Assembly (NCBI RefSeq): GCF_000299415.1
Contig: NZ_AMPG01000001.1
Coordinates: 186,001 to 250,000 of the forward strand
Direction: 5' to 3'
Source of the DNA: Candidatus Microthrix parvicella Bio17-1
Lineage (GTDB): Bacteria > Actinomycetota > Acidimicrobiia > Acidimicrobiales > Microtrichaceae
Length of the DNA: 64,000 bases
The position numbers and the translations under genes were made by a program. Under the pieces are notes generated by a model, which searched no databases, was not told the origin of the DNA, and saw only the letters and a list, made by a program, of their open reading frames with translations. Positions 1-64,000 of this stretch are shown one piece after another (the first letter of the stretch is position 1; each line of letters begins with the position of its first letter).

Positions 1-279
1 GGGCACGGCCGAGCCGTGATACATGTTCCAGCCGTCGATGTCGGCAAAGTCCGCCCCGATCTCCCGTCCATCGAGTGGAGCGTCGGGGCCCATCGCCCCG
101 GTGCCGGCCGGGTAGGCGTCACGGTGGTGCGCCACGAACAGGAACGGGTCCAGGGTGGGCCACTGGTTGCCCAGCGGAAACACCTCATGAATCACTGCGT
201 CGGTTGTCGTTGACGCCTTCGCCGGAGTGGTGCCGGCGGGTGATGGGGTGTTGGGAGGTGGTGTGGTGGTGGCGCTCAT
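1..279 (-). CDS. Pirin family protein, 5' part only (runs off the window)
   Basis: The first 93 codons of a minus-strand gene that continues beyond base 1. The start is the ATG at 279-277. After a Thr/Pro-rich leader of about 25 residues comes the N-terminal cupin region of the pirin family, visible as LGNQWPTLDPFLFVAHHRD and then DIDGWNMYHGSAVP. In complete pirins the next segment is the metal-binding PHPHRGFE motif, which is cut off here. Bacterial pirins are cupin-fold metal proteins, some with quercetinase activity, others regulatory; the substrate cannot be told from this fragment. It is divergent from the acyl-CoA synthetase gene, with 178 bp between the two starts for promoters. Confidence 0.8.
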   Translation of the reverse strand, partial: MSATTTPPPNTPSPAGTTPAKASTTTDAVIHEVFPLGNQWPTLDPFLFVAHHRDAYPAGTGAMGPDAPLDGREIGADFADIDGWNMYHGSAVP

Positions 280-457
280 GGCGGTTCCCGTCGGTCGCGA
301 CTCGATCGTGTGCCCCTGAAGAGAACCATCAAGGTCGGTCGCTATTCCCAATCCCGCGTCGCGTATCGGTCGCAGCGCCACTGCGGATGCACACCGGATA
401 GGTTCCAACCCGCCCAGGTGCGCACCGATCAGCGCATCCAGATCGAGGAGAGCTTCG

Positions 458-2011
458 TTGACCCAGCTGCGATTTCCCGGAGTTCACGCCCAGGCTGACC
501 CCGGCCGTGTGGCCATCACCATGGCCGGCACCGGCGAACAGGTCACCTTCGGCGAGCTCGACGCAATTTCCAACCGGCTGGCCCGCACCTTTCGGTCCTT
601 GGGGCTGGAGGCGGGTGGACACGTGGCAACCTGCATGGAAAACCGGGTCGAGGTGCTGGAAGTGGCCTGGGGCGCCCATTACGCCGGGCTGCACTACACC
701 TTCATCTCCACCCGGCTCACCCCGGACGAAGCTGCGTTCATCATCGGAGACTCCGGCTCCAAGGTGGTCGTGCTCACGCCCCAGCTGGGCCGGGTACTGA
801 TGCCTGCCCTCGCCGGGTTGGTCGACGACGACGTCACCTTCGTGTCGATCGGCGGCGAGGTCGACGGCGCTGACGATCTGATGGCGCTGGCGGCGGAACG
901 GTCACCCGACCCGATTCCCGACGCCACCGAGGGCGCCGACATGCTGTATTCCTCGGGCACCACCGGCCGCCCCAAGGGCGTGCTTCGAGCCCTTTCAGGC
1001 GAACCGCTGGGCACCACTGCGGGTTTGGCGTTGTTGGGCGAGTTCCTCATGGGGATGAGCCCGGAGAGCGTGTACCTCTCCCCCGCCCCGATGTATCACG
1101 CGGCCCCGCTCAAGTGGAGCCTCGAGAGCCTGGCGCTGGGCGCGTCGGTGGTGCTGATGGAGCGCTTCGAGCCCGAGGCGTTGCTGTCGGCCATCGAGAC
1201 TCACGGGGTGACGCACGGCCAGTTCGTACCCACCATGTTCGTGCGCATGCTGAAGCTGCCCGAAGAGGTGCGCAACCGGTACGACGTCTCCAGCCTGCAG
1301 GCGATCATCCACGCCGCGGCCCCATGCCCAGAGGACGTGAAGCGGGCGATGATCGCCTGGATGGGTCCGATCATCAACGAGTACTACGCCGGTACCGAGG
1401 GGTCGGGTTTCTGCTGGGCCTCGGCGGAGGACTGGCTGACCCACCCTGGCACGGTTGGAAAGCCGCTGGTCGGTGTGATCCACATCGTCGATCCCGACGG
1501 TGAGGAGCTGCCGGTCGGCGAGGAGGGGGTCGTGTACTTCGGTGAGGGCCCCCAGTTCGAATACCACAACGATCCCGAAAAGACCGCCGAGGCCTACAAC
1601 GAACGGGGCTGGTCCACCCTGGGCGACATCGGCAAAGTCGACGAGGACGGCTTCCTGTACCTCACCGACCGTCAGAGCAACATGATCATTTCCGGCGGCG
1701 TCAACGTGTACCCCCAGGAGGCGGAGAACGTGCTCGCCTCGCATCCCGACATTTACGACGTGGCCGTGATCGGCATCCCAAACGAGGACTTCGGCGAGGA
1801 GGTCAAGGCGGTGGTGCAGGTGACGGACGGCGTCGAGACGTCCGACGAGACGGCCGGGGCGCTCATCGCGTACTGCCGGGAGCGGTTGGCCGACATCAAG
1901 TGCCCGCGCAGCGTGGACTTCGTCGATGAGTTGCCCCGCCTACCAACGGGCAAGCTGCTGAAACGCCTGCTCAAGGACAAGTACTGGGAGGGCCACGGCT
2001 CCCGCATCTGA
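458..2011 (+). CDS. AMP-forming acyl-CoA synthetase (FadD-like)
   Basis: 517 aa, normal for class I adenylate-forming enzymes. The start is TTG at 458, with GAGGAG at 445-450 seven bases ahead. Core motifs are in order: P-loop YSSGTTGRPKG (about 164-174), YYAGTEGSG (about 308-316), the hinge region with STLGDIG (about 387) and the C-terminal catalytic lysine motif PTGKLLKR (about 496-503). It should activate a carboxylic acid with ATP to an acyl-adenylate and then a CoA thioester in the cytosol. Medium/long-chain fatty acids are the likeliest substrate, given the convergent acyl-CoA dehydrogenase gene next door, but the acyl specificity cannot be read from sequence. Confidence 0.87.
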   Translation: MTQLRFPGVHAQADPGRVAITMAGTGEQVTFGELDAISNRLARTFRSLGLEAGGHVATCMENRVEVLEVAWGAHYAGLHYTFISTRLTPDEAAFIIGDSGSKVVVLTPQLGRVLMPALAGLVDDDVTFVSIGGEVDGADDLMALAAERSPDPIPDATEGADMLYSSGTTGRPKGVLRALSGEPLGTTAGLALLGEFLMGMSPESVYLSPAPMYHAAPLKWSLESLALGASVVLMERFEPEALLSAIETHGVTHGQFVPTMFVRMLKLPEEVRNRYDVSSLQAIIHAAAPCPEDVKRAMIAWMGPIINEYYAGTEGSGFCWASAEDWLTHPGTVGKPLVGVIHIVDPDGEELPVGEEGVVYFGEGPQFEYHNDPEKTAEAYNERGWSTLGDIGKVDEDGFLYLTDRQSNMIISGGVNVYPQEAENVLASHPDIYDVAVIGIPNEDFGEEVKAVVQVTDGVETSDETAGALIAYCRERLADIKCPRSVDFVDELPRLPTGKLLKRLLKDKYWEGHGSRI

Positions 2012-2012
2012 G

Positions 2013-2029
2013 GCGTCCCTGCGGGGCGC
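2013..2029. terminator. Short GC hairpin between convergent genes
   Basis: GCGTCCC / GGGGCGC with a 3-base loop (one G-T pair) lies in the 22 bp between the stop of the acyl-CoA synthetase gene (2011) and the stop of the opposing acyl-CoA dehydrogenase gene (2034). There is no T-tract, so this is a weak bidirectional terminator candidate. Confidence 0.35.
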
Positions 2030-2033
2030 GGGC

Positions 2034-3161
2034 TTACCCGACTTTCGGCTCCCTCGGGAGGCCCAGCACCCGCTCACCAAGGATATTGCGCATCACCGAC
2101 GAGGTACCGCCCATGATCGTGTAGGCCGGGGCGTAGGCGATGGCCTTGGCGTGCGCCTGGTCGGCGGGCGGCAGGTGGGCAACCGCCCGCGATCCCATCA
2201 CCAGTGCGGCGAACTCGGCCACCCGCTGCTCGTGCTCGGTGCAAAAGCACTTCGTCGCCGCGCTGAAGCCGCCGGGGGCCTGGCCCAGCGCCTCCCGGTA
2301 AACCAACAGTCGGCCGAGTCGGTATCCGGCTTCCAGCCGGGCGATCTCCTGGCGAATCAACGGGTCGCTTCGGTCGCAGCCTTCAAGGGCCCGCTCGTAC
2401 AACGCCCGGTTGGACACAAGCCGATCGATACCACCCCGCTCGTGTTCCAACTGACGCATCGTCTGCTTGAACGCGTCGCCCTCAACCCCGACCAGGTGAT
2501 CGACCGGCACCCGCACATCGGAGAAGAACACCTCACAGAAATGGGCATTGGTGGTCATGTCCAGCACCGGCCGCACCTCGACGCCCGGCGTGTTCATCGG
2601 CACAATGATCTCGCTGATACCGCGGTGTGGCGGGCCCTCCGTGGTGGTCCGACAGATCAGGTAGCAGTAATCGGCTACCGCGGCGAAGCTGGTCCAGATC
2701 TTCTGCCCGGAGATCACCCAGTGCTCACCCTCCCGCCGGGCCGTTGTGGACAGGGAGGCCAGGTCCGAACCCGAATCCGGCTCGGACATCCCGATGCACC
2801 AGGTGACTTCACCCGACAACATGCCGGGCAGGAACCGCGCCTGCTGCGCGGGCGTGCCGTAGGCGATGAGGGACGGCCCAATCTGTCGATCGGCGAACCA
2901 ACTGGCGGCGATCGGGGCACCAACGCTGATCATTTCCTCGGCCATCACGATGCGCTCGATCGGTGGTCGGCCTCCGCCGCCGTGCCCGGTCGGCCAGGTC
3001 ATGCCGATCCAGCCCTCGGCGGCGAGGGTCCGTGAGAACCCGCGGGAGTAGCCGTTGATCCACGAGTCGTTGACCGCGCCGTGCTCGGCCACCCCGGCCA
3101 GCGCCACGTCCCGCGCCCGGCGCCGCAGCGCCGTCAGCTCGACGCCCAGCTCAAAATCCAC
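2034..3161 (-). CDS. Acyl-CoA dehydrogenase family protein
   Basis: 375 aa with the three-part acyl-CoA dehydrogenase layout: N-terminal helical domain, central beta domain with the FAD/substrate signature WCIGMSEPDSGSDLAS (121-136) followed by GQKIWTSFA, and a C-terminal helical domain ending GGTSSVMRNILGERVLG. GTG start at 3161, preceded on the coding strand by GGGAGC. It should oxidise an acyl-CoA to the 2-enoyl-CoA, passing electrons to ETF. It belongs to the FadE-like group often involved in branched, aromatic or steroid side-chain CoA esters in Actinobacteria, where paired subunits are common; no partner subunit is adjacent. Facing the acyl-CoA synthetase, it probably serves the same acid degradation route. 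Confidence 0.85.
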   Translation of the reverse strand: MDFELGVELTALRRRARDVALAGVAEHGAVNDSWINGYSRGFSRTLAAEGWIGMTWPTGHGGGGRPPIERIVMAEEMISVGAPIAASWFADRQIGPSLIAYGTPAQQARFLPGMLSGEVTWCIGMSEPDSGSDLASLSTTARREGEHWVISGQKIWTSFAAVADYCYLICRTTTEGPPHRGISEIIVPMNTPGVEVRPVLDMTTNAHFCEVFFSDVRVPVDHLVGVEGDAFKQTMRQLEHERGGIDRLVSNRALYERALEGCDRSDPLIRQEIARLEAGYRLGRLLVYREALGQAPGGFSAATKCFCTEHEQRVAEFAALVMGSRAVAHLPPADQAHAKAIAYAPAYTIMGGTSSVMRNILGERVLGLPREPKVG

Positions 3162-3283
3162 GTTTGCTCCCGTTCATTCCGACGGTGCAGAGGCCGGAGC
3201 AAGCTGGGTGGAGAGCACCACCACCCGAAACCCGCCTGTGTCGAAAGGGTGATCGCTGCCGCCGGTTGGTCCACATCAGGTTG

Positions 3284-4426
3284 TCAGGCCTGCGGGGTCA
3301 CGAGCGCCTTATCGCCCGTGGCCATCTTTGCGTACCGCTTGACCATCTCGGGATCGACAGCGTCCTCGAGCGACAGCACCATGCCGTACGAGCCGGCGAA
3401 CGTGGTGGTGATCTCATCGGCAACGCGGGTGCGGAGACGATCCACAGCCTCCTTGCCGATATTTTGAAGGAACGGCGTGAGCAGCCAGCCGCCGAGCGCC
3501 CACGACATGCCGTAGCTGCGGGACAGCGTCGTCGGGCCGCGGTCAAGACCACCGTAGATGTAGACCTGCTTGTGTGTGTCGGAGCCATAGCGGCTGAACC
3601 CATCAGCCTGCTCGCCGGCCACCCGCTCCATCGCCGACAGCAGCGTGTCGGCAAGCTCGCCGCCACCGATCGCGTCGAATGCGATGGTTGCGCCGGTCGA
3701 GCGCAGTGCATCTTCGAGGTCGTTGTGGAACGACGCGTCGGAGGAGTTGCACACAACGTCGGCTCCTGCTTCGCGGAGGAGGTCAACATGTTCCTGCGAG
3801 CGAACGACGTTGACCAGGCCGATGCCGTCAGCCCGGCAGACGCGGTTGAGTATCTGGCCGAGGTTTGATGCACCAACGGTGTGAACCAGGGCCGTGTGAC
3901 CCTCCGTCTTCATCGTCTCGATCATGCCGAGCGCGGTGAGCGGGTTGACGAACGCGGCCGCCGCATCAGCCGGGTCCGTGCCGTCCTGCATCACCAGGCA
4001 CTGCGACGCGTCGATGGTGCGGTACTGGGCATACGCGTTGCCGGACAGGAACCCGACAACCTTGTTGAGCAGTGCCTGAGCTGTGGGATCCGGTCCGGCG
4101 GCCACAACGGTGCCTGCCCCCTCGTTGCCGACCGGCATCGGCTGGTCGACCCGCCCTCGCTGGCCGGCAACGGCGCCGTCTGACACCGGCACCGCCACCG
4201 CCGGCAACCCGGTGCCAACGACCGCCGATGCTCGGGAGGCGTCGCCCATTGCGAACAACATCCCCTGGTCCGACGGGTTGATCGGGGCCGCCTCTACCCG
4301 AATGACCACCTGGCTGCCCGTCGGATCGTCGACCTCAAACTGCTCGATGCCGAGGGTGACCACACCGTCACCCGTGAGGGTCGAACGTAACTCCAGGGCG
4401 GTCTTGGGGACATCGTGCCGGGTCAT
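3284..4426 (-). CDS. Zinc-type alcohol dehydrogenase-like / quinone oxidoreductase (MDR family)
   Basis: Medium-chain dehydrogenase/reductase. ATG at 4426 is taken as start (380 aa); an in-frame start 45 bases upstream would run into the preceding stop at 4453. The GroES-like N-terminal half contains VVIRVEAAPINPSDQGML, and the Rossmann half carries LVHTVGASNLGQ and IAFDAIGGGEL. The usual structural and catalytic zinc Cys ligands are not evident, which suits the NADPH-quinone-oxidoreductase side of the family rather than zinc alcohol dehydrogenases. Substrate unknown. It lies 26 bp downstream of the NuoF-like gene and is probably cotranscribed with it. Confidence 0.75.
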   Translation of the reverse strand: MTRHDVPKTALELRSTLTGDGVVTLGIEQFEVDDPTGSQVVIRVEAAPINPSDQGMLFAMGDASRASAVVGTGLPAVAVPVSDGAVAGQRGRVDQPMPVGNEGAGTVVAAGPDPTAQALLNKVVGFLSGNAYAQYRTIDASQCLVMQDGTDPADAAAAFVNPLTALGMIETMKTEGHTALVHTVGASNLGQILNRVCRADGIGLVNVVRSQEHVDLLREAGADVVCNSSDASFHNDLEDALRSTGATIAFDAIGGGELADTLLSAMERVAGEQADGFSRYGSDTHKQVYIYGGLDRGPTTLSRSYGMSWALGGWLLTPFLQNIGKEAVDRLRTRVADEITTTFAGSYGMVLSLEDAVDPEMVKRYAKMATGDKALVTPQA

Positions 4427-4452
4427 GGCTTCAGTCTGCCCGATCGACGGCG

Positions 4453-5904
4453 TCAGTCGGTGTAGGTCCAATCGGGCCGCTTGCGAGCCTGCCGCTCGTC
4501 ATAGGTGACCACACCGTTGGCCAGGTCGATGATCTTGGGGACCGGAAGATCGACGCGGTCCGAACCGCAGCGGCCGTCGAGATGGGTCACGACATCCTCA
4601 GGGAAGGTGCGTAGAAAGCTTGAGATCAGCTCGCGTTCCTGCACCGGCAGGTAGCAGCGGTTGCCATCGGCCACCACCTCCAAACGGCGTTGGATCGTAT
4701 CGAGGTCGCCGTCGGTGCCATCGCCATCACGGATGCGATCGAGCGCATCGGTGATCGCTCCGGTGCCCAGTTTGCAAGGCGGACACTGCCCACAGGACTC
4801 GACGTACAGGAACCTCGACAGCATGGCCGCCACCTCCACCATGCAGGCGCTGTCGTCGTACACGATGAACCCGGCAGCGCCCAGGCCCGAGCCAACAGCG
4901 GCGAAGTGCTCGTGGCTGAGCGGGACGTCGAGGTGCTCTGCGGCCAGCACTGCGTTGGCCACCCCGGGCAACACCGCCTTGACGGCGCGGCCATCGGCGA
5001 CGCCACCACACGCCTCAATCACCTGGCGAAGCGATGTGCCCATCGGCACTTCGACCACGCCCGGCAGCTCGACGTCTCCCACGACGGTGCAGATCACGGT
5101 TCCCGGTGACTCGTCGGTGCCAACCGACCGAAATGCCGCAGCACCGTTGGCCAGGATCCACGCCGCCTGCGCCAGCGTCTCGGCGTTGTTCACCAGGGTC
5201 GGGTTGGACTCGTGCCCGGCGTCGTGACCAGGTTCGGCTTCGGCCGACTCCCAACCCAGCTGCGGTGCGGTGGCGAACAGCCCGTGCAGAAACGGCGGAA
5301 GCCAACGGGGCAAGGGCTCATTGCCCTCGATCACCTCCAGCAGGGCCTTTTCCTCTCCGAACAGGTATTCCTCGGGCCCTTCGACCACGGTGACGTTCAG
5401 GCCCTCAAGCCATCCAGCATCAGCCAACTCTGCGATCGCCGTGCGGATTCGGGTCAGTTCCGCACCGAAACTCGCCTTGAGCGCAATGAAGGCCTCCAAC
5501 GCTCCGACGCTGTGAGCGGCCACCAGCAACCCCTCCAGTACCGCATAGGGATTGTGGCGCAGTACCGCCCGATCCTTGAAGGTGCCGGGCTCCCCCTCTG
5601 CGGCGTTGCAGACTGCGAAGTGGTGTCTGCCGCCACCGTTGAGGATGGAGTCCCACTTGCGTCCCGCTGGGAAGCCCGCACCGCCGCGCCCTCTGAGCCC
5701 GGCGGCGTTCACCTCGGCGATGGTGGCCTCCGGCCCAAGCTCCAGCGCTCGTGCGAGTGCCGCCCCGCCGCCACGGCTCAGGTGGTCCTCCAGCGAAACG
5801 ACCGGCGCCCCAGAGAGAATCCTCGGCCCGATCCCGACGCCGCTGTGGTCGTCGGCGTCGGCTGGATCCGTCACGGTCGAACTCACAGGGCCCTCCAGCA
5901 TCAC
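4453..5904 (-). CDS. NADH-binding NuoF-like flavoprotein subunit
   Basis: 483 aa, similar in plan to the 51-kDa subunit of complex I and to HoxF/HydB/formate-dehydrogenase beta subunits. Visible features: FMN/NADH region GRGGAGFPAGRKWD (about 71-84), NAAEGEPGTFKDR, the acidic VEGPEEYLFGEEKAL stretch, an SLBB-like section, and the C-terminal 4Fe-4S cluster motif ESCGQCPPCKLGT (about 367-379) with a later Cys. It should pass electrons between NAD(P)H and an Fe-S partner. No NuoE, NuoG or dehydrogenase subunit lies beside it, so this is a solitary copy rather than part of a nuo operon. Its partner is unknown; the MDR gene just downstream is the only cotranscribed candidate. Confidence 0.82.
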   Translation of the reverse strand: MMLEGPVSSTVTDPADADDHSGVGIGPRILSGAPVVSLEDHLSRGGGAALARALELGPEATIAEVNAAGLRGRGGAGFPAGRKWDSILNGGGRHHFAVCNAAEGEPGTFKDRAVLRHNPYAVLEGLLVAAHSVGALEAFIALKASFGAELTRIRTAIAELADAGWLEGLNVTVVEGPEEYLFGEEKALLEVIEGNEPLPRWLPPFLHGLFATAPQLGWESAEAEPGHDAGHESNPTLVNNAETLAQAAWILANGAAAFRSVGTDESPGTVICTVVGDVELPGVVEVPMGTSLRQVIEACGGVADGRAVKAVLPGVANAVLAAEHLDVPLSHEHFAAVGSGLGAAGFIVYDDSACMVEVAAMLSRFLYVESCGQCPPCKLGTGAITDALDRIRDGDGTDGDLDTIQRRLEVVADGNRCYLPVQERELISSFLRTFPEDVVTHLDGRCGSDRVDLPVPKIIDLANGVVTYDERQARKRPDWTYTD

Positions 5905-5988
5905 GTTGCTTCCTCGAGCAACACTTCTCAGCTCACCGAAACCACCAGCGTCGGCTTCCCCCGGCCTTCACGCGCACCGAGAGACATT

Positions 5989-6021
5989 GTAGCCGCCGGG
6001 GTCAGGGGCCCCGGCGGCTAC
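5989..6021. terminator. 13-bp perfect GC hairpin after the nitrite reductase gene
   Basis: GTAGCCGCCGGGG (5989-6001) pairs perfectly with CCCCGGCGGCTAC (6009-6021) across a 7-base loop. It lies downstream of the nirK stop (6077) and upstream of the NuoF-like start, so it probably terminates nirK transcription and insulates the next gene. No U-tract follows on either strand. Confidence 0.6.
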
Positions 6022-6076
6022 TCGTCCCCCTCATGGAGTCGGAGGAGGCCGACTGGTGTGACCGATCGGTCGTGGG

Positions 6077-7597
6077 CTAGCCGACGATGACCGTGCCCCG
6101 CATCCATGGGTGCGGTTCGCAGTGGTACGGATACTCACCGGCGGTATCGAAGGTGAAGGAGAACTCGTCGCCCGCTTCGATGTTGCCCGAGTTGAACTTC
6201 CCGTCGGGGGTGGCCTTGGACCCGTCGGACTTGCCGGAGGTCACGGTGTGGAAGACGGTGTCCTTGTTACTCCAGGTCACCTTGTCACCAACAGCCACCT
6301 TGATCGTGGGCGGGCTGTACGCCGTGGCGGCATTGGCCGGATCGAACGATCCCTTGGGGATGGTGACCTCGGTGGTCTCGACCGGCGTGTCCGGGTCGAC
6401 CGCAGCGGCAGCCGTCGTCGGTGTGATGACCTCGCCGCCCCCGCTGCCGCCCTTCGGCGGCTCGATCTTGGAATAGATCTCGGGGTCTTCCTTGCCGTCG
6501 ATGTCGACGTGACCAATCGCGCCCTTGTCGAAGGCCCGGGTCAATGCGTGGTCCACCAACACGATGCTGGACGGGGACATCCCAAGCATCTCCACCACGG
6601 TGCCGCCACCGGCAACCACCGAGGTGGACTGGGAGCCACGAATGATCGAGTTGTCGGGGTGAGTGGCCGCCTCCGGATACACCTTGTCCCAATGCGAGCC
6701 GATCGGGTGGAAGTTGGCGGTCAGGTTGAGGCCCTCGTTCACGAAGTAGATCCTGGACCGCTCCCCCAGCTTCATCTTCAGTGAGTTGTCGTCGGCGATC
6801 GCGCCCACCGAACCGTTGAAGGTGACGTAGCGGGGATCCTCGTTGGTCACTCTGTCGCGATTGAACTTGGCCATGCCACTGGCGTCCGGCGCGTCGACGT
6901 ACCACTCGCTCTGCATGACCGCCCACTCGTGCTCGACCTCCGGCAAGGGCTCAGCAGGATCGACGATGAACATGCCATACATGCCCATCGCAATGTGGTG
7001 CAGCGTGTCCTCGGCGGTGCAGTGATACATGAACGCACCCGGATACAGCAGGCGGGCCTGGATGGCCGCCGATTCTCCTGGGGCCACCAGCAGGTCCGAA
7101 GCACCGCCATGCATACCGGTGACGGAGTGAAAGTCGATGTTGTGCGGGTGCTTGCCCGTCGTCGGGTTGGACAGCGTAATCCTGACCACGTCGCCGACCC
7201 GGCCGCGGATCACCGGGCCCGGAACACCGCTGACGTCGGTCTTGTCCCCGGCCACCTTGAAGCCCCACTTCTCGGTCATGACATCGTTGGCGGGGTCCAG
7301 CATTGCCATGCCTTCGACCGCCTCGAGGTGCACGTCGAATCGACGGGGCTCCTTGCGCGTGATCGTCGGTGGAACCGCGGGGGCGTACGAAAGGTGGACC
7401 TCCTTGGGATCGGCCTCCTGAATGGCCGACAGCGGCACCATCTCGGGCACGACCTCGGCGGCAAGCGCCGCACTACTACCGTCGGCACCCAGATCGTTGT
7501 CGGTGCATGCAGCAACGACGACGGGGGTCGACGCCAGCATGCCAAGCATGGTCCGGCGTTGCAGTTTCGTTTTGTGTAGGTGGGTTTGTGACTCCAT
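6077..7597 (-). CDS. nirK: Copper nitrite reductase with C-terminal cupredoxin domain (NirK, three-domain)
   Basis: 506 aa. The N-terminus is a lipoprotein-like export signal (RRTMLGML, then lipobox-like VVAAC at about 26-30). Two multicopper-oxidase-type cupredoxin domains follow. HNIDFHSVTG (about 152) supplies a type 2 copper His and the catalytic Asp. MYHCTAEDTLHHIAMGM (about 189-205) supplies the type 1 copper Cys/His/Met. HPIGSHWDKV (about 295) and LVDHALTRAF (about 347) match the domain-2 active-site His regions of NirK. A Pro/Gly-rich linker then leads to a third cupredoxin (about 410-506) with its own type 1 site, H near 458 and YHCEPHPWMRG at the end. It should reduce nitrite to NO outside the membrane, the tethered blue-copper domain serving as electron donor. 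It is transcribed alone; no nor or nos genes are in view. Confidence 0.88.
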   Translation of the reverse strand: MESQTHLHKTKLQRRTMLGMLASTPVVVAACTDNDLGADGSSAALAAEVVPEMVPLSAIQEADPKEVHLSYAPAVPPTITRKEPRRFDVHLEAVEGMAMLDPANDVMTEKWGFKVAGDKTDVSGVPGPVIRGRVGDVVRITLSNPTTGKHPHNIDFHSVTGMHGGASDLLVAPGESAAIQARLLYPGAFMYHCTAEDTLHHIAMGMYGMFIVDPAEPLPEVEHEWAVMQSEWYVDAPDASGMAKFNRDRVTNEDPRYVTFNGSVGAIADDNSLKMKLGERSRIYFVNEGLNLTANFHPIGSHWDKVYPEAATHPDNSIIRGSQSTSVVAGGGTVVEMLGMSPSSIVLVDHALTRAFDKGAIGHVDIDGKEDPEIYSKIEPPKGGSGGGEVITPTTAAAAVDPDTPVETTEVTIPKGSFDPANAATAYSPPTIKVAVGDKVTWSNKDTVFHTVTSGKSDGSKATPDGKFNSGNIEAGDEFSFTFDTAGEYPYHCEPHPWMRGTVIVG

Positions 7598-7717
7598 GGC
7601 CCGACAGATTACTTCTATTTTCCACTAGGACAAGTCCACGAGCGTCACTCTCTCGTACTCCGATAGATACCAGTCACATGAGCAGACAGGTTCACCCGAG
7701 GGCGGCGAGCAGTTCGG

Positions 7718-9304
7718 CTATTCGGTGGGACGCCGACGACGCTGAGCGGTCATTCGTTCGGCGGCCGGGACCGCCACCAACAGCGCCTTCGCCTTGTTGC
7801 GGGTTTCCAAATACTCATCGGCCGGATCCGAGTCGGCAACGATGCCCGCGCCGGCCTGCACGGTCCCGCGCCACGGGGCGGCCGCCTGGTCGGGGTTGCG
7901 GTCGATCACCATGGTGCGAATGGCGATGGCGGTGTCGATGTTGCCCGAGAAGTCCAGGTAGCCGACGATGCCCGCATACGGGCCTCGCTTGATCGGCTCC
8001 AGCTCGTCGATGATCTGCATGGCGCTCACCTTGGGGGCACCCGAGACGGTGCCGGCGGGCAGCGTTGCGGCCAGCACGTCGGCGGGGGTCCTGCCCTCAG
8101 CGAGGGTTCCGGCAACCTGGCTGGTGAGGTGCATCACATGACTGAAGCGCTCCAGCGTCATGAGCTCCTCCACCTCGCAGGTACCGAACTCGACCACTCG
8201 GCCAACGTCGTTGCGTGCCAGGTCGACCAACATGATGTGCTCGGCCCGCTCCTTGGGGTGCTCGGCCAGTTCGGCGCCCAGCCTTCGATCGTGCTCGGGG
8301 GTGCGACCCCGAAACCGGGTGCCCGCGATCGGCCGGGAGATCACCCGGTTGCCGAGCAATTGCACCATCGGCTCCGGCGAGCAGCCCACCAGCAACAGCT
8401 CGGGCTCACGCACGAAGTACATGTAGGGGCTGGGGTTGACCTGGCGCAGCACCCGGTAGACGTCAAACGGGTCGGCGTTCAGGTCGAACTCGTAGCGGGT
8501 GGACAGCACCACCTGGAAGATGTCCCCTTCCAGAATGTGCTCCTTGGCCACCTCAACGGCGCGGCAATAGGTCTGCTCGTCCAGGCTGGGACGAACCGGC
8601 GGAACCTCATCGTCCGGGTGAGGCGGGTGCACCAGGGGCTCGTCCAGCGGCCGCGCCCCGTCGGCGGTCAGCACATCGAGCGAGCTCAGCGCATCGGCGT
8701 AGAGCCGGTCGAGGTCGTCGCCACTCGAACCTGGCGGGATGACCACGTTGACGATCAACGTCACCCGCTGGCTGTAGTGGTCATACGCCGCCAGCTCGCC
8801 GATGACCGATTGGACCGCATCGGGGTACGCGCGGTCGTCGGTCGGGATGTTGGGAAGGTGTTCAACCTCGCGCATCACGTCGTAGCCCAGGTAACCAACC
8901 AGGCCCGAATGAAGCGGCGGTTCGTGGCCCTCGGGGAAGCCGACCCGCACGGCATCGGGGGCGGTGAGCACCCGACCGATCGCCTCGATGGTGGCCAACA
9001 TGCCCTGCCCCAGCGGGAGTGCGGCGAGCAGTTCATCGAGGAGCCCCTCGCCGGTGGAGACCGCCACATCGCCGTCGCGCAGCGTCAACCTGGCCAACGG
9101 CCGCCGGCCGACGAACGACCAGCGACCCCATCCACCGCCGTGATCAACCGACTCGAGTAGGAACCCGGCCTCGTCCTCGGGACACAGCCGGGCGAAGGCG
9201 GCCACCGGGGTGGTCAGATCGGCGAGAAGCTGCCGCCAGACAGGGATGACGGTGAACTCGGTGGCGAGTGTGCCGAAGCGGTCCCGTGTGAGCTCCGACG
9301 TCAT
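7718..9304 (-). CDS. trpE: Anthranilate synthase component I
   Basis: 529 aa from the ATG at 9304, which overlaps the hisI stop by one base (TGATG); a longer frame extends upstream but only through hisI in another frame. It has the N-terminal Trp-binding/regulatory half (LLESVDHGGGWGRWSFVGR) and the chorismate-binding half with IAGTRFRGRTPEHD, LVDLARNDVGRV and GTVSGAPKVSAMQIIDELEP. It converts chorismate plus glutamine- or ammonia-derived nitrogen to anthranilate, the first step of tryptophan synthesis. The amidotransferase subunit (trpG) is not in the window. hisI followed by trpE is a common actinobacterial arrangement. Confidence 0.93.
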   Translation of the reverse strand: MTSELTRDRFGTLATEFTVIPVWRQLLADLTTPVAAFARLCPEDEAGFLLESVDHGGGWGRWSFVGRRPLARLTLRDGDVAVSTGEGLLDELLAALPLGQGMLATIEAIGRVLTAPDAVRVGFPEGHEPPLHSGLVGYLGYDVMREVEHLPNIPTDDRAYPDAVQSVIGELAAYDHYSQRVTLIVNVVIPPGSSGDDLDRLYADALSSLDVLTADGARPLDEPLVHPPHPDDEVPPVRPSLDEQTYCRAVEVAKEHILEGDIFQVVLSTRYEFDLNADPFDVYRVLRQVNPSPYMYFVREPELLLVGCSPEPMVQLLGNRVISRPIAGTRFRGRTPEHDRRLGAELAEHPKERAEHIMLVDLARNDVGRVVEFGTCEVEELMTLERFSHVMHLTSQVAGTLAEGRTPADVLAATLPAGTVSGAPKVSAMQIIDELEPIKRGPYAGIVGYLDFSGNIDTAIAIRTMVIDRNPDQAAAPWRGTVQAGAGIVADSDPADEYLETRNKAKALLVAVPAAERMTAQRRRRPTE

Positions 9305-9636
9305 CAGTCGACCGGTTCGAAGGCGAGAGGACGATGGAAACAGCTGCGCTCCCCCGTATGGCAGGCGACGCCCACCTGCTCGACCCGAAACAGCAATGCA
9401 TCGCCGTCGCAGTCGAGCGCCGCAGAGCGAACGTGCTGCACGTCCCCGGAGGTATCGCCCTTCCGCCAGCGTTCCTGACGCGACCGGGACCAGTACACCA
9501 TGCGACCGGTCTCCAAGGTCTCGGCCAGGGTGTCGCGGTTCATCCAGGCCACCATCAGCACGTCGCCGCATTCGTCGTCCACCACAACGGCGCAGATCAG
9601 GCCCTGCCCATCAAACTGAAGTTGATCAATATTCAC
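9304..9636 (-). CDS. hisI: Phosphoribosyl-AMP cyclohydrolase
   Basis: 110 aa, the monofunctional HisI size (no fused HisE). Family landmarks are [36 protein letters not shown], the metal-binding Asp motif DCDGDALLF and the Cys-containing [12 protein letters not shown]. It opens the adenine ring of phosphoribosyl-AMP in histidine biosynthesis, as a zinc-dependent cytosolic enzyme. The start ATG at 9636 overlaps the stop of the GroES-like gene (ATGA, 4 bases), and its own stop overlaps the trpE start, so three genes are translationally coupled. Confidence 0.94.
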
Positions 9637-9995
9637 AGATAGAGCCCGGTGGAGTTCTCGGCCAGGCGTTGCGCGGCGACCGCGTGCACGTCGCGTTCCC
9701 TGAGGATGATGAAGGTCTCACCGCGCACCTCCACCTCGAAGACGTCCTCCGGGTTGAACAGCACCTGATCGCCATCCTTCACGCTGCGCACGTTGGGGCC
9801 CAACGCCCGAACCTCGGCCCAACTCAAGCGCTTGCCTCGCTCGGCGGTTGCGGGAATGAGGATGCCGCCGGTGGAGCGGCGTTCGCCCTCGGAGTCCGGC
9901 GCGACGAGCAGACGGTCGGCAAGCATCTTGATCGGCAGCGGCTCGCCGTCGTGATCGATGGGGCCGCTGGACGGGGAGGATTCTGAATCAGTCAT
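9633..9995 (-). CDS. GroES-like co-chaperonin family protein
   Basis: 120 aa from ATG 9995 (MTDSES...); a longer open frame to 10130 only shadows korB. The first 25 residues are acidic and Ser-rich; the rest has GroES fold landmarks: [36 protein letters not shown] and [32 protein letters not shown]. Canonical GroES is about 97 aa and pairs with GroEL, but no groEL is present and the mobile-loop sequence ([14 protein letters not shown]) is diverged. It sits between korB and hisI, sharing an ATGA overlap with hisI. It is either a second, specialised co-chaperonin or a GroES-fold protein with another job. Confidence 0.75.
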
Positions 9996-10026
9996 GGGCA
10001 CCGGGCAACCTACTCGCCCGAAACCG

Positions 10027-11061
10027 TCAATCGACGGTCCACGTGGTCCCGGATGACAACAGCGCGGCGAGATCGTCGCGGCTACCGGGGCCATCAACCT
10101 GGGCGGTGTGATGCATCGGCATCGCCACATCGCGGAACACGCCCATGGGCGTGGGCTCGGAGGGCTCCGGCGCCATCAGCGCCAACGCCATCGCTGCGGT
10201 CGGACTGGCGCGGTGCTCGTCGTGCACGTACAGCGTGTCGGCCCCAACATCGGCCACCTCCACCACCCGGCCACCATCGAGGTCGACCTGCACCCCCGCG
10301 TGTCCATCCTCGCCGAAGGTGACGGCCTCACCGTGGACGAGGGGGATCAGCATCTCCTCACGCACCGATTTGCCGGTCACGTCGGTGAATGCACCATCGT
10401 TGAAGACGTTGCAGTTCTGCAACACCTCGACAAACGCCGCGCCCTGATGCGCGTGCGCCCTCGTGAAGATCTCCTGCATACCCAACCGATCCATGTCGTG
10501 GGTTCGAGCAACGAAGGTGGCGCCTGCGCCAAGCGCCACCACGAGCGGGTGAAGCGGGGCGTCCACCGAACCAAACGGCGTGCTCTTGGTGTGCTTGCCA
10601 ACCTCGGAGGTGGGCGAGTACTGGCCCTTGGTCAGGCCGTAGATCCGATTGTTGAACAACAGGATGGTCAGGTTGACGTTGCGACGCAACGCGTGCAGCA
10701 GATGGTTGCCGCCGATCGACAACAGGTCGCCATCACCGCCGACCACGAACACCGAGAGCTCGGGACGAGCCAAGGCCAGGCCGGTCGCCAGTGCGGGTGC
10801 CCGCCCATGAATCGAGTGAACCCCGTAGGTGTCCATGTAATACGGGAAGCGGGCTGCGCAACCGATGCCGGAGATCACCACGGTCTGCTCCCGGCGAATA
10901 CCCATGTCGGGCAGCGCCAACTGCATGGCGGCCAGGATGGAATAGTCCCCGCAGCCCGGGCACCAGCGCACCTCCTGGTCGGTCTGCCAATCGGTCCGGG
11001 TGGTTGTGGGAATCGGCACCCGCTGCTCTTCGGCACGTGGTTCAACCGTAACTGGGCTCAT
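10027..11061 (-). CDS. korB: 2-oxoacid:ferredoxin oxidoreductase, beta subunit
   Basis: 344 aa. The TPP-binding subunit of a 2-oxoglutarate (or related 2-oxoacid) ferredoxin oxidoreductase. It shows WCPGCGDYSILAAMQ near the N-terminus, SGIGCAARFPYYMDTYGVHS, the GRAPALATGLALA section and the TPP/Mg motif GDGDLLSIGGNHLLHALRRN with FNNRIYGLTKGQ. Together with the alpha subunit it decarboxylates the 2-oxoacid to acyl-CoA while reducing ferredoxin. Start ATG 11061 overlaps the korA stop (ATGA). KorAB replaces or supplements the 2-oxoglutarate dehydrogenase complex in many Actinobacteria. Confidence 0.92.
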   Translation of the reverse strand: MSPVTVEPRAEEQRVPIPTTTRTDWQTDQEVRWCPGCGDYSILAAMQLALPDMGIRREQTVVISGIGCAARFPYYMDTYGVHSIHGRAPALATGLALARPELSVFVVGGDGDLLSIGGNHLLHALRRNVNLTILLFNNRIYGLTKGQYSPTSEVGKHTKSTPFGSVDAPLHPLVVALGAGATFVARTHDMDRLGMQEIFTRAHAHQGAAFVEVLQNCNVFNDGAFTDVTGKSVREEMLIPLVHGEAVTFGEDGHAGVQVDLDGGRVVEVADVGADTLYVHDEHRASPTAAMALALMAPEPSEPTPMGVFRDVAMPMHHTAQVDGPGSRDDLAALLSSGTTWTVD

Positions 11062-12920
11062 CGCAGTACCTCCGAGATTCGAGCGGTGAGTTCGGCGGCC
11101 GAGAAGGGCTGTCCGGCCACTTTGGAGATTGAGTGGGCGTCTACGAGGAATTCGGCCCGCAGCAGTCGGGACAGCTGGCCGGAGTTCAGTTCGGGCACGA
11201 CGATGGTGGAATACCGCCCGAGCACCTCTCCGAGGTTCGCCGGAAACGGGTTGAGATGTCGCAGATGCACGTGAGCCACCTGATGGCCTGCGTTCTTCAG
11301 CCGGGCCATGGCGTGTGTGATGGCACCCCAGGTGGAGCCCCAGCCCACGATCAGCACGTCCGAATCCACCTTGCCGGACACCTCCACCAGAGGAATGTCC
11401 GCTGCGATACCCGCCACTTTTGCCGCGCGCAGGTCGGTCATGCGCTGGTGGTTGTCGGGGTCGTAGCTGATGTTGCCGGTGCCGTCGGCCTTCTCGATGC
11501 CGCCAATGCGGTGCTCCAGGCCTGGCGTGCCCGGCACCGCCCAGGGGCGGGCCAGCGTTTCGGGGTCACGTTCATAGGGCCAGAATTCCGCAGACCCGTC
11601 ACCGCGGTCATGGTTGAGTTCGGTCGTCTGCTCCACCGAGATGTCGGGAAGCGTGTCAACGTCCGGGACCAACCAGGGCTCGGACGAGTTGGCCAGGTAT
11701 CCGTCGCTGAGGAGGATCACCGGCGTGCGGTACTTCAACGCCAGTCGCGCAGCCTCAATGGCCACCTCGAAGCATTCGCTTGGGCGGGATGCGGCGATCA
11801 CCGGCAGAGGACTCTCGCCATGGCGTCCGTACATCGCCTGCATCAGATCGGACGCCTCGGTTTTGGTGGGGAGGCCGGTGGAGGGGCCACCGCGTTGGAT
11901 GTTGACCACCACCAGCGGGAGTTCCAGGGCATCGACGAGACCCAGCGCCTCGGCCTTCAGCGAGAGACCGGGACCCGACGTGGTGGTCATGGCCAGATGC
12001 CCGCCAAACGCGGCACCGATCGCTGCTGTGATGGCGGCGATCTCGTCCTCGGCTTGAAAGGTTCGAACCCCGGCGTCGGGGTGATGAGCCAACTCATGCA
12101 GGATCGCCGACGCCGGTGTGATCGGGTAGCTGCCGAGGAACACCGGCAGCCTCGCGCACACGCCGGCGGCGATCAGACCCCACGCCAATGCCGTGTTGCC
12201 ATCGACGGAGCGGTAGGTGCCCGGCGCCCGGACCGCCGGCGGAACAATCATCTGAACAGCCGCCAACTCGGCGGTTTCACCGAAGGCGTGGCCGGCGAAC
12301 AGCGCCTTGCGGTTGGCCTGGCGAACCGCATCGTCCTTCGCGAACTTCGAATCGATCCAGGCATTCACCGGCTCGGTGTCCCGGCTGTACATCCAGGAGA
12401 GGACGCCGAGCGCAAAGAAGTTCTTCGACCGGCCGGCGTGTCGGCCGGACACACCGGTGCCCTTGACCGCCGTTTTGGTCAGGCTGGTCATCGGCACATC
12501 GATCACGGCAAAGGCCTCGAGCTCGCCGGTCTCGCGCGGGTCGGCGTCGTAGCCGGCCTTGATCAGACTCCGCTCGTCGAATCCATCACCGTTGAGGATC
12601 AGCGTTCCGCCCTTCGCCAGGCGGGGCAACTCGCTGCGCAGCGCTGCCGGGTTCATGGCGACCAGCACAGCGGCATCGTCGCCAGGGGTGGTCACCTCCC
12701 GATCTGCGATGCGCACCTGAAACGCCGACACACCCGGAAGGGTGCCTGCCGGAGCACGAATCTCCGCAGGAAAGTCGGGCAGCGTGGCCAAGTCGTTGCC
12801 GGCAAGGGCCGCCAGCGCCGTGAAGCGATCCCCGGTGAGCTGCATGCCGTCGCCGGAGTCACCCGCCATTCGGATGGTGACGTCGTGGACGACCTGCGGT
12901 GTGGTCACTTCGACCGACAT
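11058..12920 (-). CDS. korA: 2-oxoacid:ferredoxin oxidoreductase, alpha subunit (gamma-alpha fusion)
   Basis: 620 aa from the ATG at 12920 (MSVEVTTPQ), with GGGGAA a few bases before it; an in-frame upstream ATG at 12941 is possible. The N-terminal gamma domain (about 10-190) shows IRMAGDSGDGMQLTGDRF and a P-loop-like nucleotide region. The alpha domain shows GNTALAWGLIAAG, FLGSYPITPASAILHELA, FQAEDEIAAITAAIGAAFGG, TTTSGPGLSLKAEALG and QRGGPSTGLPTKTEASDL. This is the standard two-subunit KorAB organisation. It is the first gene of korA-korB-groES-like-hisI-trpE, all joined by overlaps or gaps under 35 bp. The 123 bp between 12920 and the hisF stop (13044) is where a promoter for this operon would lie. 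Confidence 0.93.
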   Translation of the reverse strand: MSVEVTTPQVVHDVTIRMAGDSGDGMQLTGDRFTALAALAGNDLATLPDFPAEIRAPAGTLPGVSAFQVRIADREVTTPGDDAAVLVAMNPAALRSELPRLAKGGTLILNGDGFDERSLIKAGYDADPRETGELEAFAVIDVPMTSLTKTAVKGTGVSGRHAGRSKNFFALGVLSWMYSRDTEPVNAWIDSKFAKDDAVRQANRKALFAGHAFGETAELAAVQMIVPPAVRAPGTYRSVDGNTALAWGLIAAGVCARLPVFLGSYPITPASAILHELAHHPDAGVRTFQAEDEIAAITAAIGAAFGGHLAMTTTSGPGLSLKAEALGLVDALELPLVVVNIQRGGPSTGLPTKTEASDLMQAMYGRHGESPLPVIAASRPSECFEVAIEAARLALKYRTPVILLSDGYLANSSEPWLVPDVDTLPDISVEQTTELNHDRGDGSAEFWPYERDPETLARPWAVPGTPGLEHRIGGIEKADGTGNISYDPDNHQRMTDLRAAKVAGIAADIPLVEVSGKVDSDVLIVGWGSTWGAITHAMARLKNAGHQVAHVHLRHLNPFPANLGEVLGRYSTIVVPELNSGQLSRLLRAEFLVDAHSISKVAGQPFSAAELTARISEVLR

Positions 12921-13043
12921 ATGTTCCCCTTGAAGGTGCATTCCCTGTGAACGTACTGAGCTTGGGTCTACCCGTCGGCAGGTGTCCACGCCGAACGAGC
13001 GGTAGCGACCTGCAATTGAACGTACCACCGACCGCGCATGCGA

Positions 13044-13835
13044 TTAGGGAGCATCGCTCCCCGGAACGAGCGGCCCGGGGCGAACGTTGACGCCGGCTGT
13101 TTGAAGGTGCGCCTTTGCCTCTGCAACAGTGTGTTCACCGAAATGGAAGATCGACGCCGCCAGCACGGCTTCGGCGTGCCCGACGGTGATGCCCTCCGCC
13201 AGGTGTTCCAGCGTGCCGACCCCTCCGGATGCAATGACCGGAACGGTTACTGCGTCGGCAACCGCTGCGGTGAGCGGCAGGTCGAAGCCGTCCCTGGTGC
13301 CGTCGCGATCCATCGACGTCAACATGATCTCGCCGGCGCCCAGCGCCACCACCCGGTCGGCCCACTCCAGCGTGTCGAGTTCAGTCGGGGTGCGGCCCCC
13401 GTGGATGAACACTTGAAAGCCGCTTGGGGCGTCACCGCGTCGGGAGTCGATCGACACGACCACGCACTGGCTTCCAAACTCCGCGGCCAGTTCACCGATC
13501 AGTTCCGGACGCTGCACCGCAGCGGTGTTGATCGACACCTTGTCGGCACCGGCACGCAGCAGCCGCCGGGCGTCGGACACCGACCGGATACCCCCACCGA
13601 TCGTGAACGGAATGAACACCTGCTCGGCGGTGCGCTCAACAACGTCGACAATCGTGTCGCGGCCGTCGGAACTGGCCGTGATGTCAAGAAACACCAGTTC
13701 GTCAGCGCCCTCGGCGTCATAGCGGGCCGCCAACTCCACCGGATCTCCGGCGTCACGCAGTCCGACAAAGTTGACGCCCTTCACCACCCGGCCGGCATCG
13801 ACATCGAGGCAAGGAATTACACGCGCAACCTTCAC
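13044..13835 (-). CDS. hisF: Imidazole glycerol phosphate synthase, cyclase subunit
   Basis: 263 aa TIM barrel. [23 protein letters not shown] at the N-terminus carries the catalytic Asp at about 11 (the IPCLDV motif). Later strands show [62 protein letters not shown] with the second catalytic Asp, and [13 protein letters not shown]. It joins PRFAR-derived product with ammonia from HisH to give IGP and AICAR. The start overlaps the hisH stop by 4 bases. Confidence 0.96.
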
Positions 13836-14458
13836 GACCCGCTCCCAACGTAGGCGACGAAGTTTTCGAGCAGCGCCAAACCGGCGTCACCAGACTTTTC
13901 AGGGTGGAACTGCACCGCCCACACGTTGTCGCGAGCCACCGCTGCGGTGACCGCACCCCCGTAGTCGCACGTGGCGATCACCTCGTCGCCCGACGGAGCC
14001 GCATAGGAATGCACGAAATACATCCAGGCCCCGTCGGCACCGGCGATCAGCGGATGGTTCTGCGACGAAACGCTCAAACGGTTCCACTGCATCTGCGGGC
14101 GCTTCACCGCGCCCTCGATCAGGCCCACGGTGCCTTCGAGGATGCCCAGGCCGGTGCGCCCGGGGGTTTCATCACTGGCCTCATAGAGCAACTGCATACC
14201 CACGCAGATCCCGAGGAACGGCCGACCCGACGCAGCGAAACTACGGGCGACGTCTGCCAGGCCGGAAGCATCCAGCGCATCCATGCAGGCTCCGAACGCT
14301 CCCACGCCAGGCAGCACGGCGGCGTCGGCGGCCTCGATCGCCTCCGGATCACCAACCAGCGCAGCGTCGGCACCAAGATGGAGGAGCGCCTTCTCTGCCG
14401 ACCGAAGGTTGCCGATGCCGTAGTCGATCACAGCGATTCGGGGGGGCGCGTCGGTCAC
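13832..14458 (-). CDS. hisH: Imidazole glycerol phosphate synthase, glutaminase subunit
   Basis: 208 aa class I glutamine amidotransferase. The nucleophile elbow is [11 protein letters not shown] (Cys85) and the His/Glu of the triad are in [12 protein letters not shown] near the C-terminus. [18 protein letters not shown] and [16 protein letters not shown] are typical. It supplies ammonia to HisF through the barrel. It overlaps both hisB (4 bases) and hisF (4 bases), so hisB-hisH-hisF are translationally coupled. Confidence 0.96.
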
Positions 14459-15060
14459 AGGGTGCCCTTGGTGGAGGGGACGCCCACACCTTCCACCCGT
14501 ACCGCATCGCGCAGCGTGCGGGCCAGGCCCTTGAAGGTGGCCTCGATGATGTGGTGGGTGTTGGTGCCCCCCCGCTTGGTGACGTGCAGGGTGATGGCGG
14601 CCGAGGTGGCGAAGCTGACCAGAAAGTGCTCGGCCATCTCCGGATTGAACGGCGGACTTCCCAATGCCAGCACCTCGCCGAACGGCAGATCGACAACGAC
14701 GTACGGTCGACCCGAAAGATCGAGCGCCACTTCGATCAGCGCCTCGTCGAGTGGGTAAAGCCCGCTGGCAAACCGACGAACGCCCGCCTTGTCGCCCACG
14801 GCCTCACGGAAGGCCTCTCCCACTGCGATGCCAACATCCTCCACCGTGTGATGTCCGTCGACGTGCAGGTCGCCCGTGGCACTGACGGTCAGGTCAAAGC
14901 CGCCGTGTCGACCGATCTGATCGAGCATGTGGTCGAAGAACGGCAACCCCGTGGATACATCGGCCGTGCCCGAACCGTCGAGGTCGATCGACACCGAGAT
15001 GTCGGTCTCGGCGGTGGTCCGCTGCACCGTGCCACGTCGAAGAGCCGCTTGGTCGTTCAT
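14455..15060 (-). CDS. hisB: Imidazoleglycerol-phosphate dehydratase
   Basis: 201 aa, the monofunctional size. ATG 15060 (MNDQAALRRG) is chosen because the open frame upstream of it has no HisB similarity and runs under the divergent cupredoxin gene. Metal-binding His motifs of the family are present: GLPFFDHMLDQIGRHGGFDL, DGHHTVEDVGIAVGEAF and, later, GTNTHHIIEATFKGLARTL. It dehydrates IGP to imidazole acetol phosphate using manganese. It heads hisBHF and is divergent from the cupredoxin lipoprotein gene, with about 105 bp between the starts. Confidence 0.95.
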   Translation of the reverse strand: MNDQAALRRGTVQRTTAETDISVSIDLDGSGTADVSTGLPFFDHMLDQIGRHGGFDLTVSATGDLHVDGHHTVEDVGIAVGEAFREAVGDKAGVRRFASGLYPLDEALIEVALDLSGRPYVVVDLPFGEVLALGSPPFNPEMAEHFLVSFATSAAITLHVTKRGGTNTHHIIEATFKGLARTLRDAVRVEGVGVPSTKGTL

Positions 15061-15165
15061 GGTTCCAGTCTGCCCGTCACGAGCCTCCAGGTGGAACTTG
15101 AATCCGGATTCGGGGCATGATGTTTCCCGCCGTTGGACATGGCGTGACACGAGGGGAACAGCACA

Positions 15166-15612
15166 ATGACACCCATTCGAGGTTCGCTTCGACGACGGCT
15201 CGTTCGGGTCGTGGTGCTCACCGGCCTGGTGGTGGCCACCACCGCATGCGCCGACAAGGACACGGTGGCCGATGCGCCCGAAATTCCCGGCCCGGCCTAC
15301 AGCGGCACCGTGCGGGTCTCCGCATTGGACAACATCTACCGGCCCGAAGCGCTCAAGGTGGTCACCGACACCGAGGTGGTGTGGAGCAACGACGGCCGAA
15401 ACGACCACAACGTGATCCCCAACGAGTCCAAGGACGACTTCGGGGTGGAGACAGCCGACTTTGCTCCCGGCAAGGAACACTCGGCCACCTTCGGTACGCC
15501 GGGGACCTACCGCTACTTCTGTTCGCTCCACGCCACCGCCACCGCAGGATCGATGCGGGGCTCCGTGGTGGTGCTGGACGCCGACTCGGCCACCGACGTG
15601 GTCGAGGGCTGA
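15166..15612 (+). CDS. Cupredoxin (plastocyanin-like) lipoprotein
   Basis: 148 aa. An Arg-rich N-terminus, hydrophobic stretch and lipobox ATTAC (Cys about 29) mark it as a lipoprotein anchored outside the membrane. The mature part is one blue-copper domain: a first His in NDHNVIPNES, then YRYFCSLHATATAGSMRGSV giving Cys, His and a Met-type axial ligand. It should carry electrons or copper at the cell surface. The ligand spacing resembles the third domain of the NirK encoded at 6077-7597. It is the first of three same-strand exported-protein genes interrupting the minus-strand his genes. Confidence 0.85.
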   Translation: MTPIRGSLRRRLVRVVVLTGLVVATTACADKDTVADAPEIPGPAYSGTVRVSALDNIYRPEALKVVTDTEVVWSNDGRNDHNVIPNESKDDFGVETADFAPGKEHSATFGTPGTYRYFCSLHATATAGSMRGSVVVLDADSATDVVEG

Positions 15613-15655
15613 CCCACTTCAAGCTCGTCATCAATCGAATCATCCAGGGGGAACC

Positions 15656-17083
15656 ATGAAAAATTCACGAACGCTCGCCAGGCTGTTGGGGGTGATGCTC
15701 GCACTCGTGCTGGTGGGGTCGTCGTGTTCGGGCGACTCCAAGGACGCTGCCTCCAAGGACGGGGGTTCCGAGGCAGCAGGCGATCAAGGTGCGTCCGGCA
15801 ACACGATCAGCGTGCCCGACGATCAACCGACGATTCAGAAGGCCGTCGATGCCGCCAAGCCGGGCGATCTGATCATGGTGGCCGCCGGGACCTACAAGGA
15901 GGCGGTCGACGTCGAAACCGACCGCCTCACCATCCGCGGCGCCGATCGCAACACCACCATCCTCGACGGCGGATTCAAGTTGGAGAACGGCATCCGCGTG
16001 CTGTCCGCCAAGGGTGTCGCCATCGAGAACATGACCGCCCGCAACTACACCACCAACGGCTTCTTTTGGACCGGTGTCGACGGCTACCGCGGCAGCTACC
16101 TCACCGCCTACCGCAACGGCGACTACGGCGTGTATGCGTTCGACTCGGTGAACGGCCTGGTGGAGCACAGCTACGGCTCGGGCAGCCCGGACGCAGGCCT
16201 GTACATCGGCCAGTGCTATCCCTGCAACGCCGTGATCGACGACTTCGTCTCCGAGAACAACGGCCTCGGCTACTCGGGCACCAACTCGGGCGGCAACCTG
16301 ACGATCATCAACTCCACGTTCCGCAACAACCGGGCCGGCATCGTGCCCAACTCCGGCAGCTACGAGTTGTGCTACCCCGAGCGGGAGACCCAGGTCGTCG
16401 GCAACCTCATCTACTCCAACAACAACGGTGACACCCCGGCAATCGATGTGGCCCTGCTGGCAATGGGCAATGGCATCGTGGTTCCCGGTGGGGTTCGCAA
16501 CACCATCGAACGCAACCGGGTGTGGGACCACACGCGCACCGGCATCGGGTTGGTGCCGTTCCTGGAGGAGGATGCCAACGACAACCTGCCAACCGAGGCC
16601 GATTGGGACATCGACTGCGCCGAGCAGAAGGCCAAGCCGGCAACCGCACCCGAGGACATCGAGAACCCGCTGCTCTGGAATCCGCAGCAGAACATCGTGC
16701 GCGACAACGTGGTCTCCGATTCGAGGCTCGCCGACCTGGGCATCGGTTCGGTCGGCACCGACCTGTCCGACCTCGGCAACTGCTGGTCCGACAACGAGGC
16801 CACCAGCACCCGCCCGAAGAACCTCCAGGCGCTGGCACCGTGCGATGGCGACAAGGTGGGCGAGGTGGCCGCCGAGGGCTGGGACGTCGACGAGTTGAAC
16901 GTGGCCAGCTGGCTGGCCGAGCAGGACGATCAGCCCAAACCCAAGGACTACAAGACCACGCCCGAGCCACCCGCTCAGGAGAACATGCCCGACGCGGCGA
17001 CGGCACCCGCCGAACCGGCCACCAACATGCCGCCGAAGGTTGACTTGGACGCCATCAAGGTTCCGGAGAAGCCCGCTTCGTGA
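15656..17083 (+). CDS. Right-handed parallel beta-helix (NosD-like) lipoprotein
   Basis: 475 aa from ATG 15656, preceded by AGGGGGAA; lipobox GSSC near residue 23. After a short Ser/Asp/Lys linker comes a PbH1-type repeat protein: SVPDDQPTIQKAVDAAKPGD, GTYKEAVDV, TIRGADRNTTILDGG, then a ladder of short Asn/Gly-rich rungs (NGIRVLSAKG, NLTIINSTFRNNRAG, NTIERNRVWDH). Several Cys pairs (CYPCN, LCYPE, DIDCAE) could form disulfides. Such beta-helices bind or cleave polysaccharide (pectate-lyase fold) or, as NosD/CASH proteins, assist copper-site assembly. The adjacent cupredoxin makes a copper link plausible but unproven. The C-terminal 60 residues are Pro/Ala/Glu-rich and low in complexity. Confidence 0.78.
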   Translation: MKNSRTLARLLGVMLALVLVGSSCSGDSKDAASKDGGSEAAGDQGASGNTISVPDDQPTIQKAVDAAKPGDLIMVAAGTYKEAVDVETDRLTIRGADRNTTILDGGFKLENGIRVLSAKGVAIENMTARNYTTNGFFWTGVDGYRGSYLTAYRNGDYGVYAFDSVNGLVEHSYGSGSPDAGLYIGQCYPCNAVIDDFVSENNGLGYSGTNSGGNLTIINSTFRNNRAGIVPNSGSYELCYPERETQVVGNLIYSNNNGDTPAIDVALLAMGNGIVVPGGVRNTIERNRVWDHTRTGIGLVPFLEEDANDNLPTEADWDIDCAEQKAKPATAPEDIENPLLWNPQQNIVRDNVVSDSRLADLGIGSVGTDLSDLGNCWSDNEATSTRPKNLQALAPCDGDKVGEVAAEGWDVDELNVASWLAEQDDQPKPKDYKTTPEPPAQENMPDAATAPAEPATNMPPKVDLDAIKVPEKPAS

Positions 17084-17964
17084 AACGATCGGGTCGCCTG
17101 GCGCTCTGTGCCCTGTTGTTGGTCGCCGCGTCGTGCGGCGGCGACCAGCCGAAGGCTGCACCCGCCGATTCAGCCCTCCGGACGGTAGCGCTGGCCAAGC
17201 GCACCGGCCCACAGGGTCGGGTTCCCCAGTTTCTGGTCGAGTGCCAATTCAGCCACTTCGCACCCGATGACCCGATCGTGTGGCCCAACCAGCCGGGACG
17301 ATCCCACAGCCACACGTTCGTTGGCAACGACTCCACCGACGCCGCCTCCACGGTGGCGTCGCTGGACCGGGCGGGCACCACCTGCAAAAACCAGTTGGAC
17401 CGTGCCGCCTATTGGGCGCCGACCCTGTACGACCATCGCAAGCCGGTCGTGCCCGACAAGGCCGACGCCTACTACCGGCCGGGACCGATGGTGGATCCGA
17501 CCACCATCAAGACCTACCCGCACGGCCTGAAAATCGTGTCCGGAGATCACACCAGAAGCGCTCAGCCACCCGAGGTGGCCCGCTGGAGCTGCGGCACCAG
17601 CGGGGAACGCCGAGCGACTGCGCCCGAGTGCCCCAAGGGGCGAAACCTGCGTCTTGAGGTGGTCTTTCCCGACTGCTGGAACGGCGTCGACACCGACTCG
17701 GCCGACCACCGCAGCCATATGGCCCGATCCGTGGAAGGCGTCTGCCCCCAAGCTCATCCTGTGCCGGTGCCACAGTTGATGCTGGCCTACACCTACCCGA
17801 TCTCCGGGCCCGGACATGACCTGCTGTTGGCCTCTGGAACCACCGGATCCGCCCACGCCGACTTCTTCAATGCCTGGGATCCCGACACGCTTGCCGGCGA
17901 GATCACCTCGTGTCTCCACCGCGAGGTGATCTGCGGGGTGGCGTCGAACCGACCCACTTCCTGA
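17080..17964 (+). CDS. DUF1996-family lipoprotein
   Basis: 294 aa. GTG start at 17080 overlaps the previous stop (GTGA). A signal peptide ends in lipobox VAASC (about 18-22). The body matches DUF1996: FLVECQFSHFAPDDPIVWP, PGRSHSHTFVGN with paired His, YWAPTLYDHRKPV, then LEVVFPDCWNG, DHRSHMAR, PQLMLAYTYPI and SAHADFFNAWD. The family occurs in secreted fungal and actinobacterial proteins and has no established function. The conserved His-rich motifs suggest metal or carbohydrate binding. It is translationally coupled to the beta-helix gene and exported to the same place. Confidence 0.82.
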   Translation: MKRSGRLALCALLLVAASCGGDQPKAAPADSALRTVALAKRTGPQGRVPQFLVECQFSHFAPDDPIVWPNQPGRSHSHTFVGNDSTDAASTVASLDRAGTTCKNQLDRAAYWAPTLYDHRKPVVPDKADAYYRPGPMVDPTTIKTYPHGLKIVSGDHTRSAQPPEVARWSCGTSGERRATAPECPKGRNLRLEVVFPDCWNGVDTDSADHRSHMARSVEGVCPQAHPVPVPQLMLAYTYPISGPGHDLLLASGTTGSAHADFFNAWDPDTLAGEITSCLHREVICGVASNRPTS

Positions 17965-17965
17965 C

Positions 17966-18889
17966 TCAGCCCAGGCGGTCGATCAGCTCACCGGAGGATG
18001 TGCCGCCGGACGGACGGCTCGACCGGGCGCGGGCCACTGCCCTGTCGAGGCCCTTGCGGGACCTGCGGCCGGTCTCTTCCACCGATGCCAGCAGCGCTTT
18101 GGCGTTGGCCTCCGCATCTCGCTGCACCGACGCGGCCGCCTTGGCCGCCTTCTTCCGGCTCCGCCGTCCGGCATCCGCTGCGGCGTCGCGAAGCTCGTGG
18201 GCGCGGTCCTCACCGGCCAACCGAAGGGCCACCGCCTGATCGATGGCGTCCTCGCGCGCCTTGTCTGCGGCCTCCTTGGCCTGGGCCTTCGCCCGCTTAC
18301 GAGCCTTACGCCCCTTCACCTTGGCCGCATCCACCGCGTCGGCGGCCTCCTGTGCCTGTGCCTTGGCGTTGGCGAGCGCATCAGCCATCAGCGTCTTGGC
18401 CTGCTTGCGAGCCTTTCGGGAGGACTTACTCACCGCATCGGCCTCGGCACGAGCGGCATGCTGCAGCGAACGCTTGGCCTTGCGCCCACCATCGCGTGCG
18501 TCATGAGCCAGCACGGTCAACTGGGCACGGGCCTCGTCCGTGGTCTGCCTGCCCTGCTTGCGGGCCTTCTTCGCCAGCCTCGCGCCATCCGCCTGCGCCC
18601 GCTTGGCCGCCTTCGCGGTCTGCTTGCGGGACCTGCGGCTTTGCCGGGTCACCTTCTTGGTCCGCCCCCGGGCCGCGTCCACCACCTCGGCTCCCTCGGT
18701 CCTGGCCACCTCGGCCACCTTCGCAGCCAATTCCTTGGTGTCCTCGAGGGTGTCGACCAGTTCATGGCGGGCCACATCGGCCACGTCCAATGCGCTCTTC
18801 TTGAACACTCCGAGGAACCGCTTGGCGCTTTCAGCACCCTCCTCGGCCGTGTGACGAACGTCGTCGACTGCGTCCTGGGTCTTGGTCAT
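17966..18889 (-). CDS. Lys/Arg/Ala-rich helical protein (histone H1-like or phasin-like)
   Basis: 307 aa from ATG 18889 with a strong GGAGGAA site 5 bases before it. Residues 1-80 are predicted amphipathic helix without the extreme basic bias (AESAKRFLGVFKKSALDVADVARHEL). From about 85 on, the sequence alternates runs such as RKARKQAKTL, KGRKARKRAKAQAKEAADKA and RRSRKKAAKAAASVQRDAEA, with no hydrophobic core, Cys or Trp. Histone H1/HupS tails and polyhydroxyalkanoate-granule phasins share this composition, as do LEA-like proteins, so DNA binding and granule binding are both possible. It lies 44 bp downstream of hisC on the same strand. Confidence 0.65.
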   Translation of the reverse strand: MTKTQDAVDDVRHTAEEGAESAKRFLGVFKKSALDVADVARHELVDTLEDTKELAAKVAEVARTEGAEVVDAARGRTKKVTRQSRRSRKQTAKAAKRAQADGARLAKKARKQGRQTTDEARAQLTVLAHDARDGGRKAKRSLQHAARAEADAVSKSSRKARKQAKTLMADALANAKAQAQEAADAVDAAKVKGRKARKRAKAQAKEAADKAREDAIDQAVALRLAGEDRAHELRDAAADAGRRSRKKAAKAAASVQRDAEANAKALLASVEETGRRSRKGLDRAVARARSSRPSGGTSSGELIDRLG

Positions 18890-18933
18890 GTGATTCCTCC
18901 GCGGGCGGGTGTGGGTGCGTACCTTAGTGGCGC

Positions 18934-20022
18934 TCAGTCCAATTCGAGTACCAACGTGAGCGCCTCGATAAACGCCCGATTCTCCTTGGGTGTGCCCACC
19001 GTGACCCTGAGGCAGCCGTCCAGGCCCGGCCAGGACGCACAGTTGCGCACCAGCACCCCCCGGTCGACCAAACGTTGCCAGACGTCGGCCCCCTTCTGAG
19101 CAGCCGGGCGGAAGAGCACGAAATTGGCCGAGGAGGGCCACGACTCCACGTCGAGTTCGCCAAAACGTGCCTCGATCCAGCCCCGCTGTTCGGTGATCCG
19201 TGAGACCCGGCGGTCCATCTCATCGACATGTTCGAGCGCCAATACACCGGCGGTCTGAGTCATGACGTCGAGGTGATAGGGCAGGGCTACCTTTTCGACC
19301 GCCGAGATCACCCACTGCGGGCCAACGAGGTAACCCAGCCTGACCGCGGCCATCGACCAGGTCTTGGAGAAGGTCCGGGTAACCACCAGTGACACTTCGG
19401 GCCCGGCCAGTTCGGCGGCCGTCCATGGGGCGAACTGACCGTAGGCCTCGTCGACCACCAGCAGGGAACCCACTGCGCCGCATGCCTCAAGAGCGGCGAC
19501 CACCACCTCCCGGGTCTCGGCCAGACCTGTGGGATTGTTTGGATTGCACAGGAAGGTGATGCTCGGCTGGTGACGGGCGATGGCCTCGGCCACCGTGGCA
19601 GGGTCGAGCGTGAAATCCTCCGCACGCGGCTCGCTGACCACGTCGGTGCCGGTCATCCGGCAGATATGGCCGTGCAGCGCGTACGTCGGTTCAAACGTGA
19701 GCGCCCGCCTGCCCGCACCGCCGAAGGCGAGGGCCAGGCACTGCAACACCTCGTTGGAGCCGTTGGCCGCAAAAACCCGGTCGGCGGTGGTGCCCTCCAC
19801 CTCGGCGATGCGGGTCCGCAGCCGAGTGGCTTCACGATCCGGGTAGCGGTTCCAGTCGGCGTTGGCCAGCAACTCACCGAGGCGCCGACCAAAGTCGACA
19901 GGTGGCGGCTCCGGGGCCTCGTTGGTGTTCAGGCGGACCGCCACGTCCAGCTGAGGCGAGTGGTACCCGGGAATCAGCGCGACGTCGCTGCGCACCTTCG
20001 GCCGAACGGTGGGGCGGTTCAT
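18934..20022 (-). CDS. hisC: Histidinol-phosphate aminotransferase
   Basis: 362 aa fold-type I aminotransferase. It shows LNTNEAPEPPP, DWNRYPDREATRLR, FAANGSNEVLQCL, TFLCNPNNPTG, VVDEAYGQFA and the PLP lysine in TRTFSKTWSMAAVRLGY (Lys220). It transfers an amino group from glutamate to imidazole acetol phosphate. The start ATG 20022 overlaps the hisD stop by four bases. Confidence 0.94.
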   Translation of the reverse strand: MNRPTVRPKVRSDVALIPGYHSPQLDVAVRLNTNEAPEPPPVDFGRRLGELLANADWNRYPDREATRLRTRIAEVEGTTADRVFAANGSNEVLQCLALAFGGAGRRALTFEPTYALHGHICRMTGTDVVSEPRAEDFTLDPATVAEAIARHQPSITFLCNPNNPTGLAETREVVVAALEACGAVGSLLVVDEAYGQFAPWTAAELAGPEVSLVVTRTFSKTWSMAAVRLGYLVGPQWVISAVEKVALPYHLDVMTQTAGVLALEHVDEMDRRVSRITEQRGWIEARFGELDVESWPSSANFVLFRPAAQKGADVWQRLVDRGVLVRNCASWPGLDGCLRVTVGTPKENRAFIEALTLVLELD

Positions 20023-21308
20023 GACCTTCCCATCCTCATGCGTACCGACTCGGCGTGGGCCACGAGACCCTCGGCCTCGGCCAACGCGATGACATCCGGG
20101 CCGATTCGCCCCAGTGCCGTTTCGTCGACGGTGACCGTGTGGTGCCGGCGCAGGAAGTCGTCCACCGTCAGGGCGGAGGAGAACCGTGCGGTTCCGCTGG
20201 TGGGCAGCACGTGGGAGGGCCCGGCCAGGTAGTCGCCCACCGAGGCCGGGCTGAAGCGCCCACAGAACACCGCGCCGGCGTTGCGTACCCGGGTTGCCAC
20301 CGTCTCGGCGTCGACGACCAGAAGCTCGAGGTGCTCGGGGGCGATCCGATCGCTCACCGCCAGTGCGGAGTCCAGGTCATCCACCAGCACCAGGTGTCCT
20401 GCGCTCGCCAGCGTGGCCTCGATATCGCTCCGCCGCGGTGCCGCCGCCACCTGGGCCGTGATCTCCGCGCCTACCGCCTCGGCCACGGCCTCGTCCCAGG
20501 TGATCAACCACGCCAGTCCGTCAGGCCCATGTTCGGCCTGCAGGATCACGTCGGCCGCTGCCTCTGCTGCCGGAACCGAGCCGTCGGCGATCACCACCAC
20601 CTCCGAGGGTCCGGCGAACGCGCTGGGAACGCCGACCACACCGGCCACCTCGCGCTTGGCCAACGCCACGTATCGGTTACCAGGACCGCAGATCACGTCC
20701 ACCGGCGCAATCGTCTCGGTTCCGTAGGCCAGCGCAGCGATCGCCTGCGCACCCCCGACCGCGAAGACCTCGTCAACACCCGCTGCCCGGGCCGCGGCCA
20801 GCGTGACCGGGGCGACGCCATCGGCGCCCGCCGGAGGCACACAGACCACCACCTGCTCGACACCGGCGACCCTGGCGGGCACGGCGGTGTGGATGACCGT
20901 GGAGGGGTAGGCCGCCCGACCGCCTGGCACGTAGCACCCGGCACGACGCACAGGCGAGTAGGCCGACACGATCCGCACCCCGGTGGTTGGGTTGACGAAC
21001 TCGCTGGACGTCCGCATCTGGTGGCGGTGATAGGCGTCGACAGACGCCACCGCCGCCTCCAATGCCCGCTGCAGGACGGGCGCGGTCTGTTCCCAGGCGC
21101 GATCCAGATCGTCGGTGGGCACCCGCACGTCGTCCAGGTGGGCGCCGTCAAAGCGGGTCGTCAGCTCGATCAATGCGGCGTCGCCGTCGGCGCGCACCGA
21201 CTCGATGATGCCGCGCACCACCTCGGTTGGTTCGTCGCCGTCCAGCACGGGACGGGGCAGGTCGGCGGCGGGGTCGGCGGTGTTTCGTCGGTCAAGAATG
21301 CTCAGCAC
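20019..21308 (-). CDS. hisD: Histidinol dehydrogenase
   Basis: 429 aa from GTG 21308 (VLSILDRRNT), matching the usual 430-residue HisD; the frame is open further upstream but without similarity. Family sections are AGCYVPGGRAAYPSTVIHTAVPA, GTETIAPVDVICGPGNRYVALAK, FAGPSEVVVIADGS, LQAEHGPDGLAWL, APEHLELLV and FSPASVGDYLAGPSHVLPTSG. The zinc-binding Gln/His residues fall in QAEHG. It performs the two NAD-dependent oxidations from histidinol to histidine. First gene of hisD-hisC; hisA/priA, hisG and hisE are not in this window. Confidence 0.94.
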   Translation of the reverse strand: MLSILDRRNTADPAADLPRPVLDGDEPTEVVRGIIESVRADGDAALIELTTRFDGAHLDDVRVPTDDLDRAWEQTAPVLQRALEAAVASVDAYHRHQMRTSSEFVNPTTGVRIVSAYSPVRRAGCYVPGGRAAYPSTVIHTAVPARVAGVEQVVVCVPPAGADGVAPVTLAAARAAGVDEVFAVGGAQAIAALAYGTETIAPVDVICGPGNRYVALAKREVAGVVGVPSAFAGPSEVVVIADGSVPAAEAAADVILQAEHGPDGLAWLITWDEAVAEAVGAEITAQVAAAPRRSDIEATLASAGHLVLVDDLDSALAVSDRIAPEHLELLVVDAETVATRVRNAGAVFCGRFSPASVGDYLAGPSHVLPTSGTARFSSALTVDDFLRRHHTVTVDETALGRIGPDVIALAEAEGLVAHAESVRMRMGRS

Positions 21309-21332
21309 GGGCGCGGAGGCTATAACAGGCCG

Positions 21333-21524
21333 ATGAGCATCACCGCCGAGTTGTCCGCGCTGTCCACCGCCCTGGACGAGCTGACCGCCCGGGTGGTCGG
21401 CCTGGCTGACGGGCGCGGAGCCGACGATGAAGACCCCATCCGCGCCGACCTCCAAGAGGTTGAACGACAGCTGACGCAGGCGGCCCGCAGGGTGGCCAAG
21501 TCGCTGCGTTCACTCAATGCGTGA
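21333..21524 (+). CDS. Small helical protein of unknown function
   Basis: 63 aa (MSITAELSALSTALDELTARV...). One long Leu/Ala-rich helix, an acidic ADDEDP turn, then a second helix with VERQLTQAARRVAKSL. It begins 24 bp from the hisD start in the divergent direction. Its last 15 bases overlap the 3' end of the opposing hydrolase gene. No ribosome-binding site is evident. Coding is supported only by composition and by fit into the gap; function unknown. Confidence 0.5.
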   Translation: MSITAELSALSTALDELTARVVGLADGRGADDEDPIRADLQEVERQLTQAARRVAKSLRSLNA

Positions 21525-22532
21525 GGGCACTTCGGCGCCCACCGAAAACGACGTGAGCAGCGACGCAAGTTCCACCGGCCGGTCGCCCTGCACCGAATGG
21601 CCCGCCCCAACAACCGTGCATACCCGGGCATCGGGCTGACGACGCCTCAACTCGGCCTCGTCGTCGTCGTCGACCACCGGCGAGGTGGCACCACGTACCA
21701 GCAAAAGCGGCCGGGTGATGGCCGAGACGTCCCCCCACAAGTCGCCGTGGGCACCATTGGGCCGTTGGCCCATTGGACGCCGATCGTAATTCCATTGCCA
21801 CGAGCCGTCCTCGGTCCGGTGGGCATTGTGAAGGATGCCACGCCGAAGCGAATCGGTGCTCCGGGTTGGATTGAACTCCAACGTGCGGTCGAAGATCTCC
21901 CCGAACCCGGCAAAGCTCTGCGGCCCCTCGATAAAGGCATGTACATCAGCGGCCTTGTCCCGGGTGACCCCGGGCGTGATGTCGATCAGCGCCAAGCGTC
22001 GGCACAGTTCAGGGTTGGCGGCCACCAGCGCGGTCGCCGTCAGGCCCCCCAGCGACATGCCCACCACCGTTTCGGGCTCAAAGTTCAGCTGCGCCATGGC
22101 CATGGCAACCGTCTCGGCATTGGTCTGGGGGTCGTATCGTGCGTCGCTCCGCCAGGCCGAGTGTCCGTGTCCAGGCAGGTCGAAGGCCACCGCGTCAACC
22201 GTGGGGTCGGTACCCAGGATGGGATTGCGCGCCGGATCGGACAGCGCCAACAGCACGGTGTCCCACGTGTGGGCATTCTGTGCACCTCCGTGGAGGAACA
22301 CCCACTGCGGGGTCCCCGATCCCCACCGCAGGAACGACAGGTCGGGGCGTCCGTCATCGAGGCTCACCCGGTGGCGGGTGACGTTCGGCGGCTGAGGCCC
22401 GCCCAGGTTGTACTCGGCGCGGTTCTGGGCGAAGTAGTCAAACTCGTCGTACACAAACTCAGGGCGGTCCGGATGCAGAACACCCTGGGAATCGCCGGAG
22501 TCGAAGTCACGGTCCTCATCGTCGCGGGTCAC
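21510..22532 (-). CDS. Alpha/beta hydrolase
   Basis: 340 aa from GTG 22532 (VTRDDEDRDF); the open frame upstream overlaps the next gene. A non-conserved N-terminus of about 55 residues is followed by the fold: FLHGGAQNAHTWD (oxyanion region), FDLPGHGHSAW, nucleophile elbow VVGMSLGGLTATAL, and the catalytic His in VVGAGHSVQGDRPVE. Substrate cannot be predicted. It lies 11 bp downstream of the membrane glycosyltransferase-like gene and probably shares its transcript. Confidence 0.82.
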   Translation of the reverse strand: MTRDDEDRDFDSGDSQGVLHPDRPEFVYDEFDYFAQNRAEYNLGGPQPPNVTRHRVSLDDGRPDLSFLRWGSGTPQWVFLHGGAQNAHTWDTVLLALSDPARNPILGTDPTVDAVAFDLPGHGHSAWRSDARYDPQTNAETVAMAMAQLNFEPETVVGMSLGGLTATALVAANPELCRRLALIDITPGVTRDKAADVHAFIEGPQSFAGFGEIFDRTLEFNPTRSTDSLRRGILHNAHRTEDGSWQWNYDRRPMGQRPNGAHGDLWGDVSAITRPLLLVRGATSPVVDDDDEAELRRRQPDARVCTVVGAGHSVQGDRPVELASLLTSFSVGAEVPSRIE

Positions 22533-22543
22533 GCCGATCAGTC

Positions 22544-23938
22544 TTACCAGGGCGAGCCCAGCATCACGGCCATGGCAAGGCCGGAGACGAGTTGAACGCC
22601 CAGCGCGCCGCGCTGCCAACGCAACGGGATGGCCCCGGTCGCCACGGTCAGCCAAGGGACGAACGGCAACCAAATGCGCTCAACCTCACCCTTGGACAAC
22701 CCCGACATCTCGGCGACCGCCAACCCGGCCAGTGCGCCGCCCACCAAGATCCACGCACCCACCCGACGTTTCCCGGGCAGCGCGGCCAGCACCACCGGCC
22801 CGATTGAGATGGCCAGGGCCAGGGGGTTGGACAATCGAAAAAACCCCGCCGGTCGTTGCGACGCCACCCCATCGTGGTATGCCTCCACAGTGCCGCGCAG
22901 ACCATCGAGCAACCAGAAACCCGCACCGGCCATCAGCAGGGTCGGGAGCGCTGCTGCAAACAGCGCCAGGCCGACCGGCGCCCACCGTCGGTGCCGGGCC
23001 AACACCACCAGGCACAAGGCAGTGGGAACCAGGAACAAGGCAGCCCCGTAGGTGCCGTGGGCAAGCAACCCGGCCAGCAGGCCTCCCAGCATCGCCATGG
23101 TGCCGCCGGCCCAGGGGTTCGATCTCGCACGGTCATCGCCGTGCCAAGCGCCCGACCGAACGGCAGCCAGCGCCAAGGCTGTGCCTGAAGCCACCGCCAC
23201 CGCAGCGAACACGGCGTCCACCGAGGTTGCCACCCAGATGACCGACGGGGTCAGCCCCACGAACACCGCCACCCTCCTGGCCTCCGACTCGTCCACCAGC
23301 GCGCGGACCGCTATGAGCACCAGCGGGCTTGCAAGGCAGGCGATGCCCACCAGCACCAGCGCTGAGCCACTCGCCCCGCTGATCCCCAGCCGCTCGAGCG
23401 CCTCAAGACCCAACACCGGGCCCGGAGGGTGGCCCTGCACATGAATTGGGTAGGTGCGAAGCTCCCGGGTGAAGGTACGGAGAAAATCGAAGGGATCGGT
23501 CACCGTGTTGCGGGCGGTGTACAGGTAGTCCTGGCGGCTGTCGAGTGGCGCTCCCAGGCGCCGCCAACCCCCATGCATGTTGATCGCCAGGGTCCAGCCC
23601 AACGACACCAGCCACGAACCGGGGAGGAGCCGGTTCCAAGCAAGTCGTCGAACGAGCGGCGGCCACCACACCAACAACGCCAGACCCAACACCACGGCAA
23701 CGACGAACTCCGGTTTGAAATCGAGTCGCCAGCGACCCATCAGGGGCGCCGCTCCAACAAACACCGTCCCGCCCTCGTCGAGGATGTTGCGACGCCATGC
23801 GAGCAGAACCCACATCAGCACCACCGCAGCCAACGGCAACGTCAGCCCGAGTCCCACCCGCCAGGCGCTCCACCTTCGCCGCTCGCAGTCATCCACCTGC
23901 GTGTCGACCGTCGGTGGGGTCCCACCGGTCACCCTCAT
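22544..23938 (-). CDS. Polytopic membrane protein, GT-C glycosyltransferase-like
   Basis: 464 aa with about ten hydrophobic segments (for example LTLPLAAVVLMWVLLAW, FVVAVVLGLALLVWW, ALVLVGIACLASPLVLIAV, LLAGLLAHGTYGAALFLVPTALCLVVLA). The first large extracytoplasmic loop holds DEGGTVF and, later, RTYPIHVQGHPPGPVLGLEAL. Acidic residues in the first loop and an HPPG motif in the next are typical of GT-C enzymes using polyprenyl-phosphate sugars. The downstream epimerase and GT2 genes support an envelope-glycan role. No specific family was recognised, so the substrate is unknown. Start ATG 23938 overlaps the epimerase stop by 4 bases. Confidence 0.65.
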   Translation of the reverse strand: MRVTGGTPPTVDTQVDDCERRRWSAWRVGLGLTLPLAAVVLMWVLLAWRRNILDEGGTVFVGAAPLMGRWRLDFKPEFVVAVVLGLALLVWWPPLVRRLAWNRLLPGSWLVSLGWTLAINMHGGWRRLGAPLDSRQDYLYTARNTVTDPFDFLRTFTRELRTYPIHVQGHPPGPVLGLEALERLGISGASGSALVLVGIACLASPLVLIAVRALVDESEARRVAVFVGLTPSVIWVATSVDAVFAAVAVASGTALALAAVRSGAWHGDDRARSNPWAGGTMAMLGGLLAGLLAHGTYGAALFLVPTALCLVVLARHRRWAPVGLALFAAALPTLLMAGAGFWLLDGLRGTVEAYHDGVASQRPAGFFRLSNPLALAISIGPVVLAALPGKRRVGAWILVGGALAGLAVAEMSGLSKGEVERIWLPFVPWLTVATGAIPLRWQRGALGVQLVSGLAMAVMLGSPW

Positions 23939-25020
23939 CGGGCGGGCGGGCGGCGGAGTGGTTCGTGTACGAATGCCGCCAGCCCATCGGAAGGTTGTAC
24001 CTGCGCCTCAAAGCCCAACACGCTTCGTGCCAGGTTCGCATCGGCCGTGACGTGGCGAACATCACCGATTCGATAGCCCCCAACCACCGCGGGTTCCAGG
24101 CCACGCCCGTCCTCCGCCGCCATCGTCCGCGCCATGTCCAGCAAGGTGAACGGATGCCCGGAGGCAACGTTGAGCGCTCCGGCGTAGGGCACCGGCCGTT
24201 CGAGCGCAGCAATGTTGGCGGCGGCCACATCGCTGACGTGCACGAAGTCGCGCCGCTGCCCACCGTCTTCAAACACCTGCGGGGGCCGACCGTTGGCCAA
24301 CTGCGAGCGAAAGATGGATGCCACGCCGGCATAGGGGGTGTCGCGCGGCATCCGCGGCCCGTACACGTTGTGGTAGCGAAGGGCCGTGGTGACGGTGCCC
24401 AACTCGGCGGAGGCCGCACCGCACAGGTGTTCCTGGTGGACTTTGGTGGCGGCGTACACATTGCGGGGATCGATCGCCGCATCCTCGGGCACCAGCCCGG
24501 TGGTCAGCTCGCGTCGACACGTCGGGCACCGGGGCTCCCATCGGTCGGCGTCAAGGTCGTCGCTTCGTCTTGGCAGCGGCGCCACGATGCCGTGGTCGGG
24601 GCACGCGTAACGACCCTCGCCGTAGACCACCATCGAGGACGCCAGCACGATGCGACCACCCCAGCCCGAGGCGGACATGGCGGCGAGCATCCGGGCGGTG
24701 CCCAGATCATTGTTGATCGCGTAGGCCGGGGCATCGGTCAGATCAACGCCGAGCCCCACCTTGGCCGCCTGATGACACACCGCGTCGATGCCCTCGAGCG
24801 CCCCATCCCAGGTCGCCTCCTCCGCCACGTCGGCCGACCGTGCCTCACCCGAGGCGGGGCCGAGTCGCCAGGTGGCGTTGGGATTCATCCACTCCGGCGG
24901 ACCATCGTGGGCGGCCGGGTCCAGGCTGTCGATCACCGTCACCGTGTGATTGCGTTCCACCAGCGCATCGACGATGTGTGAACCGATGAAGCCGGCACCT
25001 CCGGTTACGAGAACGTTCAT
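23935..25020 (-). CDS. NAD-dependent sugar epimerase with zinc-ribbon insertion
   Basis: 361 aa extended SDR from ATG 25020. It has NAD motif VLVTGGAGFIGSH (3-15), active-site NVYAATKVHQEHL with the YxxxK pair, and GPRMPRDTPYAGVASIFR. Between the catalytic Ser region (LASSMVVYGEGRY) and the YxxxK motif is an insertion of about 50 residues with Cys pairs: YACPDHG and, 26 residues on, PRCPTCRREL. Similar insertions occur in actinobacterial epimerases related to dTDP-L-rhamnose or UDP-glucose 4-epimerases (family knowledge, not searched). It is divergent from the GT2 gene 45 bp away. Confidence 0.85.
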   Translation of the reverse strand: MNVLVTGGAGFIGSHIVDALVERNHTVTVIDSLDPAAHDGPPEWMNPNATWRLGPASGEARSADVAEEATWDGALEGIDAVCHQAAKVGLGVDLTDAPAYAINNDLGTARMLAAMSASGWGGRIVLASSMVVYGEGRYACPDHGIVAPLPRRSDDLDADRWEPRCPTCRRELTTGLVPEDAAIDPRNVYAATKVHQEHLCGAASAELGTVTTALRYHNVYGPRMPRDTPYAGVASIFRSQLANGRPPQVFEDGGQRRDFVHVSDVAAANIAALERPVPYAGALNVASGHPFTLLDMARTMAAEDGRGLEPAVVGGYRIGDVRHVTADANLARSVLGFEAQVQPSDGLAAFVHEPLRRPPAR

Positions 25021-25064
25021 CGTCACCCTCCCTCGGAACGTTGCGTCGCATACCGTAGGTCGGC

Positions 25065-25757
25065 TTGGACAACACACAGCATGACCCATGGGCCGAGACC
25101 GTCGATGTCATTCTCCCGGCGCTGAACGAGGCGGCAGGCATCCGGTGGCTGTTGCCGCGTCTGCCGGAAGGGCACCGGGCCATCGTGGTGGACAACGGCT
25201 CCACCGACGGCACCGACGACATCGCCGAGGCCGGCGGTGCGTTGGTGGTGCACGAGCCCACCCGGGGCTTTGGTGCCGCCTGCTTCGCCGGGCTGTCCGC
25301 AGCGACCGCGCCGATCGTGGCGTTCATGGATGCCGACGCCAGCTTCGACCCCGTCGACCTCCCTCGCGTAACCGGCCCCGTCGCCTCGGGGGAGGTCGAC
25401 CTCATGCTGGGAGCCCGCTCGCCGCTTGACCGATCGACCGCCTGGCCGGCGCACGCCAGACTTGCCAACCGTTTCCTGGCCTGGGAGCTCCGCCGACGCG
25501 CGGGTTTGACACTGACCGACCTCGGACCCATGAGGGCCGCCCACCGCGAGCATCTGCTGGAACTGCAACTCACCGACCGCCGGTCAGGCTGGCCGCTGGA
25601 AATGGTCCTCCGGGCGGCCGACGCCGGTTGGCGGATCGAGGAGGTACCCGTTCAGTACCTGACCAGAGCCGGTCGCTCCAAGGTCACTGGAACGCTTCGC
25701 GGCACGTTGACGGCCGTGGCCGACATGGGTCGGATCCTCGGTGAGCGCGATGGCTGA
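25065..25757 (+). CDS. Family 2 glycosyltransferase
   Basis: 230 aa. The nucleotide-sugar binding GT-A fold is clear: VDVILPALNEAAGIRWLL, IVVDNGSTDGTDDIA, HEPTRGFGAACFAGL and the metal-binding DAD in AFMDADASFDPVDLP (89-91), with FLAWELRRRAGLTLTDLGPMRAAHRE after it. It resembles dolichyl-phosphate-mannose/glucosyl-phosphate-polyprenol synthase-type GT2 enzymes but has no C-terminal membrane helices. TTG 25065 gives the longest frame; the ribosome-binding site is poor, so the true start may be internal. It overlaps the next gene by 17 bases. Confidence 0.82.
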   Translation: MDNTQHDPWAETVDVILPALNEAAGIRWLLPRLPEGHRAIVVDNGSTDGTDDIAEAGGALVVHEPTRGFGAACFAGLSAATAPIVAFMDADASFDPVDLPRVTGPVASGEVDLMLGARSPLDRSTAWPAHARLANRFLAWELRRRAGLTLTDLGPMRAAHREHLLELQLTDRRSGWPLEMVLRAADAGWRIEEVPVQYLTRAGRSKVTGTLRGTLTAVADMGRILGERDG

Positions 25758-26400
25758 GCAGGCCGGTCCGGCATTTACAGCGATCGTGCTGGCGAAGACA
25801 CCCGTGCCAGGCCGTGTCAAGACCCGCCTGTGCCCGCCTTGCCGCCCGGACGAGGCGGCAGACATCGCACTTGGTGCCTTGCTCGATACCTTGAACTCGG
25901 TAGGTCTCGTACCCGCCGATCGTCACCTGTTGGTGCTCGACGGCACTCCCGGAGCCTGGCTGCCTGAGGATTGGGAGGTGATTCCCCAATGCGAGGGGGG
26001 TCTCGACCGTCGCCTGGGGGCCGCGTTCGCCAACGTGGCCGGCCCCGCCGTGCTGGTCGGCATGGACACTCCCCAACTCGACCCGACGATCGTCGAGGCA
26101 GCCGGCCGGACGGTCGCCTCCGATCACCGGCGAGCAGTGCTCGGCCTGGCCAACGACGGCGGATTCTGGATCGTTGCGCTCGCACGGGGCGGACCGGCGG
26201 ATTTCGAGGGGGTACCGATGAGCGTCGACGACACGGGTTCGCGGCAACTGGACCGCTTGACGCAACGCGGCCTGATCGTTGACCAAGTGAGCACCCTCAC
26301 CGATGTCGACCGTTGGGACGAGGCACGCTCGGTTGCGAAGGTGGCACCGCACGGCCAGTTCGCCCGTGCGGTTGAACGCGTGACCGCCCGCCTCGTGTGA
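25741..26400 (+). CDS. DUF2064 / GT-A-fold nucleotidyl- or glycosyltransferase-like protein
   Basis: 219 aa. It begins AIVLAKTPVPGRVKTRLCPPC, the hallmark N-terminus of the DUF2064 (TIGR04282-type) family, and continues with DRRLGAAFANV, VLVGMDTPQLDPTIVEAA and LGLANDGGFWIVAL. The fold is like CofC/GT-A enzymes. Members are often fused to or found beside GT2 glycosyltransferases, as here, with a 17-base overlap. The reaction is not established. The start may be GTG 25741 or the ATG four codons later. The stop codon lies inside the hairpin at 26380-26413. Confidence 0.82.
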   Translation: MSAMAEQAGPAFTAIVLAKTPVPGRVKTRLCPPCRPDEAADIALGALLDTLNSVGLVPADRHLLVLDGTPGAWLPEDWEVIPQCEGGLDRRLGAAFANVAGPAVLVGMDTPQLDPTIVEAAGRTVASDHRRAVLGLANDGGFWIVALARGGPADFEGVPMSVDDTGSRQLDRLTQRGLIVDQVSTLTDVDRWDEARSVAKVAPHGQFARAVERVTARLV

Positions 26401-26413
26401 GGCGGGCGGTCAC
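26380..26413. terminator. 15-bp perfect hairpin serving converging transcripts
   Basis: GTGACCGCCCGCCTC (26380-26394), loop GTGT, GAGGCGGGCGGTCAC (26399-26413). It covers the last seven codons of the DUF2064 gene and starts 7 bp beyond the 3' end of the opposing tRNA-Val, so it can end both transcripts. No U-tract. Confidence 0.7.
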
Positions 26414-26420
26414 GGAGAGT

Positions 26421-26493
26421 GGGCCGTACAGGATTCGAACCTGTGACCCCCTGCGCGTCATGCAGGTGCGCTAGCCAACTGCGCCAACGGCCC
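26421..26493 (-). tRNA. tRNA-Val (anticodon GAC)
   Basis: 73 nt, no encoded CCA. The 7-bp acceptor stem is GGGCCGT/ACGGCCC. The anticodon stem CCTGC/GCAGG encloses the loop ATGACGC, with T33 and anticodon GAC. The T arm contains GGTTCGAATCC. Downstream on the same strand is the 15-bp hairpin. Confidence 0.95.
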
Positions 26494-26550
26494 ATGAGCA
26501 AAGCTCGGGAGGGATGAACTGTAGCCGACGCGAAGCACCAGCACGAGCCC

Positions 26551-27696
26551 TTAGCTCTTGGGAAGAGCCGCCTTCTTCCTGCCCCGCCCGAGGAAGGTTC
26601 CAGCCAGGCCAAGAACTGCGCCAAGCAGGCAGAGCCAGAGCCCGATTTGAGCGTTGGCCTTGTCGATCTGCAAGGTGACCAACAGGTACACCACCCAGAC
26701 CAGAGCGGCGAGTGACGGCAGCAGCGCCAGCGTCCGCTTCAGGGCGCCTACACCCCGCTTCATCGATGCGAAGTACAGCACCGCCGCGATGATCAAGGCT
26801 CCCCCGGCAGCCAGCGTGCCCGGGGCGCCCCAGAGTTGCTCCTGCGCGTTCTTAAACCCGGTCAGGGTGATGGTCTGTCCGTTGACGCTCGCCTGAGCCC
26901 AATCCAGGAAGCTCCCGACGATCAGGGAGACGCCTCCCAGCAACAGGAGCAACCCGCCCAGGAGGGCCAGTGGGCCACCCCCCCTGGTGGGTACCCCTGG
27001 GGCCACCGGCTGCGACGGCGCGCCATAGGTCCGGCCCGGCTGTTGATACCCCTGCTGCTGATAGCCCTGTGGTGGATAGGCCTGCGGTTGACCAAGCGGC
27101 TGCCCCACCACCGGTGGTGGGGCGACGTTGGCCACCGGCTGCTGCTGAGTGGGTGGTGAACCCGGCACCGTCCAACTCTGGGCAGGGGGCGCTTGCGGAG
27201 CGACGGGCGGCTGCTGCCACTGCTGTGGCTGTTGTTGAACGGGCTGTTGTTGGACGGGCTGTTGTTGGACTGGCTGTTGTTGAACGGGCTGTTGCTGAGG
27301 CCACGACTGTTGAGGCGGCAGCGGCGCAGCAGCGCCGGGCGCTGAAAAGTCGGCACCGGGCGCACCCCAAGGAGCCGCCGGTTGCTCCGGAGCAGGCTGA
27401 GTCGTCGGTTGTTGCTGGGTCGGCGGCGCCTCTGGCACCGGCGGCACGTACGGCGGGGGTTGAACCGGTGCCGGAGGAGCCGCTGGAGCCGCTTCGCTCT
27501 CAGCCGCTTCCACATTGGCCTCAGCCTCGGGTCCGCCCTCAGGCCCGGCAGCGGCGTTCACATCGGATCCATCGGAGGCGTCAGGTTGGCCATCGAGCCC
27601 CCGCCACGTGTTCGAGCCCTCCGGGTCAGCGCCGCTCTCACCCGTCTCAGCCACATCATCACCCTCGCGCACTGGGTCCTCGCCGTCGGTCACCAT
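26551..27696 (-). CDS. Membrane protein with Gln/Pro-rich cytoplasmic region
   Basis: 381 aa from ATG 27696, preceded by GAGGAGG. Residues 1-80 are acidic (EDPVREGDDVAETGE...). About 80-240 is low-complexity Pro/Gln/Ala, including four consecutive PVQQQ units. About 245-381 holds four predicted membrane helices (LALLGGLLLLLGGVSLIVGSF, LAAGGALIIAAVLYFASM, ALLPSLAALVWVVYLLVTL, IGLWLCLLGAVLGLAGTFLG) and a basic tail GRGRKKAALPKS. The pattern is common in actinobacterial envelope proteins of unknown function. It lies between tRNA-Val and tRNA-Cys on the same strand. Confidence 0.75.
   Translation of the reverse strand: MVTDGEDPVREGDDVAETGESGADPEGSNTWRGLDGQPDASDGSDVNAAAGPEGGPEAEANVEAAESEAAPAAPPAPVQPPPYVPPVPEAPPTQQQPTTQPAPEQPAAPWGAPGADFSAPGAAAPLPPQQSWPQQQPVQQQPVQQQPVQQQPVQQQPQQWQQPPVAPQAPPAQSWTVPGSPPTQQQPVANVAPPPVVGQPLGQPQAYPPQGYQQQGYQQPGRTYGAPSQPVAPGVPTRGGGPLALLGGLLLLLGGVSLIVGSFLDWAQASVNGQTITLTGFKNAQEQLWGAPGTLAAGGALIIAAVLYFASMKRGVGALKRTLALLPSLAALVWVVYLLVTLQIDKANAQIGLWLCLLGAVLGLAGTFLGRGRKKAALPKS
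27226..27300. repeat. 15-bp tandem repeat, five units, inside coding sequence
   Basis: Five adjacent 15-base units of the form (g/t)ggctgttgttg(a/g)ac, the last one degenerate. On the coding minus strand each encodes PVQQQ (the last-read units drift to QPQQ). Copy number is in frame, so gain or loss would only change the length of the Gln/Pro linker. Confidence 0.9.
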
Positions 27697-27806
27697 GGGT
27701 CCTCCTCGGTGTTGCACGGACGCAACCCTCCCACGGTACCCAATGCGACGGGCGCTCCGACAGGTTTCATCAGCGCCGCAGAGCGACATCTGCGGTGAGA
27801 CACTGC

Positions 27807-27832
27807 GGGGCCGGACCCGAAGGTCCGACCCC
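27807..27832 (-). terminator. Terminator hairpin with UUCG tetraloop after tRNA-Cys
   Basis: On the minus strand, GGGGUCGGACC-UUCG-GGUCCGGCCCC: an 11-bp stem with one G-U pair and an extra-stable C(UUCG)G tetraloop, starting 5 bases beyond the tRNA-Cys 3' end. No long U-tract follows. Confidence 0.75.
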
Positions 27833-27837
27833 GTCGG

Positions 27838-27908
27838 AGGCCACGACCGGATTCGAACCGGTGTACAAGGCTTTGCAGGCCTCTGCCTAACCACTCGGCC
27901 ACGTGGCC
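27838..27908 (-). tRNA. tRNA-Cys (anticodon GCA)
   Basis: 71 nt. Acceptor stem GGCCACG/CGTGGCC and discriminator U73, the identity base of tRNA-Cys. Anticodon stem GAGGC/GCCTT with loop CTGCAAA, anticodon GCA. T arm GGTTCGAATCC. CCA is not encoded (TCC follows). Confidence 0.95.
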
Positions 27909-27976
27909 ACGAATCAGCCATCTTAGCGGAGCAGCCGAACGAATCCGTCATGGGCCGCCGAGCGGCTGGAGCACCG

Positions 27977-29608
27977 TCACCCCGCGTCGATCAGTACCCC
28001 GGGGTTCATGATCCCACTCGGGTCCAGTCGTGACTTGACGGCGCGCAGAGCTTCGGCGAAAAGCGGCGGACGTTGGCGGTCGTAGGCGCTCCGGTGATCC
28101 CGCCCGACCGCGTGATGGTGGGTTGCGGTTGCCCGCTCGGTCGTAATCGCCTCCATCGAGGCTTCCTTCACCGCATCCCACCGGGCGATACGGTCGTTGA
28201 CGCCGACGGGTTGGCCATGCGCCGGGGTCGGCCGGGCCATGACGGTGTAGTACGGCGCCACTCCATCCGGGTAGGCGTGGGTCACCCGCATCGACACGAT
28301 GCCCTCCAGGCCCGCCTGGTCCATGGCGTTGCGAATTGAGGCCCGTATCGCCGCGTCGGTCGCCTCGAACCGGCTCCAGAGGCACGCTGTCTCGAACGTC
28401 TCGACAACAACGCCCAGCCCGACCAGCGCGTCCCGCTGATACGGGGCCCGCAGGAACGACGACCGCCAAGCCTCCTCCGCACCGCTCCGTGCCGGTTCGC
28501 CGGAGCCCTCACGGACCGACATGGCCCCGGGGGCGACGTCGCCCCCATGGTCCCCGCACAGTTCGAGGGCTCGGCTGAGCACCTCACCCAGGGCATGGTC
28601 AGCACCTTCGAATCCCACGATCAACACCCCTCCGGTTGCGCCGCTCGCCGCCGCCCCGGCCAGGAGAGCCTCAACCGGGTCGAGCAGCCGGCAGTTGGCG
28701 GGGCTCAGGCCGCTCTGTGCCAGCGCACGAACCGCCCGAACTCCGGCGTCGAGCGTCTCAAAGCCCACCGACGCCGACGCCCGGAACGTCGGACGGGGCT
28801 GGACGCGCAGCCAGGCCTCGCAGATCACACCCAGGACCCCCTCCGACCCCATGACCAGCCGGTCAGGTGACGGCCCCGCGCCGCTCCCCGGAAGCCGACG
28901 GCTCTCCCAGGCACCCGCCGGAGTCTCCATCGTGATCGACTCGACGAAGTCGTCGATGTGCGTGGGGCCGGTGGCGAAGTGACCGCCCGCCCGGGTGGCC
29001 ACCCAGCCGCCGACGGTGGAGAACTCGAAGCTTTGCGGAAAGTGTCGCAATGTCAGCCCGTGAGGTCGCAGGGCGTCGTTGACCGCCGGGCCATAGGTAC
29101 CGGCCGCAAACCTGGCTGCGCGGTCGGTCACCTCCAGGTCGATCAGGCCCGCCAGCGCCTCCATGTCGAGCGAGATCACGCCCCGGCCGGGAGTACCGAC
29201 GTCTGGTTCCACGCCGCCGCACACCGACGACCCACCCCCATAGGGAATCACGGCGACATCGACCTCCGAGGCCCAGTCCAACACGTTGGCCACCTCCGCC
29301 TGCGAGGTTGGGCGTACCACCGCATCCGGGGGGTGGTCGAAGCGTCCGGCATGAGCGCGGGCCACGTCCCGATACGACCGGCCGTAGGTGTGCTGTGCCC
29401 GGTCACGAACGTCGACCGATGCCAAGGTCGCCAGGGTGGCGGGAAGGGCAACCTTCGGCTCGGGCAACGTCAGGTCCTCCACAGCGACCGCCTCGGTGGG
29501 CAGGAGGGAGTCCCATCCCAGCTGTTCCTTCAGGGTCCGTGCCAGCTTCCGCTGCGCGGCGGCGTCCGGCGCATCCGCCTCCACTCCCCATCCCCAGTGT
29601 GACCTCAT
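27977..29608 (-). CDS. FAD-binding oxidase, alkylglycerone-phosphate synthase-like
   Basis: 543 aa. VAO-type FAD protein: PCMH FAD-binding part with VVRPTSQAEVANVLDWA, VIPYGGGSSVCGGVEP and HFPQSFEFSTVGGWVATRAGG, then the cap domain, and near the C-terminus ATHHHAVGRDH (about 496-506), which matches the active-site His cluster of alkyldihydroxyacetonephosphate synthases. AGPS makes ether-lipid precursors. Actinobacterial relatives are numerous and the same motif may occur in other lipid oxidoreductases, so ether-lipid synthesis is an inference. It begins MRSHWGWG and is flanked by tRNA-Gly and tRNA-Cys genes on the same strand. Confidence 0.83.
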   Translation of the reverse strand: MRSHWGWGVEADAPDAAAQRKLARTLKEQLGWDSLLPTEAVAVEDLTLPEPKVALPATLATLASVDVRDRAQHTYGRSYRDVARAHAGRFDHPPDAVVRPTSQAEVANVLDWASEVDVAVIPYGGGSSVCGGVEPDVGTPGRGVISLDMEALAGLIDLEVTDRAARFAAGTYGPAVNDALRPHGLTLRHFPQSFEFSTVGGWVATRAGGHFATGPTHIDDFVESITMETPAGAWESRRLPGSGAGPSPDRLVMGSEGVLGVICEAWLRVQPRPTFRASASVGFETLDAGVRAVRALAQSGLSPANCRLLDPVEALLAGAAASGATGGVLIVGFEGADHALGEVLSRALELCGDHGGDVAPGAMSVREGSGEPARSGAEEAWRSSFLRAPYQRDALVGLGVVVETFETACLWSRFEATDAAIRASIRNAMDQAGLEGIVSMRVTHAYPDGVAPYYTVMARPTPAHGQPVGVNDRIARWDAVKEASMEAITTERATATHHHAVGRDHRSAYDRQRPPLFAEALRAVKSRLDPSGIMNPGVLIDAG

Positions 29609-29649
29609 GTGATCCCCCTCGGATCAGGCGCCTCTGCGCAAAAAGCACA

Positions 29650-29677
29650 TTGCCCCCCGGCCGAAACCGGGGGGCAA
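29650..29677 (-). terminator. 11-bp perfect terminator after tRNA-Gly
   Basis: Minus strand: TTGCCCCCCGG, loop TTTCGG, CCGGGGGGCAA. It lies four bases past the CCA end of tRNA-Gly, with a T5 run several bases further on (ATGTGCTTTTT). Confidence 0.78.
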
Positions 29678-29680
29678 ATT

Positions 29681-29756
29681 TGGAGCGGACGACGAGGTTC
29701 GAACTCGCGACCTCAACCTTGGCAAGGTTGCGCTCTACCAGCTGAGCTACGTCCGC
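29681..29756 (-). tRNA. tRNA-Gly (anticodon GCC), CCA encoded
   Basis: 76 nt including CCA. Acceptor GCGGACG/CGTCCGC, discriminator U. D arm TAGCTCAGCTGGTAGAGC. Anticodon stem CAACC/GGTTG with loop TTGCCAA (GCC). T arm GAGTTCGAACCTC. Of the three tRNAs here, only this one has a templated CCA. Confidence 0.96.
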
Positions 29757-29798
29757 AACGGCGCATTACCTTAGTACATCGGCACGGCCCACCAACCA

Positions 29799-30923
29799 TC
29801 ACTGCTCGTCGACGTCGGCACCCTCCGGTTCGCCGGGGCGAACCACCCGCACGCCCCGCTGGTAGCCCTGATCCTGCGGGTCCGGCGGCGGCAACGGCGG
29901 GACGTCGGGCCGGTGGCCTCCACCCGCTCCCTCGCCCCATGGCCCGGCCGGTCGGTCCCGACGCCGACGGCGAACCACCACTGGTGGCTCATCATCGTCC
30001 GCGTGGTCACCTCCCGCCACCGGCACGCCGGGGATCGGCCTCGAAGTGGTCACGATCGCCGAGTCGCCCACTGGCTGGTCAGGTGGTGAAACCCGCCGAG
30101 GGACCGTTGGTGTCTGGGGTTCGGCCCGTTGCACCGGCGGACGGGTCTCAGCGTCTGCGAAGGGGCGTTCCGGCTGAGGCGGCAACTCGTCGGGCGCCGG
30201 TATGCGATACGCCCCGGCACGTTGGGGGGACGGCCGAACGGCGTCGGGAGGCGCCACAGAAGGGCGGCCAGGTGATGCCCCTGCTCCCAACGTGCTGATG
30301 TCACCGTCGGACGAATCGCCGGGTGCCACCGGAGCCGAGGGACGTTGGTCGACCGGTTCGGGTGGCGACACGTGAGCCACGTCGCCCATCGGGGACGAGG
30401 GGAAGCTTGCCATCACGCGTCGAAGCGGCGCGGGCGCCGGAGCTTCACCTGCCGGAGCCGGCGAGGACTCCACCGGTAGCGGAGCCTCCAACAGACCCAG
30501 GTCGATGCCTGGCTCAACAGGCGGGTCCTGACCTGGGCTGACGGGCCGCTCGCCGTCGGCGGCTTCCGGCTCCTCCTGCTCTTCGGGTGCGGTGGACTTC
30601 CAGAACAACAGGGTGGCCAGGGCGATCACGGCCGCCAAGACCAGCAGGCCGATGATGATCAGGTTCAACAACCGCTCATCGGATTTGGCTGTGTCCTTGA
30701 CCGGTGCGGGCTCGTTGGTCACCGCATCACGCTGTCCGGGTGCGACGGTTTGCTCCGTGGCGGACGTCGAAGCAGGAGCGCCGGTCGCAGGCGCAGCGGG
30801 GTCCTGGGCACCGATGGGTGCAGCAATTCCCACGCCCAAGGCGGCGGAACAGCCCATCGCAACAAGGGCAACCTTGGCCGCCCATCGGCGACCCTGCGCT
30901 GTCTTGGTGAACTCCAGGTGCAC
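29799..30923 (-). CDS. Single-pass membrane protein with long Pro-rich tail
   Basis: 374 aa from GTG 30923, chosen because AAGGAG sits 6 bases ahead; a GTG five codons upstream (30938) is the alternative. An N-terminal hydrophobic signal-like segment (AAKVALVAMGCSAALGVGIAAPIGA) ends near an AQD signal-peptidase-like site. A Thr/Pro/Ala linker, a second hydrophobic helix LLNLIIIGLLVLAAVIALATLLF (about 86-108) and about 265 residues of Pro/Glu/Arg-rich low-complexity sequence follow, ending in basic RRRRRDRPAG and acidic patches. Topology would be: short outside segment, helix, long cytoplasmic tail. No family recognised. 42 bp upstream of tRNA-Gly. Confidence 0.65.
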   Translation of the reverse strand: MHLEFTKTAQGRRWAAKVALVAMGCSAALGVGIAAPIGAQDPAAPATGAPASTSATEQTVAPGQRDAVTNEPAPVKDTAKSDERLLNLIIIGLLVLAAVIALATLLFWKSTAPEEQEEPEAADGERPVSPGQDPPVEPGIDLGLLEAPLPVESSPAPAGEAPAPAPLRRVMASFPSSPMGDVAHVSPPEPVDQRPSAPVAPGDSSDGDISTLGAGASPGRPSVAPPDAVRPSPQRAGAYRIPAPDELPPQPERPFADAETRPPVQRAEPQTPTVPRRVSPPDQPVGDSAIVTTSRPIPGVPVAGGDHADDDEPPVVVRRRRRDRPAGPWGEGAGGGHRPDVPPLPPPDPQDQGYQRGVRVVRPGEPEGADVDEQ

Positions 30924-30937
30924 TCGTTGCTCCTTCA

Positions 30938-30970
30938 CATGGGCGGATCGGTCGCATGGGCGGATCGGTC
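30938..30970. repeat. Short direct repeat near the start of the Pro-rich membrane protein gene
   Basis: CATGGGCGGATCGGTC occurs at 30938-30953 and again at 30955-30970, one base apart, just upstream of the GTG start at 30923. A third CATGG follows. It could be slippage or a protein-binding site; nothing further can be seen in the 95 bp up to the fpg stop. Confidence 0.55.
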
Positions 30971-31033
30971 ACATGGACGAACCGGGGCGCTCGACTCCAG
31001 TCAAGCACGAAATGCAAGCCAATCCGTTGACCG

Positions 31034-31837
31034 TCAGCCGGGACTTGGCGGTTGATGCTGCGGACACCACCACGTGGTGCGTCCGCCCACCTGCCTTCGC
31101 AGTAGAGAAGCCGAATCCCGGGGGCACACGCCCCCGGGTCGCCGTTGCGGCTGCAGGTCACCGGTGTGGGACCCGCCGCGTCGGCCAAGATCGGCCAGCA
31201 CCTCGGAGATCGTGGCGCAGAGCGCTGAGAGTTCGGGCGGATCAAGCGACCCTGCAGGTCTGGCCGGGTGCAGTCCGACACGCCACAGCGTCTCGTCGCA
31301 CAGCAGGTTGCCCAAACCCGCCACCCGCCTCTGGTCGAGCAATGCAGCCTTCAGCGGAGTGCGGCTGTTGCCAAGCGCTCCTGCAAGGGTCTCGATGGTC
31401 AAACGCGCCGCGTCGGGCCCGAGTTGCGACAGGTCGGCGTCAAGCTCCAGCGAACCCAATCGTCGGGCGTCCTCCACCGCCAGGCGGTGCCGGGTGCCGT
31501 CAGGAGCACGCAGCCGGAATGCGCACCGAACCCACGCTTCGTCGGCCCGTTTGGGTCCATAGATCAAGGCGTCGATCGGCCCGTCCCCGTCCCACAACAG
31601 CCGTCCCGTCATCCCAAATCGAAGCGCCACCGATGGTCCGTCGGTCTGCACCACGACCACTTTCCCGACACGATCCACCTCGGTGATGATGGTTCCGTCC
31701 AGTGCCGCACCTACATCTTGCCCGCTCAAGCCTCCCCGAACCCACGACGGATCGTTCACTACAAAATGCTCGATGACCGACCCCACCGCCTGGCGGGCTG
31801 CTCGGGCGTAGGCCTCGGCCTCGATCAGTTCCGGCAC
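31034..31837 (-). CDS. Fpg/Nei-family DNA glycosylase with altered zinc finger
   Basis: 267 aa. GTG start at 31837 places Pro2-Glu3 (VPELIEAEAYARAA) at the N-terminus, as needed for the catalytic proline after Met removal. The beta-sandwich holds RFGMTGRLLWDG and ALIYGPKRADEAWVR; the H2TH part holds PLKAALLDQRRVAGLGNLLCDETLWRVGLHP. The C-terminal finger is unusual: PGGVCPRDSASLLRR and TTWWCPQHQ, so two of the four usual Cys are Asp and His (CPRD / CPQH). It should excise oxidised bases and nick DNA. The start overlaps the PLP-enzyme stop by 13 bases; it is last in the metX transcript. Confidence 0.85.
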   Translation of the reverse strand: MPELIEAEAYARAARQAVGSVIEHFVVNDPSWVRGGLSGQDVGAALDGTIITEVDRVGKVVVVQTDGPSVALRFGMTGRLLWDGDGPIDALIYGPKRADEAWVRCAFRLRAPDGTRHRLAVEDARRLGSLELDADLSQLGPDAARLTIETLAGALGNSRTPLKAALLDQRRVAGLGNLLCDETLWRVGLHPARPAGSLDPPELSALCATISEVLADLGRRGGSHTGDLQPQRRPGGVCPRDSASLLRRQVGGRTTWWCPQHQPPSPG

Positions 31838-32991
31838 GCGTCCAACGCCGCCAGAATGTCGGCCACCAGGTCGTCGGGGTGCTCGAGGCCCACCGAGATT
31901 CGAACGGTTCCTGGACCGATCCCTGCCGCTACCTGCTCCTCGGGGAACAGGCTGACGTGGGTGGTGGACGCCGGGTGGGTCACCAGGGTCTCGGGGCCAC
32001 CCAACGAGGGGGCCAACCGGGCGATGCGAGTGGACTCCACAAAGCGACGCCCGGCTTCGAGGCCTCCCTCCAACTCGATGGTCAAGAGTCCTCCGCACAG
32101 GTCCATCTGACGCTTGGCCAACTCGGCTTGGGGGAAGCTGGGTAGTCCCGGATACAACACCTCGCTCACTTCGCCATGGCCCAAAAGCTCGTGGGCGAGC
32201 CGATCTGCGGTGGCGCTCTGACGAGTCAGGCGCACCCCCAGGGTGCGCAGACCGCGCAGGCCGTTGACCGCGTCAAAAGGGGAGGCGTTGGCCCCCTGGA
32301 GCACGGCGAAACCCCACACCCAGTCCAGCAACTCGCGCGAACCGACAACCACGCCCAGCGACGCATCGTTGTGGCCGGACATCGCCTTGGTCGCCGAGTG
32401 CACCACCAGGTCCACGCCGTGTTCCAACGGCCGCTGGGCCAACGGTGTGGCGAAGGTGGAGTCGACGACGCACATCGGACCGGCGATTGCCCCAAACCGC
32501 TCCAGATCAACCAGCTCCAAGCGTGGATTTGCCGGCGTCTCCGCCACGCACAACATCGTCTTTCCGGGCCGGATGGCCGCCTCCCACGCGTCGGGGTCGG
32601 CGCCATCCACCGACGTCACCTCGATGCCGAACCGCGGGCAAACCGCAGAGAACAGCATCTGGGTGCCCGCATACAGACGGTTCTGCGTGACGATGTGGTC
32701 ACCCGTTGAACACAGTCCAAGCACCACCGCCGCCATGGCGCCCATGCCCGACGCGAAGGCGCGCGCCGCTTCGGCGCCTTCCAGATCGGCCACCGCCGAC
32801 TCGAACGCGGCAACCGACGGATTGCCGTAGCGGCTGTAAAAGGTGGTCGAGCCGGTTGAGGTGGCCATGGCACGCCCCTCGTCCACGCTCTCGAGCTCGA
32901 ACGTGGTGGACGGATGCATCACGGGCGCCAGGTCGGCATCCCCGCCGGGTCGCCCGGCCAGGATGGCCCGTGTCTCCAGGTGGTCGGTCAT
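31825..32991 (-). CDS. Cys/Met-metabolism PLP enzyme (O-acylhomoserine sulfhydrylase or cystathionine gamma-synthase)
   Basis: 388 aa with the family layout: HPSTTFELESVDEGRA, YSRYGNPSVAAFE, FASGMGAMAAVVLGL, CVVDSTFATPLAQRPLEHGVD and PLP Lys202 in VVHSATKAMSGH; C-terminal PSLGGPETLVTHPASTTH. Length and the linked metX favour homoserine-ester use: either direct sulfhydrylation to homocysteine (MetZ/MetY) or cystathionine gamma-synthase (MetB). Motifs alone do not separate these, and a gamma-lyase role is less likely. The start overlaps the metX stop by 4 bases and lies behind the SAM riboswitch. Confidence 0.88.
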   Translation of the reverse strand: MTDHLETRAILAGRPGGDADLAPVMHPSTTFELESVDEGRAMATSTGSTTFYSRYGNPSVAAFESAVADLEGAEAARAFASGMGAMAAVVLGLCSTGDHIVTQNRLYAGTQMLFSAVCPRFGIEVTSVDGADPDAWEAAIRPGKTMLCVAETPANPRLELVDLERFGAIAGPMCVVDSTFATPLAQRPLEHGVDLVVHSATKAMSGHNDASLGVVVGSRELLDWVWGFAVLQGANASPFDAVNGLRGLRTLGVRLTRQSATADRLAHELLGHGEVSEVLYPGLPSFPQAELAKRQMDLCGGLLTIELEGGLEAGRRFVESTRIARLAPSLGGPETLVTHPASTTHVSLFPEEQVAAGIGPGTVRISVGLEHPDDLVADILAALDACRN

Positions 32992-34280
32992 CGGTCAGGC
33001 CTTTCATGGTGATCGGGGAATCCCGACGGTTCGACGGAAGTGGTGTGGCGCGCGGAAACGACCGGGTCCCCAGGTCTGCCGCCCGGTTGCCCGCCTGCGA
33101 GAAATGACGCCACGATCGGGGCGATCGCATCGATCGCCAGGAGGAAGCCGTCGTGGCCCTCGACGCTGTCGATCGAGACGAAACCGGCCTCCGCCCCGGC
33201 CTGGATCAAGCCGCGGTACAGGTCCTCCTGCTGAGAGGGCGGATAGAGCGCGTCGGAGTTGATCGAAATCACCTGAATTGGGGCACGGATGCGTTCCAGT
33301 GCTCGGGCAATACCGTTACGCCCGCGACCCAGGTCGTGCAGGTCCATCGCCCGATTCACCCGCAAGTAGCTGTTGGCATCGAAGCGGCGGGCCAACTTCT
33401 CGCCGTGATAGTCCAGGTAACTTTCCACGTCGTAGCGCACGGGCGCGCCCAGATCACCGCGGTTCGCCACGCGCGCCCGGCCGAATCGCTGCGCATAGGC
33501 GGGTTCGCTGCGATAGGTAATTTGGGCCACCGACCGTGCGATCGAGAGCCCGGCGTGCGGACCAAAGCCAGGGGCCCGGTCGTAGAAGTCGCCACCCGAA
33601 AAGTTGGGGTCCACCTCGATGGCCCGTCGGCCAACCAGCGACCAACCGATCTGTTGGGCCGACGCCGCAGCAGTGGTTGCCAGCGCAACCAGGCGGCCCA
33701 CCCGATGGGGATACATCACCGACCATTCAAGCGCCTGCATGCCCCCCATCGATCCGCCCACCACCGCGTGCCACCGTTCGATGCCCAGGTGATCGGCCAG
33801 ATCCGCCTGGGTGCGGACCATGTCGCGAATGGTCACCCAGGGGAACCGCGAGCCGTAGGGACGGGTCGAGCCGGGTTCAGGATGCGCCGGTCCGGTGGTG
33901 CCCTGACAGCCGCCCAGCACGTTGGGGCACACCACGAAGTAGTGGTCGGTATCGATTGCGGCGCCCGGACCGATCATGTCGTCCCACCAGCCGGGCGTTG
34001 GATGGGCCGGGCCCGCCCGCCCAGCAGCATGGCTGTCACCGGTCAACGCGTGGGGCACCAACACCGCGTTGGAGGCTGCAGCATTCAGCTCCCCCCACGT
34101 CTCGTAGGCCACCATCACTTCCGACAGCTGCCCGCCCGCCTCCAACTGAAAGCTGCGGCCGCGCCCCACCGGTGCAAACTCACGGCACCCCGGCGGATCG
34201 CCCGGCACCCAGGCGCCGCTCACCGGAACCGGGCCGGCGGACGACGCAACGGCTGCTGGTTTGGTGGGTTCGGGGCTCAT
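32988..34280 (-). CDS. metX: Homoserine O-acyltransferase
   Basis: 430 aa from ATG 34280. Alpha/beta-hydrolase-type MetX: VAYETWGELNAAASNAVLVPHALTG, WWDDMIGPGAAIDTD, NVLGGCQGTTGPAHP, the nucleophile in VVGGSMGGMQALEWSV (Ser177), RRAIEVDPNFSGGDF, and the Asp/His pair in NSDALYPPSQQ and VEGHDGFLLA. It acylates homoserine (acetyl-CoA by default; acetyl versus succinyl cannot be decided by eye). First gene of metX - PLP enzyme - fpg, under the riboswitch at 34325-34440. Confidence 0.93.
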   Translation of the reverse strand: MSPEPTKPAAVASSAGPVPVSGAWVPGDPPGCREFAPVGRGRSFQLEAGGQLSEVMVAYETWGELNAAASNAVLVPHALTGDSHAAGRAGPAHPTPGWWDDMIGPGAAIDTDHYFVVCPNVLGGCQGTTGPAHPEPGSTRPYGSRFPWVTIRDMVRTQADLADHLGIERWHAVVGGSMGGMQALEWSVMYPHRVGRLVALATTAAASAQQIGWSLVGRRAIEVDPNFSGGDFYDRAPGFGPHAGLSIARSVAQITYRSEPAYAQRFGRARVANRGDLGAPVRYDVESYLDYHGEKLARRFDANSYLRVNRAMDLHDLGRGRNGIARALERIRAPIQVISINSDALYPPSQQEDLYRGLIQAGAEAGFVSIDSVEGHDGFLLAIDAIAPIVASFLAGGQPGGRPGDPVVSARHTTSVEPSGFPDHHERPDR

Positions 34281-34324
34281 GGTCGCTCGGGGGTGTGTTG
34301 AGAGCGGCGCCGCAAGGATCCAAG

Positions 34325-34440
34325 TATCGGACCCTTGGTTGTCCCTGCGGACCACATCCCCACCGTGCGGTGGGATGGCACCTTGGGAGTCCGTCCCAGG
34401 TTGCCGGACCCGACGCCGCCGGATCGCTCGGAATGAAACG
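34325..34440 (-). promoter_or_regulatory. SAM riboswitch (SAM-I/SAM-IV clan) in the metX leader
   Basis: Read on the minus strand. The conserved core GGCAACC (34405-34399) and AAGGTGCCA (34384-34376) flank a P3 helix, ACCTGGGA...TCCCAAGGT. P1 can form from CATTCC (34435-34430) and GGGATG (34360-34355), P2 from GATCC/GGGTC, and P4 from CACC/GGTG around GCAC. J1/2 has GAGCG. The sequence after P1 (to about 34325) could form the extra pseudoknot arm of SAM-IV or an expression platform. SAM binding should turn off metX and the downstream PLP enzyme. Gene context fits exactly. Confidence 0.8.
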
Positions 34441-34527
34441 CCGACCATAGCCCAGCTGCGGCGCGGGCCCCCAGCACGTTCGAGACGGCGCTGGGTCACG
34501 GCACCTTTCAGGGCATAGCCTCTGCAA

Positions 34528-35037
34528 ATGGATCTCGCCGAGCCCCCCACCGGCACCGACGCCGCATCGCCCGAATCGGCAACCGCCGCTGCCGGGTGCC
34601 CGATGCATACGGTTGTCGAGGCGCCTGCCGCTCAGTGCCCAATCGATGCCGCCGCCACACGAGCCGGTCACCAGCAGCGTTCGGTCTGGGATCAGCGAGC
34701 CCGGAAGTTGCTGTTTCTGCCGGCCGATGCGGCGCCCCAGAGCCTGTTGGGGGCCAACGACGCATTTGCCAAGTCACTGTGGATTTCTGCCACCCGTTGT
34801 CTGCTGATCTACGTGGTGATTCCGTTGCTCGCGCCGATCATCAACCTGACCGGCGACCTGGGCCCGATCCTGGGAATCGCACTGTCGTTGGTGTCGATGG
34901 TGGCCATCTTCTACTCGGCCCGGCGCTTCTTTGCGGGTGACCACCCGTGGCGATGGCGCTACTCGATCATCGCCGGTGGGGTGTACATCCTGCTGATCGC
35001 CCAGTTGTTCATCGACGTCCGCACGCTGGTCACCTGA
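34528..35037 (+). CDS. Small membrane protein with two Cys-Pro motifs
   Basis: 169 aa. The N-terminal 50 residues are soluble and contain AAGCPMHT and AQCPID, two Cys-Pro dipeptides of the kind seen in heme-responsive motifs. Then come LLFLPADAAPQSLLGANDAFAKSLW and three hydrophobic helices (CLLIYVVIPLLAPIINLTG, GPILGIALSLVSMVAIFY, YSIIAGGVYILLIAQLFIDV). No family recognised. It is divergent from metX, with the riboswitch leader between, and is the last clearly native gene before the accessory island. Confidence 0.65.
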   Translation: MDLAEPPTGTDAASPESATAAAGCPMHTVVEAPAAQCPIDAAATRAGHQQRSVWDQRARKLLFLPADAAPQSLLGANDAFAKSLWISATRCLLIYVVIPLLAPIINLTGDLGPILGIALSLVSMVAIFYSARRFFAGDHPWRWRYSIIAGGVYILLIAQLFIDVRTLVT

Positions 35038-35054
35038 CGTCGCGGGAGGAGCGC

Positions 35055-35286
35055 CACATCGGACCAGGGCGGGGATCCCGACGCGTCTGGCCAGGGTGGC
35101 CATCAACAACAGATTCGATTCGGACACCAGGTTCGGATGGTCGAAGACGTCCTCGACCTCGTCCGGGTCGTACAAAGGTGCGCTGGCTGGAAGTGTCTTT
35201 CTGATCTGGGTTATGATTGAATCAACACCGTCATCCTCCTCTTCAGTATGACACTTTCTGCGTTTCAACAGCTCCGACCAAACCAC
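35055..35286 (-). pseudogene. Remnant of an IS1380-type transposase (N-terminal fragment)
   Basis: A minus-strand reading frame beginning about 35286 contains DPDEVEDVFDHPNLVS, then ESNLLLMATLARRVGIPALV. This resembles the N-terminus of IS1380-family DDE transposases (F-D-x-P-N-L-V-S ... LA-R-x-G). Similarity stops at about 35055, close to the end of the opposing membrane protein gene, and the DDE domain is absent. The frame continues only as antisense of that gene. The family call is from memory of the motif and needs a search. Confidence 0.45.
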
Positions 35287-35573
35287 CAGACCGATGAAAC
35301 CAACCTAAATTGCTCCGCCGGCAATCGCATTCACGGCCAGACGGGCCGCTGGGACGCTTCGGGACATGGCGATGCAAGGCACACACCGCGACGCCGTAAG
35401 CATTGCTCCTTCGTTCGCCCTTCTCGACCGACGTGGAATCAGCGGTGCATGTTCATGTACGGTACTGAGCGGCAACATAGCGGAGACCCGAAAGGCGCTC
35501 ACCTGCATGCCTATTGGAACGGACAATCATGTTCACGTGGTGACGGCTACGGCCCGAGCCAATCCCCTCCCAG
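35287..35573. other. Non-coding left edge of the accessory island
   Basis: 287 bp between the transposase remnant and the FtsK-like gene. No convincing gene, tRNA or terminator. The decamer TGTTCATGTA occurs in GTGCATGTTCATGTACGG (about 35441-35458) and again just inside the FtsK-like gene (CGTGTTCATGTAGACGG, about 35621-35637). The promoter of the large plus-strand operon must lie here. Confidence 0.5.
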
Positions 35574-38534
35574 ATGAGTCTCGGAGTCGCTGTGGTTAGC
35601 GGTTCGTCTGCAAGCCGGAGACGTGTTCATGTAGACGGCGCCGACAAGCGGCCGCCGCCTCCCGGCACTCAGGGGGACCTTCGGCAACCCCGACGCCAGA
35701 ACCCTCCCGATCCCGCCTCGCCCCCCATCGAACCTCGGGTCTTTGCCGAGAACCTGTCGGAGTCCGGTCGGATTCATCACCTCAATGAGGGTGAAAGGGT
35801 TGCGATCGAACGTGTGCAATCTGTGGCTCAACGTTTCAGGAGCCTGGAGTTGGCACTGCCCTTCATGCGGACTCAATCGGAGTCCGAGCACGCTAAGCGG
35901 GTTCAGCAGTTTCGATCCCTATCTAAATCTCAGCAGACTCAGCTGACTACCGAAGAGGAACGTTCACATGCGACGGCAAGCGAGGCCGCTCGATCGACGC
36001 TCAACCAAATCATCGATGATCTCGCTCCCGGGGCCGCCTCTGCACCATGGCCCAATCTCATCGATGCAGCTGACGGTAGTTTGCCCGCAAGGCACTTCCG
36101 GGTCGGCCAAATCTCATCGGGTCCTGCTCAGGGCCTCCCCGCACTGGTTCCGCTTGTCGACGGCGCCGGCTGGTTTGTAAGCGGGGACGAGGAGCAACGC
36201 AACGCAATGGTGTTGGGTGCCCTCACCCGTTTGGTGGCTCAGTGTCCCATCAAACATCTCTCCATCACGGTCTTTGATCCGCGACTCAGCGGGCAAGTGG
36301 GCCGCTTCGTGGGCCTTCGCCGGATCAGAGGGTCCTCATTTCCGACGCCGGCCACTGATCCCAACGAGTTCGCTATGTCCGTGGAACGAACAATCAGCCA
36401 GGCAGCCGTCAACGCTGAGCTTGCGGTTTCTTCCGGAGTCAGCAGCTTGGGCGACCTCTGGCGCAACGCAGACGTTCCTGAAGGAACACTGTCGGTCGTC
36501 GTAGTCCTCGACTACCCGTTCGGCATCGACGAACGCCTCCAGCAGCAGTTGGTTCGGGCTGCGAAGGTCGGAGGCCGCACGGGGGTCTCACTTCTCGTCG
36601 CCACCGATGAAGCGGTTACCCCTGCCGCCGAGGTCCACATCGATGATCTGCGATCCGCACTGGTCGACCTCCGAGTTCAGGGCGGGAACCTCACGGCGCC
36701 GCAGTTCAACGCCGGGGTATCGATCGAGATCGATCCGCGGCCGGACGATGAAGTCATTTCGTCGGTTGTGGAACTGTCGGCGATACGGTCGAGTTCGGTT
36801 GCGGGCCCACTCATCCCATTGATTGAGTTGCTGGAGGCGGACATCAAGTCCCCGTGGAAGCACTCGGCAGCGGCAGGCCTCGGTGTGGTGATCGGGCGCT
36901 CCGGTCGCGATCCGATGACCTTGGATCTCCGCACCGAAAACCCGCCCTTACCCAACCTGCTGATTGGAGGCGCCGTCGGGCAAGGCAAATCAAACTTGTT
37001 GCTGAGCATCATCTACGGGTTCGCCACGCGCTACTCCCCCGATGAACTCGAGCTTTACTTGCTTGACTTCAAACGCGGTTTGGAGTTTAAAAGATTCGAC
37101 GCAGACAGCCAGGGCGAGGCCTGGCTTCCCCACACCAAGGTCCTCGGCTTGGAGTCCAACCACGCGTTTGGTGTCGCTGTCCTCCAACACGTGCACGATG
37201 AGATGGAGCGGCGCTCAGATCTGTTCAAGTCGGTCAACGCGGGTTCGATCGACGAGTATCGAGGAACCACCAAGGCGCTCATGCCGCGAGTATTGCTCGT
37301 AATCGACGAGTTCCATGTGCTGTTCGAGGGCGACGAAGGCTACGTGGACACCTGCGTCGAACTCACCGAGGCATTAGCGAAGCAGGGCCGAGCGTACGGG
37401 ATCCACCTGCTCCTGGCTTCTCAGACTATCTCCGGCATTCGCGGGCTCGCCGTGAAGGGCGACGCAATCTTCGGACAGTTCCCCCTCCGCATGTCACTCA
37501 AGAACACGCCGGGCGAGTCGCAGGCGATCCTGAGCCAGGGAAACAAGGCGGCTTCCGAGCTCACCTATCGGGGCGAAGCGATCCTCAACAAGAACTTTGG
37601 CGGCAATCCCGAGCTCGACAACATTCGGGGCACCATCGCTTTCGCAGAACCATCCGCCATGGCGCAACTGCAACGAGACCTCTGGACCCTCCGACACGGA
37701 GAACGCCCAGTCCTGTTCATGGGGAACGACTTCGCTGAACTCGATCCGACATCGCTCGGGGAGCACCGTCGACTTTCTGCTCTCCAGGACTCGGCCGACG
37801 GCCTTTCAATCTGGTTAGGCCGTCCCGTAGCGGTCTCGGCTGAACCCAGGGTCCATCACATGGCGCCCGACGCCGACCAAGCGGTAGCCATCGTCGGAGC
37901 CGACGAGACCCTCGCTCGCGCTGCGCTTTTGACGATGATTATGACCGCCTGTCACTCCCTGGCAGGAGGGGGCACTTTGACCGTTCTCGACGGGAACGGC
38001 GAGACGGGTCAGGCCTGGTTCGAGCAAGCGAACGACTACGCAACCGAGTGTGGCGTACCCGTCAATGTACTCGCCCAGCAAGACATTGCAGCGTTTCTTC
38101 GTGAGGCCGTTGCTCAACGAATGGACAGCGGTGCATCGGGGCATGATCTCATCGTCGGCCTCGGTCTTCAACGAGTGCGCGGAATGGATGAAGAGGTCCA
38201 AGGCGACGATGGGAACGAGGACGAGTATGTCCCGCCGGGCCCGTCAGGGCGGACGGCGCTAAGACGGTTGGCCGAGGAAGGGGCCATCCATGGCATGTAC
38301 TTGATCGGTTGGTGGCACAATCTACGAACCCTTGAGGTAGACCTCTCCTACGAGCCAGGTGTGGCACTGTTCGTCACCGCAGATCTTGGCCGCGATGACC
38401 TGAAATCAATCGCAGGCCCTTCCGTCTCCCGTGTCGACGGCCGTCCTCGCCTCGGCATTCATGACCGATCGGGAGAGGGCCTGGAGACCGTGGTGCCCTA
38501 CGCCGACCCCAACGCGTCGGGGGTGCCCGCATGA
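35574..38534 (+). CDS. Soluble FtsK/SpoIIIE-type ATPase of the accessory system
   Basis: 986 aa. Residues 1-60 are Pro/Arg-rich and 60-150 predicted coiled coil. A middle part (about 180-440) looks like a degenerate NTPase or accessory fold (IKHLSITVFDPRLSGQVGRF). The FtsK/SpoIIIE core follows: Walker A GGAVGQGKSNLL (about 464-475), LELYLLDFKRGLEFKRF, Walker B RVLLVIDEFHVLF (about 572-584), IHLLLASQTISG (about 610) and MSLKNTPGESQAIL. A second, degenerate ATPase-like repeat occupies 740-950. No membrane helix or FHA domain, unlike EccC/EssC of type VII secretion. It probably powers substrate or DNA movement for the linked proteins. It overlaps the next gene by 4 bases. Confidence 0.8.
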   Translation: MSLGVAVVSGSSASRRRVHVDGADKRPPPPGTQGDLRQPRRQNPPDPASPPIEPRVFAENLSESGRIHHLNEGERVAIERVQSVAQRFRSLELALPFMRTQSESEHAKRVQQFRSLSKSQQTQLTTEEERSHATASEAARSTLNQIIDDLAPGAASAPWPNLIDAADGSLPARHFRVGQISSGPAQGLPALVPLVDGAGWFVSGDEEQRNAMVLGALTRLVAQCPIKHLSITVFDPRLSGQVGRFVGLRRIRGSSFPTPATDPNEFAMSVERTISQAAVNAELAVSSGVSSLGDLWRNADVPEGTLSVVVVLDYPFGIDERLQQQLVRAAKVGGRTGVSLLVATDEAVTPAAEVHIDDLRSALVDLRVQGGNLTAPQFNAGVSIEIDPRPDDEVISSVVELSAIRSSSVAGPLIPLIELLEADIKSPWKHSAAAGLGVVIGRSGRDPMTLDLRTENPPLPNLLIGGAVGQGKSNLLLSIIYGFATRYSPDELELYLLDFKRGLEFKRFDADSQGEAWLPHTKVLGLESNHAFGVAVLQHVHDEMERRSDLFKSVNAGSIDEYRGTTKALMPRVLLVIDEFHVLFEGDEGYVDTCVELTEALAKQGRAYGIHLLLASQTISGIRGLAVKGDAIFGQFPLRMSLKNTPGESQAILSQGNKAASELTYRGEAILNKNFGGNPELDNIRGTIAFAEPSAMAQLQRDLWTLRHGERPVLFMGNDFAELDPTSLGEHRRLSALQDSADGLSIWLGRPVAVSAEPRVHHMAPDADQAVAIVGADETLARAALLTMIMTACHSLAGGGTLTVLDGNGETGQAWFEQANDYATECGVPVNVLAQQDIAAFLREAVAQRMDSGASGHDLIVGLGLQRVRGMDEEVQGDDGNEDEYVPPGPSGRTALRRLAEEGAIHGMYLIGWWHNLRTLEVDLSYEPGVALFVTADLGRDDLKSIAGPSVSRVDGRPRLGIHDRSGEGLETVVPYADPNASGVPA

Positions 38535-39067
38535 CGTCGACCAACGCAGATTACGACCGGTACGTCAGCGAGGTACATGCCACGGTCGAACGCGAAGCAA
38601 ACCACAGCCGCCTACTCCAGGCGGCCCGAGAAGCCGGGACCGCCGAGGTCGACGCCGCTCTCAAGGATCAACGCACGGCGGCGGCCGCCCTCAAGAACCT
38701 AGATTCCTCCCTCAGGCACCTTCGACCTTCCGTGAACCAGTTGGTCGCTCGCGCTTCGGTTTCCCTCAACGCGACCACCGAGCCACTGAGCTTCTCAGGC
38801 CCGGACCAGTTTGAGCGTGAAGTGAAGGGATTGACGGCCGAACTCCGCGGTGCGGAACAGTCATGGCAGTGGGTGGAGAAAGCACGTCGCGAGAACGCCC
38901 AACAAGTCGCTAACACGGTCGGCTCTTCCGATTCGGTTCAGCTTTCGATTGGTGGCACATCCGTCGCTGAACCACCGGGCGATGCCTCCTGGAATCGCCG
39001 CCTGGTCATCGGCCTCAGCGCCGCCGTGGCTGTCGCCTTGGCCGTCGTCCTCATCTTGCTTACCTAG
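38531..39067 (+). CDS. Tail-anchored coiled-coil protein
   Basis: 178 aa. Two long helices (about 5-60 and 95-130: VEREANHSRLLQAAREAGTA, EREVKGLTAELRGAEQSW), a Ser/Gly linker and a single C-terminal membrane segment LVIGLSAAVAVALAVVLILL ending one residue before the stop. The topology is cytoplasmic coiled coil with a tail anchor. ATGA overlap with the FtsK-like gene implies coupled translation, so it may dock that soluble ATPase to the membrane (inference). No family recognised. Confidence 0.72.
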   Translation: MTSTNADYDRYVSEVHATVEREANHSRLLQAAREAGTAEVDAALKDQRTAAAALKNLDSSLRHLRPSVNQLVARASVSLNATTEPLSFSGPDQFEREVKGLTAELRGAEQSWQWVEKARRENAQQVANTVGSSDSVQLSIGGTSVAEPPGDASWNRRLVIGLSAAVAVALAVVLILLT

Positions 39068-39105
39068 TTACTACGAACTACTTTGCTCATCAGGAAGGAG
39101 GGACC

Positions 39106-39567
39106 TTGCTCCATCGTTTCAGGCAGCCTCAGAACACGACACACTTGACAAGGTCCATACCTCCTCACCAGCAGACATCGCGCGTCGCCACAACCAACCA
39201 GTTCGCCATCACGCAACGAAGCCGCCCGAGGAGCGCCCAACTGGTCGACGCGATCCTTCGCATCGACTCGACCGTTGACCCCGCAGGGCAGCGGGAACTG
39301 ATGCAGTGGATTCGCGAGGCCTACGACGACCGTGGCGGCGGAGAGCTGGTCGGCCTGTTCAGCAAATGCTACTTAGGGCACCCGTATGTTGATCATCGCA
39401 TGACCATCGTTGGTTCAATCATCGAACATTTCACCCACGACCAGGTCGTCCCACCACCGTTCACGGCCGCACGACCTTTGGTCAGATCAGACGCCTACCT
39501 GTTTGTCGAGATCTATTCAGATGGCCAGGTCATACCCATTCGTTCTGACGGATCGCAAGTCGCCTAG
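39106..39567 (+). CDS. Small protein with possible effector-associated-domain-like helical fold
   Basis: 153 aa from TTG 39106, preceded by GGAAGGAGGG. The first 40 residues look disordered. Residues about 43-110 (QLVDAILRIDSTVDPAGQRE, ..GGGELVGLFSKCYLGHPYVD) recall the L-V-x-A-L-L ... D-P-x-G-R ... C-x2-H-P pattern of effector-associated domain 2 adaptors in actinobacterial conflict systems. The C-terminus is a short beta-like piece (DAYLFVEIYSDGQVIPI). The similarity is by eye and weak; otherwise function unknown. Second small gene after the ATPase. Confidence 0.6.
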   Translation: MLHRFRQPQNTTHLTRSIPPHQQTSRVATTNQFAITQRSRPRSAQLVDAILRIDSTVDPAGQRELMQWIREAYDDRGGGELVGLFSKCYLGHPYVDHRMTIVGSIIEHFTHDQVVPPPFTAARPLVRSDAYLFVEIYSDGQVIPIRSDGSQVA

Positions 39568-39586
39568 CAACCATGAAGGGTTTCCC

Positions 39587-41344
39587 ATGGCAGAGTACGT
39601 TGACCTCTCCCCCATCACGAGGGCAATCGGCAACCTCGAGTCCAACCTGTCGAGTCGAATCGACGGCGTTGGAACAGAGGTCGGCCAGGTCCGCGGCGAC
39701 CTTCGGCTCGCCTCCGACGAGCTCCGTCAGCTCAAGGCAGACTTTGAGGAGTTCACACAGACCGCCGCAAGGGTCGCCAACGTTCAGCGGTCTGAGACGA
39801 AAGTTGCAGCACTCCGCGCCGACCTCGACCGCCAGTTTGGCCACTACACCAAGGTCCGCCTCACATCGGTTGGCATACTTCAGAGCTTCGACGTAGGCAA
39901 CGTCTCCAACGACACCGTCTCATCGGTGAGTGAGGAGTTGATGATCCAGACTCCGAGGTACTGGCTGGCACCAGCGTTGGTGGCGCTGGCAGCCTGGTCG
40001 AAGGACGATCCGGAGATGGCCGAGAAGTCCGTTCAGGAAACATTCTCACGGGACAAGAACAAGGCCAGCCTCTTCTTCGCTCTCGTGCTGCGCCGTCAGG
40101 GTCGCATCGAGTCGTCGGTCAGGTGGCTCCGCCACTACCTACTGACGCTGGACCCGAGTTCGTTGACTCGCGAGTTTGCGGTGATCCTGGAGGCAGCGTC
40201 GTACGACGCCTTTGGCACCACAGGTCGCGACGTGGTGTCCGAGTCGATGGGGCGCTGGTGCTCCGAGCTCCGCGACCGGAAGGACATCGTTGAGGCCCAG
40301 GTCGAACAATGGGCGAGCGAGATCGGCGTACAACGCATGCAGTTCTCCGCCGGCGGCGAATATGCGGCCTTGGCCCACCTCACGCCGGAATGGAAGACCC
40401 TCGAGTTCCAGCTGGAGATGGCCTCCGCCCTGCCTGCCACGATCGAGAAGTACGACGCCATTGCGAAGCACGACGCGTCGATTCCCAGTTTCCTGGAGGA
40501 CCTCCTCGACGACATACTCGATCAGTTGGTGACCGAATATGACGAGGAGGAGTTGCCCCTCAAGCGTGAGGTGGTGTTCCACGACGCTGTAATCGAGGAG
40601 GACGGCGACCTGACCCGCGCTCGAGAACGAGCTGACGAGCTGAATAAGGCATTGGAGGAGACGTCTGACGTCGTGTCGATGCAAACGCAAGCCGCCATCA
40701 ACCCCGACACCCTCGGTGTCAGCACACAGACCCAACGAATCGCGATCGGCGTCGGGCAAGAGGACTTCCGAGTCGCGGTCGGTCGGTATTGCGTCTACTA
40801 CCGGTCATCGGCTGTCGATGAGGTCAGCCTTTCCTTCACCGGAGATCACTCCAACTACGCCCAAACCTACAGCTTTCAGGGCTGCACCATCGAAACCTCC
40901 GAACAGGAGGATGCAGGCGTCGCTCGCCTGGCGGCCACCTGGCAGTCAACCTTTGCGGAGTACATCAAGACGATCTCGTTCAAGAACAGCTGGTACGTCG
41001 CGCCGGCAATGATCGGCTTCCTCGTCGGCCTCATCGGCGGGGCGATCCTCGGCGCAGTTATCGGGTTCCCCATCATTGGGATTCTTCTCGGCTGGATCGC
41101 AGCCGGCGGCGCCGTGTTCTTCCTCGGACAACAAAAGCGCCAGAAGTGCGATGACGCCGTGGCGGCCGCGTGGCGCCAGCAGGAGGCTGCCGTCGAGCAC
41201 AGCGTCTCGATGTATCGCGACGCCATGGCCCAGTTCGTCGACCTACAACTGACCTACGGAGAACTCGACTCCAACGAGGACGGCCTCCTCCAAATCATCG
41301 ACACGTGGCCAACCGCCACCCGAACCAAGAAAATGGTGGCGTAG
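39587..41344 (+). CDS. Coiled-coil protein with glycine-zipper membrane hairpin
   Basis: 585 aa from ATG 39587 with AAGGG seven bases ahead; a longer frame upstream overlaps the previous gene out of frame. Residues 5-90 form a coiled coil (VGTEVGQVRGDLRLASDELR). About 110-300 is a helical, repeat-like domain with LAPALVALAAWSKDDPEMAE and ALVLRRQGRIESSVRWLRHY, reminiscent of TPR spacing. About 430-465 is an amphipathic piece. About 468-513 is a hydrophobic hairpin with many small residues (MIGFLVGLIGGAILGAVIG, FPIIGILLGWIAAGGAVFF). A helical C-terminus follows. GxxxG-rich hairpins favour oligomeric membrane assemblies, so this is the best candidate for a membrane channel or scaffold of the system. 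Confidence 0.72.
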   Translation: MAEYVDLSPITRAIGNLESNLSSRIDGVGTEVGQVRGDLRLASDELRQLKADFEEFTQTAARVANVQRSETKVAALRADLDRQFGHYTKVRLTSVGILQSFDVGNVSNDTVSSVSEELMIQTPRYWLAPALVALAAWSKDDPEMAEKSVQETFSRDKNKASLFFALVLRRQGRIESSVRWLRHYLLTLDPSSLTREFAVILEAASYDAFGTTGRDVVSESMGRWCSELRDRKDIVEAQVEQWASEIGVQRMQFSAGGEYAALAHLTPEWKTLEFQLEMASALPATIEKYDAIAKHDASIPSFLEDLLDDILDQLVTEYDEEELPLKREVVFHDAVIEEDGDLTRARERADELNKALEETSDVVSMQTQAAINPDTLGVSTQTQRIAIGVGQEDFRVAVGRYCVYYRSSAVDEVSLSFTGDHSNYAQTYSFQGCTIETSEQEDAGVARLAATWQSTFAEYIKTISFKNSWYVAPAMIGFLVGLIGGAILGAVIGFPIIGILLGWIAAGGAVFFLGQQKRQKCDDAVAAAWRQQEAAVEHSVSMYRDAMAQFVDLQLTYGELDSNEDGLLQIIDTWPTATRTKKMVA

Positions 41345-41348
41345 TCCA

Positions 41349-41636
41349 ATGACCAGCTCAAGCACCTCGGAAGACCCCAGCGAGATCGATCTGACCAACG
41401 CTGCTGCGCCCCCCGACGCCTCACCACTGATCCGGCGGACGAGGAGTGTAGGGAAGTTCCAGCGCAGGCCAGAAGCTGCAGGAACCGGCTCCAAGGACGG
41501 CGTCGTAGTTGCCCGAGGGGTCCTCGCCATGCGAGCCAAGCAGGGCAAATCGCAGACTTCCCGCGAGCGATTGATCGCAGGGAATCTGCCAGACTGGGAG
41601 CCATTGCCGCCGGGAGAACTCACCGTCCAGCGATGA
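41349..41636 (+). CDS. Small hydrophilic protein of the accessory operon
   Basis: 95 aa. Acidic Ser/Thr-rich N-terminus, then a basic middle (LIRRTRSVGKFQRRPEA), a short hydrophobic VVVARGVLAMRAKQGKSQTS and DWEPLPPGELTVQR at the end. No family recognised. It starts 5 bp after the previous stop and ends 12 bp before the next start, so cotranscription is nearly certain. Confidence 0.6.
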   Translation: MTSSSTSEDPSEIDLTNAAAPPDASPLIRRTRSVGKFQRRPEAAGTGSKDGVVVARGVLAMRAKQGKSQTSRERLIAGNLPDWEPLPPGELTVQR

Positions 41637-41648
41637 ATGTAACCTGAG

Positions 41649-42260
41649 ATGACTGGCTCCGAACTTGTCGGCAGAACTCCATACGAGACCTGGGTGCTGA
41701 CCTTGCGAGCTTGGGGCAATGACCCGATGACCCCGCTCGACCACCTGCCGTCCCTCGCCCTTGAGACCTTCACCCCCGATACCTACCAGCGCCTCTTCAA
41801 CCACCTGCGCCAAGCTTTGCAGTCCGTCACCACCCAGTGGAGCGATGATCTCGGCAAGACACTGCGGTTGAGCCAGGACCGATTCGCGCTTGGACACGAC
41901 CTGGTGCAGCTCAGGACCAGGCTCACTCGACGGGTGCAACTGGTGTCGCATCCATCGCTGCCTGCCGAGGCACGGGATTCATTCACCAAACAGACCGCCG
42001 AGGACATTGCCAGAAGCCAACAGCAGATCGTGGATCACATCCAGCGACAGGCCAATGAAGGGCACCTCAGCAGGACCGAGGCCGAGGGGATGCTCGATGT
42101 GGTCCGTGAGCACTCCTTCGAAGCCGTCATGGCATTCGCAGCAAACTCTGCTGGTCAGCGGGTAGTCGCCGCTCCGCTCAGGGAAGTCAATCCAACCGAA
42201 GCGCCCGGCTCTAAACGCTGGCGCAAGATACGGCCGTTCACGGCCCGAGGAGACGAGTAG
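41649..42260 (+). CDS. Helical protein of unknown function
   Basis: 203 aa, soluble and mostly helical (YQRLFNHLRQALQSVTTQWS, VQLRTRLTRRVQLVSHPSL, FTKQTAEDIARSQQQIVDHI, EAEGMLDVVREHSFEAVMAF). One conserved-looking patch, GRTPYETWVLTLRAWG, is at the N-terminus. No catalytic motif. Its TAG stop shares one base with the GTG start of the AAA+ gene, so the two are translationally coupled and may interact; a substrate-chaperone role is possible but has no direct support. Confidence 0.62.
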   Translation: MTGSELVGRTPYETWVLTLRAWGNDPMTPLDHLPSLALETFTPDTYQRLFNHLRQALQSVTTQWSDDLGKTLRLSQDRFALGHDLVQLRTRLTRRVQLVSHPSLPAEARDSFTKQTAEDIARSQQQIVDHIQRQANEGHLSRTEAEGMLDVVREHSFEAVMAFAANSAGQRVVAAPLREVNPTEAPGSKRWRKIRPFTARGDE

Positions 42261-43810
42261 TGCCGGACAAGGCGACAGTTGTCGACAGCGTCGAGCGTTA
42301 CCTCAAGGCCCGGGTCCCGCTCATCGTGATCCAGTCCTATGAGCCGAACCGGGTCATGGAAGTTCTGAGTGAGTGCGCGAGCACGCTTAGCACCATGCAG
42401 TTCTATGAGCACTCCCGAACCGAGGGTGTTCGGGATCTCCTCTCCAGCCAATCGGTGTCAGACGAGACTTCCTTGGTTGTCGCACTTGAGCATGCTCGGA
42501 CAACCTTCAAGGCCCGAACGAACGTCAACTTCATCTTCACCGACGTCGACGAGCTGGACCAGGAGACCTCCCAGTCGCGTCACTTTGCCGAGATGGTCCG
42601 ATTGGCCGAATCCCGCAGCTGCAGCATCATCGTCGTCACGACCAAACCGGTGTGGCCCGGTCTGTCTCGACTCGGCATGACCGAACGCCTCGACCTGCCG
42701 ACTATGGACGAGATGGCCGAGTCCCTTAGCGACTTCATCGAGGGCAACCGCGGACCAGTCACGGTGGAGTGGGACTACGACGACCTGCGACGAGCTGCCG
42801 AGATCCTGTCGGGCATCACCGAAATGGAGGCCATCAACGTTCTGGCAAGCATGATGGCGAGGGGTCAACTCAATAAGGACGACATGCCAGAGCTGTCCCG
42901 ATACAAGGATCGCATCTTCGGTGACCTTTCGGGTATCGAGCGAGTGCAGCTCAAGGAAGGGGCTAACAAGGTAGGAGGTCTACACACACTTCGGGAGTGG
43001 CTGGCGACCAAGCAGTCGCTCATTACGGCCGATCTCTCGCAGACCACCTTTGCCCCGCCGAAGGGCATGCTGCTCGTCGGCGTCCCCGGGTGCGGCAAGT
43101 CGCTCTCGGCAAAAGCGGTTGCGCAGGAATGGATGCTGCCGCTGTATCGGCTGGACATGTCGTCGATCATGGGCATGTACGTCGGGCAATCGGAAAGTCG
43201 GCTGCGGGAAGCACTCGAGATGGCCGACCGTGTGGCGCCTTGCGTGCTCTGGATCGATGAGATCGAAAAAGCACTCGCCTCGGGCCCTGGCGACGGCGGC
43301 ACCACCCGCCGCTTGATCGGCCAGTTCCTCTTCTGGCTTCAGGAGTCCACCTCCAAGGTGTTCATCGTGGCGACGGCCAACGAGGTCCAGTCACTCCCCC
43401 CCGAGCTGCTCCGCAAGGGACGATTCGACGAGATCTTCTTCGTGGATCTCCCTGATCCGGCAGACCGCGAAGAGATACTCGACCTCTACTTCACCCATCA
43501 CTTCACTCAAGCACTGTCGCCCTCGCTCATCCAGGAGCTGGTGACCCTGTCGGATGGATTCTCCGGGAGCGACATCGACGCCGTCGTCAATGAACTGGCC
43601 CAGAAGATGTTCGGGCGTGGGACCGGCGCGCTGCCCAGCGACGACGAGATCCGACTGCATTTCCGTAACGTGATTCCCTACAGCCAAACCAACGCCGAGG
43701 ATGTCGCCGCCATCCGGGCGTGGGGCCAGCATCGTTGCCTCCCCGCAGGCAGCCTGGCGTTGCCGGAGAGCGACGGTCAGAGTCAACCCCGCCGAGTCGT
43801 GCTGACGTAG
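42260..43810 (+). CDS. Ycf46-like AAA+ ATPase
   Basis: 516 aa, GTG start at 42260. Residues 1-200 form the degenerate N-terminal RecA/AAA-like domain of the Ycf46 type ([44 protein letters not shown]). The active AAA module follows: Walker [19 protein letters not shown] (about 271-288), pore-loop region [10 protein letters not shown], Walker [13 protein letters not shown] (about 327-338), sensor 1 VATANEV and arginine-finger [10 protein letters not shown] (about 383). The C-terminal lid has [15 protein letters not shown]. It probably remodels protein complexes. Last gene of the seven-gene plus-strand operon; its stop is 6 bp from the opposing operon. Confidence 0.85.
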
Positions 43811-43816
43811 TCAGTC

Positions 43817-44434
43817 CTACTTCGGAGGTGGTGACCCGTGATCGCCGTATGGGGGGTCCTTTGGGGGCCCCTTCCACTTCGTTTCTTCGTTGCTGTTTTT
43901 CTGTACATCATTCAGCTTTTCGTGATCATCCGAGATCCCAGCCGCCTCCATATTGGCGTCCCGGTCCTGATACCAACTGCGGGCCCATCCCACAGCCCCT
44001 TTGGGTGCCGGCCGCTCAATCCTCAGCTCGTGGCCCTGTTCGGGAGTTGGTGCTGGTTGGTACCGGTTCTGGTTGGGGAACGGCGGGTTGAGGGCCGCAT
44101 GCGCGACAACGTTTGCGGTGCCGATAGCCGCGATTCCAAACTTTCCGGCCTTCTCCCATCCCGACGAACCGCCCCCCTTTGCAAGGCGGGCGGCGAAAGC
44201 ACTCGCGCTCCTGTTGAACTCCTCAAGGTCAGAGGTGGCTGCCCGAGCACCAGCCTGCGCCGCTTGAAGCCCAGCATGTACCGCCTTGACGCCTTGCACT
44301 CCCTTCGCATCGGGAATCTTGTTGGCCAAGTGCGACGCCGATTTCGCAGCGGCCGAAACCACCTCGAGGAATGGGCTCCCGGAGTCACCAAGCGCACGAA
44401 CTGAATCGGCGAGCTTCTCCAGATCTGATGCCAT
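43817..44434 (-). CDS. Candidate secreted substrate / effector of the accessory system
   Basis: 205 aa from ATG 44434 (MASDLEKLADS), with AAGGTAGGG upstream. Residues 1-105 are two or three Ala-rich helices like WXG100/LXG carrier regions (VSAAAKSASHLANKI, VKAVHAGLQAAQAGARAATS). A Gly/Ala-rich hydrophobic patch GKFGIAAIGTANVVAHAAL follows, then a Pro/Lys-rich polar tail with SWYQDRDANME, which contains a YxxxD pattern as in type VII export signals, and a PPKDPPYGDHGSPPPK end. No enzymatic motif or Cys. Third gene of the minus-strand operon after the WXG100-like pair; the order suits a carrier-plus-substrate unit. Confidence 0.6.
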   Translation of the reverse strand: MASDLEKLADSVRALGDSGSPFLEVVSAAAKSASHLANKIPDAKGVQGVKAVHAGLQAAQAGARAATSDLEEFNRSASAFAARLAKGGGSSGWEKAGKFGIAAIGTANVVAHAALNPPFPNQNRYQPAPTPEQGHELRIERPAPKGAVGWARSWYQDRDANMEAAGISDDHEKLNDVQKNSNEETKWKGPPKDPPYGDHGSPPPK

Positions 44435-44444
44435 GTCCCTACCT

Positions 44445-44735
44445 TCAGCGAGCTTTGCGAGCGTGCTTCTGATGCTGCTTGTCCTGAGCGGCGAGCTCGC
44501 CGGCCACGTCCTTGGCTGCCGCCGCGACCTGCCTGAATCCTGCGGCAGAGGAGCGGATACTGTCAGAGCTGGATCCGACAAGGGCGATCATCTTTCGATC
44601 GTCTTGAGTTGCGGTGCCCTTGATGGCTGCGGACGTCTTGGACTCAAGACTCGACAGCCTCTTTGCTAGGTCATCCAGCGCGGCGGCTTGCTTCGACGCG
44701 TCCCTGGCGATCTGGCGGAACTCAGCGGCAGACAT
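44445..44735 (-). CDS. WXG100-sized helical protein A (no Trp)
   Basis: 96 aa. Helix (FRQIARDASKQAAALDDLAK and on), central turn SAAIKGTATQDDRK at about 35-48, then a second helix (IRSSAAGFRQVAAAAKDVAG) and a basic tail KQHQKHARKAR. Size and helix-turn-helix plan are those of EsxA/B-type proteins, but I-K-G replaces W-x-G. It aligns with the upstream 86-aa gene product around AI-x-G-[ST], suggesting a duplicated pair that may form a heterodimer. 9-10 bp separate it from each neighbour. Confidence 0.65.
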   Translation of the reverse strand: MSAAEFRQIARDASKQAAALDDLAKRLSSLESKTSAAIKGTATQDDRKMIALVGSSSDSIRSSAAGFRQVAAAAKDVAGELAAQDKQHQKHARKAR

Positions 44736-44741
44736 CAGCTG

Positions 44742-45002
44742 TCAGAGGGATTGACCATACGACTGGGCGATCCTGGCGACGTTCTGAAGCTGAGACGTCG
44801 CCTGCTTGACCGCGGTGGATGCCTGTTGCAAAGCCGACATGATTTCAGCATCCTTGCGCTGCGAACTCCCTGCGATCGCCTGCTGCACCGCCGCCTGGTG
44901 CTTAGACAGCTCTCGTTCGTATCCCGCCAGACTTCCAGCCGTCTTCTTGGAGGAGGCCGCAAGTTGGTTCACCGTGCTCTTGAGTTGCTTCAGTTGTGAC
45001 AT
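44742..45002 (-). CDS. WXG100-sized helical protein B (no Trp)
   Basis: 86 aa from ATG 45002, with AAGGA seven bases ahead. Helix 1 (LKQLKSTVNQLAASSKKTAG...ELSKHQAAV), turn QAIAGSSQRKDAE at about 40-52, helix 2 (MSALQQASTAVKQATSQLQN). Rich in Gln/Ser/Ala, with no Cys or Trp. Paralogous in plan to the 96-aa product that follows. First gene of the operon, so likely the most abundant product. Confidence 0.65.
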   Translation of the reverse strand: MSQLKQLKSTVNQLAASSKKTAGSLAGYERELSKHQAAVQQAIAGSSQRKDAEIMSALQQASTAVKQATSQLQNVARIAQSYGQSL

Positions 45003-45312
45003 TCTCGATCCTTCTTGATCTCATTTGCGACGGATTTCGGACGGCAGACGCAGGCGGAATGGCTGCCCCAAAGACCGGCGCCCAACCCTGCCCTGTTGTT
45101 GCCACACCCCGCAGGCCTTGCGCCAGCGATCGCGCTGCATCGACCTTCTGCAAGTGTCGACGAATCCTTAACCGAATTTGACAAGGAACACCTCTTTTAG
45201 TTTAGAGCAATCTTCGAACAGTTACAAAGCTCGAATAGTCATCCTCACTCTACTTACGTTCGAGACGCTTGCCACAATCGATCTCCAAGCTACGGCGGGG
45301 CGTGGAGAGGTG
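45003..45312. other. Intergenic region upstream of the WXG100-like operon
   Basis: 310 bp between the start of the 86-aa gene and the stop of the next minus-strand gene. Visibly less GC-rich than its surroundings around 45170-45260 (for example CTCTTTTAGTTTAGAGCAATC). It must contain the operon promoter; no clear -35/-10 pair, terminator or small gene could be picked out. Confidence 0.5.
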
Positions 45313-46155
45313 TTACAAGTTCGCTGGATACATACGCTGATCAGGTCCCCGGGCCTCGAAATCGAAGTCATCGCTCAGCCGAAGACCAAAACACGCGTAG
45401 TCCTCAGTGAGCCCCTGGCTTCGACACCAAGAGGCGCCTGCGCGAGCGTCGCTGAACCCACCTCTGTGCACAACCGCCACGGTGCCTCCCTTAGTCGACC
45501 GGAATTCGTCTCCCCGAATCCCGACAAAGTCACCTCCATACTCGCTCGAGTACTGATCGACCTGCTCTTGAACGGTCTCCGCCCACGACGGGTCATCCGC
45601 GTTCGCGACCTGGCTCCAGACGACGGCGACTGCCTCGCCATAAATTTCGTCGCGTTCCATATAGATCGACGCCGAGTCTTGCGACGTGCCTGACGATTCA
45701 TCCAGCGACGGCTGAGGCGACGAACCGTCGGGGGAACCAAGGCTGGACTCGTCAGCGGCTGCTGAATCAAGGTTCCGTCCGGTCGGTCCGTCCGAATCAA
45801 GCGAGTCGCCGCTGTCACTCGAATCGCCCAACCCCCCAGCCGAATCATCTGACTGCACGACTTCATCACTCGTGTCCTCAGAACTGGCCCTTCCCCCAAG
45901 CGCAACCGCAAGCACACCTCCTCCTGCCAAGAGTAGGCCTACAATTGACATGCCGATCAGCGTGGTCTTCGAGTTTGAGGTTCTAGAACCAGCGACGCTC
46001 GTCACGGATCCCAGGCTGATGCTTGGCCGGGTATCACCAGCGTGTGCAGGTTGGGCGCTGGGCTGTTGCAATACCGGAGACGGTGGAGCAGGGAGGTCTC
46101 GGCTCCGTGGAGGGGCCGGCAGGTCGGGCGAAGGTGGACGAACTGGTTCTGTCAT
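45313..46155 (-). CDS. Single-pass membrane protein with acidic linker and extracytoplasmic domain
   Basis: 280 aa; AGGAG precedes ATG 46155. Residues 1-60 are a Pro/Ser-rich cytoplasmic part. TTLIGMSIVGLLLAGGGVLAVALGG (about 64-88) is the membrane helix. Residues 90-155 are a Ser/Asp-rich linker (SDDSAGGLGDSSDSGDSLDS). The C-terminal 120 residues form a small domain with SIYMERDEIYGEAVAVVWSQ, GGDFVGIRGDEFRSTKGGTV and two Cys (ASWCRSQ, DYACFGL) that could form a disulfide. This layout is common in surface sensors and in the tails of actinobacterial Ser/Thr kinases. Divergent from the amidase gene, and probably works with it outside the membrane. Confidence 0.68.
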   Translation of the reverse strand: MTEPVRPPSPDLPAPPRSRDLPAPPSPVLQQPSAQPAHAGDTRPSISLGSVTSVAGSRTSNSKTTLIGMSIVGLLLAGGGVLAVALGGRASSEDTSDEVVQSDDSAGGLGDSSDSGDSLDSDGPTGRNLDSAAADESSLGSPDGSSPQPSLDESSGTSQDSASIYMERDEIYGEAVAVVWSQVANADDPSWAETVQEQVDQYSSEYGGDFVGIRGDEFRSTKGGTVAVVHRGGFSDARAGASWCRSQGLTEDYACFGLRLSDDFDFEARGPDQRMYPANL

Positions 46156-46394
46156 GGTTCAACTCCTGGGATAGCCCACGGCGTCGAGGTGCTGGACCGC
46201 TGACGAATCCAGCACGGCGAACCACGATGGGTGACGAGAACGTCGCTCATCGTAGCTCTGGAAGGTGTGGCAAACCAGAAATCGGTCTAGGATCTGAGTT
46301 CTGACCATCCACAGCCTAGTCACGGACTGAAGTAGTACGCTCATGGTTGATTCCTGTTGGGCTGATGGACAGGGTGCAAGGACGAGCCAACGGC

Positions 46395-48143
46395 ATGTGC
46401 GGAATTCGGGACTGCGATCCCATGGGAAGTATCACAACCAGTCGACGCCGGTTCTTGGGCGCGACCGCAGTAGTCCCGTTGGCTGCCACCCACGGCCTCA
46501 CCAAGCGTTCTGAGGTGACACACAGGCCTGGGCCTGGCGCGTTGAACGCCCCACAGATACGACGACGACGGGATTGGGCGCCCGACCTCCCCATCAAAGC
46601 CCCCATCGAGGCTGAGCAGGTCAGATTTCTCCTCGTCCACCACACCTCCGAGCCGGGTTCCGACTATCAGCCCGAGGACGTCGAGGGTATCTTACGTCAG
46701 ATTTACAGCTTCCACACCGGCGCGGAGAAGGACTGGCCCGACATCGCGTACAACTTCTTCGTCGACAAGTTCGGAACAATCTGGGAGGGCAGGACGGGAA
46801 GTGTCGATGGTCCAATTCGGGGCTCGGCAACCGGCGGAAACCAGGGATTCAGTCAGTTGTGCTGTTTCTTGGGCGACTTCGAAGCCGAGCCGCCGCCCGA
46901 AGCAGCGGTGTCATCGATGATCACATTGCTGGCCTGGCTTGCGGACCGATACAAGGTCGACGTCACTCCGGGAGCCACGACCACGTTCGCCTCCAGGGGC
47001 TCCAACCTTCACCCGCCAGGTAAGGAGGTGATCACTGGAACGATCTCGACCCACCGACAGATGTCGCAGACGGCTTGTCCGGGGACCGCGTGCCACCAGA
47101 TGGTGGTCGACCAGTTCCAAGGGCTGGTCGCAGCTCAGATCCCTCCCGCCGCTCCCCCGGGCACCACCGAGCCGACGACGCCGCCAACAACAAGTTCTCC
47201 CGGAGTCGTTGCCACGCCGCCGTCCGACTCAACGACCGTGCTCGAGGCCGGTCGTAATCGCGCTGAGCAGGCCGGGGCCCCACGTCCCACCGGCTCCAGA
47301 ACCGACTCCGGGAGCGGGCCGCTGCCGATCATCCTCGGCTCTGGAGCCGCCGCGGTCGCAGGCGCGCTGGCCGTAGGGGCCTGGTCCAATACGCGTTCGA
47401 GAGCCATCGCGCCGGCCGTCTCCGGCGAACCGGGCACTGCTGGGCTCCCCACGGCAACCTCCAACCCAACCAATGCGATCGCCCCGTCAGCATCGCGATT
47501 CGTTCCTTCGGTAAACGAGCCGGTTGGCAGTGAACCAAACCGTAACGTGACGACAGTTGGTTCACCGGCCGTCTGGTGGCCAAACACGACATCGTCCGGC
47601 ACAGCAGGCGCAGCGACTGCCAACGAGACGCTCGTCTTCTGGCTCGTGGGGTCCGCCTACTCACAGCCGGCTCGAACCCGCATCGAATCCTCGATGCGGG
47701 CCTCGCTCGACCGGTTCGGCGCCACGGGCTGGGTTAGCCCCGGACCGTGGTTTACCCAGATGCTCTCCACCATTTTGCCTGGCCTCACGCATCCGCCGGG
47801 GAGTGGCCTCCTGCTTGGGCTCGCGACGAGCGGACAGTGCCTCGCACTCAGCGCCGGCAACGCACGCGTCGACATTCCGGAGGTCACCGGCCGCCATAAG
47901 CCTCGGCCTCCGTTGCCGGGAATCGACCCTCGTTCCGGCATGGCCCACCGCTGGAACATCCCGGTCGGTGTCACGTGGTTGGCCGGCTGGCTGGGAGGAC
48001 CTGGGACGCTGTCCGTTGGCCCCGAGATCGTCGCAGCGAACCTCGCTCAGGGACGCGAGCAGGATCCCGAGCTCTTGGGGAGCGCCGAGGGGTACCTGGG
48101 CGTGCGCCTCGTTCCGCCAGCCAACAAGCCGGAGTCTCCCTGA
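46395..48143 (+). CDS. Tat-exported PGRP/amidase_2 peptidoglycan hydrolase with membrane segment and C-terminal domain
   Basis: 582 aa from ATG 46395; starts at 46347 (TTG), 46365 or 46422 are also in frame. A twin-arginine signal TSRRRFLGATAVVPLAA is near the N-terminus. The amidase domain (about 60-245) has all zinc ligands of active PGRP/T7-lysozyme amidases: His in FLLVHHTSEPG (about 80), His in STHRQMSQ and Cys in TACPG (about 225), plus the catalytic Tyr in DIAYNFFVDKFG. A Pro/Thr linker, a membrane helix LPIILGSGAAAVAGALAVGAW (about 310-330) and about 250 residues of unrecognised domain follow (ETLVFWLVGSAYSQPARTRI, GSGLLLGLATSGQCLALS). It should cleave MurNAc-L-Ala bonds locally. It could open peptidoglycan for the secretion-like system. 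Confidence 0.82.
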   Translation: MCGIRDCDPMGSITTSRRRFLGATAVVPLAATHGLTKRSEVTHRPGPGALNAPQIRRRRDWAPDLPIKAPIEAEQVRFLLVHHTSEPGSDYQPEDVEGILRQIYSFHTGAEKDWPDIAYNFFVDKFGTIWEGRTGSVDGPIRGSATGGNQGFSQLCCFLGDFEAEPPPEAAVSSMITLLAWLADRYKVDVTPGATTTFASRGSNLHPPGKEVITGTISTHRQMSQTACPGTACHQMVVDQFQGLVAAQIPPAAPPGTTEPTTPPTTSSPGVVATPPSDSTTVLEAGRNRAEQAGAPRPTGSRTDSGSGPLPIILGSGAAAVAGALAVGAWSNTRSRAIAPAVSGEPGTAGLPTATSNPTNAIAPSASRFVPSVNEPVGSEPNRNVTTVGSPAVWWPNTTSSGTAGAATANETLVFWLVGSAYSQPARTRIESSMRASLDRFGATGWVSPGPWFTQMLSTILPGLTHPPGSGLLLGLATSGQCLALSAGNARVDIPEVTGRHKPRPPLPGIDPRSGMAHRWNIPVGVTWLAGWLGGPGTLSVGPEIVAANLAQGREQDPELLGSAEGYLGVRLVPPANKPESP

Positions 48144-49949
48144 TCAGCAGCCGTCGAACCATGACAGCACAGCGTCACCACCATCGATACCTGATGCCGC
48201 GACCATCAGTTCGTGCACCCAGGTCAGCGTTGCCGACTCGATGCCGTCGCCAAGGTCACAGCGTCCGGCAAGCAGACCGGCGGCCTCATCCCACGGGCCT
48301 TGATGGACCGGGAGGTCGAGGTCGCCGAGCGCCCTGGTGGACACCCGGACGCCTGCGCGTCCCATACCACTGCCCGCCATGGCAGACACCAGGCTCAGTG
48401 TGCTGACCGGCGAACACAGCACAGCCAACAGATGGCCCAGTGTGATGCCCTTGGGCACTCCGGCGATCACCGGGGTCAGGCCGATGGCCCGCCCCTGGCC
48501 GTCGGGCGCCGCCTCGATCACTCGGGTCTGACTGGCGACGAGCACTTTGGGCACCAACTGGCGCTTCGCCCAGGCCGTGGTCGGTGCATCGTCGGCTGCC
48601 AGCGCTCCCAGGTCAACCACCGGCGACTCCCAACGCCGCTTCCCAAACCTCATCGACTTCCCGCCCCACCGACAAACGCCCGGATCGATCAGCCCGGAGG
48701 ACACCAGCGCCGCGAATCCGGCCGGCACCTCCGGGCGCCCCTCCCGCTCGGTCAGGGTGGCTTCCTGGGCCAGTTCCAACATGGCGTAGTACTCATCGCG
48801 AAACCCTGCGCTGAACCTCACGACCTCCCCCAACCGACCCAGCGGCGTGCCGGATGTCCGGCGGACCGCTGGGAGCCCCTCGGCGGCCGCCACCAGTGCA
48901 CCCCAACTCTCGCTGGAGAGGGCCCCAACCGGAACCATCCCGAGCTCCATTTCGACGGTCGAGCCGCCCCTCACCGGAACCTCCCCGACCGGTGCAGCGG
49001 CGAAGCCACCCAGCACCGGCGCCCAGACCTCAACCGCAGCACCGAAGCCCCCATCACCCACCCAGGCGGCGGCCAGAGGCATTCGTTTGGTCACCGTCTG
49101 GCGCACGCCCGCCGCATCCCGGGCGGCCAGCACCGAACGGGGCTGGATCAAACACACCACGCCTGTGTCCGCAACCAGTTCGGTTGCAGCGAGAAGAAAC
49201 AGCGCCGCAGTATCGGTATAGGCGCCCACCTCGGCCCCGAATCGTTCCGTCAGTGATGAGCGACGGCGGGCGTCATGGCGGGTTCCCGCCCTGAGCTGAG
49301 CCAGAAACGGCGGGTTGCCAACAACCCACCCCACCGGCGCACCACCGATCGCCCGAGCCAGGACATCGGGTTGGGTCAGCGCGTCGCAGCACACCAGGGT
49401 CGGTTCGTCCGATGACAACCCTGAGGCACGGGCACGAGCGACGGCTTCGTCGGCTCCGGGCGCATCGGCCTCGTCGAGCGCCCACCGGGCCAGGGCGGCG
49501 CGGGCCACCACCAGCACATCGGGATCCAGGTCGGCACCGACCAGCCGGCTCAGGATCCCCCCCACCGAGGTCGATCGGCCATCAGCGCCCGCCTCAACCC
49601 ACAGATGCCGGGCAACCGCCACCAGAAACGCACCGGCGCCGCACGCCGGATCGAGCACCACCTCGCCGGTCCGGAAGCGCTCGCCAACGCGGATTGACGC
49701 CGCAAAGTTCACCAGGCCCGACGCGAGCGCCGGACTGGTGAAATGCACGCCGGCCGAACGCCGAACCGCATCGGCCAGCATCAACTCGTACAGGGGTCCG
49801 AGCAGGTCACAAATCGCCGCACCGGGCGGAGGGTCCAGCGCCGCAGCAGCGCCCCCGGCCAGGTGGTCGGTCACGTCACACCACGACGGCAACTCGCTTG
49901 GGGCACGACCGTGTACGGCCAAGGTGGCGACCGCCGACAGCGGCGACAC
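48144..49949 (-). CDS. Orphan N6-adenine DNA methyltransferase
   Basis: 601 aa from GTG 49949. SAM-binding motif I is DPACGAGAFLVAV (100-112); catalytic motif IV is VVGNPPFLAQL (NPPF at 212-215); AGVHFTSPALASGLVNFAA precedes them. This is the N6-adenine (Eco57I/N-6_Mtase-like) class. The C-terminal half (about 330-600: GKSMRFGKRRWESP, LVPKVLVASQTRVIE) resembles target-recognition regions. No nuclease or specificity gene is adjacent. The frame stays open upstream to a CTG (50018-50016) overlapping the helicase stop, encoding LNVLADPTARWLTRTASDF, so translation may begin there (624 aa). Confidence 0.82.
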   Translation of the reverse strand: MSPLSAVATLAVHGRAPSELPSWCDVTDHLAGGAAAALDPPPGAAICDLLGPLYELMLADAVRRSAGVHFTSPALASGLVNFAASIRVGERFRTGEVVLDPACGAGAFLVAVARHLWVEAGADGRSTSVGGILSRLVGADLDPDVLVVARAALARWALDEADAPGADEAVARARASGLSSDEPTLVCCDALTQPDVLARAIGGAPVGWVVGNPPFLAQLRAGTRHDARRRSSLTERFGAEVGAYTDTAALFLLAATELVADTGVVCLIQPRSVLAARDAAGVRQTVTKRMPLAAAWVGDGGFGAAVEVWAPVLGGFAAAPVGEVPVRGGSTVEMELGMVPVGALSSESWGALVAAAEGLPAVRRTSGTPLGRLGEVVRFSAGFRDEYYAMLELAQEATLTEREGRPEVPAGFAALVSSGLIDPGVCRWGGKSMRFGKRRWESPVVDLGALAADDAPTTAWAKRQLVPKVLVASQTRVIEAAPDGQGRAIGLTPVIAGVPKGITLGHLLAVLCSPVSTLSLVSAMAGSGMGRAGVRVSTRALGDLDLPVHQGPWDEAAGLLAGRCDLGDGIESATLTWVHELMVAASGIDGGDAVLSWFDGC

Positions 49950-50014
49950 ACCGTCGGCTCGAAAATCCGACGCGGTCCGGGTGAGCCAACGCGCCGTCGG
50001 ATCGGCGAGGACGT

Positions 50015-51184
50015 TCAGATGACTACTGCGTCTGGCGAGTCGAAGGCCTCGAGATGAGCCAGGCGTGGGTCGTTGGAGAACACCTCATACATCGGAAGCT
50101 CCAACCCCAGACGACGTTGAATGCGCCGCACCTCGAGCTCGTCCTTCCACAACACCAGGCTGACCACATGCCCTGAGGCGCCCGCACGCGCCGTGCGCCC
50201 CGATCGGTGCAGATAGGTCTTGTGGTCGGCGGGCGGATCGAAGTGAATGACCACCTCCACATCGTCCACATGGATGCCCCGCGCAGCCACGTCGGTTGCC
50301 ACCATGGCGTCCAGCTTGCCCTTCATGAAGTTGGAGAGGGCCTTCTCACGGTGCTTCTGTGGCACTCCGCCGTGCATGGCCTCGGCGTTCACCCCCAGGT
50401 CGTTCAGTTCTTGGGCCACCCGGTCGGTGCCGTGCTTGGTGGAACAGAACACCAACGTGCGCCCCGTGCCCTGAATGATCGCCGCAGCCACCTTTGGCTT
50501 GTCCCGATCGTGCACCTTGAGGAAGGCGTGGTGCATTTCAGCCACCGTCTGCCCCTTAGAGGCCACCTCGTGGAAGCTGGGGTTCTCCTGATAGCGGCTC
50601 ACCAAGGTGTTCACCACGCCGTCGAGCGTCGCAGAGAACAGCAGGGTCTGGCACTTGCCTTCGACATTGCGCAGAATCCACTCCACCTGCGGCAAGAAGC
50701 CCATGTCGGCCATGCGGTCGGCTTCGTCGATGACGATGTGGGTCACCTCGGAGAGGTCGAGCGCGTCCCGGTCAATCAGGTCGATCGCCCGGCCAGGCGT
50801 GGCCACGACCAGTTCGACTCCACGGTTCAGCGTCGAGATCTGCTTCTCGATGGGTGCCCCGCCATAAATGGCGGTGACCCGAACGTCGGTCCCCTCACCC
50901 AGCGGTGCCAGTTCATCGCGTACCTGGGTGGCCAACTCCCTCGTGGGTACCAGGCAGATCGCCTTCGGCCGCTTCGGTCGGGCCGTTTCCAGGCGCTGGA
51001 GCAACGGCAAACCGAAGGCCAGGGTTTTCCCGGAGCCGGTTTTGGCCTTGCCGAGTACGTCTCGGCCGGCCAAGGCATCGGGGATGGTCAGGGTTTGGAT
51101 GGGAAAGGGCGAGGTAATGCCCCGCTCGGCGAGAGTGTCGACCAAAGCAGGGTCGACGCCAAGATCAGCAAAGGTTGTTGTCAT
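50015..51184 (-). CDS. DEAD-box RNA helicase
   Basis: 389 aa, a minimal helicase core without a long basic tail. Q motif FPIQTLTIPDAL, motif I AKTGSGKT (47-54), PTRELATQ, ATPGRAIDL, DEAD box VIDEADRMADMGF (DEAD 153-156), SAT in LLFSATLDG, TDVAARGIHVDDVEVV and HRSGRTARAG. ATP-dependent RNA unwinding in cold adaptation, ribosome assembly or decay. ATG 51184; divergent from the serine hydrolase 100 bp away. Confidence 0.9.
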   Translation of the reverse strand: MTTTFADLGVDPALVDTLAERGITSPFPIQTLTIPDALAGRDVLGKAKTGSGKTLAFGLPLLQRLETARPKRPKAICLVPTRELATQVRDELAPLGEGTDVRVTAIYGGAPIEKQISTLNRGVELVVATPGRAIDLIDRDALDLSEVTHIVIDEADRMADMGFLPQVEWILRNVEGKCQTLLFSATLDGVVNTLVSRYQENPSFHEVASKGQTVAEMHHAFLKVHDRDKPKVAAAIIQGTGRTLVFCSTKHGTDRVAQELNDLGVNAEAMHGGVPQKHREKALSNFMKGKLDAMVATDVAARGIHVDDVEVVIHFDPPADHKTYLHRSGRTARAGASGHVVSLVLWKDELEVRRIQRRLGLELPMYEVFSNDPRLAHLEAFDSPDAVVI

Positions 51185-51286
51185 GTTGGGTGATCACGAT
51201 ACTGCCAAGTGCCTCCCGCACCACGATCGGCGGCACAAACCCGACCTGAGACCGGTGGATTCAAGGCTTCGCCTACCCTCGGCCAC

Positions 51287-52123
51287 ATGGGATCCCCAGC
51301 TGGCTTTGAGCAACGCGTCATCGGCGCCCTGGTCGATTCACCGACAAACTGGGTGGTGGCGGTGGCGGGGCCACAGGGTCCACCGCTGTCGGTGGGGGAC
51401 CCACACGCATCCTTTCCGCTGGCATCGGTCACCAAACCCCTCTCGGCCGCCGCACTCTGGCTCGCCGTCGAGGAGGGCACGGTCAACTGGGACGACCACG
51501 TGGGCCCTCCGGGTTCCACGTTGGCGCACCTGCTGGCCCACGCGTCCGGACTGCCGCTCGAGGGTCACACCCCGGTGGCCGCGGTCGGCACCCGGAGGAT
51601 CTACTCCAACACCGGGTTCGAGTTGGCTGCCGAACACCTGGCTGCGGCAAGCGGACTCACGCTTGCCACCTACCTGCATGAAGGCATCTGCGAGTCCCTC
51701 GCGATGACCTCCACCCGCCTGACGGCCAGCCCCGCGTGGGGCGCAACCTCCACCGCAGCCGACCTGATTCGCTTCGGCCAGGAGTTGCTCGGACCCAGCG
51801 TGCTCACCCGGGCGACGATCGACCACGTCACCAGGGTGGCCTTCGGACACCTGGATGGCGTGCTGCCCGGCTACGGGCGCCAGACACCCAACCCGTGGGG
51901 GCTGGGCATCGAGGTGCGGGGCGACAAGGCGCCACACTGGACCGGATCAAACAACTCGCACCATACGTTCGGCCACTTTGGACGGTCCGGCACGTTCATC
52001 TGGGTCGACCCCATCGCCAGGCGCACAGCAGTGTTCTTGGGTGACCGCGATTTCGGGCCGTGGGCAATCGAAGCCTGGCCGACAATCAGCGACGCCGCAC
52101 TCGACCTCGAACTGCCCGGCTGA
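51287..52123 (+). CDS. Serine hydrolase, beta-lactamase/class C-like
   Basis: 278 aa from ATG 51287 (MGSPAGFEQRV). Serine active-site motif ASVTKPLSAAALW (SxxK), IYSNTGFELAAEHL (YxN) and FGHFGRSGTFIWVDP (HxG-type third motif) are present in order, so the catalytic set is complete. No signal peptide: a cytoplasmic esterase/peptidase-type member rather than a secreted beta-lactamase is likelier. Substrate unknown. Confidence 0.83.
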   Translation: MGSPAGFEQRVIGALVDSPTNWVVAVAGPQGPPLSVGDPHASFPLASVTKPLSAAALWLAVEEGTVNWDDHVGPPGSTLAHLLAHASGLPLEGHTPVAAVGTRRIYSNTGFELAAEHLAAASGLTLATYLHEGICESLAMTSTRLTASPAWGATSTAADLIRFGQELLGPSVLTRATIDHVTRVAFGHLDGVLPGYGRQTPNPWGLGIEVRGDKAPHWTGSNNSHHTFGHFGRSGTFIWVDPIARRTAVFLGDRDFGPWAIEAWPTISDAALDLELPG

Positions 52124-52167
52124 CCCAGAACCGCAGCGGCCCCCGGACGCCTCGGACTTCCGTTGAT

Positions 52168-53232
52168 TTAAGTTTTCGGCGACTCGGAGTCGTCGAGGGC
52201 ACCGGCCTGATCGCCCGCCTCTGCATGTTCCTCGGGCCCGGCAACAGGATCCGCCGGCTCAACCTCATCCGGGTCGATGCTTCCGGCGTCAGGGGCAGCC
52301 GCTTCGGTCTCCTCAGCTGCGGCGTCGGCGGCGTGGGGATCATCTCCATCCTCAACGGACCCGGCCTCCACCGAAAGAAACGGCTCCACCGCCAATGCTT
52401 CGGCAGTGGCGGCATGCGACCGAAGCGGGCCCTTCCACAACACAATCACGACGCCGATCGTGATGCCGACGATCGAGGTCCAGATATTGACTCGGATACC
52501 GAAGACCTCGGTGGCGGTGTCGGAGCGCATCGCCTCGATCCACAGCCGCCCCAGAAAGTAGAGCGCAACGTAGGCCCCCAGAAGCTTGCCTTTACCCAGC
52601 CTGCGCTTGGAGTCGATCCACAGCAGCACCCCCACCACGCCGAGGTTCCAGATGAGTTCATAGGCAAACGTCGGGTGATAGGTCTCGAAACCAGGGACGT
52701 AACCGTCGAGGGGCATACCACCCTTGGGTTCCACCTTCAGAGCCCAAGGAACCGTCGTGGGGCGGCCAAAAAGCTCCTGGTTGAAATAGTTGCCGAGGCG
52801 TCCGATGGCCTGCGCCAAGGGCAGCCCGGGTATCGCAGCGTCGACGCAGTCACGCCAATCGACACCCATCCGGTATCCGACAAAGATGCCCACCGCCACA
52901 CCTGCGATGATTCCGCCCGGGATGCCCAGACCGCCGTTCCAAATCTCGAACGCTCCCGGAATGAGGCTTCGCTCGCACCTGGGCTGACCGCAGTAGAGAC
53001 GGTCGTAGTCGGTGATCACGTGATAGATCCGCGAGCCGATCAGGCCCGCCGGCACCGCCCACAGGGCGATCGCAGAGATCTGCTCCGGATCGTTACCGCG
53101 CGCCGCCCAACGCCGCCGCGCCAACGCAACCGACGCCAGGACCCCCAGTGCGATCATCAGCCCGTACAAGCGAAACGGCCCGAGCGAATCGAAGGGAGGG
53201 GCGGGTATGAACGCCGGTGCGGCTGACATCAT
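52168..53232 (-). CDS. lgt: Prolipoprotein diacylglyceryl transferase
   Basis: 354 aa. Polytopic core about 1-270 with the Lgt signature GRLGNYFNQELFGRPT (144-159), FEIWNGGLGIPGGIIAG and YHPTFAYELIWNLG. It transfers diacylglycerol from phosphatidylglycerol to the lipobox Cys of prelipoproteins, such as the NirK, cupredoxin, beta-helix and DUF1996 proteins in this window. The last 75 residues are a very acidic Ala/Glu/Asp tail, typical of actinobacterial Lgt. ATG at 53232 or 53229. 12 bp downstream of carD. Confidence 0.93.
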   Translation of the reverse strand: MMSAAPAFIPAPPFDSLGPFRLYGLMIALGVLASVALARRRWAARGNDPEQISAIALWAVPAGLIGSRIYHVITDYDRLYCGQPRCERSLIPGAFEIWNGGLGIPGGIIAGVAVGIFVGYRMGVDWRDCVDAAIPGLPLAQAIGRLGNYFNQELFGRPTTVPWALKVEPKGGMPLDGYVPGFETYHPTFAYELIWNLGVVGVLLWIDSKRRLGKGKLLGAYVALYFLGRLWIEAMRSDTATEVFGIRVNIWTSIVGITIGVVIVLWKGPLRSHAATAEALAVEPFLSVEAGSVEDGDDPHAADAAAEETEAAAPDAGSIDPDEVEPADPVAGPEEHAEAGDQAGALDDSESPKT

Positions 53233-53244
53233 GGCGTGACCGAC

Positions 53245-53748
53245 TTAGACGTCGCTCGGTTCGGCGGTCAGCGTGTCGATCACCTTGTCGAGAGCGTCCT
53301 CCTCGGTGAGGTCGAGTGCGAAACTCAACTCCGACACGAGGACGCTGCGAGCCTTGAGGAACATCGACTTCTCACCTGCGGACAGACCTTTGGCCTGATC
53401 GCGAAGCGAGAGGTTCCGCACCACCTCGGCAACCTGATAGACGTCGCCGGACTTCAACTTCTCCTGGTGGTTCTTGAACCTACGACTCCAGTTGGCCGGT
53501 TCGCGGATGTCACGCTTTGCGAGGAGATCGAAGAGGTCCTCGACCTCGTCGCGGCTGATGGGCGGCCGCATGCCCACGTCGTCCACCTTGGCGGAGGGTA
53601 CCGAGATTGTCACCCGGGTCTCTTCACGCTTGACCTCGAGGACGAGGTACTCGGCGTCCTCCCCATTGAACTCCCTCGTCTCCTTACGGACGATGATCGC
53701 CGCTCCGTGATGGGGGTAGACAACTCGGTCACCAACGTCAAACGCCAC
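53245..53748 (-). CDS. carD: CarD-family RNA polymerase-binding regulator
   Basis: 167 aa from GTG 53748 (VAFDVGDRVVYPHHGAA), matching the usual CarD N-terminus, with AGAGG five bases before. The RNAP-interaction Tudor-like domain spans about 1-55 (EYLVLEVKREETRVTISVP) and the helical DNA-binding domain about 65-160 (ANWSRRFKNHQEKLKSGDVY, with the conserved WSRR-type motif, and RDQAKGLSAGEKSMFLKAR). It stabilises open promoter complexes, notably at rRNA promoters. Confidence 0.94.
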   Translation of the reverse strand: MAFDVGDRVVYPHHGAAIIVRKETREFNGEDAEYLVLEVKREETRVTISVPSAKVDDVGMRPPISRDEVEDLFDLLAKRDIREPANWSRRFKNHQEKLKSGDVYQVAEVVRNLSLRDQAKGLSAGEKSMFLKARSVLVSELSFALDLTEEDALDKVIDTLTAEPSDV

Positions 53749-53965
53749 AGACACCTCTATCGAAGAACGGATGGTTCGGAGCAACGCCCCGAAAGGGAAC
53801 TCAACAGTTTTGCACGGCTCAGGCCCACGCGCCCAGTCGCCGCGGCGAGCCGATCATGATTTCCGATGACCAAACCGGCTCATGGGGGTGATTGCAGGTC
53901 GCTCAGGGCCGGTCCGGCCCCTTCTCTCCCCGGAGACGGCAGGCTTGATTCGCCCTCCGGTTGGT

Positions 53966-56731
53966 TTAGGAACAGCCGGAGGTCGATCCACACTCAGGGC
54001 ATGCGTGGCATGAGCCCGAGCGAACCATCTGCACTCCACACTGCATACACAACGGTGCGTGGGAGTCCTGCGAGGCGCCTCGGGGCGGCCCGCCGGAGGT
54101 GCTCGCACCAACGTCGATGGGCGCCAGGTCCTGGCCGGTCACCGTCTCGACGGCCCCCTCCTCGACGCCCGGCAGTGTGGGCTGGAGACGCTCCGAGACC
54201 GAGAAGATGCCCAACTCGGCGCGATCGGTCTCGCTGAGGTAGTCCAGTGCCAGCCTCCTGAACAGGTAGTCCATCAGGCTGTTGGCGATGCGGATGTCCG
54301 GATCGTCGGTCATGCCGGCCGGCTCAAAACGCATGCCCGTCAAGCCTCGCACGTACGACGCCAGCGGAACGCCGTATTGCAGACCGTGACTGACCGAGAT
54401 GGCGAAGGCGTCCATGATGCCTGCCAGGGTCGAACCCTGCTTGGACACCCGAACGAACAGTTCGCCCGGCCGACCGTCGTCGTATTCTCCGACCGTGGCA
54501 TAGCCCTTGCAGTCGGCCACCCGGAACTCGAAGGTACGTGACCGCCTGGAACGTGGCAGGCGGTCCTTTGCCCCACGGATCACGGCGGTATCCGGTGCCA
54601 CCGGCGCGGTGGCATCACCCACAGCCGGCGTCGGGTCCTTACCGGCCGACAGCGGCTGTCCCACTTTGCAGTTATCGCGATACACCGCCACCGCTTTGAT
54701 GCCCAGCTTCCACGATTCGATCAGGAGCGCCTCCAACTCTCCGACGGTCGTTTCCTCCTTCAGGTTGACCGTCTTCGAGATCCCTCCGGAAAGAAACGGC
54801 TGGACCGCAGCCATCATGCGCAGATGACCGAGCGCCCCAATCGTGGGGCGACCCATGGCACACGCAAACACGTCGACGTGCTCGGCCCGAAGGCTGGGGG
54901 CACCAACCGCCGTGCGTTCCTCAGCGATGTAGGCGACGATGGCGTCGATCTCGGCGGCGTCGTAGCCCAAGCGCCTCAGGGCACGGGGCACGGTCTGGTT
55001 GACGATGGCCATGGTGCCACCACCGACGAGCTTCTTGGTCTTCACCAGGCCCAGATCGGGCTCAATGCCGGTGGTGTCGCAGTCCATCATGAAGCTGATC
55101 GTGCCGGTTGGGGCCAAGACCGATACTTGGGCGTTCCGCACCCCGACCCGATCGCCCATCTCGATGGCCTCATCCCAGGCCGCTGCCGCAGCCGCATTGA
55201 GTGCCGTCGACGACTGCAGCGTGGAGAGACCCGCCAGGGCCTTGCGGTGTGCCCGGAGCACACCCAGTTGCGGCTCACGATTCTCGGCAAAGCCGGCATA
55301 CGGGCCAAGACGCTCGGCCAGATGGGCCGAGGTTCGATAGGCGGCACCGGTCATCAGGGCGGTGATCGAACCGGCCCAGGCCCGTCCAGCCTCGGAGTCG
55401 TACGGCAACCCAAGAGCCATCAGCAAAGCGCCCAGGTTTGCGTATCCCAGGCCGAGCTGACGGAAGCGGCGCGTCGTTTCACCGATCGCTTCGGTTGGGT
55501 AGTCGGCGTTGCCCACCAAGATCTCTTGAGCGATCAACGTGATGTTGACGGCGTGAGCGAACCCATCGATGTCAAACTCTCCATGCTCGTCCAGAAAGGA
55601 CAACAGGTTCAGGCTGGCCAGGTTGCAGGCCGAGTCGTCCAAATGCAGGTACTCGCTGCACGGGTTTGACGCGTTGATCGGACCGGTGACCGAGGCTGTG
55701 TGCCAACGGTTGATGGTGGAGCTGAACTGCACACCCGGATCCGCGCATTCCCAGGCGGCCTCTGCGATTTGATGGAGCAGCTCACGAGCCCGAACCGTGC
55801 GAAGCACCTCGCCGGTTGCCACCGATCGCAGTGCCCACTCGGCATCGGACTCCACGGCCTCCATGAACTCGTCCGAGAGCCGAACCGAATTGTTGGCGTT
55901 CTGGTATTGCACCGAGTGGGAGTCCGCGCCGTCCAGGTCCATGTCGAAACCGGCGTCGGCCAACACCCGGGCCTTGCGTTCCTCAATGGCCTTGCACCAG
56001 ATGAAGTCCTCAACGTCGGGGTGTTCAACATCCAGCACCACCATCTTGGCGGCACGTCGGGTGGTACCACCCGATTTGATCGTGCCGGCCGACGCGTCGG
56101 CTCCCCGCATGAACGACACCGGCCCCGATGGCGAACCGCCGCTGGAGAGCCGCTCGTAGGAGGACCGAATGCCCGACAGGTTGACGCCGGCGCCGGAGCC
56201 ACCCTTGAAAATCACCCCCTCCTCCCGGTACCAGTTGAGGATCGAGTCCATCGTGTCCTCGACCGAGAGGATGAAGCAGGCAGAGGCCTGCTTCGGTGCA
56301 CCCTTGACTCCGATGTTGAACCAAACCGGCGAGTTGAAGGCCACCCGTTGGTGCACCAGCAGCCACGTGAGTTCCCCCGAGAACGCGAGCGCCTCGGGTT
56401 CGTCGGCGAAGTAGCCGCCTTCGACGCCCCAACCCGTCACCGTCGACACCACCCGATCGATCACCTGCCGAAGCGAGCTTTCGCGCTCCGGTGAATCCAT
56501 CGGACCTCGGAAGTACTTCTGCGCCACGATATTGGAGGCGTTTTGCGACCAGGACTCTGGAAACTCAACATCGTCCTGCTCGAACGCGGCCTCACCGGTG
56601 CGGTAGTCGGTGATTCTGGCGTCCCTCCGACCCCAGGTCACGTCGGCATAGCCGTCATCGTGTCCCGACGTGAACCGACGCTGCACGGCGGCGCCGGTTG
56701 TTTCCGCTGGTCTGGCTGTAACGGTGCTCAT
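53966..56731 (-). CDS. nrdJ: Adenosylcobalamin-dependent ribonucleoside-diphosphate reductase (class II)
   Basis: 921 aa. Landmarks: NIVAQKYFRG, FNSPVWFNIGVKG, FKGGSGAGVNLSGIRS, FIWCKAIEERKAR, active-site NPCSEYLHLDDSACNLASLN, LAPTGTISFMMDCDTTGIEP, and the C-terminal region DRLPRSRRSRTFEFRVADCKGYATVGEYDDGRPGE cut here to its ends DRLPRSR and DGRPGE. The extreme C-terminus is a Cys-rich tail (MQCGVQM, CHACPECGSTSGCS). It makes deoxyribonucleotides using B12 and needs no oxygen. No NrdA/B is seen here. Upstream lies the DnaA-box-like cluster; nrdR is 1.3 kb away. Confidence 0.95.
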   Translation of the reverse strand: MSTVTARPAETTGAAVQRRFTSGHDDGYADVTWGRRDARITDYRTGEAAFEQDDVEFPESWSQNASNIVAQKYFRGPMDSPERESSLRQVIDRVVSTVTGWGVEGGYFADEPEALAFSGELTWLLVHQRVAFNSPVWFNIGVKGAPKQASACFILSVEDTMDSILNWYREEGVIFKGGSGAGVNLSGIRSSYERLSSGGSPSGPVSFMRGADASAGTIKSGGTTRRAAKMVVLDVEHPDVEDFIWCKAIEERKARVLADAGFDMDLDGADSHSVQYQNANNSVRLSDEFMEAVESDAEWALRSVATGEVLRTVRARELLHQIAEAAWECADPGVQFSSTINRWHTASVTGPINASNPCSEYLHLDDSACNLASLNLLSFLDEHGEFDIDGFAHAVNITLIAQEILVGNADYPTEAIGETTRRFRQLGLGYANLGALLMALGLPYDSEAGRAWAGSITALMTGAAYRTSAHLAERLGPYAGFAENREPQLGVLRAHRKALAGLSTLQSSTALNAAAAAAWDEAIEMGDRVGVRNAQVSVLAPTGTISFMMDCDTTGIEPDLGLVKTKKLVGGGTMAIVNQTVPRALRRLGYDAAEIDAIVAYIAEERTAVGAPSLRAEHVDVFACAMGRPTIGALGHLRMMAAVQPFLSGGISKTVNLKEETTVGELEALLIESWKLGIKAVAVYRDNCKVGQPLSAGKDPTPAVGDATAPVAPDTAVIRGAKDRLPRSRRSRTFEFRVADCKGYATVGEYDDGRPGELFVRVSKQGSTLAGIMDAFAISVSHGLQYGVPLASYVRGLTGMRFEPAGMTDDPDIRIANSLMDYLFRRLALDYLSETDRAELGIFSVSERLQPTLPGVEEGAVETVTGQDLAPIDVGASTSGGPPRGASQDSHAPLCMQCGVQMVRSGSCHACPECGSTSGCS

Positions 56732-57277
56732 GGCGAACTCCTCGACGTGGATGGTCGGTGGCGAGCTGGTTGGTGACCGGGTCCCATGTCAACCGAAATC
56801 GCGGTCGAACGGGTTTGACCGTTGCATGGGCGGAAGGGGGGGGATCCCGAAACATCGACCCGGCATCGGGCCCGAAGCCCTAGCCGGTAGAGATTTTTCC
56901 TCATCCCAGGTGTTGTCAACCGAGGGTTGACTTGCCAGCCACCACCGTCCCGACCGCCCATGCAACGATCGCTCGGACCACCCTAGAGACCGCGCCATGG
57001 GTCCTGTCGAGCCCAGATTCTGTGGGTTGGCTGTGGAAAGAGCCTCGGTTGTCCACAGGGGAGATTTCAGGCTGTGGGCAACCAGGCAGCCCATTCGCTG
57101 ATAGCGCTTGCGGCCCAACGCGTTCAAACGACCAAACTCGCCGACCGGTATAACTGAACTCGGTACGCGGGGCCGACCCGAGCCCAATCCACATGGTGTG
57201 GATTGTCCGCGCTCAGTGACGCTCGGAACTCCGTTCGACACCATCCAAGAAATTCTTTCGGGGGCTAGGGTCGAGCC
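56732..57277. other. Long regulatory intergenic region upstream of nrdJ
   Basis: 546 bp without a credible gene, between divergent nrdJ (ATG 56731) and the RibD-type reductase (GTG 57278). It holds the palindrome GTCAACC-gag-GGTTGAC (56915-56931), within which the minus strand reads TTGACA as a possible -35 for nrdJ, and a group of DnaA-box-like nonamers from 57021 to 57205. No cobalamin riboswitch core could be recognised. Confidence 0.6.
57021..57205. promoter_or_regulatory. Cluster of DnaA-box-like nonamers upstream of nrdJ
   Basis: TTGTCCACA at 57049-57057 (plus) is a perfect high-GC actinobacterial DnaA box. Close matches on the minus strand are CTTTCCACA (57040-57032), TTGCCCACA (57081-57073) and CAACCCACA (57029-57021). 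CAATCCACA occurs at 57185-57193 and, inverted, at 57205-57197, forming a 21-bp palindrome with spacer TGG. Six sites in 185 bp, four of them within 61 bp. DnaA control of ribonucleotide reductase genes is known in E. coli; here binding is inferred from sequence only. Confidence 0.6.
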
Positions 57278-58030
57278 GTGCCACCGCTGGAATGCATCAA
57301 CCCTGAAACCTCGCCGTTGGCCATGTGGCACAAGCTCCGCGTCGAAGGGCGGCACGGTTCCCGTCCCCGCCCGTGGACACTGGCCAATATGGTCAGCTCG
57401 CTCGATGGCAAAGCCGCCTTGAACGGCCGAAGCGGCAAACTGGGTGGGCCACTCGACCGGGTCATGTTTCAGGCGATCAGGGCTCTGGCTGACGTTGTGC
57501 TGGTGGGTGCCCAAACCGTCCGAACCGAGCGTTATGGGCCCATCCAGCTGTCCCAAGACCTGCAATCGGCCCGCAGCGACGCCGGCATGGCCCCCAACCC
57601 GCTGCTCGCCGTGCTGTCTCGAACGCTGTCGCTTCCGAACGGCAGAGGATTGCTGGACGCCCCGGAAGGACTGGTGCTGATGACCGGCGCCGACGCTCCG
57701 CCCGATCGGATACGCCAGGCCGAAGACGCCGGTATCCGCGTGGAACAGCTTGGGGAGTCTGATTCGACCGTGGCCGCCGCCCTGGACCGCCTGTCCGAAA
57801 CCGGTGCAAACGTGGTGCTGACCGAGGGCGGCCCATCGGTGCTGGCCGACATCATCGAGGCTGATCGGCTGGACGAGTTGTGCCTGACGCTGGCCCCCCG
57901 CCTGCTTGGAGACGGCCTCAACCTGATCGAGAGGTCCGGCCTGGAAGGACGACGCTGGCAGCTTCAGCATTGCTGGGCCGCCGACGATGACCTCTACCTC
58001 AGCTATCAGCGCCCAGCCGCACAGGACTGA
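57278..58030 (+). CDS. RibD C-terminal-domain (pyrimidine reductase / DHFR-like) protein
   Basis: 250 aa, GTG start. A stand-alone reductase domain: PWTLANMVSSLDGKAALNG, LADVVLVGAQTVRTERYGP, VVLTEGGPSVLADIIEADRLDELCLTLAP and LLGDGLNLIERSG. It should reduce a ribosylaminopyrimidine, or a related substrate, with NADPH. The deaminase half of RibD is absent, so it may complement a separate RibD or have a different substrate, as several actinobacterial paralogs do. Its stop is 2 bp from the nrdR stop. Confidence 0.83.
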   Translation: MPPLECINPETSPLAMWHKLRVEGRHGSRPRPWTLANMVSSLDGKAALNGRSGKLGGPLDRVMFQAIRALADVVLVGAQTVRTERYGPIQLSQDLQSARSDAGMAPNPLLAVLSRTLSLPNGRGLLDAPEGLVLMTGADAPPDRIRQAEDAGIRVEQLGESDSTVAAALDRLSETGANVVLTEGGPSVLADIIEADRLDELCLTLAPRLLGDGLNLIERSGLEGRRWQLQHCWAADDDLYLSYQRPAAQD

Positions 58031-58031
58031 C

Positions 58032-58487
58032 TCAGTCCGACACCTTCGACAGACGGCCCAGCTCGGCCTGAAAGTCGCCGAGGCCCTGGAACGCCTTGTA
58101 AACGCTTGCGAAGCGTAGGTAGGTGACGTCGTCGGTCTGTGCCAGACGCTCCAGCACCAGACGGCCGATGTCGGCCGTCGACGCCTCCACCCCGACGGTT
58201 GAGAGCGCCTCCTCAACAGCGGCGGCGAGCACACCCGCGTCGGCGGCCGACACCGGCCGTCCCTTCGCCGCCGACAGCACGCCGGCCTCGATCTTGGACC
58301 GCTCGAACGGCTGCGTTGTTCCGTCGCTCTTGATAACGACCAACGGCGCCTGCTCCACCCGCTCGAAGGTGGTAAACCGTGCGCCGCAACCGGCGCACTG
58401 ACGGCGACGACGAATTCCGGCGCCATCATCCACCGACCGAGAATCAACCACCCGGTCTTCAGGTTCACTGCACCGCGGACAACGCAC
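58032..58487 (-). CDS. nrdR: Transcriptional repressor NrdR
   Basis: 151 aa, GTG start at 58487. Zinc ribbon C3/C6 and C31/C34 (MRCPRCSEP, RRQCAGCGARFTTFER), then the ATP-cone domain (VVIKSDGTTQPFERSKIEAGVLSA cut to IKSDGTTQPFERSKI) and TDDVTYLRFASVYKAFQGL. It senses dATP/ATP and represses ribonucleotide reductase genes, here most likely nrdJ nearby. It lies 45 bp downstream of the LysM gene, the same order as in mycobacteria (lexA / Rv2719c / nrdR). Confidence 0.95.
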   Translation of the reverse strand: MRCPRCSEPEDRVVDSRSVDDGAGIRRRRQCAGCGARFTTFERVEQAPLVVIKSDGTTQPFERSKIEAGVLSAAKGRPVSAADAGVLAAAVEEALSTVGVEASTADIGRLVLERLAQTDDVTYLRFASVYKAFQGLGDFQAELGRLSKVSD

Positions 58488-58532
58488 GAGGTGGCACGGT
58501 AACGCCCCCCGGCCTCAACTGCACGATGCCAC

Positions 58533-59069
58533 CTACCCGGCCGGAAGGACCACACGTTGGCCTACCAGCAGTTGCTCACCATCGTTGAGCTCCACCAGCG
58601 AAGCCACGGTGTCACGGATATCACCCGGGCGGTCCAATTCGTTCGCCAACGACCACCACGTATCGCCGGGAACAACGACCCGCGTCGTCAGAGCCTGCGA
58701 GGCCCCGGCCTCGTTCGACGAACCACCGAACACGTCGCCCGCAACCGCAACCACCGCCCAGAGCAGCGCCAACAGCAACAGCGCCGCCACCGCTCGACGT
58801 CGGAGGTACACGAACCGATGCGTACCGCCCGGAACCACCCGCTCATCCACGGGAGGCGCCGCATCGACCAGGCCACCAGAACCCCGCAGGCTGCTGGACG
58901 CCGGTGTCGGCAACCGTTGCACGGCATGCAACTGGCCCATGCGTGCTCGGACGGCAGGGTGCGTCGAGGACCAGGTGGGTTTCGGGGCATCGCCGCCCTC
59001 GATCACCTGGAGGTTTGGCCGAGTGGTGCGGCTGGAACGGTCGGGATCGGATGTCTGAAGTGCAACCAT
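58533..59069 (-). CDS. LysM membrane protein, SOS-type division inhibitor candidate
   Basis: 178 aa. A soluble N-terminus of about 90 residues, one membrane helix VAALLLLALLWAVVAVAG (about 93-110), then an outside LysM domain (VVVPGDTWWSLANELDRPGD ... VELNDGEQLLVGQRVVLPAG). Architecture and position, divergent from lexA and upstream of nrdR, match the lexA-linked YneA/DivS/ChiZ (Rv2719c) proteins that delay division after DNA damage. The SOS boxes at 59151-59277 lie in the shared promoter region, so damage induction is likely. Function is inferred from synteny. Confidence 0.8.
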   Translation of the reverse strand: MVALQTSDPDRSSRTTRPNLQVIEGGDAPKPTWSSTHPAVRARMGQLHAVQRLPTPASSSLRGSGGLVDAAPPVDERVVPGGTHRFVYLRRRAVAALLLLALLWAVVAVAGDVFGGSSNEAGASQALTTRVVVPGDTWWSLANELDRPGDIRDTVASLVELNDGEQLLVGQRVVLPAG

Positions 59070-59150
59070 GTCTCAAGCTTCCTCATGGGGTGTGACAACG
59101 AGCCGTTGTCGTCGTGTGCACGCTCGGGTGCGATCGAACAAACCCTCGAA

Positions 59151-59277
59151 CGAACGAACGTTCGAATAGCATGAGGAACGCGCGTTCGACTGTCAAGGGC
59201 CAGTCGAGCAAATGTTCGTCGAACGAATGTTCTTGCACGTCGACGGTCACCGGGCTAGGGTGGGGAACGCTCGTTCG
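59151..59277. promoter_or_regulatory. Array of five SOS-box-like sites between lexA and the LysM gene
   Basis: Consensus CGAAC-N4-GTTCG. Box 1 at 59151-59164 is perfect (CGAACgaacGTTCG). Box 2 at 59175-59188 (GGAACgcgcGTTCG), box 3 at 59205-59218 (CGAGCaaatGTTCG), box 4 at 59220-59233 (CGAACgaatGTTCT) and box 5 at 59264-59277 (GGAACgctcGTTCG) each miss one position. Box 5 ends just before the lexA ribosome-binding site (GAGGAG, 59281-59286). Both divergent genes should be LexA-controlled. Confidence 0.88.
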
Positions 59278-59291
59278 ACCGAGGAGACCTC

Positions 59292-59990
59292 ATGTCCCAC
59301 AGCAACCCAGCAAACGACCAGTCACGTGGTCGGAAGGCAACGTCTTCGGCCTCCGCGTCAAACACCGATCCCCTGACGGCGCGTCAGCGTGAGGTTCTCG
59401 ACTGCGTGATCGACTCGGTGAGCACCCGCGGTTACCCACCGTCGGTTCGAGAAATCGGGACCGCTGTCGGGCTCACCTCCCCCTCAACCGTGCACTCACA
59501 TCTCGCCACGTTGCAGCGACTCGGCTACTTGAAGCGTGATTCCACCAAGCCACGTGCCATCGAGGTTCATACCGACGGCAAAGCCGATGTGGCCGAGCGG
59601 CGCCCGGTTCGCCATGTACCCCTCGTCGGCTCGGTGGCTGCCGGCACGGGAGTCATAGCGCAAGAGCAAATCGAGGAGATGCTTCCGCTACCGGCCGACC
59701 TCACCGGAGACGGCGACCTGTTCATGCTGACCGTCCGCGGCGACTCCATGGTTGACGCCGGGATCTTTCATGGCGATTACGTCGTGGCGCGCCAGCAAAC
59801 CACTGCCGATCGCGGCGACGTCGTCGTGGCAGGCATTCCCGGCGAGGAGGCCACGGTCAAGACGCTCACCACACATTCGACAAAGGGCACCACGCTCACG
59901 CCCGCCAACGCCACCATGTCCCCCATGAACTTTCCCCCCGGAGAAGTGGTGATCTTCGGCCGCGTGGTGACCGTGCTCCGCAAACTTTGA
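59292..59990 (+). CDS. lexA: LexA repressor
   Basis: 232 aa, ATG 59292 with GAGGAG six bases before. Ser/Asn-rich N-terminal extension of about 27 residues, winged-helix DNA-binding domain (LTARQREVLDCVIDSVSTRG, PPSVREIGTAVGLTSPSTVH), then the self-cleaving domain: scissile Ala117-Gly118 in GSVAAGTGV, catalytic Ser152 in RGDSMVDAG and Lys190 in EATVKTL. Represses SOS genes until RecA-stimulated autocleavage. Strongly autoregulated judging by the box array upstream. Confidence 0.97.
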   Translation: MSHSNPANDQSRGRKATSSASASNTDPLTARQREVLDCVIDSVSTRGYPPSVREIGTAVGLTSPSTVHSHLATLQRLGYLKRDSTKPRAIEVHTDGKADVAERRPVRHVPLVGSVAAGTGVIAQEQIEEMLPLPADLTGDGDLFMLTVRGDSMVDAGIFHGDYVVARQQTTADRGDVVVAGIPGEEATVKTLTTHSTKGTTLTPANATMSPMNFPPGEVVIFGRVVTVLRKL

Positions 59991-59994
59991 CACT

Positions 59995-60014
59995 GCCCAA
60001 ATCCAGGCTTGGGC
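59995..60014. terminator. Hairpin between convergent lexA and dapD
   Basis: GCCCAA (59995-60000), 8-base loop, TTGGGC (60009-60014). It lies in the 30 bp between the lexA stop (59990) and the dapD stop (60021). The stem is short and has no T-run, so it is a modest bidirectional terminator candidate. Confidence 0.45.
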
Positions 60015-60020
60015 GCAGGG

Positions 60021-61094
60021 TCAGTTGTTGTGAAGCTCTTGGTTGAGCCCGCCCCAGTCCGGCACCCGGGGGACCATCTCCACCGAGCCGGTCGTTGAGT
60101 TGCGACGAAACAGCATCTGACTTCCTCCGGACAATTCGCGTGCCTTACGAACCGAGCCGTCCTCCATGGTGACCTTTGTGCCTGCAGTGAGGTAGAGACC
60201 GGCTTCGATCACGCAGTCGTCTCCTAGCGAGATTCCACAACCGCCGTTGGCACCAACGAGACAGCGTCGGCCCAGGCTGATGACCTCCTTGCCTCCTCCG
60301 GAGAGGGTTCCCATCACCGATGCCCCGCCCCCAAGGTCAGACTGGTCGCCCAGCACCACCCCCGATGAGATGCGACCCTCGATCATGGCTGCGCCCAGCG
60401 TGCCCGCGTTGAAGTTGACAAACCCCTCGTGCATCACGGTGGTGCCTTCGCCCAGGTAGGCCCCGAGCCGCACCCGTGCGCCGTCGGCGATACGAACCCC
60501 GGCGGGTACGACGTAGTCGACCATCCGAGGGAATTTGTCGACCGAGTTCACGGTGATTTGGCGGCCCTCGGCCCGAAGACGACTCTGAACCTCGGCCAAC
60601 GTGTCCGGGTCGGCCGGACCCTGGCTGGTCCAGGCCACCGTTGACAACCGTTCGAAGAGTCCCTCCAGGTTGATGCTGTGGGGGGTGCGCAGCCGGTGCG
60701 ACAGCAGATGAAGTCTCAGGTAGGCATCATGGGCGTCCACGGGCGGAACGTCCAGACTGTCGATGAATGTGACGATCACGGCGAGACGAGTGCCCAGTCC
60801 GGGGTTCTCGGCAAATCTGCTTTCTCTGAGGGTGGCGAGGCACCTCCGGTTGGCCTCGTCGGCCCCGCCTGTGGTTTTCAGCTCCATGACCACCTCGGCC
60901 AACCGGTTCGGCGAAAACGTCAGCGTGCCGGAGCCCCCGGCATGTTGGCCGTGGCGCGCCAGCACCTCGGCCACATCGGCGTGCGTGCCCAGATTGACCA
61001 CCGCGAAGTTGCTGTCGAGCACCTTGGTTCCGTCACCGGCGGACGAAAACGTCGCCGTACCGATTCCGAAGGCTGCTAAGGGATGTGCTGGCAT
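60021..61094 (-). CDS. dapD: Tetrahydrodipicolinate N-succinyltransferase (actinobacterial type)
   Basis: 357 aa from ATG 61094 ([16 protein letters not shown]). The long N-terminal domain and left-handed beta-helix of the actinobacterial DapD class: [51 protein letters not shown]-like [40 protein letters not shown] and [20 protein letters not shown]. It succinylates tetrahydrodipicolinate in lysine/DAP synthesis. It is about 100 bp downstream of dapE. Confidence 0.93.
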
Positions 61095-61195
61095 CGGAAT
61101 GCTCCGTGATGGGTCGATACCCGGTTTGCGCAACGCAAGCCAGGATGGGTCTGCATCCTATGGAGGCGGCTCGCCTGCCGTTCAAGCCCGTACGG

Positions 61196-62296
61196 TCAGG
61201 GAGCGCTCACCCCGTTGCGCAACAGGTCGACCATGACCGTCCAGACCCTGTCGATACTGGCGCGCTCCAGGTGCTCAGCCGCGGTGTGGGCTACCACGGG
61301 ATCGCCCGGGCCAAAGTTGGCCGCCGGGATCCCGCGCTCGGCGAAGAACGCAGCGTCGGTCCACCCCAGTTTTGCCCGCACCTCAAGATCGTGGCGGCGA
61401 ATCGGATACGAGAGCAAAGGGTGGCTGAGGCCCGGAGGTGCGGCACGGGCCCGGTCGACGACGGTCAACACGTCCAGATCGGTCATGGACGGTGCCACGA
61501 ACTGCCGTAAGGCGGCTTCTGCCTGGGCCAGACTGCGGTCGGGCGCAAAGCGGTGCGCCACGGTGACCACAACCCGATCGGGCACCACGTTGCCGGCAAC
61601 ACCACCGTTGATCGCAACCGCCTGAAGCGCCTCGTGATAGGTGCAACCATCGATCGTGGGCCGTCTGGCAACCCAGTCGTCCAGGCGGGTGAGCAATGCA
61701 CCGGCGCGATGGATGGCGTTCTCACCCATCCATGCCCGAGCCGTGTGAGCCCGACGACCACGGAACTCAATTTCGATCCGAACAGAGCCCTGACAACCGG
61801 CCTCCAACGCACCGTCGGTGGGCTCTCCTAGGAGGGCCACATCGCCCTCCAACAAGTCGGGGCGCTCCCGTTGCAATTCCAGCAGGCCGGAATGAACAGT
61901 TGCGATCTCCTCCCTGGCATAAAACACCCATGTGACGTCCACCGCAGGACGTTCCACCCGGCGCGCCAACTCCAACATCACCGCAAGTCCACCCTTCATA
62001 TCGGCGGAGCCAAGCCCCCACAGCACGTTGCCCTCGGTTCGAGGAGTCGCGTTGCCATTGGCGGGCACGGTATCGAGGTGTCCACCCAGAATCAGCCGGT
62101 TTGGTCGGTCGAGGTGGGTGCGGGCCACCACGTTGTCGCCCACCCGGTCCACGCTGAAGTGCGGCCGACGGTCGGCGACCTTCTCGAGTTCCTTCTCCAC
62201 GAGGTCGGCGAGTTGCGCCTCGTGGCGACTTTCCGAAGGAATCGAGATCAGCCCGCTCGTGGCCGCCAACAGGTCGGGATCGGAGTCAGTCGCCAC
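61196..62296 (-). CDS. dapE: Succinyl-diaminopimelate desuccinylase
   Basis: 366 aa if GTG 62296 (VATDSDPDLLAATSG) is the start; ATG 62329 is an alternative and would deepen the overlap with the upstream gene. M20-family metallopeptidase: ILGGHLDTVPANGN (metal His/Asp), LWGLGSADMKGGLAVML, YAREEIATVHSGLL (catalytic Glu pair), LGEPTDGALEAGCQGSV, and a dimerisation domain with RRAHTARAWMGENAIHRAG. The late metal His is in VVAHTAAEHLE. It releases succinate to give LL-DAP. About 11 bases overlap with the preceding gene. Confidence 0.9.
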   Translation of the reverse strand: MATDSDPDLLAATSGLISIPSESRHEAQLADLVEKELEKVADRRPHFSVDRVGDNVVARTHLDRPNRLILGGHLDTVPANGNATPRTEGNVLWGLGSADMKGGLAVMLELARRVERPAVDVTWVFYAREEIATVHSGLLELQRERPDLLEGDVALLGEPTDGALEAGCQGSVRIEIEFRGRRAHTARAWMGENAIHRAGALLTRLDDWVARRPTIDGCTYHEALQAVAINGGVAGNVVPDRVVVTVAHRFAPDRSLAQAEAALRQFVAPSMTDLDVLTVVDRARAAPPGLSHPLLSYPIRRHDLEVRAKLGWTDAAFFAERGIPAANFGPGDPVVAHTAAEHLERASIDRVWTVMVDLLRNGVSAP

Positions 62297-63068
62297 GGTC
62301 GCCTGTGCCTTGATTGCCCAGATCGCCATCGCCGTGTGGTCCAGAGGGCCCCGAGGCGTCGGGTGGAGGAGACACGTCGCGGAAGGGCTGCGATGCCGGC
62401 GGACCCCATGGGTGGTCGGGAGGGCCCTGTCCTTGGCCATCACTTCCGCGAAGCGATTTCAGGGTGCGCGAACGAAGCCACACCGATGCAGCTACCAAAC
62501 ACGCACCCAGGGCCATACCAGCAGCGGCCGGGGTCAGACCGAGCAGCACCCACAGGGCATCAGTCGATCGGTCGACACGATCCACCACCACACGGTCATC
62601 GGAGTTCGGCGCATCCTCCTTGGCATTTGCACCAGATTTCACGTCAAGGGTGTAGGTGCCGGATCGGGGTATCGTGACCGTGCGAAACGTGATGTAGCTG
62701 CGTTGATCGACGGACGTGCTGAACACCGTATCCGGAGTGTCGAGGCTGAGTTCGCCGACCTCAGAACTGATCGTCACGTCCAGGCTGCGGGGTACCCCCA
62801 CCGAGGGCGCCTCCTGCTCGTAGTAGAGGTCGTAGGTACCGGGGCGGTCGACGGTGAAGCTCTCCGATGACGGCACACGCTCACGCGCAACGGCGTTCTT
62901 GGATGGACTGCCGAGACGTTCCGCCGACCCGTCCGAGAGCCACTGCGTGGTGAGGAACCCCAACATCACCGCCACCCCGGCCGCCCACAACAGGCCCATC
63001 GACCAGCGCATGGTTCTGAGCCAAGCCTCGTCATGAATTGGCCCCGAGGCGTCGTTCGATGTGTTCAC
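62286..63068 (-). CDS. Membrane protein, TM-ectodomain-TM (paralog 1)
   Basis: 260 aa. First helix MGLLWAAGVAVMLGFLTTQWL (about 24-44), an all-beta-looking outside domain of about 110 residues (SFTVDRPGTYDLYYEQEAPS, TFRTVTIPRSGTYTLDVKSG), second helix ALWVLLGLTPAAAGMALGACLVAASVWL cut here to LGLTPAAAGMALGACLV, and a Pro/Gly-rich cytoplasmic tail. It resembles the next gene upstream in plan and in the GFL...SDG...ETLG-like segment after helix 1 (GFLTTQWLSDGSAERLG). Function unknown. It is embedded in the dap gene cluster, overlapping it at both ends. Confidence 0.68.
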   Translation of the reverse strand: MNTSNDASGPIHDEAWLRTMRWSMGLLWAAGVAVMLGFLTTQWLSDGSAERLGSPSKNAVARERVPSSESFTVDRPGTYDLYYEQEAPSVGVPRSLDVTISSEVGELSLDTPDTVFSTSVDQRSYITFRTVTIPRSGTYTLDVKSGANAKEDAPNSDDRVVVDRVDRSTDALWVLLGLTPAAAGMALGACLVAASVWLRSRTLKSLRGSDGQGQGPPDHPWGPPASQPFRDVSPPPDASGPSGPHGDGDLGNQGTGDRGD

Positions 63069-63748
63069 GAACTTCCGCCACTGCGGTCGCTTCTGCTCTG
63101 AACCAGCGCCCGGACCCGGGCACGATCACGCGCTCGTCCAACTCCAACCACCACTCCGGATCCGAGAAGGGCTGCCACGGCGCCGCCGATACCCCCCCAC
63201 AGCATCAGGTCGATTCCCCGAGAGTCGGAATTGGGGTCGGCGACCACCACCGAGACGTTGCTTCCGGTCAAGGTGCCATCGGGATCGACGGTCACCGTGT
63301 AGTCCCCCCCAACGACTTGGAATGAGCCGATGGGGATCAGTTCGGTGGACATCCCCGCATGACGAGGAAGGTTTGGCTTGGGATCGACCTCGACCTCGCC
63401 GTCCCCGCGGATCACGATGGGATCGAGATAGCCCGGAAGCGCCGGGTCACCCGACATCGTTGAGCGCTCCAGGTAGATACCCAACCGGCCGGAGCGGACC
63501 GGCGAGGAAAACTCCACCTGGCCGGGGAAGTCCGAGCGCCCCAACGTCTCGGGGCCGCCGTCGGAGAGGAATCCCACGACGACCAGGGTCACCCCGATGA
63601 TGATCCCGGCCAACGCCAGCCCGGCGCCGCCGTAGACCCATGCCACCGATGGCCTGACCGCCTGAGGGCGGGTGGAGGCACCAGGCATCTGCGGGCGCGG
63701 TTGGGCCGACGGGATCATCGTCTCCATCATCGCAGCCGCACCGGTCAA
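63065..63748 (-). CDS. Membrane protein, TM-ectodomain-TM (paralog 2)
   Basis: 227 aa; starts at 63748 or a few codons later (63730) are possible. A Pro-rich N-terminus, helix WVYGGAGLALAGIIIGVTLV (about 36-55) then VGFLSDGGPETLGRSDFPG, a beta-rich outside domain (RLGIYLERSTMSGDPALPGY, SFQVVGGDYTVTVDPDGTLT), a second helix LMLWGGIGGAVAALLGSGVVVGV cut here to GGIGGAVAALLGSGVVVG, and a short basic tail. ATGA overlap with paralog 1. No family recognised. Confidence 0.65.
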   Translation of the reverse strand: MTGAAAMMETMIPSAQPRPQMPGASTRPQAVRPSVAWVYGGAGLALAGIIIGVTLVVVGFLSDGGPETLGRSDFPGQVEFSSPVRSGRLGIYLERSTMSGDPALPGYLDPIVIRGDGEVEVDPKPNLPRHAGMSTELIPIGSFQVVGGDYTVTVDPDGTLTGSNVSVVVADPNSDSRGIDLMLWGGIGGAVAALLGSGVVVGVGRARDRARVRALVQSRSDRSGGSS

Positions 63749-63781
63749 CGTGCGGGCATGGGTACCGATTGGCCCGTCAAC

Positions 63782-64000
63782 TCAACCGCCTCGCACCAAC
63801 GCTGCACCATCTGCAAGAGCTGCGATTCGGCGGGCCGCCTCGACGATCTCGTCATCAGGCCGAACAGCGGCGAGACGAATCCGCCCAGCTCCGTCCGGTC
63901 CATAGAGGATGCCGGGTTGAACAAGAACCCCGGCGGCGGCAAGGCGGGCGGCAGCCGCCCGATCGTCTCCGCCGACCTTGGCCCACAGGTAGAAACCACC
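63782..64000 (-). CDS. dapC-like aminotransferase, C-terminal part only
   Basis: The final 72 codons of a minus-strand gene that enters from beyond base 64000. It begins GGFYLWAKVGGDDRAAAARL, then GVLVQPGILYGPDGAGRIRL and VRPDDEIVEAARRIAAL, ending LVRGG and TGA (63784-63782). This is the C-terminal small domain of class I/II PLP aminotransferases, the arm that contributes the carboxylate-binding Arg (GRIRLA). With dapE and dapD downstream, N-succinyldiaminopimelate aminotransferase is the best reading. The PLP lysine lies outside the window. Confidence 0.82.
   Translation of the reverse strand, partial: GGFYLWAKVGGDDRAAAARLAAAGVLVQPGILYGPDGAGRIRLAAVRPDDEIVEAARRIAALADGAALVRGG

What the first reader, a model, noticed from the sequence alone, without database searches (positions are those of the whole stretch)
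44445..45002. Paralogous pair of WXG100-sized proteins lacking the WXG tryptophan
The 96- and 86-aa products share a helix-turn-helix plan, and the turn aligns as AIKGTATQDD / AIAGSSQRKD, that is [AI]-x-G-[ST] where W-x-G would be. Adjacent duplicated genes of this size next to an FtsK-like ATPase are the classic EsxA/EsxB arrangement, but the hallmark residue is gone, so standard motif searches would miss them.
Basis: partly seen in the sequence, partly recalled or inferred. Interest (0 to 1): 0.75.

Follow-up and report, generated by a model that had tools for sequence, protein, structure and literature searches.

The report
Tryptophan-less Esx-like pair with EccC-type ATPase
Two small neighbouring genes encode hairpin-shaped proteins resembling the partner proteins of bacterial type VII secretion but without their signature tryptophan; relatives of the first sit beside the same secretion-type motor gene in many other actinobacteria, so this looks like a widespread, unmodelled branch of a secretion or conflict module known so far only from genome surveys.

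Summary
Two genes (86 and 96 aa, minus strand, 6-bp gap) form an operon with a third (205 aa). They are distant paralogues: BLAST sees nothing, but a profile built without any window protein scores the 86-mer 52 bits and the 96-mer 22 bits, against 14 bits for the best reversed ORF. Single-sequence AlphaFold gives two helical hairpins turning at AGSS and GTATQ. The 86-mer belongs to a family of 86-residue proteins with no Pfam or NCBIfam model. Its only invariant column is the turn glycine (G45). One relative carries W-D-G in that register. In all 18 loci read at length, the family lies within about 5 kb of a soluble FtsK-like ATPase closer to EccC/EssC than to DNA translocases; the window has such an ATPase too. 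Some related loci add Hsp70/GrpE/TPR or toxin-immunity genes. This matches the soluble EssC-like/WXG100 module reported in 2012 and 2024 (PMC11090510), including a partner without WxG. Corrections: the FtsK gene lies 6.2 kb away on the other strand (the adjacent ATPase is Ycf46/CDC48-like AAA), and descent from WXG100 is not proven, because reversed controls score nearly as well. Verdict: new variant of a known kind; mechanism inferred.

The parts
44742..45002 (-). 86-aa W-less Esx-like helical hairpin protein; member of the 86-residue family called F1 here
   Evidence: 41% identical over all 86 residues to the Rhodococcus plasmid protein L132; 52 bits to an F1 profile built without it; helices 3-44 and 49-86 predicted
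44445..44735 (-). 96-aa W-less Esx-like helical hairpin protein; distant F1 paralogue and presumed partner
   Evidence: 22.0 bits to the F1 profile versus 14.0 for the best reversed ORF; hairpin predicted, helices at fusion residues 92-127 and 133-184
43817..44434 (-). 205-aa third gene of the operon (start ATG at 44434): candidate cargo, helical N-terminal half and proline-rich C-terminal tail
   Evidence: 10-bp gap after the 96-aa gene, RBS AAGGTAGGG; weak F1-like score in its N-terminal half, 9.0 bits versus 0.7 reversed; AlphaFold model poor, pLDDT 47; no family
35574..38534 (+). 986-aa soluble FtsK-family ATPase of the EccC/EssC type; a single Walker A (GAVGQGKS, residue 466)
   Evidence: Pfam FtsK_SpoIIIE 7e-19; NCBIfam EccCa 4e-26 versus FtsK 0.024; profile against PDB: EccC 4nh0 5e-38, EccC5 4e-30, YukB 1e-29 versus FtsK 1e-10; no segment above KD 1.4
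38531..39067 (+). 178-aa protein, largely helical, with one C-terminal transmembrane segment: possible membrane anchor for the ATPase
   Evidence: KD19 maximum 2.99 at residue 159; same position and topology as L132_203, L175_166, L176_166, L177_176; no detectable sequence homology to them
39587..41344 (+). 585-aa transmembrane protein of the downstream AAA module (membership of the same machine uncertain)
   Evidence: same gene order in L007, L008 and L009, which have no FtsK in reach
41349..41636 (+). 95-aa linker protein of the AAA module
   Evidence: position between the TM and 203-aa genes; no family
41649..42260 (+). 203-aa protein of the AAA module
   Evidence: counterparts of 207, 146 and 143 aa in L007, L008 and L009
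42260..43810 (+). 516-aa Ycf46/CDC48-like AAA ATPase, convergent with the Esx-like operon
   Evidence: Pfam AAA 6e-34; 50% identical to the Eremiobacterota protein in L007

Best explanation
The two genes encode a pair of Esx-like partner proteins without the WXG tryptophan, serving a soluble EccC/EssC-type FtsK ATPase. Shown: paralogous pair, hairpin prediction, family-wide linkage to that ATPase, ATPase class, single Walker A, no transmembrane segment in the ATPase. Inferred: the two hairpins pack into an antiparallel four-helix complex, alone or along the helical N-terminal part of a larger cargo (the 205-aa third product here; helical-domain proteins, some toxin-like, in relatives). The complex is recognised by the central active ATPase domain. 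The ATPase is held at the membrane by the tail-anchored 178-aa protein instead of its own transmembrane helices. ATP hydrolysis moves or releases the cargo, most likely as a type-VII-like export step in bacterial competition or conflict. The Trp position (residue 43) is taken by Ile, and the conserved Gly45 makes the turn.
For: F1 profile hits in 92 of 299 genomes of one order; of the 18 such loci read at length, all have the soluble FtsK within about 5 kb (16, the other two). Closest family of the ATPase is EccC/EssC, not FtsK. Adjacent small helical genes recur: L167, L168, L171, L174 (F1 + 81-83 aa + FtsK); L169/L215 (two F1 paralogues, then TM, GrpE, Hsp70, TPR, FtsK); L091 and L125. L132: FtsK, TM protein, F1, 272-aa two-part protein, 134 aa. 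A true WXG100 (30.8 bits, cut-off 27.3) lies beside the soluble FtsK of L165. A WHH/colicin-type nuclease with an SMI1/KNR4 immunity gene lies beside that of L166. The 88- and 94-aa genes next to the FtsK of L164 have WXG100 as best Pfam hit. F1 member L180 has W43-D-G45 and WXG100 as best Pfam hit, E=3.3e-4. Precedent: PMC11090510.
Against: No EccB/EccD/EccE or other translocon gene was recognised beside the pair, so export itself is unsupported by anatomy. The window's pair is on the opposite strand and 6.2 kb from the ATPase. No YxxxD/E signal in either small protein, and the C-terminal WXG100 pattern is absent. The similarity of F1 to WXG100 is barely better than to its reversal. No immunity gene was recognised beside the 205-aa gene.
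Confidence: 0.6

Rival explanations
1. Intracellular conflict or stress device: the soluble EssC-like ATPase, with Hsp70/GrpE/TPR chaperones in relatives and the Ycf46-like AAA module here, remodels or assembles proteins inside the cell. The hairpin pair is its adaptor or clamp, and nothing is exported.
For: The ATPase lacks transmembrane helices. Hsp70, GrpE, J/TPR genes are neighbours in L091, L125, L132 and L215. CoCoNuT, TerD and VWA contexts occur in relatives and in PMC11090510. No translocon gene was recognised in the cluster.
Against: Toxin-immunity neighbours in L166 and two-part cargo-like genes in L132 and L215 point to delivery. A tail-anchored partner recurs after the FtsK gene in several loci.
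Confidence: 0.27
2. Generic short coiled-coil hairpins (for example subunits of the adjacent AAA/TM module) that resemble Esx proteins by convergence. The link to the FtsK is real for the family but has nothing to do with type VII partners.
For: Reversed WXG100 profiles align almost as well. Fold matches are generic helical bundles such as syntaxin, MukF and STAT. PDB profile hits mix ESAT-6 (E=0.012) with apolipoprotein and designed bundles.
Against: The partner ATPase is of EccC type, and WXG100-like proteins occupy the same place in sister loci L164 and L165. L180 has W-x-G in register. The AAA module occurs elsewhere without such a pair nearby.
Confidence: 0.13

Closest known systems
Soluble EssC-like FtsK / WXG100 module (Anantharaman et al. 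2012 as cited in PMC11090510; CoCoNuT extension in PMC11090510)
   Same: FtsK-family ATPase closest to EssC/EccC, no transmembrane helices, one intact Walker A in the middle domain; two small WXG100-sized proteins, of which at least one lacks WxG; scattered and on plasmids in relatives
   Different: Here both small proteins lack W and belong to (86-mer) or lie near (96-mer) a separate 86-residue family without a library model; no CoCoNuT or TerY genes were seen; the pair is in its own convergent operon with a 205-aa gene, and a Ycf46-like AAA/TM module follows the FtsK
EsxA/EsxB (CFP-10/ESAT-6) WXG100 heterodimers, Pfam PF06013
   Same: Size, helical hairpin with a Gly-containing turn at the same residue numbers (43-45), bicistronic pair, EccC-type ATPase in the cluster
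   Different: Trp43 replaced by Ile, no YxxxD/E, no C-terminal HxxxD/ExxhxxxH pattern, below every family cut-off
Lap proteins and EsxC/EsxD of type VIIb secretion (PMC11217815, PMC10653861)
   Same: Small helical hairpins, some without WXG, encoded upstream of a larger helical-N-terminal cargo and needed for its export; three-gene layout as here
   Different: Those work with membrane-bound EssC; no sequence relation was tested here, and no toxin domain was recognised in the 205-aa protein
T7SSc-T7SSj variants (PMC11217815)
   Same: EccC/EssC-family ATPase with WXG100-type partners
   Different: All are described with membrane-bound ATPases; the window's ATPase has no transmembrane segment

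Membership tests
WXG100 (PF06013 / TIGR03930) | W-x-G in the turn between the two helices | tested here: not met
   No W in either protein; I43-A-G45 and I-K-G instead
WXG100 (PF06013 / TIGR03930) | Score above the curated cut-off of the family model | tested here: not met
   96-mer 12.1 bits (cut-off 27.3), 86-mer no Pfam hit; 86-mer 10.9 bits in NCBIfam (cut-off 44.85)
WXG100 (PF06013 / TIGR03930) | About 100 residues, helical hairpin | tested here: met
   86 and 96 aa; AlphaFold2 on the read-through fusion, pLDDT 76; single sequence, so moderate weight
WXG100 (PF06013 / TIGR03930) | Heterodimers encoded in bicistronic operons (PMC3935865) | tested here: met
   Two adjacent genes, 6-bp gap, same strand
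WXG100 (PF06013 / TIGR03930) | C-terminal HxxxD/ExxhxxxH pattern or YxxxD/E signal | tested here: not met
   Absent in both; YQDRD occurs at residue 155 of the 205-aa protein
WXG100 (PF06013 / TIGR03930) | Common descent at profile level | tested here: inconclusive
   hhalign F1 versus WXG100 P=4.6e-5, reversed 3e-4; F1 beats its reversal in 14 of 20 members; L180 E=3.3e-4 in Pfam
WXG100 (PF06013 / TIGR03930) | Antiparallel four-helix dimer | not testable with these tools
   No complex prediction on hand; the fused chain forces its own topology
Soluble EssC-like FtsK/WXG100 module (PMC11090510) | FtsK-family ATPase closest to EccC/EssC, without transmembrane helices | tested here: met
   EccCa 4e-26 versus FtsK 0.024; PDB profile hits; KD19 maximum 1.39
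Soluble EssC-like FtsK/WXG100 module (PMC11090510) | Only the central ATPase domain has a Walker A | tested here: met
   Single G....GK[ST] at residue 466 of 986
Soluble EssC-like FtsK/WXG100 module (PMC11090510) | N-terminal coiled coil | tested here: inconclusive
   Polar helical-looking stretch, about residues 70-150, judged by eye only
Soluble EssC-like FtsK/WXG100 module (PMC11090510) | Two WXG100-type small proteins in the operon, one with WxG and one without | tested here: not met
   Two small helical proteins, but both lack W and they are in a convergent operon; hence variant, not plain member
Type VII secretion T7SSa-j | Membrane-bound EccC/EssC | tested here: not met
   No transmembrane segment in the 986-aa protein
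F1 family (defined here) | 86-residue protein, invariant G45, linked to soluble FtsK | tested here: met
   86-mer: 41% identity over 86 residues to L132, G45, FtsK in the same cluster

The most novel reading that the evidence does not exclude
The F1 proteins are a distinct branch of the WXG100 superfamily that lost the tryptophan but kept the turn glycine, dedicated to a soluble, chaperone-associated EccC-type motor held at the membrane by a separate tail-anchored protein. That would be type-VII-like delivery without a membrane-embedded motor.
Probability: 0.33. Interest if true: 0.75.

Novelty: new variant of a known kind. Interest (0 to 1): 0.5.

Why it matters
Standard annotation calls these proteins hypothetical, and no library model sees them. 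If they are the partner proteins of a soluble EccC-type motor, then searches by the WXG motif miss a branch that reached the 0.001 threshold in about a third of the genomes sampled in one actinobacterial order (strong 86-residue matches in fewer). They also offer a natural test of what the WXG tryptophan does: a family with Gly kept, Trp absent, and one member with Trp in place.

Tried and rejected
Direct homology searches with the 96-mer in 99 related genomes found nothing. An F1 search over plasmids found only the Rhodococcus record. Viral contigs gave no relative of the FtsK. The adjacent AAA gene was first followed as the key partner; its module occurs with the same gene order but without FtsK in L007-L009, so it was set aside. 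The first FtsK alignment (A1) contained an out-of-frame slice of L094 and was discarded for A2. Contig L006 / G181:C51 in another genome is the same DNA (3 mismatches in 13,483 bp) and gives no independent evidence. Fold comparison of the fused model returned generic helical bundles; Esx dimers were not listed, which proves nothing, since they are two chains. The 178-aa protein was tested as homologue of the tail-anchored partners and failed, -1.5 bits. AlphaFold of the 205-aa protein was too poor to read. A defence-system scan and PHROGs gave nothing for the small genes beyond weak coiled-coil hits.

Full report
WHAT IS THERE. The window is 186,001-250,000 of contig C1 of a 4.2-Mb genome, probably of class Acidimicrobiia, judging from the identical contig deposited as an Acidimicrobiia MAG. 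On the minus strand, three genes follow each other: 86 aa (44742-45002), 96 aa (44445-44735) and 205 aa (43817-44434), with gaps of 6 and 10 bp. They converge on a plus-strand cluster: FtsK-like ATPase (35574-38534), 178-aa C-terminally anchored protein (38531-39067), an ORF at 39106-39567, a 585-aa membrane protein, 95 aa, 203 aa, and a 516-aa AAA ATPase (42260-43810). The FtsK-like gene is therefore 6.2 kb from the pair and on the other strand; the direct neighbour is an AAA protein.

ARE THE TWO SMALL PROTEINS RELATED? Pairwise BLAST finds nothing. Relatives of the 86-mer made a more sensitive test possible. A profile of 19 outside sequences, with no window protein in it, was run over 10,151 ORFs from all loci held at that point. 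It found the 86-mer at 3.3e-14 and the 96-mer at 7.4e-5 (22.0 bits), aligned with GT of the 96-mer on the family's GS. Shuffles of the 96-mer reach at most 15.7 bits (5,000 trials), and the best reversed ORF reaches 14.0 bits. The paralogy is real but distant.

SHAPE. The two genes are in the same frame, separated by TGA-CAG-CTG, so a read-through (TGA read as Gly, an artificial chain used only to fold both at once) could be predicted. The result is pLDDT 76, pTM 0.68, with helices 3-44, 49-86, 92-127 and 133-184. Both are helical hairpins bending at AGSS and GTATQ. How they pack together cannot be read from a fused chain.

THE FAMILY (F1). The nearest named relative is an unannotated 86-aa protein on a Rhodococcus pseudokoreensis plasmid, 41% identical over the whole length. 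A three-sequence profile then found members in 92 of 299 genomes of one actinobacterial order at E<=0.001; the weaker hits (E about 1e-4) were checked by context. Eighteen loci, chosen over the range of scores, were read at length. Sixteen have the soluble FtsK in the stretch first taken, and the other two have it just beyond. The only invariant column in 18 aligned sequences, the 96-mer included, is G45. None has W except L180, which reads AWDGSGH with W at residue 43, the residue number of W in the three annotated or canonical WXG100-type proteins compared; Pfam's best family for L180 is WXG100, E=3.3e-4.

THE ATPASE. NCBIfam ranks EccCa first (4.3e-26), then EssC (1.6e-20) and EccCb (3.5e-17); the FtsK translocase comes at 0.024. 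All are below the equivalog cut-offs. A three-sequence profile against PDB sequences finds EccC (4nh0) at 5e-38, EccC5 at 4e-30 and YukB at 1e-29, with FtsK only near 1e-10. There is one Walker A (residue 466) and no transmembrane segment. This is the description given for the EssC-like ATPases of PMC11090510: three ATPase domains with only D2 active, no transmembrane helices, two WXG100 proteins of which one lacks WxG. That paper cites Anantharaman et al. 2012 for the stand-alone, probably mobile version.

WHAT RELATIVES ADD. Gene orders: L132, Hsp70-TPR-GrpE-FtsK-TM-F1-272 aa-134 aa; L215, two F1 paralogues-TM-GrpE-like-Hsp70-TPR-FtsK-TM, with a divergent 287-aa gene whose N-terminal part scores 17.8 bits to F1 against 3.8 reversed; L167 and similar, F1-82 aa-FtsK. 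More distant FtsK relatives have W-x-D proteins beside them (L127, L128, L129, L133, L123), or a true WXG100 (L165), or a colicin-type nuclease with SMI1/KNR4 immunity gene (L166). The window's own genome also has a canonical WXG pair on another contig and an FHA-bearing EssC-like gene on a third (domains read from the sequence by eye), so the window's set is a second, different one.

DESCENT FROM WXG100. A WXG100 profile retrieves L180 (1.5e-5) and many F1 proteins (about 6e-4 to 0.04) right after true WXG100 proteins. But reversed sequences do nearly as well: hhalign 4.6e-5 against 3e-4, and 14 of 20 members better forward than reversed. Helical periodicity explains much of the score. Descent is plausible, not shown.

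HOW IT PROBABLY WORKS. By analogy with Lap and EsxBCD partners, which build a helical shaft with the N-terminal part of a toxin for export (PMC11217815, PMC10653861), the 86/96 pair would bind each other and a larger cargo, here perhaps the 205-aa product, and present it to the ATPase, which the 178-aa protein may hold at the membrane. Each of these steps is inference. The main rival is an intracellular device, since no translocon gene was recognised and Hsp70 partners are common in relatives.

NOVELTY. The module type is known from genome surveys; the W-less 86-residue family and its systematic link to the ATPase have no library model, and no description was found in the papers searched (subscription journals are mostly not held). 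New variant of a known kind.

Noticed in passing
L180:8037-8297(-): F1 family member with W-D-G at residues 43-45, a natural W-x-G form inside a W-less family.
   Followed up: partly
L095:7664-7939(-) and 8072-8545(-); L101:8484-12965(-): The same genome has a canonical WXG pair (W-V-G, W-R-G) on contig 2 and a 1493-aa FHA-containing EssC-like FtsK with a kinase-like gene on contig 6, far apart from each other.
   Followed up: partly
window 39106-43810 (+): Module of a membrane protein, a ~150-200-aa protein and a Ycf46-like AAA ATPase recurs in Eremiobacterota (L007, 50% identical AAA) and Bacilli-type genomes (L008, L009; L010 by AAA match) without FtsK in reach; function unknown.
   Followed up: partly
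window 46347-48143 (+) and 45313-46155 (-): Tat-signal-like Amidase_2 protein and a 280-aa membrane protein flank the Esx-like operon; a Tat-type amidase-like gene also lies near the FtsK of L123. A wall hydrolase for the system is possible.
   Followed up: no
L127:8631-8900(-), L128:11817-12089(+), L129:10898-11179(+), L133:12882-13145(+), L123:8381-8647(-): Esx-sized proteins with W-N-D or W-K-D instead of W-x-G, beside soluble FtsK genes, in L127-L129 together with E1/ThiF-like and JAB-like genes (judged by eye).
   Followed up: partly
window 34826-48308; L006: A 13,483-bp contig identical but for 3 bases sits in a genome binned to another family: mis-binned contig or very recent transfer.
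   Followed up: partly
L215:390-1250(-): 287-aa gene divergent from two F1 paralogues: F1-like N-terminal domain joined to an unassigned C-terminal domain, a possible effector.
   Followed up: partly
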